Notes under the pieces: generated by a model
What the model saw: the letters and a program-made list of their open reading frames with translations, nothing else
Databases searched by the model: none
Told to the model about the DNA's origin: nothing
Shown here: positions 1-64,000 of the stretch, piece by piece
Layout: each line of letters opens with the position of its first letter
How positions within the stretch are numbered: the first letter of the stretch is position 1
DNA from: Tulasnella sp. 424
Lineage: Eukaryota > Basidiomycota > Agaricomycetes > Cantharellales > Tulasnellaceae
DNA: 64,000 bases
Assembly (NCBI GenBank): GCA_019633425.1
Contig: WSUB01000024.1
Coordinates: 287,856-351,855 of the forward strand
Reading direction: 5' to 3'
Position numbers and translations under genes: made by a program

Positions 1-2292
1 AAGTACCTTTGGGCAAGAAGCGTCTGAGGACATTCTTATTCGAACAATGAAAGGTGAGTAGACCATGATGCATGTAGGGCGAGAAAGTAAGTCGGATCTA
101 GAATCCTTCGGCGCATCCTTTCCTTTAGAATAATCATACTCATCCTCTAAAGGTAACTTATGGTGTTATCCTGGTGGTGTGCTGGCCAATAGAAGTCATC
201 CCTTAAATCATGGGCGGACGGCGCCTTCTCGGATTTGCTCGGCACCGAAGGAGCTGTAAGATTCGGGCTCGAACCCATCGATCGAGACGGTATAAAGGAT
301 GTTGATGCTTTCCGCTGCTTTCCAGCCAGTAATCATATCGCCTATGGCGCGGAGGAGTATTCAGAGAACTGCACCATTAGGCGGAATTCAAATACACACG
401 TACCTTCAAACGTGTAGGTGACCACGCTCCCTGTACCGTGGCTGACGTGACAATGAGTTGCTTTCCTTCCGGGGTAAAGGCATCTACAAGTCATGCATAC
501 GCCTTCCGTCCTGGTTAAGTATCGATTGAAAGGGTTGTCAATCCACAGGTCACCATCCACTTTCGTTTGGATCACGACAGCATCCACTGTGGATATCAGC
601 TGATACGAGGTTGTATGCTCCACGGCGGCAGGGACGATAGGCCCAGCTCCGTAGAAGTAGTCAAGGGGACTCGTCCTCTGAAGAAAAGTGCGTCCCCATC
701 GAGTTTCACGGTCCAAGGTAGTGAGCCGTCGCTTACTCCCTTCAGCCTATCGACCGCAGAGCATTGCGATGTATGTCAACTTCGAGTCTTCTAGGAAAAA
801 TGGGGAATGAACGTCGGCTCACCGGATATTGGTGCCGTTAAAGGCAAGATCGCCCAAAGCGATCAGAGAGAAGGAGCGGCGAGGTGGACATAGAGCTTCA
901 TTTTTTGTCGCTTGGCTCAATGTCAAAGCTGGAATGGGAATTAAATATTCTCCTTTTGCTGCCCAAAGTACTATGGGATCGGTTGGTGGCTCCCTCTCTT
1001 TCTCCCCGCTCCTAATCATCGTATCGTTGAAAAGGCATGCACACTTTGACAGGCTCGAGCTTGGTGATCGAAACAAATCAACTAGGTCTTATGGCCAGCT
1101 CCTTTCGTTAGGGTTGGGGGCAGGCTATTTACGTAACACCTTTCCACTGTTTCGGCGGAGTTGAAAGAGATTCTCATCGTTGATGAGGGCTGCTGTGTTT
1201 CCCATTATTCGCAGACCCTTTCAATATCTTGGCAAACATAATAATGCCGAGGGCGCCCCATGAAGGACCCCACACCTGAACTCCTCGACTTCTGACAAGA
1301 TGGATCGTAAGAAGTTGTGTACCATGGTTGTTAATTCGGTCGGATCTTCATCTAAGCAGACACCGGCGAGCTGCTCTACCTCCTGATCATATTTGAATGC
1401 TACATTTCCCAACATCGTTTGCGTTGGATTCTTAGGTATGTGACATAACTTATGTTCCCGTAGCCTAACACCCTTCTCCTTCTTGTTTCGCTTTCTCTGG
1501 GTGCTTCCGTTCGTAAAATACGACAGCGACCAAGGCGCGGCTTTCAAATCAAGACTCTTGCCGAAACTTCTTTAATCCTATAGTTGATCCTTCCTTGTCT
1601 GATCCTAGCCATTGGGCCTGTGAAACAGTGTAAACCGGTCGTCCTAGATGGCTGGACGCACTGGAGGTGAGATGAGATCGATCGAGAGTGAACAAAAACC
1701 CAAGTTTCGTCAAGCAGCACTGAGTTCGGGAAGACCATAAGTACCCCTTAATGGCGGGCTCTCAAGCTTGGCAACTTCGGTGGCACGTCGGGCGTGTCTG
1801 CTCGGGTCCGAGGCAATGACATTCCCGAGACAATTCCCTCGAGCAACAAGTTTTGTAGTCGACTGGAGGTAGTCTATCGTACCGTAACCTTTCGTGTGGT
1901 AGTACTTACTGGATCCGAGCAATGTCATTGGAGTTAAAGGTCGATTGTTTGAACTTCGACTCCTGGAGATGGCTGAGCGGGGGCAATCAAATCTTTCTCC
2001 AGGGTACTAGTCTAGCAGTGCCTCAATACTCGCCTTCTTTCTCGCGTTCTAATCGGACTACTATTTTAGGTCATATTGGCAGCTCTTCAGTCGAAGAAAG
2101 CTCGGTCGAACAAAATCTCTGAGGCCTTTGGGAATCTTGGCACTGGCGATTTCAAACCGTGCCAATCGGAAGAAGGGAGTGCTTAACGTTCTTTATAAAC
2201 AGGCACGGTATGTACTGCCACTCTCTTAATGATTCTTGAGTATAAATTTCGGGCGGTTCTATCAGTATCTTCAAGAAATCCGTCATCAGACG
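1..2292. other. gene-poor stretch, possible decayed fragment
   Basis: No confident gene. On the minus strand, about 235-716 encodes a short stretch (…HGTGSVVTYTFEGT…, then …TVSIDGFEPESYSSFGAEQ) that resembles the beta-sandwich repeats of secreted or membrane basidiomycete proteins of unknown function. The frame changes between the two pieces, no start is evident and I cannot build a gene. This may be a relic or the end of a gene lying outside the window. The rest shows only short random-looking ORFs. Confidence 0.3.
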
Positions 2293-2684
2293 ATGGTTCG
2301 ACTCTCCCCACTCGCATTCGCTACCACGGCCTCGCTTTTCCAGTATGCCCAAGGGCAAGGCAGTCGTGAATACCAGCAGTGTGGAGGAATAGGCTACACA
2401 GGACCCACCGACTGTTCTGCAGGATGGATCTGCAATCCGTGGAGTAAGTCCACAGGTTGAGGGTGTCACATACCCTTCTTGCATCGTACTCGCCTAACGC
2501 TCGTCCTGCGACTTCCTTCGACAGATGACTGGTACTCGTAAGCAACGTCCTTGTTACTCGCTGCGATCTCTTGGCTGACCTTGAGCGACCTTCCAGTCAA
2601 TGCATCCCCAACCCAGGTATTCCGGTTACAACCACATCAAGTCCGACAAGCTCGACAACCACGTCCATTAAGTGTAAATCATAA
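2293..2684 (+). CDS. secreted CBM1 (fungal cellulose-binding) protein, short or truncated
   Basis: Three exons (2293-2443, 2525-2537, 2597-2684) give a signal peptide (MVRLSPLAFATTASLFQYAQG) followed at once by a complete CBM1: QCGGIGYTGPTDC, then CNPWNDWYSQCIPNPG. The four cysteines and aromatic residues are those of cellulose-binding modules of secreted glycoside hydrolases and polysaccharide monooxygenases. A Ser/Thr/Pro linker follows and the frame stops at 2684. Splicing at 2676 could extend the linker to about 2866. No catalytic domain can be read; a stretch near 2855-2890 has only a vague resemblance to the start of a GH5 domain (FAVVN). The middle exon is just 13 nt. Either a lone CBM1 protein or the 5' remnant of a decayed cellulase; expression is unknown. 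Confidence 0.6.
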
Positions 2685-2869
2685 AGAAAGCTTGCTTCTG
2701 CTCCATTTTTACTGACGACCCGACACCTATCATGCCCGACAACAACAGGTCGCGTATCTACCTATTCGGGCGTCTCCCTTTCCTTCGCTGTCACGTTATG
2801 CCCGACGCCTGCTACGGATTCGGTCACCAAGACAAGCTCTTCCCTCCGTTATTTGCCGTCGTAAATAGT

Positions 2870-5800
2870 GCACTGTGGCGTTTGGGACCGGCGTTGACAG
2901 CAGGGAGAAGAGGTATATAGGGGGAGAGGCGTTGGGCTGTTGCGCGTATTGTCAGTATCCCTTTCATTATGCCATTATGCAAAAGAGTCTCCTTTAGTGG
3001 CCAAGGTAGTTCGAAAATTATTGACGCTTTGAATCAGGTGATATTCATGCTCTGAGATACCTGCACAGTGCCGGTTTGCCACAGACCCGATCGCGTATGC
3101 GGGGATGAAAGAGAACGCTGTCTGAAATGGTTTCCCCTAGAATCCAAGTCACGATAAATTTCAAGATTTTAGAACTGTGGGGTACTGTTGCTCATAATCA
3201 GGAGAAGGCGCAGATGGATAATGTACTGTCTTTGCATCGCGAAGCTTCAAGCTCGAGTAGACCGGGCAAGACGATTCTTGAGGACCTACGATACTCCTTC
3301 GTAGACTGCACTGACAAAATCCTCCTCCAGGTACAATGGTCTATTTTCCGTCTTGTTATATCCTATACCCTGCGTGCAAGGAGCCTTGCCTTGATGCAAC
3401 TAGTACACCGGGATACCCAATGCCGTGTCGAGCATCGATATCAACCCCCAACCAGGAATTCGTGCCAAAATCACCAGGAAGACATGATGCCTTTCATTTC
3501 CAGACGTTAAAAAATGAAACCAATGTGCATCTCAGATATATTTGTCACACCTCGAATAAATGCGTCGAGCGAAATCGATCGCGGTATTCTGCCCAAAGTA
3601 GCTATCCGTGTCCTGCACCGCGGACCGGCGCAGGGCCGCTCTCCTTCAATCGCTCGGTCGTCTTCTTAATTTCCTAGGAGCGGAGACCGCGGAAACCCGA
3701 AAGGGGATCCTAACTGCTATAGGAGAAAGGGGAACGGGGGTGCCCTCCCAGATTTGCGAGTGGGTAGGACGGGATATTCTCCGGCTGCTCGTCGGGTTTA
3801 GCGACCTAGAGCGTACCGTGGTACAACAGGGTCGAGAACACCCTCCCCGCGCTACGTGAGGGATGTGTAGTACTCGAGGTGGCTCTTCGATAAATGTGTG
3901 CCATTTTAGCTGCGACCCTTCAGCCGGCTGGTGAGCTGCCTATCAGCAGCAATAAGACCATGCCACAAGTGGCAGGAGCTGCTGAGAATTTAATCCGATC
4001 GTTTCAATCTTCCGGGATGGCACGATCCCACCTGTCGGCACTTGCTGGTCGACGTTGACAGCAAACCGCTCCGGCATAAGCAAGAATCGGTGTTTGCCAC
4101 ACAGCCAGCAGACCGAGTGGGCATTAACTGGCCACAGAAAGGTTACCGGAGCGCCTATGAGTTTTCCCTACTTCGTGCCAATGATCAGCCAGCAAGCGGG
4201 ATTGCTTCTCGATACCGATCATGATCAGGCATGATTTCTTGTTTAGTCGAAAGCTGTGAAGATAGCCAATGCGGAGTGAAGTTTTTGTCCCTACGGCTTT
4301 GTTTTCGAATAAAGTTGAGTTCAATTCAGCATGGCGATTATCTAAATGAGCCGTGCGCCAGAAGTGTGGGTTATGACGTAGACCTGGGAGGACCCCTCGA
4401 CGTGGCTCGCGCCTTTGGCTAGTGCCCAGCATCATTCAATAAGCGAATCCCAATAAAAACGTCGCGCCTGGGTTTATACGTCGGGGCGAGGCCCTGGCAT
4501 CAGAAAAGGGAGTTGGTTCCAACCTTCGAGCCTCTTGAATCGAAGGACGGAGCTTGTTTGAATGTGACGTGCGAGAAGGCGAGTACATCGACCTTCCTGA
4601 TGCATCAAGCCTTCCAATCTCATCGTCCAAGTCTGAATTTCAATGTAATTGAAATGCGTCGCCTCGTCGCCTTGCTATGAGATGACGGGCGCGTCGGGCG
4701 CGGCTCGCCTTGACCGCGCCAGGACAGAAATAACCCAGGCTCCGACAAAGGCATCACGAGAAGCCGAAAGGGCCATTATTTGCCAAGTTGGCCACAATCG
4801 TTTTCTGCGCAGCAAGCACCGGCTACTGTATCATTAGAGGCGTTTTAGCCGGGCAACCTTCGCCTGATGTGATGGATGGGTTCTAGCCAGGAAAGGAGGC
4901 CATTGCCAGGGGGGGAGAGAATGGTCACGCACGCCGTTCGGTAACAATCACCGAGCTCGCAACAGGAGAGCAACAGGTCGCTTAACGAGTAGAAGTCCTT
5001 GAAGCCCGGTCGGCTGGAAGCGACGAGCAACCTGCTGCGTGCATAGGAGCGTATCACGATCCAGCCAGAAGACGGTCCACGAGGATCGATGCGTCAAACG
5101 TTGATACCGACCATCGGGCCCCGTCCACCTTGACGCCCCGCATAGGAATTGGAAACAGGATGATATCTCTGCCGATATCGCGCGGGCGGCGAGGTGGTCG
5201 TCATCAATAATGTCAGGTTTAACCCTTGGAAAGACGGTTAGCAGACAAGACACGCGAGGGACGTCGGCCAGGGGGAGGAACTTCGGGTGGGAAAAACTCG
5301 GGTATCCCCCCGTGTGCCTCACAAAACCCTCCAATGCAATTGAAGCCTTTGAGACTCCTTTGAGACACAGCACCCAGAGCCACCTGTTGACCCTTGTGCA
5401 GCTGCGCACAATTGGAATTGTCGACTTGCACAATACGAGAACCACGTCATCCAGAAAAAAAACAAATTCGATACCGTGGTTGACAGCTGATCGTCCATCC
5501 CTCCTGCAGCCTGCATGCAGTCTGCAAAGGGTCCTCAGAGACAGAAGCTCGAGATAAGTGGGACCTCATGTTACCAAGTTAAATAATAATTCTCCAAAAG
5601 CAGTATTATATTGACAGAAGCAAAAGAATATAAATGAATTCAGAAGAAGATCAGGGTGGAGATATGCGGGTGCAATAAAGTTACAGCGGTGGCTTGGGAG
5701 CGACGCACAAAAGCAAAAGGAGTTTCGGTGCCTGACAGATAGAGGAGCGCGAAAGTGAAGGACAGTAGAATGAAGTCATGTGGTCGTGAGGGAGTGCTGA

Positions 5801-6491
5801 AACCCACAGGGTGAAGTTTTTCCGACCGGGTGGAAACGTCTTGAAGGGATTATAGAGCGTTGAATGTGCGAGTCAAGTGGGGGGAGCGGTCGCGAAGCAT
5901 GGTCAAATGTCGTGAAGCGGGTGGACCTAAGCTCCGGAGGGAGCGCGGGAGCCAACTTTGCAGTTGGTGGGGTGCCACTACATGACCAAGCCACGGAGCT
6001 GTCATAGGCCAACCCGAAGCACCGGTGTGAAATCGAAATAGCACAGACCCAGAAAAAGCAAAAAAAAAGGTGGTCAGCGCCGATCTGTGGGACTAGACAT
6101 CGGTTTCCCTTGTTTCCGCTACAGGCCTTTAGCCAGAAAGGCACGGCGAACGAAGCAGGGAGGAAGGGGTGTGGCATGTGCATGTACTCACGTTCTGGGT
6201 TATAATGATACTTGAAAATTTGCCAAGCGACGAATATTCGATCGATGTGCCAATGCATGCCGTGTTACGTTTTTCACATGGTTAGAGCAAAAGAGAAAAA
6301 GAGTGTTCCATGTCAATACAACAATTAGAATGCGGTTGGTTCATATGCATGCCAGCGTAGAACGAAAGTAGAAATGGAGGGAGGAGGGTTTCGGTGTTAA
6401 GTTAGGGGACGATTAGGGAAAAGAATTCCAATGTCTTTTTTTTCCTTCTGCGGAGGTTGGGCGGTAGTGACGTCTTCCAGGCGCTGCATTA
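2870..6491. other. gene-poor stretch and downstream region of the G-alpha gene
   Basis: No ORF here has family resemblance, consistent codon use or credible exon joins. ORFs at 3127-3677 and 4948-5557 overlap on both strands and look random. The part from about 5600 to 6491 lies 3' of the minus-strand G-alpha gene and probably includes its 3' UTR. I see no tRNA, repeat array or transposase. Confidence 0.5.
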
Positions 6492-8461
6492 TTACAGCAG
6501 CGCCGCGTCCTTGAGCCCTTGCCGGAGAGCAACACTGCCAATCCGGATGAAAGGCGAAAAGGTGGGGTAAAAAGTTGAGTTGAGCATGCGGGAATCGCCG
6601 AATGCCAGAGAAGGGCAAGAAAGGGATTTGTGGTGGGAGAGAAAAGAAGTGGAGGGAAAGGGTACTCACTCTGTAAAAAAAAGTATGAGAACCGAAAGAG
6701 TTTTGGTCAGCAAAAGAATGCCATAACATGAACATCAACAACGTACCTTCAACAGCGGCCATGACTACACGTAATAGGGCGGTATCCGTCGCATTGGTGA
6801 AGCTTCGAGAAATGAGAGACACGGGCAAGCGGTTAGCATTTTCTGGGCCGGGGGTACGGCATAGCAGAAACGGGCAGGGACGAGGCGTACTGTGTATAAA
6901 TTTCCCGTTCCTTCTGTCGATTAGACTTGGCACTTAATTTGAGGAACCGTCGCTTGAAGTAGGTCTTGCCCTCGTCGACGTCGCCGGTAGCGCCTTCATA
7001 ATCCTGGGGGTGGGACGATACCCGTTAGTCAAGCGATGAAAGCAGTCAGCCGAACATGGCGTCATACCGGGAAGAAGTTCTTGATAGGCGAGGACTTGAC
7101 CTTCCTTTCGAAGATATCAGTTTTATTAAGGAACAGGATCTACAGGGGGCAGAAGTGTTAGCCTGGATTCCGAAGGAGAGATAGCACAGCACGTACCAAG
7201 GACGTAGTCTTGAACCATTGGGAATGGCATATCGAATCCCAGATGGCCATGGCGTCCTGCATTTGATTCTACACATCCAAACAGAGATTCGTCGGCGTCG
7301 GCAAAAGGAAGGGCACGACACCCGGCACGCGAACTTACCGCATCCTTATCTTCTACAAGACACTGATCGTACCCGCTCAACGACACCAAAAACAGGATCA
7401 CCGTTACGTCCTGGAAACAATGGATCCACTTCCTCCGTTCGCTCTTCTGACCGCCGACATCCAACATATGCAAATCATGCCCCTTCAACTTGAAAACGGT
7501 CTCCGTAATACCAGTCGTCCTCGCTCTCGACCGAATGATATCTTGCTCCGTCGGTCGGTAGTCGGATTTCCATAACCGTGGCAGGTCGGCGAAGTAGCTG
7601 AGAAATTCCGAGTTTGGTAAGTGAAAAAAAGCGGAAGCCACGACCACCCTCCGCCACTGTCGGGAGCGGCGGGAGAATAAACAGGACTTACTAGGCCAAA
7701 CTGTAAGGGATTGGAATATAGAGGAGTGTGGGGTCAATACAGTCAGCCACAACGATGTGGCGCAAGCAAAAACGAAGTTCCGCCGCGAGACGCACTTTTC
7801 AGGTAATGCAGCTTCGTTCCCTCTCACATAAGCCTTCTTGACTCCTGGATCCTCCCATAGCTTCGCGCAAGGTTCCAAGAATTGAGGCGGGAACGGGTCG
7901 CCGTCTTTCAGGTCGGTGAACGAGTCGAATAGTGGTAAATAATCCTGTAGAAGGAATGGGTCAGGACATTGAGCGCCGTTCGCGAACTTTGCGGATATTG
8001 GGGGGGATGAGAGGCATGAAAGGGATTTGCGCACCTTGTTCTCGTCGCTCACTTCAAAGTCGAATTCATGCATGGCGTCGAGCAAGGCTTTGAGCCCGAG
8101 AATGACGTTACTGAAAACCAGTTGCCTGTAACCCTCAATCTCCTGCGCGTTGAAGTAAACTTTGTGGATTAATCGCATTTGCTGCAGTGGTACGAGGTTA
8201 GCGGGTCAATGGATCTCCCTACCCTCCGCGCACCGGACCGCACCTTCAAGATGGTCGACTTTCCAGAGTCTCCGGAGCCTAACAGCAGTACTTTCACTTG
8301 CTTCGACATCTTATCTTTCGTCTGGAATGACAGTCTTTGAGCTCCCATCACGACCGGCACGGCAACCGAAACCCGGCGCGCACCTCCTTCATTTGCCTCT
8401 CGACCTCCTTGTTCTGCGCCGCCATTTGCGGGTCGACTGGTGTAGACATACAACTCCCCAT
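6492..8461 (-). CDS. heterotrimeric G-protein alpha subunit
   Basis: A multi-exon gene for a membrane-bound GTPase that couples 7TM receptors to cAMP or MAPK signalling. It starts MGSCMST, the N-myristoylation (Gly2) and palmitoylation (Cys) context. The P-loop is GSGDSGKST (Asp where GxGESGKST is usual). Switch I contains RARTTGITET, switch II is DVGGQKSERRKW, the guanine-specificity motif is LNKTD and the TCAT-like loop is HFTNATDT. The C terminus reads …LKDAALL and has no cysteine at position -4, so it would not be a pertussis-toxin substrate. The last exons are unusual: after …VMAAVE the frame is restored only if a single-nucleotide exon (6670) is spliced between introns 6746-6671 and 6669-6535. 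Start chosen from the MGxCxS motif. It lies 1.3 kb from uS3 in the same orientation. Confidence 0.9.
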
Positions 8462-9797
8462 CTTGAGTAGCAGATAGACGTTAGAGGAACAGAATGGACA
8501 AGCGTAGAGTGAGTGTGGCTTGAGGGGGAGATTGGAAAAAGTTGCAATCTGGACGGTTCAAGTGCCCGGTCTAATGTGCAATTGATATCCCGCCTCACTA
8601 GAAAGGAAGTGACAAAGGTCAGCGACGCCGTCCTCGCACAGTCATCGTGGAGAGTTCGAAGCGGTATCCGAAACATGTCTCAACTCACAACAAGAGGAAA
8701 AGGTTGGGATTTAGGTGGTGGATTCGGGCCGAACGGGGAAATTAGAAAGGCAGATAGATCTCCGCGTCCGAAAATGGGTTGAAAAGGCTTCAAGTATTCC
8801 AAGAAAATGCGTAAGAGAGAGTGAACTGGCCGGGTGTTGAGATGTCGGCTTGTAGCGAGAGGTGCGGAGAAAGGAGTAGTAGATGATGATGGGGTCGTGC
8901 TCAGTCGGTGCCGAGGTACAGCTTTGTTGTTGGAGCTTGGAAGATTGGAGGGCCAGCGCTGTTGGATGAGACGACCAAACGAATACAAACGCCGCCGCTC
9001 TATCCCTAGATTGTGTACCACGGGCTTCGTTTCAAACGTTGTTTTCTTCTCACACTCTGAGGCTTCTCCCCCTATCCCCCAATTCAAAATAAAGAAGGAT
9101 TTTCAGAGGCTTTTTGTTGGTGGAGATAGGCGGAAATCCGGTGCCACTTCTAATCTGATTGGTTGATGCCTTAAAAGACCACCCAACCCAACCCAACCCT
9201 CTCCATCATCCCACAAACGAGCTAACGCATGTCTCTCTGCACTTTTTTTTTCTTTTCTTTTTTTCTTCTATTTCTGAGTCGCTCAGTTGCACACCCTCGT
9301 TGTCTTCCGCAGGTTGTCTCGGCATCGTGGAAGTTTTGCTTCAACCCTTAACAACGCCGTTCGCATCAAGCAAAGTCGGTCACCGCCGGCAAAACGTCAT
9401 TGGCTGAAGCTATTGCACCCGGATCCCCTCGCGCTGAAAAACTCTTCCAAGGCGCCCATCTGAGGTCTCCGCTCGCAACGGCAGGCAATGAAACCTATCA
9501 GAATTGAGCTTCCAACATCAACGGGCTTGATTTCGTGGGGATAACGGGGATTACATTCAGAGAAGAACTTCGACTTCCAGGAATCAAGCTAACTCCTCTC
9601 AAGGGACGCGAACGTCACTTGATGCACTAGCGCACCTCTGGGTTCCAGTTGAATAGCGGGGAATAATGCCGTGATGACCCAACGACGCACGGTATTGGGA
9701 GAGCCGGCGGTGCATAGGGGGAGCTGAAACGTACAACCGAAATCGATGATAAAATGCAGGTACTGATGTATACAAAACAAAGTAATAAATCCCAAGT
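8462..9797. other. intergenic region between uS3 3' end and G-alpha 5' end
   Basis: Contains the promoter and 5' UTR of the minus-strand G-alpha gene and the 3' flank of uS3. A T-rich tract sits at about 9243-9270. No coding signal stands out on either strand. Confidence 0.5.
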
Positions 9798-10865
9798 CTA
9801 GAACGTAGGTTGTGTTGGCTCCTCGGCATAGCCCTGCTCCTCGCCGCCATAAGCGTACTGCTGCTCCTCCACCTGCGACGGCACAATAACGGGCTCTGGA
9901 GCCTGGCCCTTCGGTTCCGAGATAGGTTCGGAGATGAACTTCTCGACTGGTGGTTCGAAGATGGTAACGCTGTCCGGAAGAGGGTTCTTCGGTCCAAGGC
10001 GGCCCTCGGGATCGTGACCCTTCATGCTATGTCAGCCGAACCGACGTCAGCGAAAATAGACTAAGCGTAAGGCAAAATGACGAGCACGCACATCTTGACC
10101 TTGATGCCGAGCACACCCTGTCGGAGGAGAACGTGCCGAACAGCATAGTCGACGAACTCGTGAGCGGGTTGACCAGAGTGAATCATGAAACCGTCGGTGA
10201 ACTTCATGGATTTGGCACGAGCAGCACGGAGCTTGCCAGACACAACGACTTCGCAGCCCTTTGCGCCGGATTCCATGACGAAGCGGAGGACACCATAGCA
10301 AGCACTAGAAGTTGCCGAATCTCAGCCTCAGAATCCACCATCCCATAAGGCTGGAGCAACCTACCGACGGACGGCAAGACCACCGAGCAGCTTGTATCTC
10401 AAGCTCTCGCATTGAGCGATAGCAGAAAGACCACGCTGCTGAACCTTCTCAGCGTACAATTCAAGGGAGTTTTCTGGGAACTTGAATCGCTTTTGAATAA
10501 GGGAAGTCAATTCACGGATCCGGCGTCCCTTCTCGCCGAGGACTTCTTGGGTATGGGTAGCCCGGATGATAATCTACCCAGAACAGAACATTCGGATTCG
10601 AGTCGTTAGCATAAACGCCTGCGAGTGATCCAGGAATTTGTCGTTCGCACCTCGGTACGGGCATGGGTTACTCGGACTTCACATCCAGAGTATCCTTCCT
10701 CAGCAAGCTCCCGAGTGAAGAACTCGCCCAACTCTGCGCGGAAAACACCATCGGCTACGAACTATTGAAGTTGAATTGAACGATAATGTCAGGCTTCCGG
10801 TCGTGCTCTTCGCGCGGTAGGGAACCTGGATGCACCTTTCTCTTCTTGCTGATGCGGGCGGCCAT
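9798..10865 (-). CDS. RPS3: small-subunit ribosomal protein uS3 (Rps3)
   Basis: Component of the 40S head near the mRNA entry channel. Spliced exons give [10 protein letters not shown], then [20 protein letters not shown], then [18 protein letters not shown] with the KH-domain loop, and [20 protein letters not shown]. It ends [14 protein letters not shown]… plus an acidic/Gln-rich tail finishing EEPTQPTF. Splitting [10 protein letters not shown] from FVADG by an intron is required, because direct reading shifts frame; the result matches yeast uS3 residue for residue there. At least four introns. Divergent from LSM1, with 785 bp between start codons. Confidence 0.95.
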
Positions 10866-11649
10866 TATTTCTGGAGTGATGGTCTCCGTCAGCACAAAGC
10901 AGTCCTAATTGCTTATAGGACTGAAAAACACATACTTTGATTTTCAAGGGAGAAGGGCTACTGGACGTTGAGATCGAGACTGGACTTACAACCTCAGATA
11001 GTGAGGAAATTGGCTACGTCCGTGCGTGGCGGAGTATCACATAAGCACAACCCCTGTCCTTGAAAATCTTGCTGCAATCTGAACCAGCCATCCCAGGCGG
11101 TCCCGCCCGTTTCGCTTCGCATTTCTGCTAAGGTGAGATCATCTTATCCAACTAACGGTACTACTTTCCATCGACACATACATGACGAATCTTTTAACTA
11201 TTTTCTGGTACCTCTTCGTTGACCGGGGAGTTCGCTCCCTTGGATGACCTTACTATAACTCTGATTCAACCTGTTCTTTCACCATCCTCTCTCCGAACGA
11301 GATCATTGCTGACATGGCTTTGTTCTTTCAGGTATGATGTGGCTATAATCGCTGTGGCGAGGGAATGTGAGGTTTGGAGGGCATTGGATGTATCGTACAT
11401 ATCAATTACAATAGACATTCAGTTCTCTGCCAGTGGGCTCTTTGAACCTTTCGTCGGTGTATAGAACCTTGTATAACCCACATTGTGAGGCGGTTGTCTG
11501 ATGGACTCGATGAGACGGTTGTTCCACCTCAAATTGTAATTGAGACCATATCGAGATCGCCGCGGGCAGTCTCATCTCTAATCTTTTGTTCTTTCCAAGG
11601 CCCTCCCGCTCTCCCACCTCTTCAATCAAACCCCGACCTTCGAACACAA
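10866..11649. promoter_or_regulatory. divergent promoter region of uS3 and LSM1
   Basis: Separates the start codons of uS3 (minus) and LSM1 (plus), so it must hold both promoters and 5' UTRs. No specific element was identified. ORFs at 11219-11464 and 11402-11668 overlap on opposite strands and lack family resemblance. Confidence 0.5.
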
Positions 11650-12369
11650 ATGGACTCGCTAATACCATTCACGACATCCGGCTCACTCGTCGACAGTGTC
11701 GACAGTGAGTGAGATATAGCCCATCTGCGAAAAAGAGCAAAACCAAAACGCATTTCATTCGTTTGGGTGTGGCGCCCTCGCCCTTCCCTCTCTTCCCCTT
11801 CTTGTGCAGAGAAGATGCTCGTCGTTTTACGAGATGGAAGGAAACTTATAGGCGTGCTTCGTAGTTACGATCAATATGGTATGAAGCAGGAGAACTTGCG
11901 AATTGGCGAGCAATCTAGGCTGATTGCAACCCCGGCTTCGTTCAATTTATCCAGCAAACCTGGTCCTTGAAGATACCGTTGAACGAATATACCATGGCTC
12001 CGCATACGGCGATATCCAGCGAGGGATATTCATCATAAGAGGAGAGAACGTCGTTCTTCTCGGCGAAGTGGTTAGGCTGCAACACCTCCCGGGAAAGCTG
12101 GAGAGATGGAATTGCATGCTGACTCTCTTGCATAGGATCTTGACAAGGAAGATAACGTCCCTTTAACCCCTGTACCGCTGGAGCATGTCATTCCGCCACA
12201 CCGACAGGACCAAGATCAGAAGAAGATACGAGACATTATAAAGGCCAAAGTCCTGTTGGAACAGAAAGGTCCGCCAGCTCTCTATCTCGGTTCCCCCAAC
12301 CTTACTAACCCGAACTTGTTCCTCTTTACAGGCTTTTCCAAAGAAGGAGGAGAAGGAGACGGATACTAA
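11650..12369 (+). CDS. LSM1: LSM1, Sm-like subunit of the cytoplasmic LSm1-7 mRNA-decay complex
   Basis: LSm1-7 binds the 3' end of deadenylated mRNAs and promotes decapping in P-bodies. Exon 1 is 11650-11704 ([11 protein letters not shown]…). It joins exon 2 at 11810 to read [20 protein letters not shown], the Sm1 motif. After a further intron come [32 protein letters not shown] (Sm2) and [11 protein letters not shown]. The tail ends in [12 protein letters not shown]. The DKK…LRDGR…GFLRS-type order and the Sm2 [10 protein letters not shown] match LSM1 rather than other LSm proteins. Four introns. Convergent with the aquaglyceroporin. Confidence 0.93.
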
Positions 12370-12834
12370 TCTGTGTCGCTGATCTTCTTATTTTCTTGAA
12401 ACTCTGATATCTTGGATTTTACTCGCCGTCACAATGGAAAGAAGCCCTTTTGACGGTGACTCCAATGTCTCTTCTGGACAGAGCTTGCAACCCCAATCTA
12501 CAAGTGCGAATGCCAGAAATAAACATTGAACCTCTATGTCACCATCTATAAACGATATCCAACCTGCCGCCTTCAGCTTTCTGAGGCGAGCCAATACATA
12601 CAAAGTAAATACGATGCCGGAGAGGATAATAAAAACCAACGAATGGACGGCGCCGTGACGAGAGATGGCGCCAATAAGTTATCGACATCATCTAGCTCCA
12701 CTCCTAAACCTTTTGGTCAACATCGCTCATGGTCTCTAGTCGAGCGTCGATATTTCGTTTTGGGCGTCTGTCGAGACATTTTGAGATGCTGGGACGACAG
12801 CCAATCATTAGCAAGGACTCTCAATAGAACCGGA
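12370..12834. other. convergent 3' intergenic region
   Basis: Lies between LSM1 and the aquaglyceroporin, which converge. It probably holds both 3' UTRs. A small extra 3' exon of the aquaglyceroporin cannot be excluded, because the last codons before its stop (GTACGTATGG) could also act as a splice donor. Confidence 0.5.
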
Positions 12835-14300
12835 TCACCATACGTACAATTTTGTTACAGGGGAATCATCTCCTGTGTAGATCAGGAGGTCGTAGAAGAA
12901 TGCGCCGGTGAGAGCACCGACAAAGTCTCCAATCTATCGGGGAACAGGCGGTCAGATCCCCTCTCACGAGTAGGCGGGTAAAGAACCTACTATTGGCGTC
13001 CAAAGCCAGTAATGACTAGTTGCAAGAGTTCATCAGCATTTGCTTCAGACTTTGAGTACCTTCCAGTAAAACTTACTTTCTGTACGTGAATACTAGTTGG
13101 AGAAGATAGGCCATACGTGTGAGCTCCGGTTTGGTAAGATGAAAGAGGGAGAAAGACGAATACTCACCATTGCGACCGTAGAAAATAGCTGTCATGAGTC
13201 GTGGACCAAAATCGCGGGCGGGGTTCATTGCAGCTCCCGTTTGAAGAGCAAAGCAAGCCGTTAAGGCCACAACCGCCACAAAGATGATCAAAGGAACCAA
13301 AGTAGAAGGTGGAGCCGCAGCGCTGCGCCTGTCTGTAACGGTGAGGACGACGAATAGGAGCATCGCCGTCACCATGAGCTTGAAAGGGGGGGGGGGGGTT
13401 AGCGCAGCTATCCTTGGACTGGTAAATGGAGCTGGCAAACCTCTGAAAAGAAGCACGTTGCTGGAGAAAAGCACAGCAGTCAGATCAGTTAAAGCAAGAT
13501 CCGAGCAGGGACTGAGATATTCTCACCAGCATTCATGAAGTCAAGAGGGAATGTGACGAATAAAGAAGCCGTGCCGGGGGTAGTCCTGACTCCCAGACCA
13601 CCCTCCTGGACACTGATTGCTTGGTTGTATATACCGTAAACAAGAAGAGATCCCGTGAAAGCACCTGCAGTCTGAGCTATCACATATTGGATGAAGTCGC
13701 TCAAGGGGAAGCCGCGGAAGAGAAGGTGAACGAGGGTGACCTTGTGGGCCGGAACATCAGTCAGCTCTCCATGGGGGAAAGATACCCCAAGTGTTACTCA
13801 CAGCGGGATTGATATGACCTCCAGAGATACTAGCCGAGGACCAAATTCCGAATGCGGCTCCAGCGCCCCAGCCCATACAAACGCTGAGGAATGACTGGGG
13901 TAAAACGTTTGACTTGTCAATTGATTGCAAAGATGAGGCCTGAACGGTACGCACTCCTTTCTCCGCTCCAGCAATGGCGCGATTGGACCCGAGAGTGACT
14001 TGACAGTCAACAGCGGTTCCAAAAATTAGCAAGATCATCGTTCCCGTAAATTCGGCAAGTGGCCTCCGGAAACGACGCCTGCTCGCGAAACATGAGCCCT
14101 CATGAAAGACATGCTTTCTATCGGAACTTTTCGCACCTGAAGTCATCTAAAGGCTTAGAAGCTTGGTCATGGGATACAACGTTCAAAGTGGCGTTGTTCG
14201 TGACCGTCGTGTTGGTGGCTTGTAGGTGAAGAACTGGAAGGCCCAACGTGGATGCAGTTGGTGAGAGGTTGACGGGAGTGCGGTCAAGAGAGTCGTCCAT
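12835..14300 (-). CDS. aquaglyceroporin (MIP family channel)
   Basis: Membrane channel for water, glycerol and small solutes. A ~60-residue Ser/Thr/Asn-rich cytoplasmic N terminus precedes PLAEFTGTMILLIFGTAVDC (helix 1). Then come SISGGHINPAV (first NPA box), VIAQTAGAFTGSLLVYGIY, FFSELMVTAMLLFVVLTVTD and GAAMNPARDFGPR (second NPA; the Asp after NPAR marks glycerol facilitators). The last helix is IGDFVGALTGAFFYDLLIY and the end is …TKLYVW. Exons are remarkably small at the 3' half: 20 nt (13441-13460), 16 nt (13077-13092) and 25 nt (12991-13015). Each is flanked by AG/GT and keeps the family alignment. The stop at 12835 is the simplest choice. Confidence 0.88.
13386..13398. repeat. 13-nt poly-G/poly-C homopolymer in an intron
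   Basis: Thirteen consecutive G on the plus strand, i.e. C13 on the coding strand of the aquaglyceroporin. It directly precedes the TTTCAAG acceptor of intron 13440-13379 and forms most of that intron's polypyrimidine tract. Length polymorphism is likely. Confidence 0.8.
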
Positions 14301-15377
14301 GGTACAACAAGTATCGATCTTCAGCTGGTTGGAAGCAGAAGTCAATGGGGTATAGAGATATTGGGGGAAAGAGGAATGAAGACGAAGAGCGCTGCCCGAG
14401 TCTCCCTCTTTAAAATAGCCTATCCTCTCTCCAAATTTCAGGCCTGATGTGGACATCCCGCAGACATGGCCTCGTGTTTTCAGGGCTCCGAAGGCCAAAT
14501 TACACGGTCATGATGGTAAAACTTCCAGGATAGGTGATCAATCAACCGTTATCTGTGGGGAACGAGTGGCCATTGGTGGAAAGAAGTGAGAACGTGACCC
14601 ATGACCAGGTCGAGATTCGTTCGCCCGTGGCTTGAAGAAACCTCCAGAAGCGGGGCGAGCTATCTCTCTACTTCATTCTGGCAAGGTGGGAGAATCAACA
14701 AGGCAGAAGGGGAATGGGTGCAGGGTAAACGGACTTCCATGGATGTTTGGAGTTTCGTGGTTAACAGCGCAGGTGGTCAGCGGACTCACCGATTCCCAAC
14801 AGGGCAGGAGTGAAATGAAACGCATCCTGAGCTGAGCTTCAAGCTTTTCTCGAGGATCAGCACGTAACGCCCCTCTTGCGACGAGCTAGGACTCCGAGTT
14901 CGGGGCGGGGTTATGAGCGCGGTGCATTGTTGTTGTTGCAGACAAGGTCGACTCCAGGAGTTCACCCTGGTCGGACACGTTCCCTCAGCTTCACAGAGCT
15001 GCCTTCGAGGAGAAATTACAAGGGATTTTCATTCAGTCTGAAACCTTGCCAACTCTATCCTAGATGAGGTCAGCTGGTTGTTGGTCGTGACAGGAAGTGA
15101 AAGGCGTAGAACAGTGGGAGTTCGGCACACTGACAAACAAACACAAGCCACGGATTGCGGCGGAGACCAGCTCTTGTCCGTCATCCCGCAACGCTACCTC
15201 ACGCTTTTCTCTCAACAACCTCAACACCCCACTGCGGGCCCGTATCAACCCGACGCAGCAAGACTTCAACCTCAAGTACAGCATTGGCGCATCGGCTCAC
15301 CCTCGTTTGAATCTTCGTATCACCGACCTTAACCGCCTTTTTTCTGATCGCTTCAAGGGGGCTCGACTCCTTTACCC
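14301..15377. promoter_or_regulatory. divergent upstream region of aquaglyceroporin and CHS7
   Basis: Separates the start codons of the minus-strand aquaglyceroporin and the plus-strand CHS7. Short ORFs on both strands have no recognisable product. No specific regulatory motif is claimed. Confidence 0.45.
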
Positions 15378-16817
15378 ATGGTCTCTTTCGGGTCTTTCCA
15401 ATCAATATGCGAGACCGCAGCGCTCGTCATCTGCCCTCTAGTAGAGTCTTCGCAGGGGGTAGAGCCACAGTGCTATAGCAGGAATGTCGAGATCTCGAAA
15501 ACACTGCTGTTCCAACCAGGTGAGCCTTCCGTCTCCATGGACTCCACCCACAGAGAAAGGCGACCGCGATGACTTCCCCGCCGCCAACCACTACTACTGT
15601 GGATCCCGGCGCCTGGCTCTCAACGTCCCCTATCGTTTTTTATGGTCGATGCTGATCATATGTTCCCGACTTTGCACCCTTTACACTCACAGCAACCTCT
15701 TTCGTCCACATTGTGGCCATCTTCATGACTGCCATCATGATCTTCCACGTTCGGAGCAAGTACACCGCCGTCGGTGAGTCCAATTTGATGCGCTGGCAGG
15801 CGGCATTATACGCGGCATTGTCTGATGCACGGCATTGCGCGTTTTTACGCCACAGGCCGAAAGGAAATCGTCACGTTTTTCTACATGTATGCCCTCATCG
15901 AGTTACTGGCCATTTTCCTCGACTCCGGCATCATCCCGACTAATAGTAACGTCTATCCGGTGAGCAACCCGCAGCCCGGAAGGGTCTTATTTGGCAAAGG
16001 CGCTCATACCTCAGGAAATCTAGTGGTTCACGGCTGTGTATTGCGGCTTAGTGGCTGCGACCTACTGCTGCCTTCTCATCAACGGTTTCGTCGGCTTCCA
16101 GTTCGCTGAAGATGGAACCCCGTTGTCATTATGGGTGCGAGGGACTGGCTTTTGTGATTGAGACCAACCACTGAACCCTAGCCTTTGTAGGGTCTGCGAG
16201 GAGCTTGTTTGGTCGTCTTCGGCATCACAATGTTCGTTGCGATTGCCACATTCAAGAACATCGCTGGCTTCAAGTATACGAAACCCCTCGGCCTCTGGAT
16301 CATCTACATCATCTGGCCACTCATCTGCGTCATCTGCTATGTCGTCACACAACTCATCATCGTCATCCGCACCTTGGACGACCGGTGGCCCATTGGTGAC
16401 ATCTTGTTCGGTGTCGGTTTCTTCACCGTTGCCCAAATCGTTCTCTTCGCCTTCAGCGTTACCATCTGCAACGCCGTCAAGCATTACATCGATGGCTTGT
16501 TCTTCTTCACCCTCTGCATGTTGCTGAGCGTGATGATGGTTTACAAGTATTGGGATTCGATCACCAAGGAGGATTTGGAGTTCAGTGTTGGAAGCAAGGC
16601 TGCCGTTTGGGAAGTCAAGGATCCCTTATTGGCTTCGGCCGCTCCCACAACTGCCGGCGGATATGGTGGATTCAGGGGTATGGAACATGACGGATATGGT
16701 GACGACGATGCCTCAAACTACCAAGCTCCTGGCAGCTTGGTTGGTGGCGTCAGTGGCGGCCAATACTACAACCACGGAAGCCACGGATACCCGCCACAGG
16801 GTGGCTATACCAATTAA
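15378..16817 (+). CDS. CHS7: Chs7-type chitin synthase export chaperone
   Basis: Multi-spanning ER protein needed for export of class IV-type chitin synthase (Chs3) to the cell surface. It begins [20 protein letters not shown], then …[20 protein letters not shown] across intron 15520-15692. The segments [69 protein letters not shown] and [20 protein letters not shown] follow the yeast Chs7 order. [20 protein letters not shown] is the conserved end of the domain, followed by a Gly/Tyr/Asn-rich cytoplasmic tail. Four introns. Start chosen by alignment with the short Chs7 N terminus. Convergent with the Stm1-like gene. Confidence 0.93.
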
Positions 16818-17150
16818 CATTGTATCATGATTTCTTGTCGTTCGTTTCTCCTTGTCGCTCTCGCTTTTCTGCCGCTTACGCTTTCTTCAGTGACCCTATA
16901 TATAGAGCGCATATTATTTCCTGCCATTTTGGACAGTTACATAACTTTCCCTCCCAATCACATGTGTCGTGCTTTGATTTCGGACTTTCTTCAAGTGAAA
17001 TGTAGCGCATGCTCACCGACCACCATGAAGCATACGCATACGTTGGCACGATACTCCATACAACAACTCAAAAGTGTACATAGATACTCTGAACAGCCAA
17101 GATAGCGACGGAGTGGGAAAGTGTTGATTTTTAACAGGTGATGATGGGCT
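16818..17150. other. convergent 3' intergenic region
   Basis: Between CHS7 and the Stm1-like gene; AT-richer and probably both 3' UTRs. Nothing else seen. Confidence 0.5.
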
Positions 17151-18805
17151 TTAACCCAGGGAAGGGAAGGCCTTTTCGTCGTCGACGTTGACAGCCCGAG
17201 GACCGTCATTGCGACCTCCTCTGAAGCCACCACGTCCGCCGCGACGATCGCCTCCTCGTCCGCGGAAATCTCCTCGTCCGCCGCGGAAACCATCTCCTCC
17301 ACGGGAGTCTCCACGGAAGCCTCCACGATCGCCTCGACCACGACCACGGCCGCCACGAGGGTTGGTGTCAGCGAACTGTCCGTCGATTGGGATCATGATC
17401 TTCTCCTTGACCTCCTTGGCCTTGGGAGCCCTCTGTGCCTTGGGCTATGAAGACGACGACCAAGTAACAGACGGATGTTCAGTGCGTGGATAAAGGACGC
17501 AGATCAACGAGCACTGACCTTTCCGACGTAGAAGTCGTCGACTTCTTCCTCCTCGCGAAGCAACTGCTGAGCACCAGCGAAGAGGTCCTCGCCAGCTCCC
17601 TCGTTTGCCTTGCGCGGCTGAGTCGAGCCGATGATGCCGGAGAGACCGGTCTCAGCCCTCGTGGAGAGATATTCATCTAAGGTCATGGTCTTGTCCTCTT
17701 CGGGTTCGGCGGCAGCGGCCTTCTCGCCCTCGGGGGCGGCAGCAGCAGCCTCTCCTTCGGCGGCAGGAGCACCATCACCACCCCAAGAGGCAGCGGGAGC
17801 ATCATCTCCCCAAGTGGCACCGCCCTCGGCCTTGGTCTCAGCCTGAGCATCCTTCTCAGCTGCAGACTCGGCAGCGAGCTCGTGGTTTCCGTCAGTTCCT
17901 CCCCAGCCTTGTGAGACCTGTTTGGAGGTGTCACTGATTTCGGATATTCGAGAGGGGTAGAGAGGTAAGATGGAAGATTGTTTTGGAGGGAAGGGGTAAC
18001 GATGAGGCTAGGGTCGCAGACAGCAGCGTTGGGGAGAGGACCTACACGATTCCCGTCTTGCTATGCCTGTCATCCCTGAAACGGCCACCACCACGACCAC
18101 CACGTCCTCGACCTTCGCCACGGTCGCCGCGCCCTGGGCCGCCACGGCCGCCACGTCCACCACGATCTAGATAGGCAAAGTGACTTGGAATCAGTGCCCG
18201 GCCCAGTCACCTCGCCCCGTTGGCCAATCGGCCGGAATCCCTCCGCAGCACGAACGGCACAAACGGTATTCAAAGTTAAACGTACCATGCCGTCCTTCCG
18301 TCCTATCGAACCTCTGAGTAGGTAACGTACTCTCCTCCGCTGCGTTAGAGTCGGCGGTAGCTTGCGGCTTCGGTGGTCCTCCTCGGGCATAGTACCTTCC
18401 ACTTCGTGATGCAGGGCCACCCCTTGACTGCTGTTGATTCCTCTTGGGCTCTTCCGGGTGTGCGGGTGAGACGGCGGTGGCCTTGCTCTTTGCCGTTGTG
18501 AGGCCACCCTTGGCGTTCTCATCATCGTCTATGCGTCATTCGAATATTCGCCCCCCAATGAGAAATTATATATGAAAACGAGCGGAGTTGTAGTCAGTAT
18601 TGATATGCTACAGCGACAGCGAATCAAGGGGAATCGGGCGAGGCGATGGGCAAGGACGGTGGGCATAGACCGAATTGGAATTATTACGGGGTTGTGGAAT
18701 GGACCACCCGTCATCATCATCGTGAAACGCCTTATCTCGCCCACATAGGAGGTTACATGACTCACCGTTTAAGAGGGCAAACTTGTTAAAACCGGCGACC
18801 GACAT
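17151..18805 (-). CDS. Stm1/HABP4 (SERBP1-like) ribosome- and RNA-binding protein
   Basis: Exons read MSVAGFNKFALLN, then DDENAKGGLTTAKSK, an Arg/Gly-rich segment (RGGRGGPGRGDRGEGRGRGG), an Ala/Glu-rich acidic region and MTLDEYLSTRAETGLSGIIG. Next come DLFAGAQQLLREEEEVDDFY, a long RGG box (GGRGDFRGRGGDRRGGRGG) and the end VDDEKAFPSLG. The FxLLN start, DEYLxxR segment and terminal RGG box fit the HABP4/PAI-RBP1 family and yeast Stm1, which hold inactive 80S ribosomes in a clamped state. At least six exons. Start set by the short MSVAGFNKFALL exon at 18805. Confidence 0.85.
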
Positions 18806-19234
18806 TTTATGTGGGTGCGGTCTGTTTAAACCTGGACGGGTTACTTGATGGCTTTGGGTAGGGGAGGATTTGGTTGGGCGATGTCACCGTTACGCGCGGA
18901 GTCGGAAAGGCTCGTGCTCAGTTGATTAGAAAACTGTCTACTCTTGACTCATATTTGCTTCACTGGCGCAAACACTCGCATGACCTCTCGAACCATGACG
19001 AGCAGATTGCGTTGCTCAAACGCTAACGCTAACGGGGAATGTTCGATCGGCTCGATCAAGCCACGTTCATCAATCTCATTTGCCTAGTATGGCAGCAACC
19101 GCCCTTATCGTCGACGTAAATCAAGGCCACGTTCTCGGCTTTTGGAGAAGCAGCCCATATTATAAGATGGTATGACTATAGATACATGGTATACATCGCA
19201 GTCGTAAAATTCCGTGTCAATCGGGGAAGTACGT
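18806..19234. other. short intergenic region
   Basis: Holds the promoter of the Stm1-like gene (transcribed leftwards) and the 3' flank of the coiled-coil gene. No ORF or RNA gene recognised. Confidence 0.45.
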
Positions 19235-19892
19235 TTAGGCAGCGGATGGTCCCGTGGCTGTTGTCGTAGATGTAGGTGCCGAGAACGTCGCAAGTCTCTC
19301 ATCACGCCGCGCCTACGAGAAGACCATGTGGGATGAGTATCATTGCTTTGAAGGGTAAGTGCGATGGTTGGGAAAGCTTACCGCATTAACCTCCTGCTGC
19401 TGCTCCACTCTTTGAAGGTCGATCTTGCGCTCCGCAAGAGCAGCATGAGCATCTTTTGCTTTGTTCTGCTTGACCTGAAATCGCACCGACCGTCAATCGG
19501 AGGCTAAAGACGGAGGTTAAAGGTGGAATCTCGCTCACTGTGATATTCTTGGCAGTCGCTCGTTCGTTCTTAATCGCATCGTCGAGCCGGTGCTGAGCCT
19601 CTTTTAAGCGATCCTCAGCCTTGTGCTCGTATTTGGCGGCTTTCTCGTGGGTATGAATGGATTTGTCTACAGACTGAAGAGGGCAGGTTTGTCAGTGATG
19701 CCGAACCGTCAGGGTTGTAAACAGGATCGGTACCTTTTCGGTCTTCCTGACAGCTTTCTCGGCGTGTGCAAGTTCTTTCTGAGCGGTCTTAAGATTCTTC
19801 GAATCCATGGTCTCCTCTCGCTTCATCTGCTTCTCGAACTTTGCGAGGTCAGCAGCGGTGTGGTGCTTAACGGGTTGAGCAGTGGTAGACAT
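19235..19892 (-). CDS. small Lys/Glu/Ala-rich coiled-coil protein
   Basis: Four exons encode MSTTAQPVKHHTAADLAKFE, a long charged helix (KEETMDSKNLKTAQKELAHA-like heptads, then SVDKSIHTHEKAAKYEHKAE), a second helical segment (VKQNKAKDAHAALAERKIDL) and a Ser/Thr tail ending TTTATGPSAA. No signal peptide or membrane segment. The composition and exon pattern resemble a conserved basidiomycete family of unknown function whose members start MSxTAQPVKHHT; that recollection is not verified here. The final exon (after the acceptor at about 19310) was chosen because it keeps phase 0 and gives a sensible low-complexity C terminus. Confidence 0.7.
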
Positions 19893-20286
19893 GTTAGTAA
19901 TTTGGGATGTCGATCAGAGGGAGTAGATTCGGTGTTTTGTAGAGAAGATTTGACTGAGAAAGCATTGAGGACTTGGTGGTATATATAGGTACGGTTGGCT
20001 GGGCGCCTGTGGGGCAGGTCGATGATGTCATGGCGTCATGGAGTCGACTGAGGGACTTATTCGAGAGGCACCACTCAAATGAACAATGATGTGGATCCTA
20101 CCCAGTGGCTCAGAATCTCATGATGGGCAATCTCTCCACCTCGGGACCGGTTGGAGCAAACGAGCGAGTAGAAGGCGGGATTCGGGCAGACGATGTTGGC
20201 ATCATTCGATATATGTCAACCACAACTTAACCTATTTGGACTAATTAATCCACCTTCGAAACGTTTTCGAACGTCACTGCGTCCGG
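19893..20286. other. promoter region of the coiled-coil gene
   Basis: Contains a TATATATA element at 19980-19986, some 90 bp upstream of the minus-strand start at 19892, which could be a TATA box. The remainder is the 3' flank of DHODH. No coding signal. Confidence 0.4.
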
Positions 20287-21530
20287 TCAAGGCTTCGAGC
20301 CGCCAGAAACGGAAGGCGCTTTGACGATGTCGGCAAAGATCGAAATCCCTTTCCTGCCCAACGCCGTCGCGCAGCCAACAACGTCGGCTCCCGCTCGGAA
20401 CATCCTGTCTGCAGCATCTGCAGAAGCGACGCCTCCAGCACCGATGATCGCGAGAGAGCGGATTCCCTCGTCTTGGTGGGCATTGATGAGCTTGCGGAAT
20501 GCATGGACATTTCTGACATGAAATATTCCCCAGGTCAGCAGGCATTAAATCAGGTAACAATTCCATAACTCACCCAAGTGACAAAGGGTGCAGAGATTCC
20601 CCTGCTAGCCCTCCCCATATGGCTGGAAGAGCAAACCCGCCCGTCTCCGACGTCACTGTTTGGTCATTTTTAACGACCTGATCACTGAACATCAAACTCG
20701 AGCCCAAAGTGTTCGTGCACGTCAAGAAAGCGATGGGATTTCGTTTCTTTCCATCGACGTCCTGGGTGAATGAAGCGATAAAGTCGATCACCTCAACGAA
20801 TTGCCGAGCGTACACGTAAGGCGGCAGCTTGATACCGACGGCCAGTGAGGGATCAGCTTTGAACACTTCGGCCACGGACTGAACGAGAGGTCGAAGAGAG
20901 GAAATGTCGTACGACGGAGGGGGGTGACCTTCGATATTGGGGCAGCTGGTATTAATCTCCACTGCAATACGGGGGGAGGCGGAGATAGGGTCATCGAACT
21001 CTGTTCGAAGTGCTTGAATAGCCGCTAGCATCTCCGGGAGCTCATTGTGAGAGGAACCGCCGTCGAGCTCAGAGGGCTCTATTATCTCCTCTTCCCGCGA
21101 GGTGACATCCAGGCTATGAGTCGGAATCGTTTCCCCATCATGCGGTAAAGGGCTCGTAATGCTGATGATAACAGGTTTGTTTGAATCAGGGCGGTTTTGC
21201 AGGATGGTTCGGACCCAGTCGATGTACTGCGAAAGCGGATAGGGCGAGTATCCGTAACAGTTCAGAGACGACAAGGAGTCTGAAGCAAACACCACCTATG
21301 GGAATAAAAACCTCTTTGGTAAGGCATGAGGCGCAGAACTGACTTCGGGCGATACGTACTTGGTGAATTGTTGGATCGTCCGGGAAACCTTTGAGTGTCG
21401 CAGTTCGAGTAGTCACTGCTCCGGTATCTGGACACTCGTACAAGGCAGTGAGGTCATCCAAGTTCGATGCCCATGGGCACGCCGTGTTCGTTACTGGAGG
21501 TATGATTGTAAGTTCGCGAAATGCGGACAT
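20287..21530 (-). CDS. class 1A-type dihydroorotate dehydrogenase
   Basis: Flavoenzyme of pyrimidine synthesis oxidising dihydroorotate to orotate. Three exons: MSAFRELTIIPPVTNTACPW… (the N(T/S)ACPWA start is typical), VVFASDSLSSLNCYGYSPYP, then EINTSCPNIEGHPPPSYD with the catalytic-loop Cys of family 1A (NxSCPN). FMN-binding segments follow: VGIKLPPYV, FLTCTNTLGSSLMF, ETGGFALPAIWGGLAGESLH and IIGAGGVASADAADRMFRAG. There is no N-terminal targeting sequence or membrane helix, so it is probably cytosolic, unlike the mitochondrial class 2 enzyme. The C terminus (…KAPSVSGGSKP) is shorter than bacterial 1A enzymes. An insertion rich in Glu/Ser follows ISITSPLP. Divergent from an F-box gene with 255 bp between starts. 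Confidence 0.9.
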
Positions 21531-21785
21531 GGTAGTAGTGACGTCGATGGGCGTGACAGAAAAAGCGATAACGTTCGGCCAGGGTCGGCTATAGTGGGTC
21601 ACCAAAATAAGCCGTGGGAGTGTTTGAAAAACAACAACCATACCACCAATTCCAACCCGCCAACCTCGTTTCCGCACACTGTGTGAAGCCAGATTTGGTG
21701 CGTGTAAAAGGATTGCGTTTCTAACCTTTATGCACTTGTAAACTGGGTTCTGGCTCCTTTCAGTCATACACCTACTGTTTGAAAG
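21531..21785. promoter_or_regulatory. divergent promoter shared by DHODH and F-box copy 1
   Basis: 255 bp separate the DHODH start (minus) from the F-box start (plus). The segment, together with the first ~15 DHODH codons (21487-21530), is repeated at 23951-24233 upstream of F-box copy 2. Shared landmarks include the AACCTTTATGCA block and the CAGTTTGAAAG-type sequence just before the F-box ATG. Confidence 0.75.
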
Positions 21786-23491
21786 ATGACGTCAAGTTCA
21801 GCAAACAGCCCTCCTCTATGGTTCCCGGAGGCAGAGAGGGCTCGGATGGAGCAATCTATCGGGCGTATCGTTCGCAATGAACTTTCCATGCACGCATATT
21901 CCAGGTTTGAGTCTTCCTCAGTTTCTCGCAATATATGGCCATCTTACGCCACGATTTGCAGAGGCCTGTCGATCGATGGTCCGAGGGGACAGATTGAGAT
22001 TTTGGAGAAATTGTTGTCGGTAATCAATACCTGTCGGAACAGGCTGGTTCCCATAAACTGCTTACCCCAGGACATCATGGGCCACATTCTCTCTATCGTC
22101 CTCAAGCTGGAAAGCATCGAAGCTTGGAATGGCCCGTTGACTCGCCCGATGCTGTTGGCATTGTCGACCAGCGCGAACGGCTTCGCTTGGTCTCACGGAG
22201 CTGGAACTCGTTCATCGTCTCAACGCCAAGGTTTTGGAGCATCCTCGCACCCGGTTCGGTGTCGTCTAAGGGTGTGGAGCGGGCCCAGCAGCGGGAGCTC
22301 TCCTTAGTACATCGATTCGGATCCTTCGACATAGAAAGGGTGGAACGTCTTGCGATGGTCCTCTCTCCATACCTCCCTCGGATACGGACCCTGCGATTAA
22401 GAGACCAGAAACTCGCCGGCGCATTTCTGAGAATCCCGCTCCCTACTTTGCGTACGCTCGACATAGGCCCACGCGACAGCAATAACCCGTGGCCCGTTAT
22501 AATCCAGGACCAATTTCCCCGCCTGCACACCTTACGCCTCATAGACTGCCCTCCCATATCAAGCCGTACCCCCCTAGACACAATACGGATCATCCATCTT
22601 AACCAAGCACCCCACGGATTAGACGAAACTCTGGGTTTCTTACAGAGCTGTCCCAACCTCGAGGAACTCAAGATCTCGCCCTCGGTTCGCCCGCCATGGA
22701 CCGTCAGCCAGACATCTACAACAGTTCAGCTACACGGCTTACAACGACTAGAGATGCGCATCTTTGACCCTTCTACGCTACCCTGCCTTTTTCAGAAGAC
22801 TCGGATCCCGAATATCAACCAGATTGTGATATGGTTCGTAAATATCCGTCTCTCGATGAGTACCGCGGACGTAGGCACCGCTCTTCAAGAAAGCCTTGAC
22901 ACATTGCAACTTTCGGGTTCAGGCTCGCGTATCGTTCAGTTGCTCATCTCCAGTAGTGCCGTTTCTTGCGTCACGGCGGACGGCCTCTCGGTTAAGGTTA
23001 AACTGGCTCACGAAAACGGCTGCAGAGAGCTGGCCAGGTATTTATTGGGCCGCCTTGACCCGAAGATGCTTTGCGTGACCATACATCTTCAGGACCAAGG
23101 CGAGAGTAGCTGGGTGGATCAGATGCTTGGTCAAAGGAATGTGGTCGAGTTGCGAGCACGAGGGGGAACCCTCAACAGCACGAGAGCCCTGGTGGACTGC
23201 CTGGCATTGTTCGACAAGGAGACCGTAGCGGAAGAGGCGGAAGAGGGACCCGACAACTTGGAGTTACCGACGAACGTGACGTTACCGTGGCATTCACTGC
23301 AGACCCTCATCTCCGAGGCGGTCGAGGTTGACCTCCCGCAGCTCCTTCGAATGGCGACAACCAGGGTGAACAATCTTCAGGATGTGCCCTCGCAGCTCCA
23401 GCGGGTCACGTTGATTAACTGCGGTACTGGGAACTCGCCTAATCTCTCATCAATGTTCCGCGCTGTCGGCGTCGATCTCCAGCTGCGGTAG
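21786..23491 (+). pseudogene. F-box protein, cluster 1 copy 1, single-base frameshift
   Basis: Exon 1 is 21786-21904, intron 21905-21961, and exon 2 runs to 23491; this structure is identical in copies 2 and 3. The product would be an F-box protein (substrate adaptor of an SCF ubiquitin ligase) with F-box core LVPINCLPQDIMGHIL…RLRLVSRSWNSFI followed by a leucine-rich-repeat-like region. Compared with copy 2 (GAAGACTTGGAATGG) this copy reads GAAGCTTGGAATGG at 22119-22132. The one-base loss shifts the frame inside the F-box; all downstream sequence is open in the other frame up to …VGVDLQLR. Either a young pseudogene, a sequencing error or a short truncated product. Confidence 0.8.
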
Positions 23492-23950
23492 GTTAGTTCA
23501 TGTGATGTGCGGTAACTAGTTGCATTCGATAGACTTCTCTCTGTGGTAGCGATGAACTTTGCGGAAGCTTATTGGTAACCTTGTTGATTAATCGAATCTG
23601 GGCGCCATTGGTTTGGGACTTGCCAGGAAATAACGCGGGTTCACGCGCGTGCTGGATGTCCTTCGGTAATATCCAAAGGTCCCACTCAGGTTTTACCGCC
23701 AGACCCCCTCCATCGGACTTGCGCATTGCATCGGGATAATGCTTCGGACACATCGTTGATATTGACAAGAGGTGAGGACGCTCTATTAGTTGGATCGGCT
23801 ACGGGCTACAAAAAGCCCCGCGAACGTTGGGGTTGCACTAGAACGACAACCAGACCACAATCGTAGTCTCTCGGGTCAGACGTCAACCCTCCGATAACTT
23901 ATTTATGCTGCATGTGGATCAGACCGGTTCCCTAGAGCCACAACGCGGCC
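23492..23950. other. 3' flank of F-box copy 1, part of the duplicated unit
   Basis: Similar to the region after copy 2 (25952-26380), for example the blocks GATGTGCGGTA, CTTGCCAGGAAATAAC and GGTAATATCCAAAGGTCCCA. It therefore belongs to the tandemly duplicated segment. No gene recognised. Confidence 0.65.
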
Positions 23951-23986
23951 TTCGTTATTGGAGGTGTAAGTTCGCGAAATGCGGAC
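23951..23986 (-). pseudogene. relic of DHODH codons ~1-15 carried in the duplication
   Basis: TTCGTTATTGGAGGTGTAAG and the following TTCGCGAAATGCGGAC match DHODH exon 1 (21487-21530, reverse strand), i.e. codons for MSAFREL…PPVTN. The relic has lost a few bases inside and the ATG itself: DHODH has GCGGACATGGTAGTAGTGACG, the relic GCGGACTGACG. It marks the left breakpoint of the tandem duplication that produced F-box copy 2. Confidence 0.75.
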
Positions 23987-24233
23987 TGACGTCGATATTG
24001 AGAAAAAAAGGATAACGGTCGGCCAGGAGCGGGCTGCCCAAAACAAGCCGTGAGAATGTTGAGAAAGTGGCAACTTTTACGTACTGGACTCGAACCACGC
24101 CAACCTGCCAACCTCGCTTCCGTACCTTGTGTAAGTCAGATATTGTGCGCGTAGATGGTTTGCGCTTATAACCTTTATGCAACTGTAAAGCTGTGATCTG
24201 GTTGCTTTCGGTCATACATCTCCAGTTTGAAAG

Positions 24234-25951
24234 ATGGCGTCAAATTCAGCGAACACCCTTTCACAATGGTTCCCGGAGGCACAAAGAGCTCGGATGGAGC
24301 AATCTATCAGGCGTATCTTTCGCGACGAACTCTCTATGGACAGAAATTTCAGGTCCGTGTCTTCCGCAAATTCTCGCGATCTATGGCCACCTTACGCTGC
24401 GATTCCAGAGGCCCGTCGACTGATGATCCGAGGGGACAGATTGAGGTCTTCGACAAATTATTGTCGGTGCTCAGTACCTGTCGGAACAGACTGGTTCCCA
24501 TAAACTGTTTACCCCAGGACATCATGGGCCAAATCTTCTCTATCATCCTCAAACTGGAAAGCATCGAAGACTTGGAATGGCCTGTTGACCGGGACGATGA
24601 TGTTAGCATTGTCGAACAGCGGGAACGGCTTCGCTTGGTCTCACGGAGCTGGAACTCGTTCATCCTCTCAACACCAGGCTTTTGGAGCACCTTGGATATC
24701 CGCGCACCCAATTCCGTGCTATCTAAAGGAGTCGAGCGGGCTCAGCAGCGGGAGCTCTGCTTAGTGCTCGAACCCAGATCCTTCAAACTAGACCATCCTG
24801 AGCGTCTTACGAGGCTCCTCTCCCCACACTACCCTCGAATTCGGACCCTTCGATTAAGCGACCAAGAAATCACCAGTGCGTTTCTGAAAATCCCACTCCC
24901 CACGCTGTGTACGCTTGAAATACGCCTGCGAAATGTCGATATGCCTTGGCCCATCATATCCCAGGATCAATTCCCCCGCCTGAACGCCTTGGCTCTCACC
25001 GACTGCCCCCTCATATCAAGCCGTACCCCCCTAAACACGTTACGGATCCTTCATCTCGACCAAGCACCCGACGGATTAGACGAAATTTTGGGTTTCTTAC
25101 AGGGCTGCCCCAATCTTGAGGAACTAAATATCTTACCCCTGGCTGACTTGCCATGGACCATCAACCAGACATTTCCAGCAGTTCAGCTACATAACTTACG
25201 ACGACTAGAAATGCACAGCTTTCACGCTTCTTCATTACCATGCTTTTTTCAGAAAGCTCGGATTCCGAATATCAAGCAAATTGCGATATGGATTTGGAGG
25301 ATTCGTCCCTGGAGCGTATCTCAGACTCTCCCCGTAGCCAGGACTCTTCAAGAAAGCCTCGACACCTTGCAACTGTCGGGTTCAGGCTCGCGCATAGTGG
25401 AGTTGTTCATCTCTAGTAGTGCCGTTTCTTGCGTCACGGCAGACGGTCTCTCGGTTTCCGTTAAACTGGCCCACGAACACGGCTGCAGAGAGGTGGCCAG
25501 GTATTTCTTGGGCCGCCTTGATCCGAAGATGCTTTGCGTGACCATACATCTTCAAGATCAAGGTGAGAGTAGTTGGGTGGAACAGATGCTTGGTCTAAGG
25601 AATGTAGTTGAGTTGCGACTACAAGGGGGTACCCTCAACAGCACGAGGATTCTGGTGGATTACCTGGCACTGTTCAACAAGGAGACCGTAGCGGAGGAGG
25701 CGGAAGATAGACCCGACTTGGAGTTATCGACGAATGTGACGTTACCGTGGCATTCACTACAGACCCTCGTCTTCGAGGCGGTCGAGGTTGACCTCCCGCA
25801 GCTCCTTCGAATGGCGACAACCAGGGTGAACAATCGTCAGGATGCACCCTCACGGCTCCAGCGGGTCACGTTGATTAACTGCAGCACTGGGAATTCGCCT
25901 GATCTCTCATCGAAGTTCCACGCTGTAGGCGTCGATCTCCAGCTGCAGTAG
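24234..25951 (+). CDS. F-box protein, cluster 1 copy 2 (intact)
   Basis: Two exons (24234-24352 and 24409-25951; 56-nt intron) encode a protein of about 550 residues. It begins MASNSANTLSQWFPEAQRAR. The F-box is at roughly residues 75-130 (LVPINCLPQDIMGQIFSIIL…RERLRLVSRSWNSFILSTPG), followed by irregular leucine-rich repeats (for example FPRLNALALTDCPLISSRTP) and the end …VGVDLQLQ. F-box proteins bind Skp1 and choose substrates for SCF ubiquitin ligases; the target is unknown. It is a tandem duplicate of copy 1 (starts 2448 bp apart) together with the promoter. The intron must be spliced, because its two flanking exons are in different frames. Confidence 0.85.
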
Positions 25952-27044
25952 GTTAATTCATTTGATGTGCGGTAGCTAGTTGCATTCGATGGACTTCTCT
26001 GTAGTAGCAACGAACTTTTCGTAGGCTTATAGACCGAACATAATAACCCTTGCTGATTAATCGAAATTTCGGTTCAGCGTGATCTTTGGTTTGGGGCTTG
26101 CCAGGAAATAACAGTCCACGTGCGTGCTGGATGGCTTTCGGTAATATCCAAAGGTCCCATTCGGGTTTTACCGCCGGGCCCCTTCCATCGGACCTGTGCC
26201 TTGTATCGGGATAATGCTTCGGACACATGGTAGGACGTTGATTGAGGTGACATTGACAAGAGGCGAGGACGCCCTATTAATATATACAAAGTTGGATCGG
26301 CCACGAGCCAAAAAGAGCCGTGCGAATGTTGAAGTTGCACTAGAACAACAACTACAGCACAATCAAACCCTTAGCTAATAATCGATAACGCCGCTTGCGC
26401 GGTATTCCCATAGCCTGCGGACGGCTCGACTTTTCTTGCTTTACAAGCCCTTTTTGATAGACAAACACAATATAGTAATTCATGCCTACATCGTCTCGCT
26501 TGTCGCATATACAGAAACGGGACAGTACAAGTCGAACAAAAAAGTAAAAGAAAGCTCCTGACTTTATGTACAGTGTAGTGTACAGGTAATGACAAAAATG
26601 CGCGTGCGAATACGACCGCGTTTCTACAAGCTGTGCGGTGTTTGGAGTGAATTGAAGTGGGAACAAATAGGGGCAGCGCGTGTAAAAATAGAGTTGGGAT
26701 TTAGAGGTCGACGAGGACCAAACACAAGACAAAAAAGCAGCGAAGACGGGGAGACAAGAGCGAAGTAGAAAGAAAAGACACAAAGAGCAAGAGAAGTACA
26801 GAAAGAAAAGAGGAACGCAGCAATAGAGAGTAGCGGAAGGACAAAGCGAGAGGTGGGAAAAGAACGTGGGAATCGGTGCAACAATCCTGCGCGGAGTACC
26901 CTAGCCTGTAGAGTGAAAATAGAGGCTATGGGAACTTTTTCCCCCGCCCATTTTGTAAGCCGGTTTCATACGGTTAAACATATCCTACGCGTGTAATTTC
27001 TAATCGAGATTTGGCGGCTTCTAGTCCACCTCCGGTCCAAAAGG
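25952..27044. other. intergenic region after F-box copy 2
   Basis: The first ~430 bp repeat the 3' flank of copy 1. From about 26390 the plus strand becomes purine-rich (pyrimidine-rich on the minus strand), including a G/A-rich stretch at 26700-26870; no coding meaning is evident. The last part is the promoter of F-box copy 3 and shows no DHODH relic. Confidence 0.5.
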
Positions 27045-28749
27045 ATGGCGTCTGGTCCGGCGAACGGTCCTTCCCCATGGTTATCGGATGAACAAAGAGC
27101 TCGAATGGAGCAATCTATTGGGTACATCCTTCACTCTGAAATTTCAAAGGAAGGGGATCCGAGGTTCGAGTCTTCAACCAATTCCATTCACTAGATGACC
27201 ATCTTACACCATCCCTTGCAGAGACCTTTCGGTCGATGATCCAAAGAGACAGATCGAGGTCTTCGATAAACTGTCGTTGGTGCTCAACGCCTGTCGGAAC
27301 AGACGGGTTCCCATAAATCATTTGCCCCAAGACGTCATGCACCACATATTTTCGATTGTGCTTCAGCTGGAAGACATGCACAACCTCGAACTTCCCAACC
27401 CTTACCCGACTTACCTCGTTACTTTTATCGACCAGCGAAAGCGGCTTCGACTGGTCTCGCGGACTTGGAACTCGTTCGTCGTCTCAACGCCAAGCTTCTG
27501 GAGCCTCGTGGATATGCTAGCCCCTGATCTCGAAGTGTTACACGCAAGAATAGAGCGAGCCGGACAGCGAGAGCTCTGCGTAACGCATCGGTCGGGTCTC
27601 TTCACCGAAAAATACTGCGAGCATCTCGCTCTGTTCCTCACCCCGCACCTCCATCGTGTCCGGACCCTTCGACTAGGCAACGAAGGAGTCGCAGCCGCCC
27701 TCCTGAAAAACCCATTCCCCACACTACGCGCCCTTGAATTGCGTCTGAATGGCCACTGGCAGACGGAGTCGTTACCTACAATAACCCAAGACTACTTCCC
27801 CCAGCTTCACACCTTGCAGCTCTCGGGTTGCTTCATTCCACGAAACACTACACCTCTCAACACGTTGCGAATCCTTCGTCTTCATCACATCCTTCAGGAA
27901 GAAGTGGTCGAAATCTTGGCTTTATTGGCCCAATGTTCCTACCTCGAGGAACTGGCAATCTTGTCTCAGAATCAAAGTCCATGGATGGGCCTTCAGTCAA
28001 CAGCACTCCGCCTAGACAACCTGCGGCGACTAGAAGTCCGAGATCTCGATGTGCTGTCCCTCCCATGTCTTTTTCGTTACGCCAAAATCCCGAACTTCAA
28101 AGAAGTCATCATAGCGTTTCCGCTCGCACCCGTCCCCAACATAGGAGCTGCCCTTCTACAATGCCTCGACGAATTGCAGGTTTTGAATTCAAGCACCGAC
28201 TCAGTAGAAATTTCTATGTCCGACGATATCGTTACTTGTGTCATGGAGGATGGTCGATCGGTGGAGGTCACCCCCGCCGCACCTCAATCTGCCTTCTCCG
28301 AGGAGTGCGCAAATCGTTTCTTGGAACACCTGCAGCCGAGCGCGCTTCGGATAACAGTAGAGCTTCAACATCAAGGCATAATTAGATGGATACACCAATC
28401 ATTTGACAGGAGAAATGTCGTTGAACTCAGGGCACGGCGCGGAATCCTCAGAGAGAGCAGAGCGCTGGTCGATGGACTCGCGATTTTCGGTGACGGTGAG
28501 GAGGATACCGAGGAGAGCTTTGATTTGGAGTTACCGCTCCCGTTGCCTTCGTTGCAGACCCTAATCTTCGAGGATAGCGACATTGATGTTCCACATCTCT
28601 TACGGATGGTGTCGAACCGGGCTACTCACCCCCAGGCTACAGCTGCCACCCGAATCAAACAAATTACGTTGAGCAGCTGTAGCACTAGAAACGCTCCTGA
28701 TCTCTCATCAAGGTTCCGCGATCTAGGCGTCAACCTCACCCTGCGGTAG
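27045..28749 (+). CDS. F-box protein, cluster 1 copy 3 (diverged)
   Basis: Same architecture as copies 1 and 2: a 119-nt exon 1 (27045-27163), a 58-nt intron, then a long exon to 28749. F-box: RRVPINHLPQDVMHHIFSIV…KRLRLVSRTWNSFVVSTPSF. Leucine-rich segments follow (FPTLRALELRLNG, LNTLRILRLHHIL), ending DLSSRFRDLGVNLTLR. It is clearly more diverged from copies 1 and 2 than they are from each other, so it is an older duplicate. The conserved exon 1 length and phase-2 intron support the start. Confidence 0.85.
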
Positions 28750-29286
28750 ATATGTTCGTCCGATGGTTAGCAACTACATCCTTCAGCTTCCATTATAGAT
28801 TAGCCATGTCTCACTTTGTTGATTTGATCGGCCCTGGTTTCGCATTGCCTTTTGTTCGCTTGGCGGGTAATAGCCGGCCACGTGTTGGTGCCTGTCGGCA
28901 AAATCCGGCGATTATATTACCGCATCCTTTCTTTCGGACCAGACACTTGTACTGGAACATTACTTTATGCCAATTCAGGTAGAGTCCTCCGCCATATTAC
29001 AGCAGGTATCCAAAGATAACCGTTCTACATGTCTTTATGGAGCGACCATCAGGATTCTCTGCTACATCCGCAGCCGCTACCCGCCTTTAGGCATGCCCCC
29101 GGGTCTCGCCCAGGGTACTTAGCTCAAACGTTCGCTGGAACTTCGGGAATTCCTCCTGCCACCAAGGGCCCCGGGAAGGGGCCATTGCGTCCGAACCGAA
29201 CGGCGGGTTATTAGTAAATACACAAGCCGAATGCATGCCCCCTCCTCAACACTTGTCCTACGATTTTCTTGCTCTCTCGCTACTAT
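28750..29286. other. intergenic region
   Basis: 3' flank of F-box copy 3 and upstream region of the DUF6533 gene. An additional 5' exon of that gene may lie at 29200-29286. Nothing else recognised. Confidence 0.4.
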
Positions 29287-30956
29287 ATGGACTTCGTTTA
29301 TGATGAGCAGTTATACGTGAAGGTTGTGGGAAGGACGATTGGCACAGGGTATACCACAGTGAGTCAGTGCTTCTGTGGCAGCCCATCGGTTGGGTCTGAT
29401 TGAAGAGTGCTCTATTTTGTGGCAGGCCGCTGCTGTCTGCGTGCTCGTTTGGGACTGGAGTGAGTTCCATCCCTTGCTGAATACATCGTTGGCGGGCGAC
29501 TAACGGCACCCCCAGTAACCCATCTGGAGGATGAAGTTGAATTTATCTGGAGACGAAATTGGAAGATGGCCGGGAAGCCACTTTATTTGGTTCGTTCAGG
29601 ACTTTAAATGCGAGTATAATATCTGATCCCGTCTGTCCTCTGACTATCAGGTTTTGCGTTATAGCGGTTTCGTATTCCAAATATTTGACCTAATACAAAT
29701 ACTCGCACCGTGGAACAGAAAGGTCGGTACAATGGATATTCATCTTTACCGGCATGCAATTGACCAAAGCGTACCGTTGCTATAGTTGTGGGTACCTTTT
29801 TTGGGGGGAAGCCCTACCCGAGACCCGAATGATGACCTGTGTTTGTGTAGCTGCGAGGGTTACTACGTAATGCTTCCTCTAGGCACAACGGTAAGCTCCC
29901 CTTTCCGTTACAGGGGTAGGGTTATTTAACTTATCTCGTCTCTGTATCCAGGGACTTCTCCTGATTGTGGATACGGTCCTCGCTTACCGGATGCTATGCT
30001 TGTACGAGATGGATTACCGCCTGCTGGTCGCAAATATCGTTCTATTCTCGTTTGGAGCTGCCTCTACAGCTGTGATCATTGGATTCTGCCTTTCGGGTTT
30101 CCGCGTCGTCGCGACTCCTCGCTACCTTACCGGTTGCTGGGTTACCGCAGGCTCTTCCATCTTTATGGCTCTGATACCAGGTGCGTCAGAGCATTTACTC
30201 TCGGGTGGTGGAATGGTTTTGCTCACGATGTCACAGCCCTCGCTTTTGAGCTTTGGCTCTTCGTTCTTGTTCTCATCAAACTATACCAACACATCAAGGA
30301 GGTAGGCGGAATGTCACAGAAAACTGTTACCCGGATTTTGTTGAAAGATTCAATAAACTGGTTTTTTATGTGAGTACTGCACCCCAGCCTTGACCGAAGT
30401 TATTTCTTAGCGTCCCTTCCTCAGCATCTCGGCCCTTATTTTATGGAACGCGCTCAACTTAGCCGTTGCCCCGGTAAATATTTTATTTCGTGGCTTTGTA
30501 CCACTACTAACTCCGCGGCATATAGGAAGGATTACGAGGGATCGTCCTACCGTAAGTCCGCAGATCGACAATAAGCTGGACGTAGTCTAAAGAGCGTTCT
30601 CTCCCAGTTTCCTTCGTAGTTTCACTATTATTGGCGGCTGCCGTCTTATAATCCACATGCGAAAGCAAATGTTTCGTAATTACTCGACTTCGGAAACTGC
30701 AGTATCCACTGCCATTCGATTCGGCGAACGAGAACCCAACGACGACGATCATCAAATGAGCTGGACGAAGACTCGCATCATATCCTTCGCGCAGCAAATA
30801 GGATTACCTCCACCTGCTACAATCATGTCGTCAATGTGGCCTGAAGGCGAGGAGGGGATCTATGAGACGGGGTCGTCATCTGGTGACAACGAAGTTATAT
30901 TTCTGCGCCATTTGGAGCATAATCAGGGGCGGGGCGCTGTCTTCGACATGCCGTAG
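29287..30956 (+). CDS. DUF6533-type multi-pass membrane protein
   Basis: At least eight exons. Spliced product: MDFVYDEQLY, AAAVCVLVWDWITHLEDEVE, FIWRRNWKMAGKPLYL, VLRYSGFVFQIFDLIQILAP, CEGYYVMLPLGTT, GLLLIVDTVLAYRMLCLYEM. Then follow a tryptophan-rich helix pair, ISALILWNALNLAVAP, and a cytoplasmic tail ending QGRGAVFDMP at 30956. The DxLxxLEDEVEFIW signature, the paired helices after it and the 'LxxYRMLCLY' helix are typical of the basidiomycete-expanded DUF6533 family. Its function is unknown; it is sometimes compared with 7TM sensors. The N-terminal end is uncertain: 29287 is the first in-frame Met and an upstream exon is possible. The join near 30180-30210 is the least certain. Confidence 0.7.
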
Positions 30957-31350
30957 AGTTTTAACGTGCCCCACCTCAACCGCGATGCCACTGTGGCGCC
31001 GTCGGCGGGATTTGTTGAACGGGTCGGGTCTTTTCATGTGCTTCGCTGACTCAATAGAAGTCAGAGAGCGGGGTGTTCGTGTAATTTATCGTCGCCCTTC
31101 TGATTAACTGTATCAACATATTAATTGTATTTTTGCTTTACCTGGGAAACCGGAATCGGATCATTTGCGTCCGCTGAATGAGAGTCAGGGCGACTCCCCT
31201 GGGTTAGCACACGTGACTCGCTGCAACTGAATTTGGCACCGATGAATTCCGAATCGGACAGTGAGATACGACCCACTCGGCATATCTAGGAAGAGGGATA
31301 TAAAAATCCGACTTTGGCGTACCAAAACTTCCTCATCAACTGCCACCTCG

Positions 31351-33211
31351 ATGGCTACGCCCCAGTCTGTTTCTCAACCTTCCCCAGGTACGGGCACTGC
31401 CATATCAAGAGAAACGAACGCACAATTGATCCGTGTTTCAATTCAAGGAGAAGCCAAAGTTTCTGTGGCTGCAACGATTCGAGGCGAGGTCGACACATTC
31501 TTGGGAGAGCTTTTTAACAAACTCAATCAGTGCGCGCATCAGATTCGCTGTGCTGGGCTTTGCTGACATGAGTAACATCAGTCTCGTTTCCGATAAGAGC
31601 CCTTCCAAAAAAGCCGACATCGAACTCCATCTTTGTGAAATCGTTGAATCGGCCGTCCGTCGAAGACGGAACGATCGCGTACCTTTCGCCCAACTGCCTG
31701 TGGATGTCGTCCATTGCGTCTTTGCAGAAGCCCTGGACTTAGAGAGGATCTATGACGTGGAATTCCCCATTCGCGCCATAGGGTTGCACAAGAAGCATCT
31801 GTTGAGGATGCGCCTCGTCTCAGTGGCGTGGAACGAGTTTCTCGTTTCGTCCCCCAGATACTGGCCGGCAATCAACGTCTGGGCACACCCACGACTAGTG
31901 GAACTGAGTATCAAGCGAGCTCGTGATACACCATTGATTCTTTTCACTGGGCTCAGAGCACCGCGGGACGTGCGTCGACCGGGGGTGGTTAAGAGCAAAT
32001 TGGGGAAACATACCAGCCAAGTCCGAGTGATCCGCTCGGACTACACGGATACCTGGGAGCTCCTCAAGTACCTCATCGAGAAAGGAATGCCGATGCTACA
32101 AGCCATGGAGCTAGACTCAGATTTCTTCATGCGCAGAGATGGGGAACCGGCTTCGACCGTCGCCGAACTTCCGCAACTCCGCGATCTCGTCGCGTGGGGT
32201 TGGGAACCTCCCGCGGGGGCAGTGTGGCTTAGAAACCTGCGCACACTCAGCATCAGCGAAATGCAAAATCTCGGCAGGAACACGCTCTGGATGCTCGCCG
32301 CCTGCGACAATCTCCGAAGACTCGGCATTCTGACACCGCGCAACTCCGGGAGGCTGGCTTCCGAGGAGGAGTTATCTGATTTTGCGGCCACAATAACGCT
32401 TCCAAGCCTCCAGGAGTTAGACATGCACTTATGGGACGAATGGGCCTTCGGACAAATTGTTCGAAGGCTTAGTACGCCACTACTCACTCGTGGACTACTT
32501 CGCTTCGACCGCTGGCACCCTCCAGCCTCCCAGCCCAACGCTAGGATGATCGAAGATCTTGGTCACTTCATATCTCCTAGAAAGGGGGTACAAAGCACAG
32601 TCAAGGAGACGCTCATCGAGATTCATTGGGGCGGGGGAGAGGCTCCACTTTCGTGGTTCTCGTTTAAGGCTGGTTGCCGCGTTATCGGGTTGCCACAACC
32701 GGAGCAGGGAGTTCAAGAGGACCGGTACGTCGATACCATTGCCAATATGCAAGCGCTGCTGGGCAATCCTCCGCTATCGGTCACAGTAATCGACCACACG
32801 AGTACCGACACGTTCGTACGCAAGATGGCAGACATTGGCGTGAAGACAATTCGGATCAAAGGGCCGGAAACAGATCTGGGAGCGGCGTTGGCATCGATAG
32901 GCAGTCGCCGACCGAACCTCCCATCCGGAAAGGTTACCGACACCGACTGGCCGTTCGAATCGCTGACGGAACTCATCGTGGAGGACATTACTTTGAATAT
33001 CGGCCGGTTGGAAACGCTTGTTGGAGTCCGTCAACTATACCTACGATCGACGTCCAAAGTGTGGCTGCAACGCATCTCATTGATCAATTGTCGACTCTTT
33101 GGGATATCACTCGAAATTTGTGTCAAGAGACTTTCTAAATTGGGGGTAGCCCTTGTAGACGTGGAATGTAGGCGAAGTGTGCGTCCCAAAAAACAGCAGG
33201 GCGGAAAGTAG
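31351..33211 (+). CDS. F-box protein related to the 43-53 kb array
   Basis: Exon 1 31351-31529 encodes MATPQSVSQPSPG… and AATIRGEVDTFLGELFNKLN. A 52-nt intron (31530-31581, branch-like TGCTGAC) joins to LVSDKSPSKKADIELHLCEI. The F-box is VPFAQLPVDVVHCVFAEALD…LLRMRLVSVAWNEFLVSSPR. A leucine-rich region follows, ending SVRPKKQQGGK. The ATG at 31568 that a naive call would use lies inside the intron. The N-terminal helix exon parallels that of the array genes (ALIATLQPQADSLLEKIYEF), which supports the model. Probably the closest single-copy relative of the array family in this window. Confidence 0.8.
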
Positions 33212-33493
33212 GGGTCGGTTTCTGTTAGTTTGCGAATGTGACTAGTAAATGTATGAGCATTCCATCTTATGTCTGTCATCGCCTGCACTTGATACGAAAA
33301 TAAGAATCCCCGACCTCCTGATCACCTGAAACCGGAGAGATTTCGAAACCATTATCTGCCACTGTTCTGTCAAGTTCTTTATGGTAAGGGGAATTATGTG
33401 TAATATATAATAATTGAGAACGATAGTAACGATTAAGACTTTGCCCCTCCTTTTTCTTCATCCGTTTCTATCCTTTTCCTCTATCCCAATCCC

Positions 33494-33890
33494 CTAGTCC
33501 TCATCCGTCACCTCGTGCATCTTCAGTTCCTTCATACCCAGCACAGATACCATACCCAGCGCGCACAACCCAATCATCGTCAACCAGATCACCCTCAACC
33601 TACTCGCAAACGCCTCCCTCACTCCCGTCCTGATAGGCCCGGCTAGGTCATGTATCTGAGGAATGGCAGCATACGTGATCTCCACTCCCTCACTTGGAAC
33701 ATCTCCAAAAACGCTTTAGGTAGCTTGATCTTGAGTTGATTTTGAAGGATCGTGGCGCCGATAGTTACACCTCACGTTTGCGAGTAGCTCCTCATGAAAA
33801 TGAAGAACGCCAATGGGCGCTGACGGGAGGCGACACGAGGACTGGGAAGTAGGAGCGGCGTAGAGTATATCCACTCCCAATTTGTGTCCG
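33494..33890 (-). pseudogene. decayed MFS drug/siderophore transporter, C-terminal part
   Basis: The minus strand reads, in shifting frames, YFPVLVSPPVSA, LAFFIFMRSYSQT-stop-GV, TIGATILQNQLKIKLPKAFL, then GVEITYAAIPQIHDLAGPIR and FASRLRVIWLTMIG…MHEVTDED. This is the last ~130 residues of a fungal DHA-type major facilitator (the TILQNQL and MHEVTDE motifs are characteristic). Lesions: a TGA (33772-33774) where Trp is expected, and at least two frameshifts. No upstream part is recognisable. Dead gene fragment. Confidence 0.75.
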
Positions 33891-35606
33891 TTGCAAGAGT
33901 TTGACCTCCTGAAGGGATGCCGTGAACGATAGCGGGCAAATGACTGGAGGGATCTGGGCGGGCATGTAGTAAATCCGAGAGGACTAGCTTGCTGAGGATG
34001 CTAAAAAGCCACCAAATTGAAGGCGGGCAATAGATAAGACTCTAGAATCGGGTTGCACCCGAATGGATTTGCGCGTTCAAAGTGGCCGGCAGGATCCAGC
34101 AGGGGATATACCTCCACAGGGACGTTCGAGGAGTCCAGGGACAGATACCGCAGCAAGATGGACTCGTCATGATGGTTGAATGTTATCGACTGTGCATAGG
34201 AACGTGCATTCCCCTTATGGGACGTCCCTGATGTTGGGGGAAGAGTGGGTTCGGCCCAAGGCCGAATGTTCGTCATGTAAGCGGTCTCTATCCCAGTCGA
34301 TTCTGACCTCCACCGTCGATGCAGGCCCAGGGCAATCATCACTAGAATCCCGAAGTTGCGCTGGCAGTCCATCCCCGACATTCTCATTAAGCGAAGGGGA
34401 CAGGGTTTCTCACCGCCAAGCACCTAATTAGAGACGCATGTAGGGACGTTGTGTACGGCCGACGCCCGACACACTGACATCACTTCGTCCACCCCGCACG
34501 GCAATCGACAAGAGATAGACACATCCCGTCTCCGATCGAGTTGATCATACGCTGTGCCACTCGATTCGAGCCAAGGACAATGACTCGAAATTGTAGCTTT
34601 ACGCTTACTCTGGGTTCTTCCGGAATTCCCTAGATGCGCGTATGCACCGACGGTACTTCTCCATGGGCATTGTGTATCAGCTAGCTTGATACTCTGACCG
34701 GACATCACGTCTTCACTACAAATGAGTAAATGTGCCATGTAAGCATTCTGGCTACTTTATGATATTTCGGTTTATTTTTCTGGTGCAGCGGCGGGCGGAA
34801 AGTGCAGAACCGCGGGTCCAGGCCCACTCGCCCGAACTAAGAGGTCGCTAACGTTTGAAAAACAACGCGGACACGCGTTGGCCGCCAAGAAACTGCGCAA
34901 TTCGACTGGATTCAAGTGTTACTCACTCCAAACCAATGGAGTCCGCACTGTGATCGGGCTAGCCATCCTATATTTGTAAGCGAGTGAGGTGTATACGCGT
35001 AGCGTCCAGCACGGCATGCAGCTGGCTAGCGCCAGACCGTTCCTCCGCTAGGCGATGTGTAAAAACACTGCAGACTATTCATGAAAGTCTTGGTGATAAC
35101 CTCCACGTAGTCACTCGGCTAAGGGAGACACAGTATACCATCGGAGCGACAAGGTCGCAGGTAGCAGGACAAGATACCCCAAAGAAAAAATCTGAAAAGC
35201 TTGTTCCAATTTTCAGCTGCGTCGTTAGTTGCTGCGCCGCGACTCTCAAAAGCGCGAAGAATCAAGATTCGGGGAGACACCGTTGATTGAGAGGCTTAAG
35301 GATCGCAATGACATAAGCGACCTTACATCAGCTACTCGGAGTGACGACGCGGCTCTTCGCCGTTCGGCTACAGCTGTGCACCTCCACCGCACCTCCGCCA
35401 CCTGCTCTCGAACCTTCCCACTACCGCGGCCTCCGACATAGACACCTCCACTAATCCTTTATATACGCACTTTGAATCCTGATTTTCGAATCTCACAACA
35501 TTTTCTGACTCTTAGATTCGTTATCCCTTCAACTCTCCTCCTCCCCGAACCTTTTCCCAACCTGTCCGCCCTCGCTCACATCCGTCTACCTCGCAAGGCA
35601 TTCCGA
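33891..35606. other. gene-poor stretch
   Basis: A minus-strand ORF of 140 codons (34001-34423) has plausible composition but no family resemblance and no flanking exons I can join. Other ORFs overlap each other. From about 35390 the sequence becomes pyrimidine-rich, as in a promoter or 5' UTR of the following hydrolase gene. Confidence 0.45.
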
Positions 35607-37041
35607 ATGGCCTCAGCACCAGAAGTTGTAGCAACCGCTATCAACCCCGCAAGAGCAATACCACAGAATTGGAGGGAGTCTATCAGTTACTGGTGGAACA
35701 GTAACGACAAAGAAACCACCGCGGCTCAAGATCGCCTCCTCCGACGATTACCCTTCTTCTCATCATCTCCAACAGCACCTCCCGACCCAACCACCGCCGC
35801 ATCACCTTCAGACCCCGCTTCTAGCGGAGTCGTAGGGAGGTTATCCCATTTCGAACTCGATGGTCCGAAAAGATACCTGAACCAATTCTCGATAACACCC
35901 ACAAAAGAAGTCGCCAATGCACCACCGCCAACCGTCGTACTTCACGGATATGGAGCTGGCCTGGGCTTCTTTTTCATGAATTACGCGGCTCTCGGTGACT
36001 GGGCGGCGAGGAGAGGTGGCAGTGTTTACGCATTGGATTGGTTAGGAATGGGTTTGAGCGCTCGGGTGCCTTTTAAAGTGCATGCCAAGCGTGAAGACAC
36101 CGAGCGACGAGTGAAGGAGGCAGAAGACTTTTTCCTCGACGCTTTGGAGGAATGGCGGGTGAAGAACGGCTTTGACAAGATGACGCTCGTTGGTCACAGC
36201 CTTGGTGAGTCTCGTCACAGAATCATAATGGTCATTGTAGGTTGCTCATATCGCTTCTTTTATCTCAGGTGGCTATCTCTCAGCTGCATATGCGCTTCGT
36301 CACCCAGATCGCGTGTCTCGCCTCATCCTCCTGTCGCCGGCTGGCATCCCGCGCAACCCAAATAAACCCACCGCTGCCGAAGAAGCCACCCTAGAAGCCG
36401 TCGCCGAGGCCGAGCAAAAGCAAAGCTTACTGAGAAGGCTCGGAATGCATGCATGGGAGGCCGGATGGAGTCCATTCCAGATTGTTCGTTCCGCAACGTT
36501 CTTCGGGCCCCTGCTTGTTGGACGCTATTCAACTTGGCGGTTCCGCCACTTTACGGATGAAGATGCTCGAGACATGAACAACTACATTTGGCATATCACT
36601 CGGGCGAAAGGGAGCGGAGAATATTGCATTTGTGAGTGCGAGAGCATTTACCCTTTGAAGTGAATAAGCTAAGCGCTCGACTTTCTGCTGCAGCGCATAT
36701 TCTGGAACCTGGAGCACATGCCCGTCTGCCGATGGTGGACCGCATGGACAAGCTGAAGATGCCTGTTACTTTCTTCTGTAAGTACAATCTGCGCCCGTTC
36801 AGAATTTCAGATATCTGACCAGCTTTTGGCTATTCTAGACGGTGACCAGGACTGGATGGATGAGAAGGGAGGCAGGGAAACCGTCCACCGCTTACGCGAG
36901 GCCGGTAACATGCAAGCTAAATCCATACGAATTCAATACGCGGGACACCATCTGTATCTTGACAATCCGGACGAGACCAACAAACTCCTTATTCGGGAGC
37001 TCGAAAAGACCGTTCCACCATCACCGGCGACCTCTGCATAA
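35607..37041 (+). CDS. alpha/beta hydrolase of the Cld1/ABHD4-ABHD5 family
   Basis: Predicted lipase or acyltransferase-like hydrolase; yeast Cld1 deacylates cardiolipin in mitochondria. Features in order: RESISYWWNSNDKE; PPPTVVLHGYGAGLGFFFMN (oxyanion HGxxA); LDWLGMGLSAR; TLVGHSLGGYLSAAYALRHP (nucleophile elbow GHSLGG, spliced across intron 36205-36268); ILLSPAGIPRNP; SHILEPGAHARLPMVDRM; FFYGDQDWMD (acid region); YAGHHLYLDNPDETN (catalytic His in HHLYLD). All three catalytic elements are present. The start at 35607 (MASAPEVVATAIN) is the first Met after an in-frame pyrimidine-rich leader; 35472 is an alternative upstream ATG. Three introns. Confidence 0.88.
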
Positions 37042-37317
37042 ATTATTCTATCCTTAGGACTTCGTGTTTAGCATCATACAGCCATATATTTAAACATGTC
37101 TCGATTAGATCTACATTAATATACGGTCATATTGGTAATTGTGGCGGTGGCATGGTCAGCCAACTGTGTAGCTTACGCAGACCCCGCGGAAGCGGAACCG
37201 TGTGGAATAGTCTCGTATGAAAGGGGTTAACCAAACAGGGCCGCGAAGTCCATTTCCTACCTTCCACCTCGATCCTCCACCACATCCTCCTGCCCCCGTT
37301 CTGCGACGCCTTTTTCA

Positions 37318-38236
37318 ATGCTGAAACGCGCCCGACCCGTCTCTCCAGTGTCTGGTGGAAGCTCGTACGACGACGACGAAGAACGGCCGCGGACAAAACG
37401 AGTTCGATTCGCGACTGGCGTCCCCGAACCTGTCGCTTCGTCATCTCGGGACCGCGACAGAAATGCAAGGCAGGAGCGTGGACAGGAGGAACAACACTCG
37501 GTGAGGGAGCCTGCATTGCGTGGTCGACGCGTGGCAAGGGGCGGATTGCAGCGGGGACCTGGAGTTGACGAGGACGGAGGAGACGCGAGCGACGAGGGAA
37601 CCAGTTCAGACGAGGAAATAGCGGCCCCGACGCAGCGGTATAGCAGGTCACCACCACCACCTGAACGAACTTCGCCAACGTCAACTGCTTGGTCCGAATA
37701 CACCACCATCAACTCGTTGCTTGGCGCTCTAAACCGCTCTCGAACGAGCCATCACAAATCCATTTCCTCCGCTACGGTGACTCCTCCGTCGCATCGGCAG
37801 GTGCCGAATAAGGAGACTGTTGAACGCTCTTTGGAGAGCGCTCGACATCGTCTTGCCGTTCCGACACGCAAAAACCTACCATTACTCCACTCCACCCCCC
37901 AAACGACGCATGGGCAGGGCCAACCGAACTTAGGGGCGTTGGGATGGCGTCACAGCAGAGCAACGGCCCACCGACATCGTCCTACTGTGCCTTCGCCCCT
38001 ATCTCGAGCTGCTATTTCAAACGAAGACGATGGTGCGGCTGAGACTGCCGTCAAGTGGGAGTCCGAGGCGGTTCGGCAGAGATACGAAGAAACGAACAAG
38101 TAAGTGAACCGGTTCCGGTCTTTCCTGTTGAATGAGAGCTAATTGCTAAATCTTTTCCCTTTCATCAAGGTTATTGAAATCATTAATTTTGAGCAGGAGA
38201 CCGGCGCCAGAGGATCTTGACGAGGAGGAAGAGTAG
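37318..38236 (+). CDS. acidic/basic low-complexity protein, probably nuclear, unknown function
   Basis: Two exons (37318-38101, then from about 38170 after a short intron). Starts MLKRARPVSPVSGGSSYDDD followed by a basic cluster (RPRTKRVRF) that could be a nuclear localisation signal. A Ser/Pro/Arg-rich middle follows, then a conserved-looking segment WSEYTTINSLLGALNRSRTS. The C terminus KLLKSLILSRRPAPEDLDEE ends in acidic residues. No known domain recognised. The splice is supported because it converts a frame ending at the intron into a short, strongly acidic tail. Confidence 0.6.
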
Positions 38237-38607
38237 TGTCTTGGAAATCATACCCCGCTTCAGCCACTATCACTCCATGCTTCGCTTTACTTCGGATGCC
38301 CAGTACTTGCTTTATTCTCTTACTCTCTCCTACCATCAACATTATTACTTCTCGAGTTATATCCCTGCTTTTCACACTCTCAACCCAATTTCTGTTATTC
38401 AGGAACAGTTCATTCCACGGCATGCTCTCGGTTTCGCTTTGTATCCAAATAATCACCCTCAAACCACCTGTATATACTCTACGTGATAGGTTGTGTTTTA
38501 TCACATGTCGATGTAGTTTGTTACTAATCGGTCCGTGTCTGGGCGATGGCGCCATTCTCTCATGGGATAGCAAAATGCAGCTGGCGCGATTGGTTGGTAT
38601 ATATTGA
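38237..38607. other. convergent 3' intergenic region
   Basis: Between the acidic protein gene and frataxin. Short overlapping ORFs only; probably 3' UTRs. Confidence 0.45.
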
Positions 38608-39348
38608 CTATGCTTGGACATCAACTGGGCTCCCAAGAATCGCTTTGATTTCCTCCTCGAGGAGGCTCTTGAGGGATTTGTTATCGCGGGTGTAGAACCA
38701 GACGCCGCCGTCGTCGTTTGAGTAGTCGTACCGCTTTGGTCCGCTGAGTTGGAGAAAGAATGGTGGGAGTGGTGCTGATGAGCTAATGCGACTGACTATG
38801 CAGTAAGGAAATCAAGATAATAACACACCTAGTCGGGGAAGACAGCCATATTTGCATGTTGGGTGGCTGCTTGTTAATGACATACGTGCCATGTTCACCC
38901 GCTTTCAAGGTCAGGACACCGCTCTGCGAGAAGGAAGAGGCTCAGTCCAACCGCTCAAATAGTATGGGATACGCGACTTACAGAATAGTCGACTTCCCAG
39001 TCTTCTGCTCCTTCTGCGGTCTCCACGATTTCTTCCAAGGATTCCAGCAACCGATCCATGCTTTCGTCCGCGAGCTCATGGTATTTCGACATGCTCAATT
39101 CTCTGCACGAGATTCGACCTTGTCAAGCCTCGTCATTCTTCAAACGGCTATACCGAGCGCAAATATTCGACGTACCCTTTCTCGTAATTTGTTCGTGAGC
39201 TTGACGTGAATGTCCGCCCTGCGATTGACGGTGTCCTCGAAATCCAATGTCGTGCAACGAGAATTGGGGCGGACTTTCGTACGCTGGCAGTAGAGAACGT
39301 CCGCACGGATGAAATAACGTGTCTTCTAGCGAGTAGCCGGGATAGCAT
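38608..39348 (-). CDS. YFH1: frataxin, mitochondrial iron-sulfur cluster assembly factor
   Basis: Acts with the Nfs1-Isd11-Isu complex in the mitochondrial matrix. Exon 1 (from 39348) is an Arg/Ser-rich mitochondrial presequence: [20 protein letters not shown]. The mature part reads [40 protein letters not shown] (acidic iron-binding helix), [49 protein letters not shown] and [14 protein letters not shown]. These are the CyaY/frataxin beta-sheet motifs (GVLTL, [23 protein letters not shown]). The start at 39348 was preferred to 39408 because it begins the presequence directly. Its start codon is 96 bp from that of PIG-S. Confidence 0.95.
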
Positions 39349-39444
39349 TGTTAGCAGCAGCTGCAGGAGGTAAGGGCTCCGTTGGTCGTTCGGAAGGTGA
39401 AGGCTCAAAAGATTCGAACCGTGAGACCTTCACCTCCTTTCGAC

Positions 39445-41312
39445 ATGGAACTCACCCCCGAATCTGCCACGGAACCAACCGCTCCTCCAGGTTGTCGTTC
39501 CGAGCCACCATACCAGCAGCCAGATACTCGCCTCCGCATTGTTCTCTCGTATTGGTTGATCTTCTTCCTTGGCTTACCATTATGGTGGCGGACGACAAGC
39601 ATTGAACGGTTGGCGTTGCCACGCGCCAAAGTGGAACAGATATCAAACTTGAAAGACGATGTAGGACTTTTTTTTCTGAATTTCATGGTGACTTTATATC
39701 TAATGTACCATTTTATTCCGCAGTTTCGTCTACCGGTTTCGTTAAATCTGACGTCCGAAGTTCCCGGATTGAATGTCCCGGACCTCATACCAAAGCTGCA
39801 AGCGGCATTCACGAACACAGATGCCATCAGCAAAACTTTGAAACTGTCATTTATTGATGGCTCTCCGAATGCCGTGGTTTATCAGGATTGCGGATCTGAA
39901 GGAACCAGCATTTGTCCAGTTCTCAACGATCACTACTCTATCAAAATATTACCCGCCTCTGCGACTTCTGAATACGCCATAGATGATCTCTCACTTCAAG
40001 TGCCATTCGACCATACTTCATCCAGCTCTGTGCAAGATCTCTCGAATAGCTTGACTAAATTGTTATTGCCACCAGCAACGGACGCTTATAGACTGCGCGT
40101 CGCTCAATACGCACCGCGGTACCGTTTGGCATTTAGTCTCCTCAACGAAGATGCTAGCTTGGGAGGTGGAGCTACGGGGTGGGAGATCGAAGAGGCTCTG
40201 GCTCGTGAGTCCGAAGCATCCTTGGAGGGATGGTGGGACTGACGCTGTTGTGCATAAGGCCACATCGAACCCACGTTGCGTCAACTGAGCACATTGCACA
40301 ACTTTACCATTGAAAGCCAAGTTCAATATCACGCGCCGCTTGCTTTCGAGCCCCAAACGGTGGAGGGCGGCTTTGTGGTTAGTGACGATGATTTGAAGGT
40401 CTTCGTCAACTCGGCCGAATGGACTCTCGGTAAGATTCCCAAAGGGTACCGAAAAACTCATACTCACTGGTTCACTTAGCCTCAAGCTCTTCCAATGATC
40501 CCGTACTGCATTTCGTCTTGTTCATTCCGGCGGCGAATAGGAGTCCCCTTCACGTTTTGGACTCACACGGTAAGTAAAATGGCACAAGTAGTGGAACTTT
40601 CCGCTAAATGGGCGTTTTTCTAGGCAAGACGTCACCTTCCAACGCGTTCGTGCTCCCGCAGTGGGGAGGCATCGTTGTTTACAATCCCCATTCTGCCACC
40701 CCACTGGCTGAGCACTTAGATGTTCAAGCTCTTCATTCCACCTTCCGTCACTTTGACACGCAGCTCCGGTCCCTCCTTGGGGTTCCTCCATTACCGGTCA
40801 ACCTGCGACAACGGTCATCAAATAGCATCACGCGTTGGCAGCTGGACTCCCTCCTCCGCTATAGGGCCCGAGAGAATGTCCGGGAAAGCATTGATACCCT
40901 CTCGAGTATCCTCAAACTTGTGGACCGGATCAAAGGCATGCCAGTTGGGGAAACCGTTCGGTCTGACTTCAACGCAGCATTAGATGCGTTGAACGACGTG
41001 AGTGCAGTGAAGATAGCGTGTCTCTGTTTGATATTGACGACACCCCGAATTCCTACTCACCAGGTTTACCTCACGTACGATTATGCATCGTCCAAGGCCA
41101 TTCTCTCAGCTTCCGCGAGAGCCCTAGTCAGCTCCTCGAAAGCCTTCTTTAATCCCAACATGGTGGCAATGCTTTACTTCCCAGTCGAACACAAATACGC
41201 AGTCTACACGCCTCTCTTTGCACCAATTGCCGTTCCGTTGTTGGTATCCCTCATACGAGAATTGCGAGACTTCGCGAAGAGAAGGTACGGCAGTAAAGTC
41301 AAGGCGGAATGA
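39445..41312 (+). CDS. GPI17: GPI transamidase subunit PIG-S/Gpi17
   Basis: ER membrane subunit of the complex that attaches GPI anchors to proteins. An N-terminal transmembrane helix follows a Pro-rich start (RLRIVLSYWLIFFLGLPLWW, then RTTSIERLALPRA, a PIG-S hallmark). The lumenal domain includes FRLPVSLNLTSE, HIEPTLRQLSTLHNFTIESQ, LHFVLFIPAANRSPLHVLDS and FVLPQWGGIVVYNP (the QWGGI motif). A C-terminal transmembrane helix follows (YTPLFAPIAVPLLVSLIREL). At least five introns; intron 39661-39723 is 63 nt with no stop, so its retention would keep the frame. Start 39445 (MELTPESA) is the first Met after the divergent promoter. Confidence 0.92.
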
Positions 41313-41817
41313 ACCTTTTGGTACGTCAGTTGGCTCCAGAAACGTCACCTACCGGCTCATAAACTGTTCAGGACGTTCAATCTATACATATATATCTCAG
41401 TCGGCATTTTTATGTTCAACCTCTCGTTCCGAAGGCTGTGCCTTTCCAACTTTACCAAGGACTGTCATATTGATGCAAGGCTCCCCTCGACCCGCTACCG
41501 GAAAAGCCCAGCAGTGTCTGCCCACCGATAACTCGTGTTCTTGATTAATCTCCTGGATTGCACGCAATATCCATCCCATTGTGTAGAAACCCGTGTGACT
41601 ATAAAGCAAACACCGTGAGCCACAAAAGCCTCTCTGAATTGTCCCCCTTCACGCAGTCCTCTGCCACCGTGCCAACTCACTTAGTCATTAGGCCTGCTAC
41701 CCCCTCCTACAGGTATCAATCTTGGTCTTAAAACGATATTCTCCTCTAACTCACTTTCGAAGTTCGATAACAGAGATAGTCCAGTAACCCCACCGTTCAC
41801 CCAGTATATTACACAAG
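41313..41817. other. intergenic region between PIG-S and gene X
   Basis: 3' flank of PIG-S followed by the promoter and 5' UTR of gene X. No gene recognised. Confidence 0.45.
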
Positions 41818-43026
41818 ATGCAGGGAGAGGCGACGTCAGCGGCAGCGACGGATCAACTTCCTCCCTTCCCACCTCACTTGTTCGCGCTTATTCTACAATA
41901 CCTCCTCCCGCCGACCCCCCCAATACCATCTCACCTCCTGTCCAACTCTCTCCTTCAGCGCCATTATTTCCTGGACATCAATCCCTCCGATGACCCGGAC
42001 CTCTATTTCCTTTTTCCAGCTCCTGGAAAGAAGTCATCCGAGGTAGTCCGCGAACTAGAGCGAATGGCAAGCGGTGGAAATGCTCCTCCCAACGCTGAAA
42101 AGCCGGATGTGGAGTATGTGGCGCAGGAAGGCTCCGCTGTCCGGGCTCGCGTGCGTCTGGGCGAGAATCTTCTGGTTATCTTTTCTCTGGATGTTAGGAA
42201 TCCCAACGTCCAGGGAGCATTGGCGACTGAAGCCTCACAGGATGCTGGACCCGAATGGCGATACCATGATGTAATTTGGAAGTCTGACGCCCTTCTAGCT
42301 GGGCACTCAGATATTCAAGCCGCCATAAGCTCTGCTTCAAATTTGTTGAATGCTACCGAAGGCGCTGACCAGGCGGGCGAGCAGAATGGAGAAGAAGAGG
42401 ATGACAGTCCCGAAGCACGACAAAAGCGCGCCGAGGAGTTCTGGAGCGGGTGGTCTAGTCCTTCGTCCCTCGACAACTCACCTGCAGTGGAGCGGAAGCC
42501 TTTGTCTTCCGAAGATGCAGAGGCTTCCTACTTTGCTCGATACGGCGAAGTGATCCCTGTCATTCCCGATTCCAGCCACGCGTCTACGATAGCGAGCTCC
42601 ACCCGCCCCTCCACCGCAGGCGATTCACTCACCGGAAGCCGGATTTTAGGAATGATGGCCAGCTCTCAAATTCCGGTTATCCCGACAGAAGGGTACAATA
42701 CCCCCACCACTATGTCATCACACAAGTTAGCCATTAGTGCATTCGAGCCCGCTTCTGCGGTAATTACAGGTGCAGAGCACGAGACCGGGAAAACGCCCAC
42801 CATATCCCGCCGAACACCTCTCCTCGGAGACTCCGCTATCCTGGTGCCTAAAGAGGAGTCGAAGGATGGGAGTACAGACACGTTGGATGCTGGAGTTGCG
42901 GATGTTGTTCAAGGGGCCTGGAAATTGTGGAATGCTGGTCGTCGGGAGGCTGATCAGGGGAGCTTGGCGAGCCGGAAGGAAGAATTTATCCGTCTGATCG
43001 AAAGGACTGTTGGATCATTCTCGTAG
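41818..43026 (+). CDS. unknown protein X, donor of the array's tail fragments
   Basis: A single long reading frame of 402 codons. The N terminus has a hydrophobic, Pro-rich segment (PPFPPHLFALILQYLLPPTP) and LQRHYFLDINPSDDPDLYFL. The middle is acidic and low in complexity (NGEEEDDSPEARQKRAEEFW). The C-terminal part is ISRRTPLLGDSAILVPKEES and VADVVQGAWKLWNAGRR. No domain recognised. It looks intact and single-copy in its N-terminal two-thirds, whereas its last ~90 codons (from about 42744) recur three times, degenerate, inside the F-box array at 45.4, 48.0 and 50.6 kb. It is therefore the left-hand ancestral neighbour of the amplified unit. Confidence 0.7.
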   Translation: MQGEATSAAATDQLPPFPPHLFALILQYLLPPTPPIPSHLLSNSLLQRHYFLDINPSDDPDLYFLFPAPGKKSSEVVRELERMASGGNAPPNAEKPDVEYVAQEGSAVRARVRLGENLLVIFSLDVRNPNVQGALATEASQDAGPEWRYHDVIWKSDALLAGHSDIQAAISSASNLLNATEGADQAGEQNGEEEDDSPEARQKRAEEFWSGWSSPSSLDNSPAVERKPLSSEDAEASYFARYGEVIPVIPDSSHASTIASSTRPSTAGDSLTGSRILGMMASSQIPVIPTEGYNTPTTMSSHKLAISAFEPASAVITGAEHETGKTPTISRRTPLLGDSAILVPKEESKDGSTDTLDAGVADVVQGAWKLWNAGRREADQGSLASRKEEFIRLIERTVGSFS

Positions 43027-43304
43027 CCATGAACTAGATCCGCAGTGATGCGCACTCTGTTAGCCCCCTTGTTCAGCGTAGGAATGAAATCGGATGCACG
43101 GTTAACCTCGAGCTGCGGGACGTCCGTCGATTCCATTTGCAGTGCAAAGGGCTTGGTACCTGAGCCGAGGAAGTATCAAGACAAAGCGGGGACTAAGCAG
43201 ATTTCATCTGAAACATTACTATTCAAATTAATTCTACAAAGACTGGACGCAGCCAGGCTTCTAATAAACAAGAAGGGACCTCATTTCAGCATCACGACAG
43301 CCCT

Positions 43305-45138
43305 CTATTTACCCCGAAAGAAGGTACACCCGGTCCCTATGAGGACAACACCCAACACCGCAAGCTCCGTGGTAATTTTTTCGAGTGACGTGTCAATTAA
43401 ACGACAGTTTACTAGTGATATTTTCCTAAGGCATGGCTGGGATATTGCTCGCAAAAGTCGTCGGCGTGTCGCGACCATCCCAATCAGCTGCTTAGCGTTG
43501 ATCCTGGCATCTTCTATACTGAGTTCCTGAAGCGACGCGAAGGGTAGTTGGGGTTTATCGCGTATCCCGGAAGGGTGACTGCTCCCTATCAACCACAACA
43601 CATCATAGAAATCCTTGGGGGCCTTGACCAGCACTTTCCTGACATCCACGTCCGCCAAGCGACGAAACATGAAATCCGTCTTCTGGTAATTAATGAGTTT
43701 TATTGTCAATGGAGGGTCATTGAGCCTAGTTTGAAAAGCTTTGATCAGTTTGGTAAACCCGGCTGCTTGATCGCTGGACGTAGGCCCTCCAAGATCGACA
43801 GATCGGACGCCTGCCGAATATATGATTCGCGTTGTAGCCCACGTGGATTGGTCCGGCTTCCGGTGAATATTGATAACTGCTCCGTCCGGAATTGGTCTGG
43901 CCGCGGTGTTCGGGAGGATGAAGTTGGAGAGGGTGTCAATGACTTCCGCATCTGGATATGACGGATATTCAATCCGAAGCGACCCCTTGGATTGGGGAGG
44001 AAATGCCAGTCGTTTCAAAAGAAACTTGGGCGATTCTACTCCTTTGAAATCCAACGTCAACTCCTGGAGGCGAGGCAGGGTGGCAGTGGGTACCGGGGCT
44101 GTGGATCCGGACGGCCAACCGTCGTGTTCGTGAAAGACTAGTGTCAGAAGATTGATGCATTTCGCTAAAAGGTGGATCGTTCTTGCTCCAAGGCGGGGCG
44201 AGCCGCCCAGAACGAGTGTTTGAAGCTTGCAAAGTTGAGAAGACGCCTCATTGGGCCGCCAATCTACTGCTTTGACTTGATGTAGGTGTTCTAGCCCCGC
44301 CGGTAGTTGTTTAATCGTCTCGGTTCCCCAACGTGATTGTGGCCAGGTAAGCTCCAAAGTTTCAAGGATAGGCGGACGACGAGAGAGTAAGGTCTCGCAA
44401 AACTGGGAAGCTTCCGGACTATTTGTGCGAATGCTCCGTACTTGGGCAATTTGGTTCTGTAGGGTTTGTCGATGAAGATGGTTACATCTCCACATTTCAC
44501 GGCCGGCTGTGCCAGTGGGTAGCAGGGCATACAAACACAGAGGTACGTGCTGGGCACGCTCCATAGTCCTGATGATTACTTCTGATGAAACTCCAATGTT
44601 TATCGCACTCCAGTACCTCGGAGAGGCAAGGATAAACTCATTCCATTGTGATGACACGCATCTCAACCGAAAGAGCTGCTTCCGGTGGGCTTCAACACGA
44701 TCCAAAGGGTAATCCGCGTCGTGAATACGATCCAAGTCGAGGACTTCAGCGAAAATGCAGTGAATGATGTCGATCGTAACTCGGTTAATAGCCGCTAGGC
44801 CGTTTCTCCGCCGTCGAATGGCCACTTCGATGGCCTCGTAAGTGGTGATTTGGTTCGCGCTCATGTTCGCTAACGTCGAATTTGGAAATAGACTGGAAGA
44901 ATCAGGAAGATTCACTGAGCCAAATAATGTATACGAAGGAGAGACAATCTATCACCTTAAGGAGAACTCGTAGATTTTCTCAAGTAAGCTGTCAGCTTGA
45001 GGCTGAAGAGTCGCAATGAGGGCGCCAAAGGTGATCTCTACATGGTCAGATTTCGCGTTGGTGGAAAGCGTCTCGGTCTCAAACAAGCTCAATCAGCCTA
45101 CTTTGAGAGGTAGCTGTGCCGCCGTCTGCAGACTCCAT
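43305..45138 (-). CDS. F-box protein, array copy A (intact)
   Basis: Three exons: a short first exon from 45138 (MESADGGTATSQ), a helix exon ITFGALIATLQPQADSLLEK, then a long exon of about 525 codons beginning SLFPNSTLANMSANQITTYE. The F-box is GLAAINRVTIDIIHCIFAEV…QLFRLRCVSSQWNEFILASP. A leucine-rich region follows (LCKLQTLVLGG, TATLPRLQELTLDF, LPFASLQELSIED), ending GCTFFRGK. Predicted SCF substrate adaptor; target unknown. The two upstream exons are inferred from splice sites that are shared by all four array copies. It lies convergent with gene X. Confidence 0.83.
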
Positions 45139-45368
45139 TATTGAAATGTATGGTCCTAATGCAATTGCGGTTCCAACGTGCGGGGGGTGGGAGTGGGGGG
45201 ATGCACCGAGGGTGGCCGAATGGGACAATGGTGCCTCGTGATCACGATTTAGGCGCTACCAATAATTTCACTCTCATCGACTCTCTTTACACTCGACCAC
45301 CTTTCCCCTTCCTCAACTCCCACCTCTCGCCAAAATCGTCCAAGCAGATTATCAAAGTATAAGTCAAA
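45139..45368. promoter_or_regulatory. duplicated divergent F-box/DAHP synthase promoter, copy 1
   Basis: Copy of the promoter that lies between F-box D and the real DAHP synthase. Contains the G-rich tract at 45182-45200, the GCGCTACCAATAATTTCA-type block and CGACTC where the synthase copy has TGACTC. Now placed in front of the chimeric ORF at 45369. Confidence 0.65.
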
Positions 45369-45656
45369 ATGAGCATCACAGTGTGCCCGCTTCTACGGTA
45401 TTTACAGGTGCAGAGAACGAGATCGGGAAACCTATCCCGCGGAACACCCCTCCTCGAAGACTCCGCTGTCCTGGTGCCGAGAGAGGAGCTGAAGGATGAT
45501 GATACAGACACGTTGGACGCTGGAGTAGCTGATGTTATTCGAGGGGCCTGGAAGTTGTGGAATGGGTCGTCCGACGACCGACCAGGGGAGCAATTGGCGA
45601 GCGGGAAGGGAGAATTTGTCCGGCTGATCGAAGGGACTCTCGTATCCACGAACTAG
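45369..45656 (+). CDS. chimeric ORF: DAHP synthase start fused to gene X tail
   Basis: An open frame of 95 codons. Codons 1-5 (MSITV) come from DAHP synthase. Codons after the junction come from X, first in a shifted frame (CPLLRYLQVQRTRSGN); then, thanks to a small deletion, in the parental frame (TPLLEDSAVLVPREEL, AGVADVIRGAWKLWN) to the stop. Sister fusions at 47994 and 50628 stop after ten codons (TAA); here the TAA reads TAT, so the frame stays open. It sits behind a copy of the synthase promoter and could be expressed, but whether it makes a protein is unknown. It may equally be an accidental ORF. Confidence 0.45.
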   Translation: MSITVCPLLRYLQVQRTRSGNLSRGTPLLEDSAVLVPREELKDDDTDTLDAGVADVIRGAWKLWNGSSDDRPGEQLASGKGEFVRLIEGTLVSTN

Positions 45657-45914
45657 ATCCGGAATGATGCACACCGTGTTACCCATGCTTGTGCAGCTTA
45701 GAGATGAAGGCGGGTGCACGGTTGACCTCAAGCTGAGGGACATTTGCCGATTCCATGTGCAATGCATGGGGAGTTTTGTACCTGAGCTGAGGAAATCTTA
45801 AGACTAGGTGGGGAATAAGCAATTTTTATATGATTATTGCTATTGTAACGAATTATACAAAGACCAGACGCAGCTAGGCTTTGAGTAAACAAGAGTGTGA
45901 CTCGGTTTCCAGTA

Positions 45915-47766
45915 TCACGATAGTGATCTAGTTTGTTTCCCAGAGAAGACGGTACACCCGGTCCCCCCAAGAACAACGCCCAATTCCCCAAGCCCCTTGG
46001 CAGCCTGCTTAAGTGACGCCCCAGTGAGATGACACTTTACTAGTGATATTTTTTCTATGCACGGCCCGGAAATCACTCCCAAATGGCGTTTGCGTCTCGC
46101 GACCATTCCCGTCAATTGCTGAGCGTTGATGTTGGTGTCTTCTATGATAAGTTCCTGCAGCGACCCAAAAGATAATTTAGGTTTAGCGGCTGTCCCAGAA
46201 GGACTACCATTCTCCATCAACCTCAACACTCCATTAATGTCGGTCGGGGACTTGATCAACACTTTCCTGGCATCCACATCCGCTAAGTAACGCAATATCC
46301 CGTCCGTACCCCGGCAATTATGGAGTATAATTGTTAGTGGGGGGCGATTGAGCCGAGTTTGAAAAGCTGTGATCATTTTGACAAACCGGACCGCTTGCTC
46401 GCCAGGCGTCGGCCCACCAAGATCGACCGAACGGAAGCCTGCCGAATAGATAATTCGCGGGTGTGGGTCCGGATGGCAATGGACATCGAGAACTGCCATG
46501 TTCAGGACCGGTTGGGTTGCAGTGCTCGGGAGGATGAAGTTGCAGAGGCTCTCCATGACTTCCGCCTCTGGATGCTGTGGGGCAACCTGCTCAATCCGAA
46601 CCGACCCTTTGGATCCGGGAGGGAAGGTCAAGCGTTTAATAAGGAACTTGAATGACTCTATCCCCCTGAAATCGGTTACCAACTCCTGGAGGCGAGGGAG
46701 TGTGACGGCAGGTAGGAGCTCCGTGGGTCCAGACACCCGACCATCGTTCCGAGTCTCGTGAAATGTGATGAATAATTTCTGGAGATTGGTGCACTCGGCT
46801 AAGAGATGAATCGTCTTTGCACTATGGCCGGCCCATCCGCGTAGGACAAGGGTTTGAAGCTTGCACAATTGGGAAGCCGCCGCATTGGGCCGCCAATCTA
46901 CTGCCTTTATTTGACGCAGGCGTTCTAGTCCCGTCGGCAGTGGTACGATAATATCGGCTCCCCAAGATGATTGCGGCCAGGTAGTAAGATCCAACGTTTC
47001 GAGGAGAGACGGACCATGAGAGAGTAGGGTCTTGAAAAACTTCGAAGCTTCCGGACTGTTGGTGCGAATGCTCCGGACTTGGTCGATTTGGTTCTGGAGA
47101 GTATTTCGATGAGGATGATTAACGTCCCATATTTTACGTTCGGCCGGGCTGGTGGGCAGCAGAGCATACAAGCATAGAGGTGCCTGCTGGGCCCGCTTCA
47201 TCGTCCTGACGATTATTTCTTCGGAAACTCCAAGGTTTATCGCACTCCAGTACCTCGAGGAGACGAGACAAAATTCATTCCATGACACCGACACGCATCG
47301 CAAACGAAAGAGGTGCTTCCGGTGGGCTTCAACGCGATCCAGAGGGAAATCGGCGTCGTGGATTCGATCCAAGTCGAGGGCTTCAGCAAAAATGCAGTGG
47401 ACGATGTCGATAGGAAGTCGGTTGATAGCTACTAGGCTGTTTCTCCGCCGCCGGACAGCCACCTCGATGGCTTCGTAAGTGGCAATTTGGTTCGCGATTT
47501 CCTCCGTCGAGGTTGAATTTGGAAATAGACTGGAAGACTTATTCAGCAATGTAGTACATATGAAGGAGAAAGACTGTATCACCCTGAGGAGGACTGGTAG
47601 ATCCTCTCGAGCAAGATGTCAACCTGAGGCTGAAGAGTCGTAATGAGGGTGCCAACGGTGATCACTACATGGGCAGATTTCGCGTTGGTGGAGAAGCGTC
47701 TCAGTCTCGAACAAGCGAGATCGGCTTACCTTGAGAGGCAGCTGTGCCGCTGCCTGCGGACTCCAT
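45915..47766 (-). CDS. F-box protein, array copy B (intact)
   Basis: Same three-exon plan as copy A, first exon from 47766 (MESAGSGTAASQ). F-box: SLVAINRLPIDIVHCIFAEA…HLFRLRCVSVSWNEFCLVSS. The leucine-rich region includes LCKLQTLVLRGWAGHSAKTI and LSFGSLQELIIEDTNINAQQ. The C terminus GCTVFSGKQTRSLS is a few residues longer than in copies A and D. No lesion seen in the long exon. Located between X-tail fragments 1 and 2. Confidence 0.82.
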
Positions 47767-47993
47767 ATATTGAGATGTATGGTCCTTATGCGATTACGGC
47801 TCGAACGTGCGGGGGTGGGGGGATGCACCAAGGGTTGGCCGAATGGGAAAATAGTGCCTCACGATTTATGTAAGTAGGCGCTACCAATAAATTCACTCGC
47901 ATCGACTCTTTTACACTCGAACACCTTTCCCCTTCCTCAACTCCCACCTCTCGCAAAATTTATCCAAGCAGATAATCAAAGTGTAAGTCAAAA

Positions 47994-48297
47994 ATGAGCG
48001 TCACAGTGAGCCCGCTTCTGCGGTAATTACAGGTGCAGAGAACGAGATTGGGAAACCTATCCCGCGGAACACCCCTCCTCGAAGACTCCGCTGTCCTGGT
48101 ACCGAGAGAGGAGCTGAAGGATGGGGGTACAGACACATTGGACGCCGGAGTAGCTGATGTCATTCGAGGGGCCTGGAAATTGTGGAATGCAGGTCGTTGG
48201 ACGACCGACGTCGACCAGCTGGGAGCTTGGCTAGCAGGAAAGAAGAATTTGTCCGGCTGATCGAAAGGGCTGTCAGGTCATTCTCGTGGCCATGAAC
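47994..48297 (+). pseudogene. X-tail fragment 2 behind a duplicated synthase start
   Basis: Reads ATG AGC GTC ACA GTG AGC CCG CTT CTG CGG TAA: five synthase codons, then X sequence in the wrong frame, and a stop. Downstream the X frame (TPLLEDSAVLVPREEL, GVADVIRGAWKLWNAGR) is recognisable and then decays. A non-coding remnant of the tandem duplication. Confidence 0.8.
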
Positions 48298-48564
48298 TAT
48301 ATCCGGAATGATCACACCGTATACATATGCTTGTGCAGCTGTGGGATGAAGGCGGGTGCACGGTTGACCTCAAGCTGAGGGACGTTTGATTTCATGTGCA
48401 AAGCAGGGAGGTTTGTACCTGAGCTGAGGAAGTCTTAAGACCAGGCGGGGACTAAGCAATTATCATCTGATTATTGCTATTCTAACGAATCCTACAAAGA
48501 CCAAACGTAGCAAGGCTTTTAGCAAACAAAAGTGTGACCCGATTTCCGGCATCACGATAACACT

Positions 48565-50390
48565 CTATTTTTTCCAATTGAAGGTACACTCGGTCTCCTC
48601 AAGAACAACACCCGATTCCCTAAGCCCTTCAGTAGCTAGCCTAAGTGACTTCCTAGTTAGACGACACTTTACTAGTGATATCTTTGTTATGCATGGTCCG
48701 GAAATCACTCCCAAATGGCGTTTGCGTCTCGCGACCAGTGTCGTCAATTGCTCAGCGATGATGGAGGTGTCTTCTATGATAAGTTCCTGCAGCGACCCAA
48801 AAGATAATTTGGGTTTATCGGCTTTCTTATAAGGACTACCATTCTCCATCAACCTCAACACGGCATTAAAGTGGATCGGGGACTTGACCAATACTTTCTT
48901 GGCATCCACGTCCGCCAAGTAACGCAATATCGCGTCCGAAACCCGGGAATTATTGAGTATGATTGTTAGTGGAGGGTGATCGAGCCGAGTTTGAAAAGCT
49001 GTGATCGTTTTGACAAACTGAATCGCTTGCTCGTCGGACGTCAGCCAACCAAGATCGACCGACCGGACGCCTGCTGAATAGACAATTCGCGGCGGGAGTG
49101 GCTTCATTTTGCCATGAACATTGAGAACTGTCATGTTCAGGATCGGTGGGGTCGCAGTGCTCGGGAGGATGAAGTTGCAGAGGCCCTCAAAGACTTCTGC
49201 CTCTGGATCCCGTGCGACTACCCGCTCACCCCGAACCGACCCTTTGCATGAGGGAGGGAAGATCAGGCGTTGTATAAGGAGTGGCTCTATTCCCTTGAAG
49301 TCCATTACCAACTCCTGGAGGCGAGGGAGTGTGACGGTGGGTAGGAGGTCCGTGGGTCCAGATACCGAACCATCGCTCTCCTGAAATGTGATGAATAATT
49401 TCTGGAGATTGGTGCACTCCGCTAAGAGGTGAATCGTCTTTGCACTATGGCCAGGGCATCCGCCTAGAACAAGGGTTTGAAGCTTGCACAACTGGGAAGC
49501 CGCCGCAAAGGGTCGCCAATCTACTGCCTTTATTTGATGTAGGCGTTCTAGTCCCGTCGGCAGTGGTACGATAATCTCGGCTCCCCCAGATGATTGCGGC
49601 CAGGTAAGGTCCAAGGTTTCGAGGAGAGACAGACGTTGAGAGAGTAGGGTCTTGAAAAACTTCGAAGCTTCCCGACTGTCTGTGCGAATGCTTCGGACTT
49701 GGAGGATTTGGTTCTGGAGGGTTTGTCGATGAGGTTGATTAAGTTTCCACATTTTACGGTCGGCTGACTTCGTGGGCTGCAGAGCATACAAGCACAGAGG
49801 TACATGCTGGGCCCGCTTGATCGTCCTGACGATTATTTCTTGGGAGACTCCAAGGTTTATCGCACTCCAGTATCTCGGGGAGACGAGAATAACCTCATTC
49901 CACGACGCCGACACGCATCGCAAACGAAAGAGGTGCTTCCGGTGGTCTTCAACGCGATGCAGAGGGAAATCGACGTCGTGGATTCGATCCAAGTCGAGGG
50001 CTTCAGCAAAAATGCAGTGAATGATGTCGAGGGAAAGTCGGTTGATGGCCACTAGGCTGTTTCTCCGCGGCCGAACGGCCACCTCGATGGCTTCGTAAAT
50101 GGCAATTTGGTTCGCGGTCCTCTCCGTTGAGGTTGAATTTGGAAATAGACTGGAAGACTCGTTCAGCAATGTAGTACATATGAAGGAGAAAGACTGTATT
50201 ACCTTGAGGAGGACTGGTAGATCTTTTCGACCAAGATGTCATCCTGAGGCTGAAGAGTCGTAATGAGGGCGCCAACGGTGATCACTACATGGGCAGATTT
50301 CGCGTTGGCGGAGAAGCGTCTCAGTCTCAAACAAAGAAGCGGGATCGGCTTACTTTGAGAGGCAGCTGTGCCGCTGCTTTCGGACTCCAT
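48565..50390 (-). CDS. F-box protein, array copy C (intact)
   Basis: First exon from 50390 (MESESSGTAASQ), helix exon MITVGALITTLQPQDDILVE, then the long exon SSLFPNSTSTERTANQIAIY. F-box: SLVAINRLSLDIIHCIFAEA…HLFRLRCVSASWNEVILVSP. Leucine-rich part as in copy B, ending EETECTFNWKK. Compared with B it has small in-frame differences only. Predicted SCF adaptor, target unknown. Confidence 0.82.
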
Positions 50391-50434
50391 GTATTGAAAT
50401 GTATGGTCCTTATGGGATTGCGGCTCGAACGTGC

Positions 50435-50454
50435 GGGGGGTGGGGGGTGGGGGG
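50435..50454 (+). other. G-rich tract, candidate G-quadruplex
   Basis: Three runs of six G separated by single T (GGGGGGTGGGGGGTGGGGGG) inside the divergent promoter copy 3. Shorter versions lie at the same place in the other promoter copies (45182-45200, near 47811-47821), and a weak one lies before the true DAHP synthase. Confidence 0.6.
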
Positions 50455-50627
50455 ATGCACCACTGGTCGCAGAATGGGACAATGGTCACGATTTATGTAA
50501 GTCGGCGCCACCAATAATTTCACTCTCATTGACTCTTTTACACTCGACCACCTTTCCCCTTCCTCAACTCCCACCGGTACCTCTCGCAAAAATCGTCCAA
50601 ACAGATAATCAAAGTATATATGTCAAA

Positions 50628-50925
50628 ATGAGCATCACAGTGAGCTCGCTTCCGCGATAATTACAGGTGCAGAGAACGGGTTCGGGAAAACTATCCCGCC
50701 GAACACCCCTCCTCGAAGACTCCGCTATCTTGGTGCTGAGAGAGGAGCTGAAGGATGGGGTGCAGACACGTTAGACCCTGGAGTAGCTGATGTCATTCGA
50801 GGGCCTGGAAATCGTGGAATACAGGTCACCAAAGGACCGACCAGGGGGACCTGGCGAGCAGGAAGGGAGAATTTGTCCGGCCGATCGAAGGACTGTCGGG
50901 CCATTCTCGTAGCCATGAACTAGAT
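50628..50925 (+). pseudogene. X-tail fragment 3 behind a duplicated synthase start
   Basis: ATGAGCATCACAGTGAGCTC then a stop after ten codons; downstream X-derived sequence (TPPRRLRYLGAERG frame versus parental TPLLEDSAILV) has several indels and no long frame. It is the most decayed of the three tail fragments. Confidence 0.78.
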
Positions 50926-51198
50926 CCGGAACGACGCACACCATGTTACCCATGCTTGCGCCGCTTAAGGATGAATGCGGATGCAAGGTTGACCCCAAGC
51001 CGAGGGACCTTTGCCGATATCATGTACAATGCAGGGACGTTTGTGCCTTAGCTGAGGAAGTCTGAAGACCAGGCGGGGACTAAGCAATTTCATCTGATTA
51101 TTGCTATTCTAACGAATACTACAAAGAGCAGACGCAGCTAGGCTTTTAGTAAACAAGGCTGTGACTCGATTTCCAGCATCACGATAGCGCTCGTTATA

Positions 51199-53011
51199 TT
51201 ATTTCCCCCAGATGGCACACCCGGTCTCCTCAAGAACAACGCCCAGTTCCCTAAGCCCTTTGGTAGCTTGCTTGAATGACGTCTTAGTTAGACGACACTC
51301 TACTAGCGATATTTTTTCTATGCACGGCCCGGAAATCATTCCCAAATGACGTTTGCGTCTCGCGACCATTCCCGTCAATTGTTGAGCGTTGATCCTGATG
51401 TATTCTATACTAAGTTCCTGCAGCGACCCAAAAGATAAGTTGGGTTTATCCGCCGTCCCAGAAGGGCTACTACTCCCCATCAACTTCAACACTTCATCGA
51501 TGTCGATCGGGGACTTGACCACCAGTTTCCTGACATCCAAGTCCGCCAAGTAACGCAATATCACGTCCGTACTGTGGCAATTATTGAGTATGATTGTTAG
51601 TGGAGGGTGGTTGAGCCGAGTTTGAAAAGCTGTGATCATATTGACAAACCGGGCCGCTTGATCGTCATACATCGGGCCACCAAGATCGACCGACCGGGCG
51701 CATGCCGAATAGATAATTCGCGGGAGTGGGCCTAGTATGCGATAAACATTGAGAACCGCCATGTTCAGGATCGGTGGGGTCGCAGTGCTCGGGAGGATGA
51801 AGTTGCAGAGGCCCTCAAAGACTTCTGCCTCTGGATGCCGTGCGGCTACCCGCTCAACCCGAACCGACCCTTTGCACGAGGGAGGGAAGGTCAGGCGTTG
51901 TATAAGGAGCTCGAATGGCTCTATTCCATTGAAATCCATTACCAGCTCCTGGAGGTGAGGGAGTGTGACGATGGGTAGGAGGTCCGTGGGCCCGGATACC
52001 AAACCACTGTGTTGGTGAAATGTGATGGATAATGTCTGGAGATTGACGCAGGCCGCTAAGAGGTGAATCGTCTCCGCACTATGGCCAGGCCATCCGCCTA
52101 GAAGAAGGGCTTGAAGCTTGCACAACTGGGAAGCCGCCGCAATGGGCCGCCAATCTACTGCCTTTATTTGATGTAGACGTTCTAGTTCCGTCGGCAGTGT
52201 TATGGTAGTTTCGGCTCCCCGAGATGTTCGCGGACAGGTAGTAAGATCCAAGGTTTCGAGGAGAGACGGACCATAAGAGAGTAGGGTCTTGAAAACCTCC
52301 GAAGCTTCCCGACTGTTTGTGCGAATGCTCCGGACTTGTCGATTTGGTTCCGTAGAGTTTTTCGATTAAGGTCCCACATTTTACGTTCGGCTGGGCCAGT
52401 GGGCTGCAGAGCATACAAGCACAGAGGTACATGCTGGGCCCGCTTGATCGTCCTGACGATTATTTCTTGGGAGACTCCAAGGTTTATCGCACCCCAGTAC
52501 CTCGGGGAGACGAGAATAACCTCATTCCACGATGCCGACACGCATCGCAAACGAAAGAGGTGCTCCCGGTGGGCTTCAAAGCGATCCGGAGGGAAATCGA
52601 CGTCGTGGATTCGATCCAAGTCGAGAACTTCACCAAAAATGCAGTGAATGATGTCGACGGGAAGTTGGTTGATAGCCACTAGGCTGTTTCTCCGCCGCCG
52701 AACGGCCACCTCGATGGCTTCGTAAGTGGCGATTTGGTTCGCGGTCCTCTCCGTTGAGGTTGAATTTGGAAACAGACTGGAAGACTTATTCAGCAACATG
52801 GAATATGGGGAGGAGAAAGACTGTATCACCTTGAGGAGGACTGGTAGATCTTCTCGAGCAAGATGTTAACCTGAGGCTGCAGAGTCGTAATGAGGGCGCC
52901 AACAGTAATACCTACACGGGCGGATGTCGCGTTGGTGGATAAGCGTCTCAGTCTAGAACAAGCTAGAGACTTACTTTGAGAGGTAGCTGTGTCACTACCT
53001 GTAGACTTCAT
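51199..53011 (-). pseudogene. F-box protein, array copy D, single-base frameshift
   Basis: The unit nearest to DAHP synthase. First exon from 53011 (MKSTGSDTATSQ), F-box SLVAINQLPVDIIHCIFGEV…HLFRLRCVSASWNEVILVSP intact. At about 52337 one base is missing relative to copy B (CGGACTTGTCG versus CGGACTTGGTCG on the plus strand). The frame after NQID therefore leaves QVRSIRTN and reads SGAFAQTV instead; the rest is open in another frame to 51199 (…EETGCAIWGK). A 15-bp in-frame loss is also seen just upstream (RKTLRNQ). Pseudogene, sequencing error or truncated F-box-only product. Confidence 0.8.
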
Positions 53012-53430
53012 ATTGAAATGTATGGTTCTTATGCGATTGCGGTTTGAACGTGTGGGGAGTGGGGTAGTGTTGTCGAGCGCGAGCGAGAGCGAGACGAGTA
53101 GAATTTAATCGTTGGCCGCACCATCGAATCACGAGAAAACCACACCCGAAAGATCCGGCCGAGGCTGGTAGAAGTCTTGCATTGGCTGTGATCTGTCAAA
53201 ACGACCAGGGATACCGTCTAGAGTGGTGAGCGGCATAAGTGGGGAGCGGCGGCATAAGTGGGAGGGTGCACCAAGGGTCGGCCGAACATATGGGAAAACG
53301 GTGCCTCGCGATTTAGGCGCTTCCAATAATTTCATCCTCATTGACTCTTTTCCACTCGACCATCCTCTCCTCCCCCAGCTCCCGCCTCGCTCAAAAATCG
53401 TCCAAAGGGATTATCAAAGTATAAGTCAAA
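53012..53430. promoter_or_regulatory. divergent promoter of F-box D and DAHP synthase
   Basis: 419 bp, against about 230 bp in the three derived copies, because of an extra ~195-bp segment at roughly 53066-53262. That segment contains a purine-rich GCGAGCGAGAGCGAGACGAG stretch and a near-direct repeat of GCGGCATAAGTGGG. TGACTC at 53342-53347 matches the core of Gcn4/Cpc1-type amino-acid-starvation elements, which would fit an aromatic amino-acid gene; this is inference. The same TGACTC exists in promoter copy 3 (50530-50535). Confidence 0.6.
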
Positions 53431-55099
<1,669 letters not shown>

Positions 55100-55516
55100 T
55101 TGAACTACAAGTCGAAATCCGTTGAGAGGATCTCTCGGAAGATAGAATCTCATCGATGTGTAATAGTTGTATAAAGTTGTACTTTGTTTGAACGCTGGAT
55201 CAGCGCCGTATCATGAACGTGTTGCGTCGCAAGCGGGAGTGCTGCCAATCCGCCATACGCGACGAAACCTCGAATTTCTGAACCTTATAACAATGTCCGA
55301 CGATTTAGGCATTATGAGGTCGAGAATAGATAAAGTATCAGGCCGGAAGCGATTGCAATGGTCGTCCGACAAGCTCGGGGTGCTCCCAAGGAGTTAAGAC
55401 GATGAGAGGCTTATTGCATAGCGGTAAAACGGTAATGGATGGAATACAGACACATACAATGTAAAAAACATCGAGTAACAAATCTCCCACATCGAAAACA
55501 CCTCAGATGACGATGT
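55100..55516. other. convergent 3' intergenic region
   Basis: Between DAHP synthase and eS19. Short ORFs only; probably 3' UTRs. Confidence 0.45.
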
Positions 55517-56337
55517 TCACCATGAAGGCTCGTCACCAGCACCACCAGCACCAGCACCACCAGCACCTGCCTCCAGGTTGACAAACGGATCGCTGGCGTA
55601 TCTCTTGTTGATTCTTGACTCAAGAGCCTCGACGCTCTCGAAGGCACCGTGGTCGTGTGGGTCATTAATGTGCTTGTATTTCTTCTGCGAACCGTACTCT
55701 CCTCCCCTCCTTCCACCGCTTGCAGCTGCCCTTCGAGCACCACGTCCTTGACCAGTAGCGCTGCCGAACTCCTTTCCAGCCTTGAAACGAATCTTCTGCA
55801 TAAGAGCGGTGGAGATGCGATCGAGGTCTCTTTGACCTTCCTGGCTGATTTTGCGACCACCATCGGGGTGAGGCTCGAGGACACCAATCTTCTCTAGCGA
55901 CTGAACGATCTTGCGCTGCACAGAGCCGGAGGCGGCGAAATGGTGGCGCGGGCGGACACCACGGCGCTTGGAAACACCGTGCACCTTGAGAAGGTCGGCG
56001 GTACCGGTGCGGCCGCGAATATAGGCGTTCCGAGCGACGGACGCTATGTGTTGATAGTAAGTCAGCCATGCTAATCGAAGTGGGTGACGACTGTAAGACC
56101 AACTCCGCACCTGCACGGATGTAGAACCAGTCGGGGTCATAAGGAGCGAGCTCCTTGCTAACACCGGTCTTAACGATGTCGACCCAGTTAGGGATCTCGA
56201 GCTTGCCCGAGCGCTTCAAGTGCGAGGCATAAGCTTTGATGAATCGTTCCGCACTACAGCAGAAGAATGAGCGTTTGCCACTTCAAATAGAGGTCGTAAT
56301 TTCTTGAAACCAACCTGACGTCTTTGGGGCTGGGCAT
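55517..56337 (-). CDS. RPS19: small-subunit ribosomal protein eS19 with a C-terminal extension
   Basis: Exons give [80 protein letters not shown] and [20 protein letters not shown], ending RDLDRIS. This is a complete eS19, which normally ends within about ten residues of DRI. Here the frame continues for 97 residues ([76 protein letters not shown]). The extension is basic and Gly-rich, then acidic. No splice site removes it without losing the stop. Two introns in the eS19 part. Confidence 0.88.
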
Positions 56338-56880
56338 TTTGAGTTATGTTGCGTCTTGAGGACGACCAGGGCAAGCGCGAATGATGTCTTTGAATTTGGT
56401 GGATTGTAATCGAGCCTGGGAAAGACGGACATATACGGACTTTACCCCACCCCATGTCACGTCTTCACCTCAAACCTCTTTCAACTAACCACAAGCTGGT
56501 CTTCAACGGACGATGTTGTAATTGTAAAATTGGCTAGAGAGTCTAATATGGTTACGTCCACGCATTCAGCGCGGGGATCCCTGAGCCCAATGGACTCAGT
56601 TTTTTCTTTCTCTCCATATCGTAGAAGGGATTTCCGTAACGTATCTTCGTGTCATTAATTAATCATAAAATACGGATCAGGGTAGACGATTAGACTAAGG
56701 AAGAACATGATAACAATGGATCATTGGCAAGTCTGTTCTATTAGGGATTAGGTGGGGAATTACGTGGCCAAGTTGGACTTGGCGTGCAAAAGTCGCGCAT
56801 CGTGCGTACGCTCTCGGCAGCGTGAGGTCAGTTGGCGAAGAAGTCTTCTCCAAAGGCATCGGTCTTTGCCGGAGTAACAG
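56338..56880. other. upstream region of eS19
   Basis: Promoter of the minus-strand eS19 gene and 3' flank of the next, unresolved gene. Nothing else recognised. Confidence 0.4.
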
Positions 56881-57650
56881 AAGCTTGCACTTTATTCGCA
56901 TCGTCCGCGTTTCCTCGGCGCAGCATCTGGACCGCTACGAGCTCATACGACACATGTCTTGCCTTTTCACCCTGACGGCTGTACCGTTTGACGTGAAGCT
57001 CGAGCGCAACGAGGTCTCCAATCGACAGATCTGTTTACATGCGTGTTCGCGTAGCAAGCGAATCCAATCTTCCTTCTTAAGCTTCAAATACCGCTCAAGG
57101 TTGTGAGCAATGAGCAAAGTCCGGAGGCTGTCCCTAACCAGGAGATCGAGGGGCAGGTCACAAAGCTTGACAGTGCCGGAGGGATCAATTCTGACGGACA
57201 AAGTCCCCCTAGAATTAGCAGTGGAGCCGGAAGACTTGGAGGACTTGGAAGGAATTTTATTCCGAGGCAAGGTTTTCGACTTGAGCGCGAGGTATTGACA
57301 ACCTTGGGTGAAGAGGAATGTATAGTAGAGCCAGCGGTACGAAAAGACAACGGTGTAGATGTAGAGAGGACAGGAGCGCCAGAAAGAGGGAGAACGGGCG
57401 CGCCAGAGTAAGAAGCAGGAGGCGACGAGGATGAAATGTCCGAATTGAAGGAGCGATTAATCGACGCTGCGGGAGAAAATGAGAAAACAGTGGAGAAATA
57501 TAAGCAAAGAAATCGACACACCTCCAGATTCAAATTCACTATCGAGAGAGCGAATGTAGGCGTCGAAGTCAGCAGAAACATCAGACTCGGACGCGACACG
57601 TCGAAGTCGGTCGAAGAGGAACGGGGATAGGAATAAGGAAGACCGACTGT
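56881..57650 (-). CDS. unresolved multi-exon gene, unknown function
   Basis: Two stretches on the minus strand look protein-coding. First, after an acceptor near 57650: LFDRLRRVASESDVSADFDA and YIRSLDSEFESG. Second, 57270-56960: KTLPRNKIPSKSSKSSGSTA, LSVRIDPSGTVKLCDLPLDL, LRTLLIAHNLERYLKLKKED and WIRLLREHACKQICRLETSL. An intron 56985-56926 (GTACAG…GGTCCAG) would end the protein shortly after. How the pieces join, and where the gene starts (possibly 5' of 58090), is not clear. No domain recognised. The pyrimidine-rich sequence between 57650 and 58010 is probably intronic. Confidence 0.4.
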
Positions 57651-58492
57651 AAAAACAAAGTTAGTGAAGCATGAAAAGAAAGAGGAGTAAGCTTACCAGG
57701 GGGAGGTTCAACGATAGCAGAGAGAAGCGGCGAGAGCTGCGCTCCAGCAGAGGGAAAAGAGGTATGAAAGGCGGGGACTGGAAGGGAAGGGTTAGATGAA
57801 AAACGTAAGAAAAAGCGAAGAATATGACGGCACCAGGCATGAGAACGCAGCAGACGATTACGAAAACAACAAGTAAAGAGGGCATGAAGAGGGGGACTCG
57901 GAAAATGAGGGGAGCACCGTTGAAGCTTGGACCGAAGAAGGGACACACAAAGACACGGATGTGAATATTGGAGGTGCAACGGAGAAAAAAGAAATTAGAA
58001 AAGAAAAGTCATAGAACATCACAGCCGCCACGGGAAACATCGGAGTCATAGTCACCGTCATGGTCGTAGATGTGGTTGTCGTCGCCATCGTAGATGTCGT
58101 TTGTCAAGGGAGGTAAGGCAGGCACCGGCCGCACTCGATATCATCCGCCGCCAATCCGATGCCAAAACACCACACAACACAGCAGAATAAATAAGAAGCT
58201 ATGCGGCCTGAGCTTGTAACGCAGCTTGCAAGCGACAGGCGGAAGATACAGACTGGATGGCACAAGACCACCAACTGTAGCGCGTGCTGCCGTTGGCATC
58301 CAGTTTCCTATTTCTTACAGCACCGAGGGGTGAGAGGGCAGTCAAAACAGATAAAGTAACGAACGAGACTAATAGGCTACGAAGGAAAGGCGGAAGCGGA
58401 AGGAACGGCGGAGCGGAAGAGGAAAGCCGATAAAAGCCGACGGGCGCTTAAAGAACACCTAAATGCTGCTGGTAAGACCCATTCACCCTGAC
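57651..58492. other. pyrimidine-rich and intergenic sequence
   Basis: Minus-strand pyrimidine-rich sequence that may be intron or 5' UTR of the unresolved gene. An Asp-rich reading (HIYDHDGDYDSDVSRGG, minus strand near 58030-58090) is open for about 40 codons without a start. The right part is the promoter of the kinase-TPR gene. Confidence 0.4.
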
Positions 58493-60888
58493 ATGACGGG
58501 TTCAGGGAACATTCGTCTGATGCAAGTGGACCAAAAGGACGACGCCGACCGTCGTGGTTCGCAAGGGTCCGATCCAGGCGATTCTGGCAGTCCGTCCCAG
58601 CCACTGGCAAGCAGCAAATTAATACGTTCCGCCCGAGTCACAAAGAGCCATCGTAAACGCTCACCGTAACACGTTTCGACGTAGAGGGATAAACTTCAGA
58701 AATTTGCGGAATGGCAAATCGATCCGTCCTCTATCGAATTCCCAGCAGACGGCCTGGAGTTTCGCGGAGGATTTGCGACCGTTTCACGCGCGTTTTTGGT
58801 TTCTACTTCCGCCTCAAAGAGTAGCGCGGACAATCCAGCTCAGACCGGAGGCGAGAACGAGTCTGATGGTGGAAAGCCCAAGCTAAAGGTCTGTTCCGAT
58901 GCGACCCACTTTGTTTCCTACAACAAGTCACCGACCGAGTTGGCTTCCATATCTTAGGCCATAGCGGTAAAGAAACTTAAGATCGAGAATGGAAAGGACA
59001 AAGTGCGAGTTTTGGGGGTGAGAATAAGCTATCCCATCGCGTCGAGCTTCCGCATAGCGCTAACTCTTCTCAGTTGGCACTCAGGGAAGCGGGATTCTTA
59101 ACCGAGCTTTCTCACATAAACGTCGTCAAGCTTGAAGGATTTGTTGAAGATCTATCCGAGGATAGGGTCTGGCTGGTGTTCCCCTGGGCAGCCAACGGGA
59201 ATTTAAAGGACTTTGTGGCCTCCGCCGACTGGGAAATCCCAGAACGAATATGGCTTGTAAGACTAGGACCCTATCCTTCATGGCGCCCTCTGAAACCGTA
59301 TTATAGATAGACGATGTAGCCAGAGGAGTGGGGTACCTTCATACACAGAATCCACCGATCTACCATGGCGACCTCAAATCGGTGGGTCCGGATGATACTG
59401 TGATATGACGCTTTGCAAGCTTAACTCTTTGGTCTGTAGGCCAACGTATTGGTAAATCTGGGGTTTCGCGCAGTCATAACGAACTTTGGGTCCGCGCGTC
59501 GTCTCACCAAAAAGGATCCTCCTGTGCGACCCGAGAAAAGCAAAAAGGGCGCGCTGCCGGTACTGTTGCTCGAGACGGAATTTAGTGAAGCCACTAATAC
59601 CGTGACACTGAAAGGAAATCAATTTACGCTTCGTTGGGCCGCTCCGGAGCTGCTCATGGAAGATGAACCTGGCATAGAGCCTGGCATATGGAGCGATATC
59701 TGGGCACTGGGCTGGATATTCTACGAGGTATACCGAAATCCGGATATTGTTCTCGACAAAAGCTTACAATCAACACTGAATAGGTTATGACGAATTCAAT
59801 TCCATTTCAAAATGTCCAAAAGAACTCCGTCGTTATGATACATGTCATTCAGGGGAAGCTCCCCTCCGTTGCCGACCACGGCAGCATGGTCTTGATCCGG
59901 GAACTTTACTCACTAATGATCACGTGTTGGAGCATCGATCCCAGCAAGCGACCGACGGCTGAGGACTGTCGAAAGTCAATGAATTGGATGGCAAGTGCTG
60001 CTGGTTTTCCAATTTTCGAATGTGATCTGACTTATGCCCGTATAGCCCAGGATTATTCCCGATCCGGAGCGAGCCTCATATATGTCAGGTTCCCGAGCTC
60101 TTTCCCCCCAGCTGCTTATCAAACTGGGATACCTGCATCTAAATCAGGATGACTATATCAACGCGTCGAAGTTTTACACGGAAGCCTTGGGCATATGCAC
60201 GGATACCAGTGAAAATTCAAGCAAAGCTGAGGCTCTGTTCGGTCTGGCCCAGGTTCATAAGTTCCAAAACAAGTACCATGAGGCCGTTACAGTTTTCTCC
60301 GAGGCCATCCAGATTTACACCGACACTGGCAACCGACGCGGAAGAGCCGTTGCTCTGTGGGGCCTTGGCGAGGTGCATGGGCGTCAAGGCGAGTTCAGCG
60401 AAGCCGTCCCGCTCTACTCCGAGGCCGTCCAAATCTTCACCGACATCGGCAACATACAAGGAAGAGCCGACGCTTTGCGTGGGCTTGGTGATGTGCATGT
60501 AGCTCAAACCGAGTACAGCAAGGCCATGCCGCTCTACTCCGAGGTCATCCAAATCTGCACCGACATCGGCAACAGACAAGGAAAGGCCGAGGCTCTGTAT
60601 GGTCTTGCTGAGGTGCATCGGTGTCAGAAGCAATACGGCCAGGCCGTTCACCTTTTCTCAGAAGCCTTGCAAATATCTATCGACATTGGTAACAAACACA
60701 GAAGAGCTTGGACTCTGGTCGGCCTTGCCGACGTCCATTGCGACCAGGATCAGCTCGAAGATGCAATACGCCTTTTTGAACAAGCTGCCGGAATTTTGGA
60801 AGAAATCGGACATACTCAGGATGCAGCAGACGTATTAAACGCGGCCGCTGAAGCTCGTCGAAAACTCGAACCAGCGCAGGCGGAATGA
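58493..60888 (+). CDS. TKL-like kinase (probable pseudokinase) fused to six TPR units
   Basis: Starts MTGSGNIRLMQVDQKDDADR; exon 1 58493-58636. Kinase domain: FPADGLEFRGGFATVSRAF (glycine loop), AIAVKKLKI (ATP Lys), ALREAGFLTELSHINVVKLE, WLVFPWAANGNLKDF, YLHTQNPPIYHGDLKSANVL (HxD as HGD). Then comes VITNFGSARRL, where the DFG aspartate is replaced by Asn (59482-59490). RWAAPELLMED, IWSDIWALGWIFYEVM and PSKRPTAEDCRKSMNWM follow. A GC-AG intron (59991-60045) joins to the TPR part: six ~40-residue units (for example YSEAVQIFTDIGNIQGRADA, LRGLGDVHVAQTEYSKAMPL). About eight exons. Similar kinase-TPR proteins are abundant in some Cantharellales (recollection). Loss of the Mg-binding Asp predicts weak or no catalysis; it may act as a scaffold. 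Confidence 0.85.
60085..60840 (+). repeat. 120-bp tandem repeats encoding TPR units
   Basis: Six in-frame units of 120 bp, each with the pattern L-GL-(D/E)VH-x-QxxYxxAxxxYSEAxQIxTDIGNxxGRAxA. Units 2-5 are most alike, for example repeated GACATCGGCAACA and GGCCTTG-type blocks. This indicates recent internal duplication. Confidence 0.8.
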
Positions 60889-61683
60889 GGCTTTTGCCCA
60901 GACTTTCGAGATCGAGCGAGATTCGGTTTTTGATACCCGACTGTATTTCATGTTATGAATGTCTCTGTAGGAGACCGTAAGCTATGTATCCTGTTTACTG
61001 AGAGTCTGGCACTCCGTCTCGCTTATATGTATCTCGGACGCCTTCGAATCGATTACTCGCGTACCATGGGAGTTGAAGTTGAGCCGAACTATAAAAATTT
61101 GAACGATTGTCAGCGTTAGGGTGATCCAACCGGAATGCGACGAGGATTTCCGGGATTGCTTCATTTACCGCGGCGTTGCGCTTTATTGCACAAAGCCCAC
61201 TGGGGCGTATTGGATCTCGTCGACGACCAAACAGCACGCTTTCCTCTGGATTATACACGGCCGCTCAAATCGACATTATTATCATGCGTGAACATCAAGC
61301 AAGGAGGGAAAAAAGGAGAAGAGCCAAGCAAGCTGAAGTAGTAGTAGAGCTCCAGAAGAAAAAAAGGGACATGCAGGTAAAGTATGTATGCAGATATCGA
61401 TGGCCGGCGAGAGCAGACTTGAAAGAAGCAAGTGAAGGACAAAGGAAGAAGAAAGGAAAAGGAGCGTAAATGAAGTCTATTGTCTATGGATGGGATGAAA
61501 TGGCGAGGAACGTGTAGAGTAAGAGAGAAAAAATTGCCCCGAAGATACCGGACGGGTTCGATAGCTTGGAGAATTAGTTGCGGCTTTCGCGGCTTACGTC
61601 ACTGTAAGACCACCCCCAGTCAATCGTTGAACACTGTCAAGAATCCCAAATCCTGCTCACCGTTCGAACAGCCTGAGCTTCAA
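60889..61683. other. intergenic region
   Basis: Downstream of the kinase-TPR gene. Includes a purine-rich stretch at 61300-61470 on the plus strand. No gene recognised. Confidence 0.45.
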
Positions 61684-62181
61684 TCAATCGCTCAACACCA
61701 GCGTCTTATTCCTTAACGAGAGGAGCGGCGAAACGATTACACTCCTCCAGAGAACGAAAGTCGCAACACCGCCAGAGGCGAACTACACAGGCGCGTGAAC
61801 CAATTAAGGTCAACCGCCCGAGAGACGCAGAGAACTGACAAATTACTCACGTTTTCGTCCATGAAGGGTAAGTCGGTGATAGTCTTACCCAAACCCAATG
61901 TACGCCAAGCTTCCTTGACGGCTGTAATGGAGGGACGGATCTTGCTAACCTTGTTAAGCTCCTTGACAATAGACTCGGTTTCCTCGGCGTTGTTCTATTC
62001 GGCAAACCCTCTTAGTCCGACGTCTTGGTTTCCATCGCAAAAGAAAAGCGGACGACACACCCTGGCTTACCTTTCAGTCCCTCGGGCAACCACTCCTCTC
62101 CCCGCGCAGTTCAGCAAGCTCCTTCTCGGGCCCTTGTTTCTGGGCGAGTTTGCCGGAGAAGACGAAGGAGGTATCGGCCAT
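61684..62181 (-). pseudogene. small unknown gene, probably degenerate
   Basis: Minus-strand exons: MADTSFVFSGKLAQKQGPEK, a frameshifted EEWLPEGLK, then NNAEETESIVKELNKVSKIR, PSITAVKEAWRTLGLGKTIT, TDLPFMDEN and FASGGVATFVLWRSVIV. The central exon has clear coding character and clean GTGAGT…GTGTAG intron borders on one side. To connect exon 1, however, one must accept a one-base shift near 62100 and an in-frame TAG before NNAEE. Family not recognised. It could also be a real gene with an exon structure I failed to find. Confidence 0.45.
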
Positions 62182-62294
62182 CCTGAGTCGCCGCTTGGGC
62201 TGTCGGTGCGTACGAAGTAACAGAGCACTGTCGAAAAGCAACCGATCGCGCTAGCTTCAGAACCAGTGTTCTGGTTTCGCGGTGTTCCAGGTGG

Positions 62295-63470
62295 TTACAC
62301 CCACGTCTCCAACGTATAAACGTTGTGGACGCCCAACAACCTCAAATAATCATCCACCAACTGACCCGTCCTGTTTGTCTGATGCTGCGGCCACTGCGCC
62401 ATCAGGTCCCTTGTAATCGGCCTCCAAACGATCTGGCCTGTATCATTCTTCACCCCACGGTCTTGTCTTTGAGTTCCTTCACCAGGTCTTGGTGAGACCT
62501 CGATGTTCTGCTCCTTGAACGTCAACCCGATGTACTGGATCAGTTCCCGGCTGAACATGGGTAAGACGGTGGGTAGAGCTTTGACGAGGGTGACTTTGAG
62601 CGTGTCGGCAAGTTCAGGGTACCAGGACCAAAGGACGGCTTTGAGGAAATCGTGTAGTTTGCCTGAGAATTCGACGCCGTTGGACCGCCGCCTGACGACG
62701 ACTAAAGGACGCACGCGAGGTTAGTCTGAAGATGTCCGTCTCAAGGATGTTATGATGTCCAGCTTACTCATGCGCATTAGAAGATCGCCTTCGTCGCTCG
62801 GGGCGGGGAACGCGGCGGACTCTATGCAGTGCACGACGCGCTCGCGATGTTTCTCAGCGTCGGATAGTTCCTTCAAGAAGCAGGAGTGCTGGAAACAACG
62901 AATGGCCATATTGCGAGGAGGAATGACGTCACGATCAGCAAAATGCTTAAACAAAACCAACGATATCCCGGGCTCGCTGATCTCACCTCCTTTGACGCCG
63001 GGAATGCCTGACCTCTGCTCTCAGCGAAGACAGCGTAGGCTGGGATATCATAAGGAAATGTCATGTTGTTTACGTCTCTCTTGATGTCTGACAAGTCGGT
63101 GACCGTGACTTGCTTGTTGTGAGGTTTGACTTTGAGAGCCTCGGCTGCGTAGATCGGCGCTTGGCGTGCTTTGTGTCGGGCGACATAGCAAGGGGCTTGG
63201 ATGATCGAGCAGGCTTCGAGAATTCCAGCTGCGAATGAGGGAAGCAGAGGCGTGAAGAGGAAGTACTAACGTGGGCCGGTGACATAAGTGCGTGCAATAG
63301 GTGCCGGCGAGAGATTTACGGTGGGTTAGAGAATTGCAGTCTGGACTGGGTAAATAACCGATCGGGAAGACTCACGACTTTGTAGTTAATCCTCGGTGTC
63401 CACGTTCTTCAGTATGTCTGTCGCAGCCCACCCACTCCCGAGAATGACGGCGATCTTGTTATCCTAATCA
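62295..63470 (-). pseudogene. decayed type II (alternative, NDE-type) NADH dehydrogenase
   Basis: Pieces in family order on the minus strand: NKIAVILGSGWAATDILKNV (first Rossmann motif, then TAA), SIIQAPCYVARHKARQAPIY, MTFPYDIPAYAVFAES, CFLKELSDAEKHRERVVHCI, ESAAFPAPSDEGDLLMRM, VEFSGKLHDFLK, WYPELADTLKVTLVKALPTV, LPMFSRELIQYIG, RPITRDLMAQWPQHQTNRTG and LVDDYLRLLGVHNVYTL. Lesions: frame changes, a stop after NVDTED, the second nucleotide-binding motif GGGPT changed to RRRSN (62680-62694), loss of the WATGN loop before RPITRDL, and no C-terminal third. Intact homologues are peripheral mitochondrial NADH:ubiquinone oxidoreductases. Clearly non-functional. Confidence 0.8.
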
Positions 63471-64000
63471 AAGGGCTTTTACCCCGCTGGTGGGTGAGTT
63501 CCCTGGGTCTCACACTACATGAAAGCTGCGGTCGTGTCAAGCACGGTGACCAAGGTAACGTGGTCAGCGCTCGGCGCCATCGTAGTGGCATTGGGATGGT
63601 GTCCTGGGTTTCTATGGCCCGAGCCGTCCGAGACGTCTTGAATAGCCTTGAGGAGGTGGATGATCCGACCGGCAGGGTTCGAGCCTGCGGCCTGAGAGCG
63701 ACGGTATTGAGAGTCCTCCTTGCGGCTGTTCAAGATTGTGGACTATGTCGTCGAGCACACGATGTCGTGCTAGACGCTCGGCGTAGGCCTATGGCTGTGT
63801 GTAGGGGAAGATGTTAGGATTTGGGGGAGCTCGAGGGAATGACAGGCTGAGGAGGCGGGAAGTGACGTAAGCACTTGTGCCTGAACACTTTGGGTTGACC
63901 ACTGGCAACCCCGATCTCGTAGAATATAAAGCTAACAGGGCCGTGCAAGCCCGGCAGTGCCCGCTACCTTGAGGGAAGGCTGTCTCATAGAAATACAGGC
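63471..64000. other. window end, no gene recognised
   Basis: Possibly includes remains of the 5' part of the decayed NADH dehydrogenase. ORFs on both strands overlap and none has family resemblance. Confidence 0.4.

Follow-up and report, generated by a model that had tools for sequence, protein, structure and literature searches.

A four-unit tandem array of a fast-evolving F-box/LRR-like gene beside a DAHP synthase gene in Tulasnella

Introduction

Among the closest described systems are the F-box gene clusters of plants. The plant FBX superfamily is large, clustered and subject to fast turnover, and tandem duplication is a main route of its growth in many species (Hua et al. 2011; PMC3030570). 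Its lineage-specific clusters contain tandem duplicates, copies under relaxed constraint and, among them, pseudogenes, and the array described here resembles them in these respects. It differs in that a basidiomycete subfamily is involved and in that scraps of the flanking genes give the breakpoints at base level. Replication-based segmental duplications in yeast offer a second comparison. There, only half of the events are put down to recombination between long homologies (PMC2518615), the other joints carrying 5-10 bp of microhomology or microsatellites. Direct tandem duplication is common to both systems, but the Tulasnella joint lacks evident microhomology and its event is old.

No paper on this locus, or on a fungal array of DAHP synthase and F-box sequences, was found among the titles and abstract openings covered, which were part of the search results. 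A fungal tandem array with conserved junctions is known from industrial Penicillium, where the penicillin gene cluster is amplified. That array consists of near-identical, recent copies of a whole biosynthetic cluster, whereas the Tulasnella array consists of copies of one divergent gene.

The locus lies in a window of 64,000 nucleotides, positions 287856-351855 of contig C157, in a 46.8-Mb draft genome (448 contigs). The host belongs to the Tulasnellaceae (Basidiomycota, Cantharellales), and Tulasnella species are mycorrhizal partners of orchids. In our view the locus is, with a probability of about 0.9, a tandem duplication array of the ordinary sort, built from a fast-evolving F-box/LRR-like gene by one founding duplication and later exchange between units. 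It is well preserved but represents ordinary gene-family growth, with no new mechanism, and its remaining interest is a readable history with a built-in measure of decay. The locus preserves, in clean form, a natural history of the growth of a large fungal gene family. Its founding is marked by a single joint, and beside each copy the scraps of two neighbouring genes provide an internal yardstick of decay. With these features and a relative that apparently has a single unit, one locus allows us to measure how F-box copies arise, are retained and die.

Results and discussion

Four head-to-tail units of 2.6-2.8 kb apiece occupy window positions 42745-53444. Each consists of the tail of a gene that we call X, an F-box-like gene, the 5' flank of DAHP synthase and 14 synthase coding bases. 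Unit boundaries were set by alignment and by the letters at the junctions. U1 (42745..45382) holds the real X tail, F-box copy 1 and the first orphan synthase promoter with its 14 coding bases. U2 (45383..48007) and U3 (48008..50641) follow, and the right end of U4 (50642..53444) consists of the opening 14 coding bases of the real synthase. Self-comparison of 41001-56000 gave off-diagonals in bins 2620-2640, 5240-5260, 7860-7880 and 8060, the last because the fourth unit is longer. Direct repeats at 2.62-2.64 kb spacing run across 42.7-53.4 kb, and identity between units is 69-94%, segment by segment. Tandem Repeats Finder, whose maximum period is 500, reported no repeat in the array. The array proposed in the initial annotation is confirmed by the off-diagonals at ~2.62 kb, and exon-1 starts at 45138, 47766, 50390 and 53011 reproduce its F-box spacings of 2628, 2624 and 2621 bp. 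Two of its details need amending. An upstream region of ~230 bp describes the three orphan copies (228-238 bp from F-box start to ATG) but not the real synthase (~420 bp), and the last unit reaches 53444 rather than 53430, the rest of the unit anatomy being as described. A block of about 190 bp in the real promoter (53067..53256 in the alignment, ends approximate), containing GCGAG-like repeats, is missing from all three orphan copies; insertion in the real promoter and loss in the copies fit equally well.

The four adjacent units share their boundaries at three junctions, and the outer genes are intact while the inner copies are truncated, all three inner X copies being tails only. Gene X (41818..43026, plus strand) is an intact open reading frame of 402 aa in which no Pfam domain was found; its last 93 codons form the left end of U1. 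A PIG-S gene, seen as two PF10510 open reading frames, lies upstream of X at 39445-41312. The multi-exon DAHP synthase gene (53431..55099, plus strand) is stop-free when spliced with introns placed by eye and the last intron left out. It belongs to type I: the best-scoring six-frame stretch, which spans an intron, matches PF00793 with 73.6 bits (cut-off 25.5). The enzyme gene has indeed been left intact, but this is nothing special, since any tandem duplication spares the outermost flanks.

All four F-box-like genes lie on the minus strand. Copy 1 (43305..45138; FRC05_003736) has small 5' exons and an open main exon of 519 aa, and is 100% identical to P0001, the FRC05_003736 protein of Tulasnella sp. 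425. Copy 2 (45915..47766; FRC05_003737) also has an open main exon, with a 5-base gap near its end that shifts the last residues and the stop. The FRC05_003737 protein (P0003), with its first exon at 47766, is 65% identical to copy 1 and, over residues 34-577, 99% identical to copy 2. The main exon is open in copy 3 (48565..50390), so that copies 1-3 contain no main-exon stop. In copy 4 (51199..53011) a non-triplet gap shifts the frame of the main exon; the part on each side is open, and the change from one frame to the other falls near the position of copy-1 residue 140.

Gap lengths point to retention of these frames. Triplet gaps make up 5/6, 4/4 and 4/5 of those in the whole F-box main exon for U1-U2, U1-U3 and U2-U3, against 0/15, 3/18 and 3/12 in the flanks (Fisher P = 0.0003, 0.005 and 0.10, the last not significant). 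The sole non-triplet exon gap among copies 1-3 is the 5-base one of copy 2, which falls within the last 15 bases of the exon and alters only the end of that copy. When those 15 bases are left out, all exon gaps are triplets, and for U2-U3 (P = 0.02) about 14 frame-breaking gaps would be expected at the flank rate and none is observed. Simulated neutral branches (0.08 changes per site, 503 codons) stayed stop-free in 3.2% of 5000 runs. The X-tail scraps act as an internal control, with flanks losing frame freely while three of the four F-box copies keep the main exon open. From these patterns we conclude that copies 1-3 apparently are, or until recently were, kept as proteins undergoing fast amino-acid change.

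Both relaxed and diversifying selection would fit this conclusion. Pairs among U2-U4 have dS 0.13-0.20, dN 0.13 and dN/dS 0.68-1.01, and U1 against the other units gives dN/dS 0.37-0.47. It is possible, though we hold it only tentatively, that the copies are retained by diversifying selection on a C-terminal LRR-like part with changing recognition, beyond relaxed constraint. The retained frames of copies 1-3 and the high overall ratios of U2-U4 would suit this idea, as would a value of up to 1.31 in one block (codons 100-250, U3-U4) and lower values of 0.46-0.81 in the first 100 codons. However, dN/dS was calculated by block rather than by site and no block is clearly above 1, and the U3-U4 and U2-U4 values take in the decaying lineage of the broken copy 4.

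The orphan promoters each point towards the 3' end of the F-box copy that follows, and at junction 1 the synthase start and the X tail form an open chimeric reading frame of 95 aa (45369..45656, plus strand). Short RNAs, chimeric or antisense, might be driven by the orphan promoters and regulate the copies that follow. We consider this unlikely. The chimeric frame is open only at junction 1 and stops at codon 11 in junctions 2 and 3, and dN 0.16 against dS 0.19 between the chimera's X tail and X gives no sign of constraint on the chimera in its sequence. The X 3' flank was copied as well, and with it perhaps the X terminator, and several indels separate the orphan promoters. A broader scheme would have unequal exchange reshuffle F-box/LRR copies under diversifying selection while the captured promoters, each facing the next copy, now drive such regulatory RNAs in every unit; it is decidedly improbable.

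The junctions bear on how the array was founded. The motif ATGAGC(A/G)TCACAGT occurs at 45369, 47994, 50628 and 53431, and at the first three sites the sequence immediately switches to that of X from base 42745. Junction 1 (45369..45382) carries the first 14 coding bases of the synthase and then X sequence, and the letters of junctions 2 (47994..48007) and 3 (50628..50641), likewise on the plus strand, show an identical joint. The X breakpoint is 42745, the first base of X codon 310, and the synthase breakpoint follows base 14, in codon 5, as previously noted for both genes. Base-level alignment of the four units thus finds one joint at all three inner junctions. No microhomology is evident there, since neither the next synthase bases nor the preceding X bases match those at the joint. 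A joint with ~3 bases of homology would be conceivable at an AGTG that lies a few bases upstream in X, given a later loss of 6 bases. The lack of clear microhomology fits more than one founding mechanism.

Because the joint is common to all three inner junctions, the three joints descend from one event, and the synthase promoter was therefore captured once, by a single founding tandem duplication. The initial annotation had the gene multiplying by repeatedly copying a shikimate-pathway promoter; this is not supported, as the promoter and the first codons were acquired in one capture and travelled with whole units as these recombined. No result here gives any sign that the promoter drove multiplication. 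Independent captures, with one joining event at the synthase start for each unit, would account for the three orphan promoter copies, but they are highly improbable. All three joints are identical to the base, an 8-base gap in the X tail is common to U2-U4, and it is very unlikely that separate events would have hit the same two bases with no homology evident. Genome searches with X found the gene and its three tails, and searches with the copy-1 upstream and promoter stretch found five pieces, all within the array, though diverged copies may escape such searches.

An assembly artefact, or separated haplotypes stacked in tandem, might be suspected in a draft of 448 contigs where another F-box cluster has an N run between identical 80-bp stretches, but is very improbable given the 69-94% segment identity and the absence of any N within 41001-56000, and the units, which differ by 6-31% per segment, share an ordered mosaic structure while copies 1 and 2 branch apart with a protein from elsewhere (P0002) on the copy-1 side.

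Under the preferred reading of one founding duplication followed by exchange, X and the F-box gene would originally have been convergent, and the F-box gene and DAHP synthase divergent. In one illegitimate event, base 14 of the synthase would have become linked to X at the start of codon 310, giving two units with both outer genes intact. Misaligned homologous units would then have recombined, by unequal crossing-over or replication-based template switching, into four mosaic units, with the X and synthase 5' scraps as passengers. Selection would have held three F-box copies in frame amid fast divergence while the fourth decayed.

The mosaicism itself is observed. By singleton counts (U1 and U4), U1 stands apart in the X tail with the 3' flank (63 and 33), in the F-box main exon (235 and 61) and in the F-box 5' part (36 and 22), and U4 stands apart in the promoter (3 and 18). 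The U1:U4 ratio of singleton sites accordingly changes from 36:22 in 44865-45174 to 3:18 in 45198-45374 (Fisher P = 0.0002), and none of 2000 shuffles equalled the best single switch point among the 376 U1/U4 singletons. The F-box 5' part and the promoter, as different parts of the unit, therefore have different trees. Such a switch along the unit is expected from an exchange that links the F-box 5' end of one unit with the promoter of a different unit. It would follow if U2 and U3 had the right founder's F-box gene together with the left founder's promoter, in other words if misaligned exchange had generated new units. The switch zone is broad, about 44985-45198, with no single crossover site pinned. 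A pinpoint crossover in a G-rich tract near 45175-45200 was dropped, as the optimum of the scan is 45029/45030, on a wide plateau.

Upstream of the main exon, in the F-box 5' part, U2 and U3 are the closest pair (K 0.067), and in the N-terminal third of the F-box gene the closest pair is U3 and U4 (K 0.084). The closest pairs thus differ along the F-box gene, so there were more exchanges than the simple scheme holds. The X-tail dS from U1 to U2, U3 and U4 is noisy at 0.19, 0.37 and 0.42, and its spread hints at further conversion. Compared with the F-box gene, X-tail dS is not far apart given about 65 sites for U1-U3 (0.37 vs 0.55) and U1-U4 (0.42 vs 0.52). It is lower for U1-U2 (0.19 vs 0.60), for which we have no explanation. 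A RIP-like burst of C-to-T change was considered and rejected, since derived C>T/G>A singletons on U2-U4 (27 at 308 CpG sites vs 87 at 995 other C/G sites) show no enrichment.

Relatives were sought with searches that scored only the candidates sharing most words. The array F-box profile matched 7 proteins at E up to 0.001 among 7,998 scored candidates, and gene X matched 6 (P0008-P0013) among 7,995; in both cases the matches are from Tulasnella or unnamed. In Tulasnella sp. 417, X and one F-box gene carry the consecutive locus tags FRC01_002046 and FRC01_002047, for each of which the longest contig given is 9,795 bases, and this species probably represents the single-unit state. Its neighbouring tags bear out the X and F-box half of the proposed ancestral order (X convergent with the F-box gene, which diverges from the synthase), but the synthase side was seen in no relative. 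A tree of 13 rows places this sp. 417 F-box protein outside the whole array, followed by (U1, P0002) against (U2,(U3,U4)), all of these forks being starred; P0002, which groups with U1, is 88% identical to copy 1. Read as species history, this tree would place the founding event after the split from sp. 417 and before that from the source of P0002. That source should therefore carry the array too; no other array copies from it were among the profile-search matches.

The array protein had been proposed to be an SCF adaptor. No Pfam F-box model reached its cut-off in the array proteins. Copy 1 matched PF00646 at E 0.04 (14.3 bits; cut-off 20.5), and part of copy 4 matched PF12937 at E 0.021 (15 bits; cut-off 24.3). 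The scan covered 7 proteins, namely 2 array proteins and 5 relatives, and in 4 of the relatives it gave no F-box match at E up to 1. Structure prediction for copy 1 gave a poor model (mean pLDDT 54.2) in which strand-helix repeats are better towards the C-terminus. Best fold matches of this poor model include the F-box/LRR proteins 4i6j_B (which we take to be FBXL3), COI1, SKP2, FBXL17, FBXL2 and Dia2, and unrelated LRR proteins (RanGAP, NLRPs) match at similar scores. A sequence search of solved structures gave 2 matches at E up to 1 (best 0.052), neither of them an F-box protein. The array gene is a plausible SCF adaptor, but the Pfam models stay below cut-off and the F-box/LRR resemblance comes from a poor model.

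The array protein belongs to a larger set in this genome. Copy 1 has at least 42 genome matches at E up to 0.001, with 83 of 207 candidates scored, and clusters lie on contigs C157, C392, C9 and C413. Direct DNA repeats of F-box units occur at four further places, namely window 21479-26364, C9, C392 and C413. PF12937 finds at least 150 F-box-like matches (150 of 1,020 candidates were scored and all matched), 88 of the 150 lying within 5 kb of another. None of these 150 scored out of 1,020 candidates is on C157, which is in line with the array F-box being a diverged kind.

The repeat at window 21479-26364 is a second head-to-tail F-box-like pair, with units of about 2.46 kb that are 80% identical, and two more F-box-like relatives lie near it at 27337-28749 and 31568-33211. 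Within the C392 cluster, the N run between two identical 80-bp stretches (L026 3193-3449) is likely a scaffold-gap artefact. PF00793 matches on C157, C22 and C65 probably represent three DAHP synthase loci, of which only that on C157 adjoins the array. Elsewhere in the window, an open reading frame at 7126-8178 resembles, by eye, a G-protein alpha subunit, carrying what we take to be the motif of that family.
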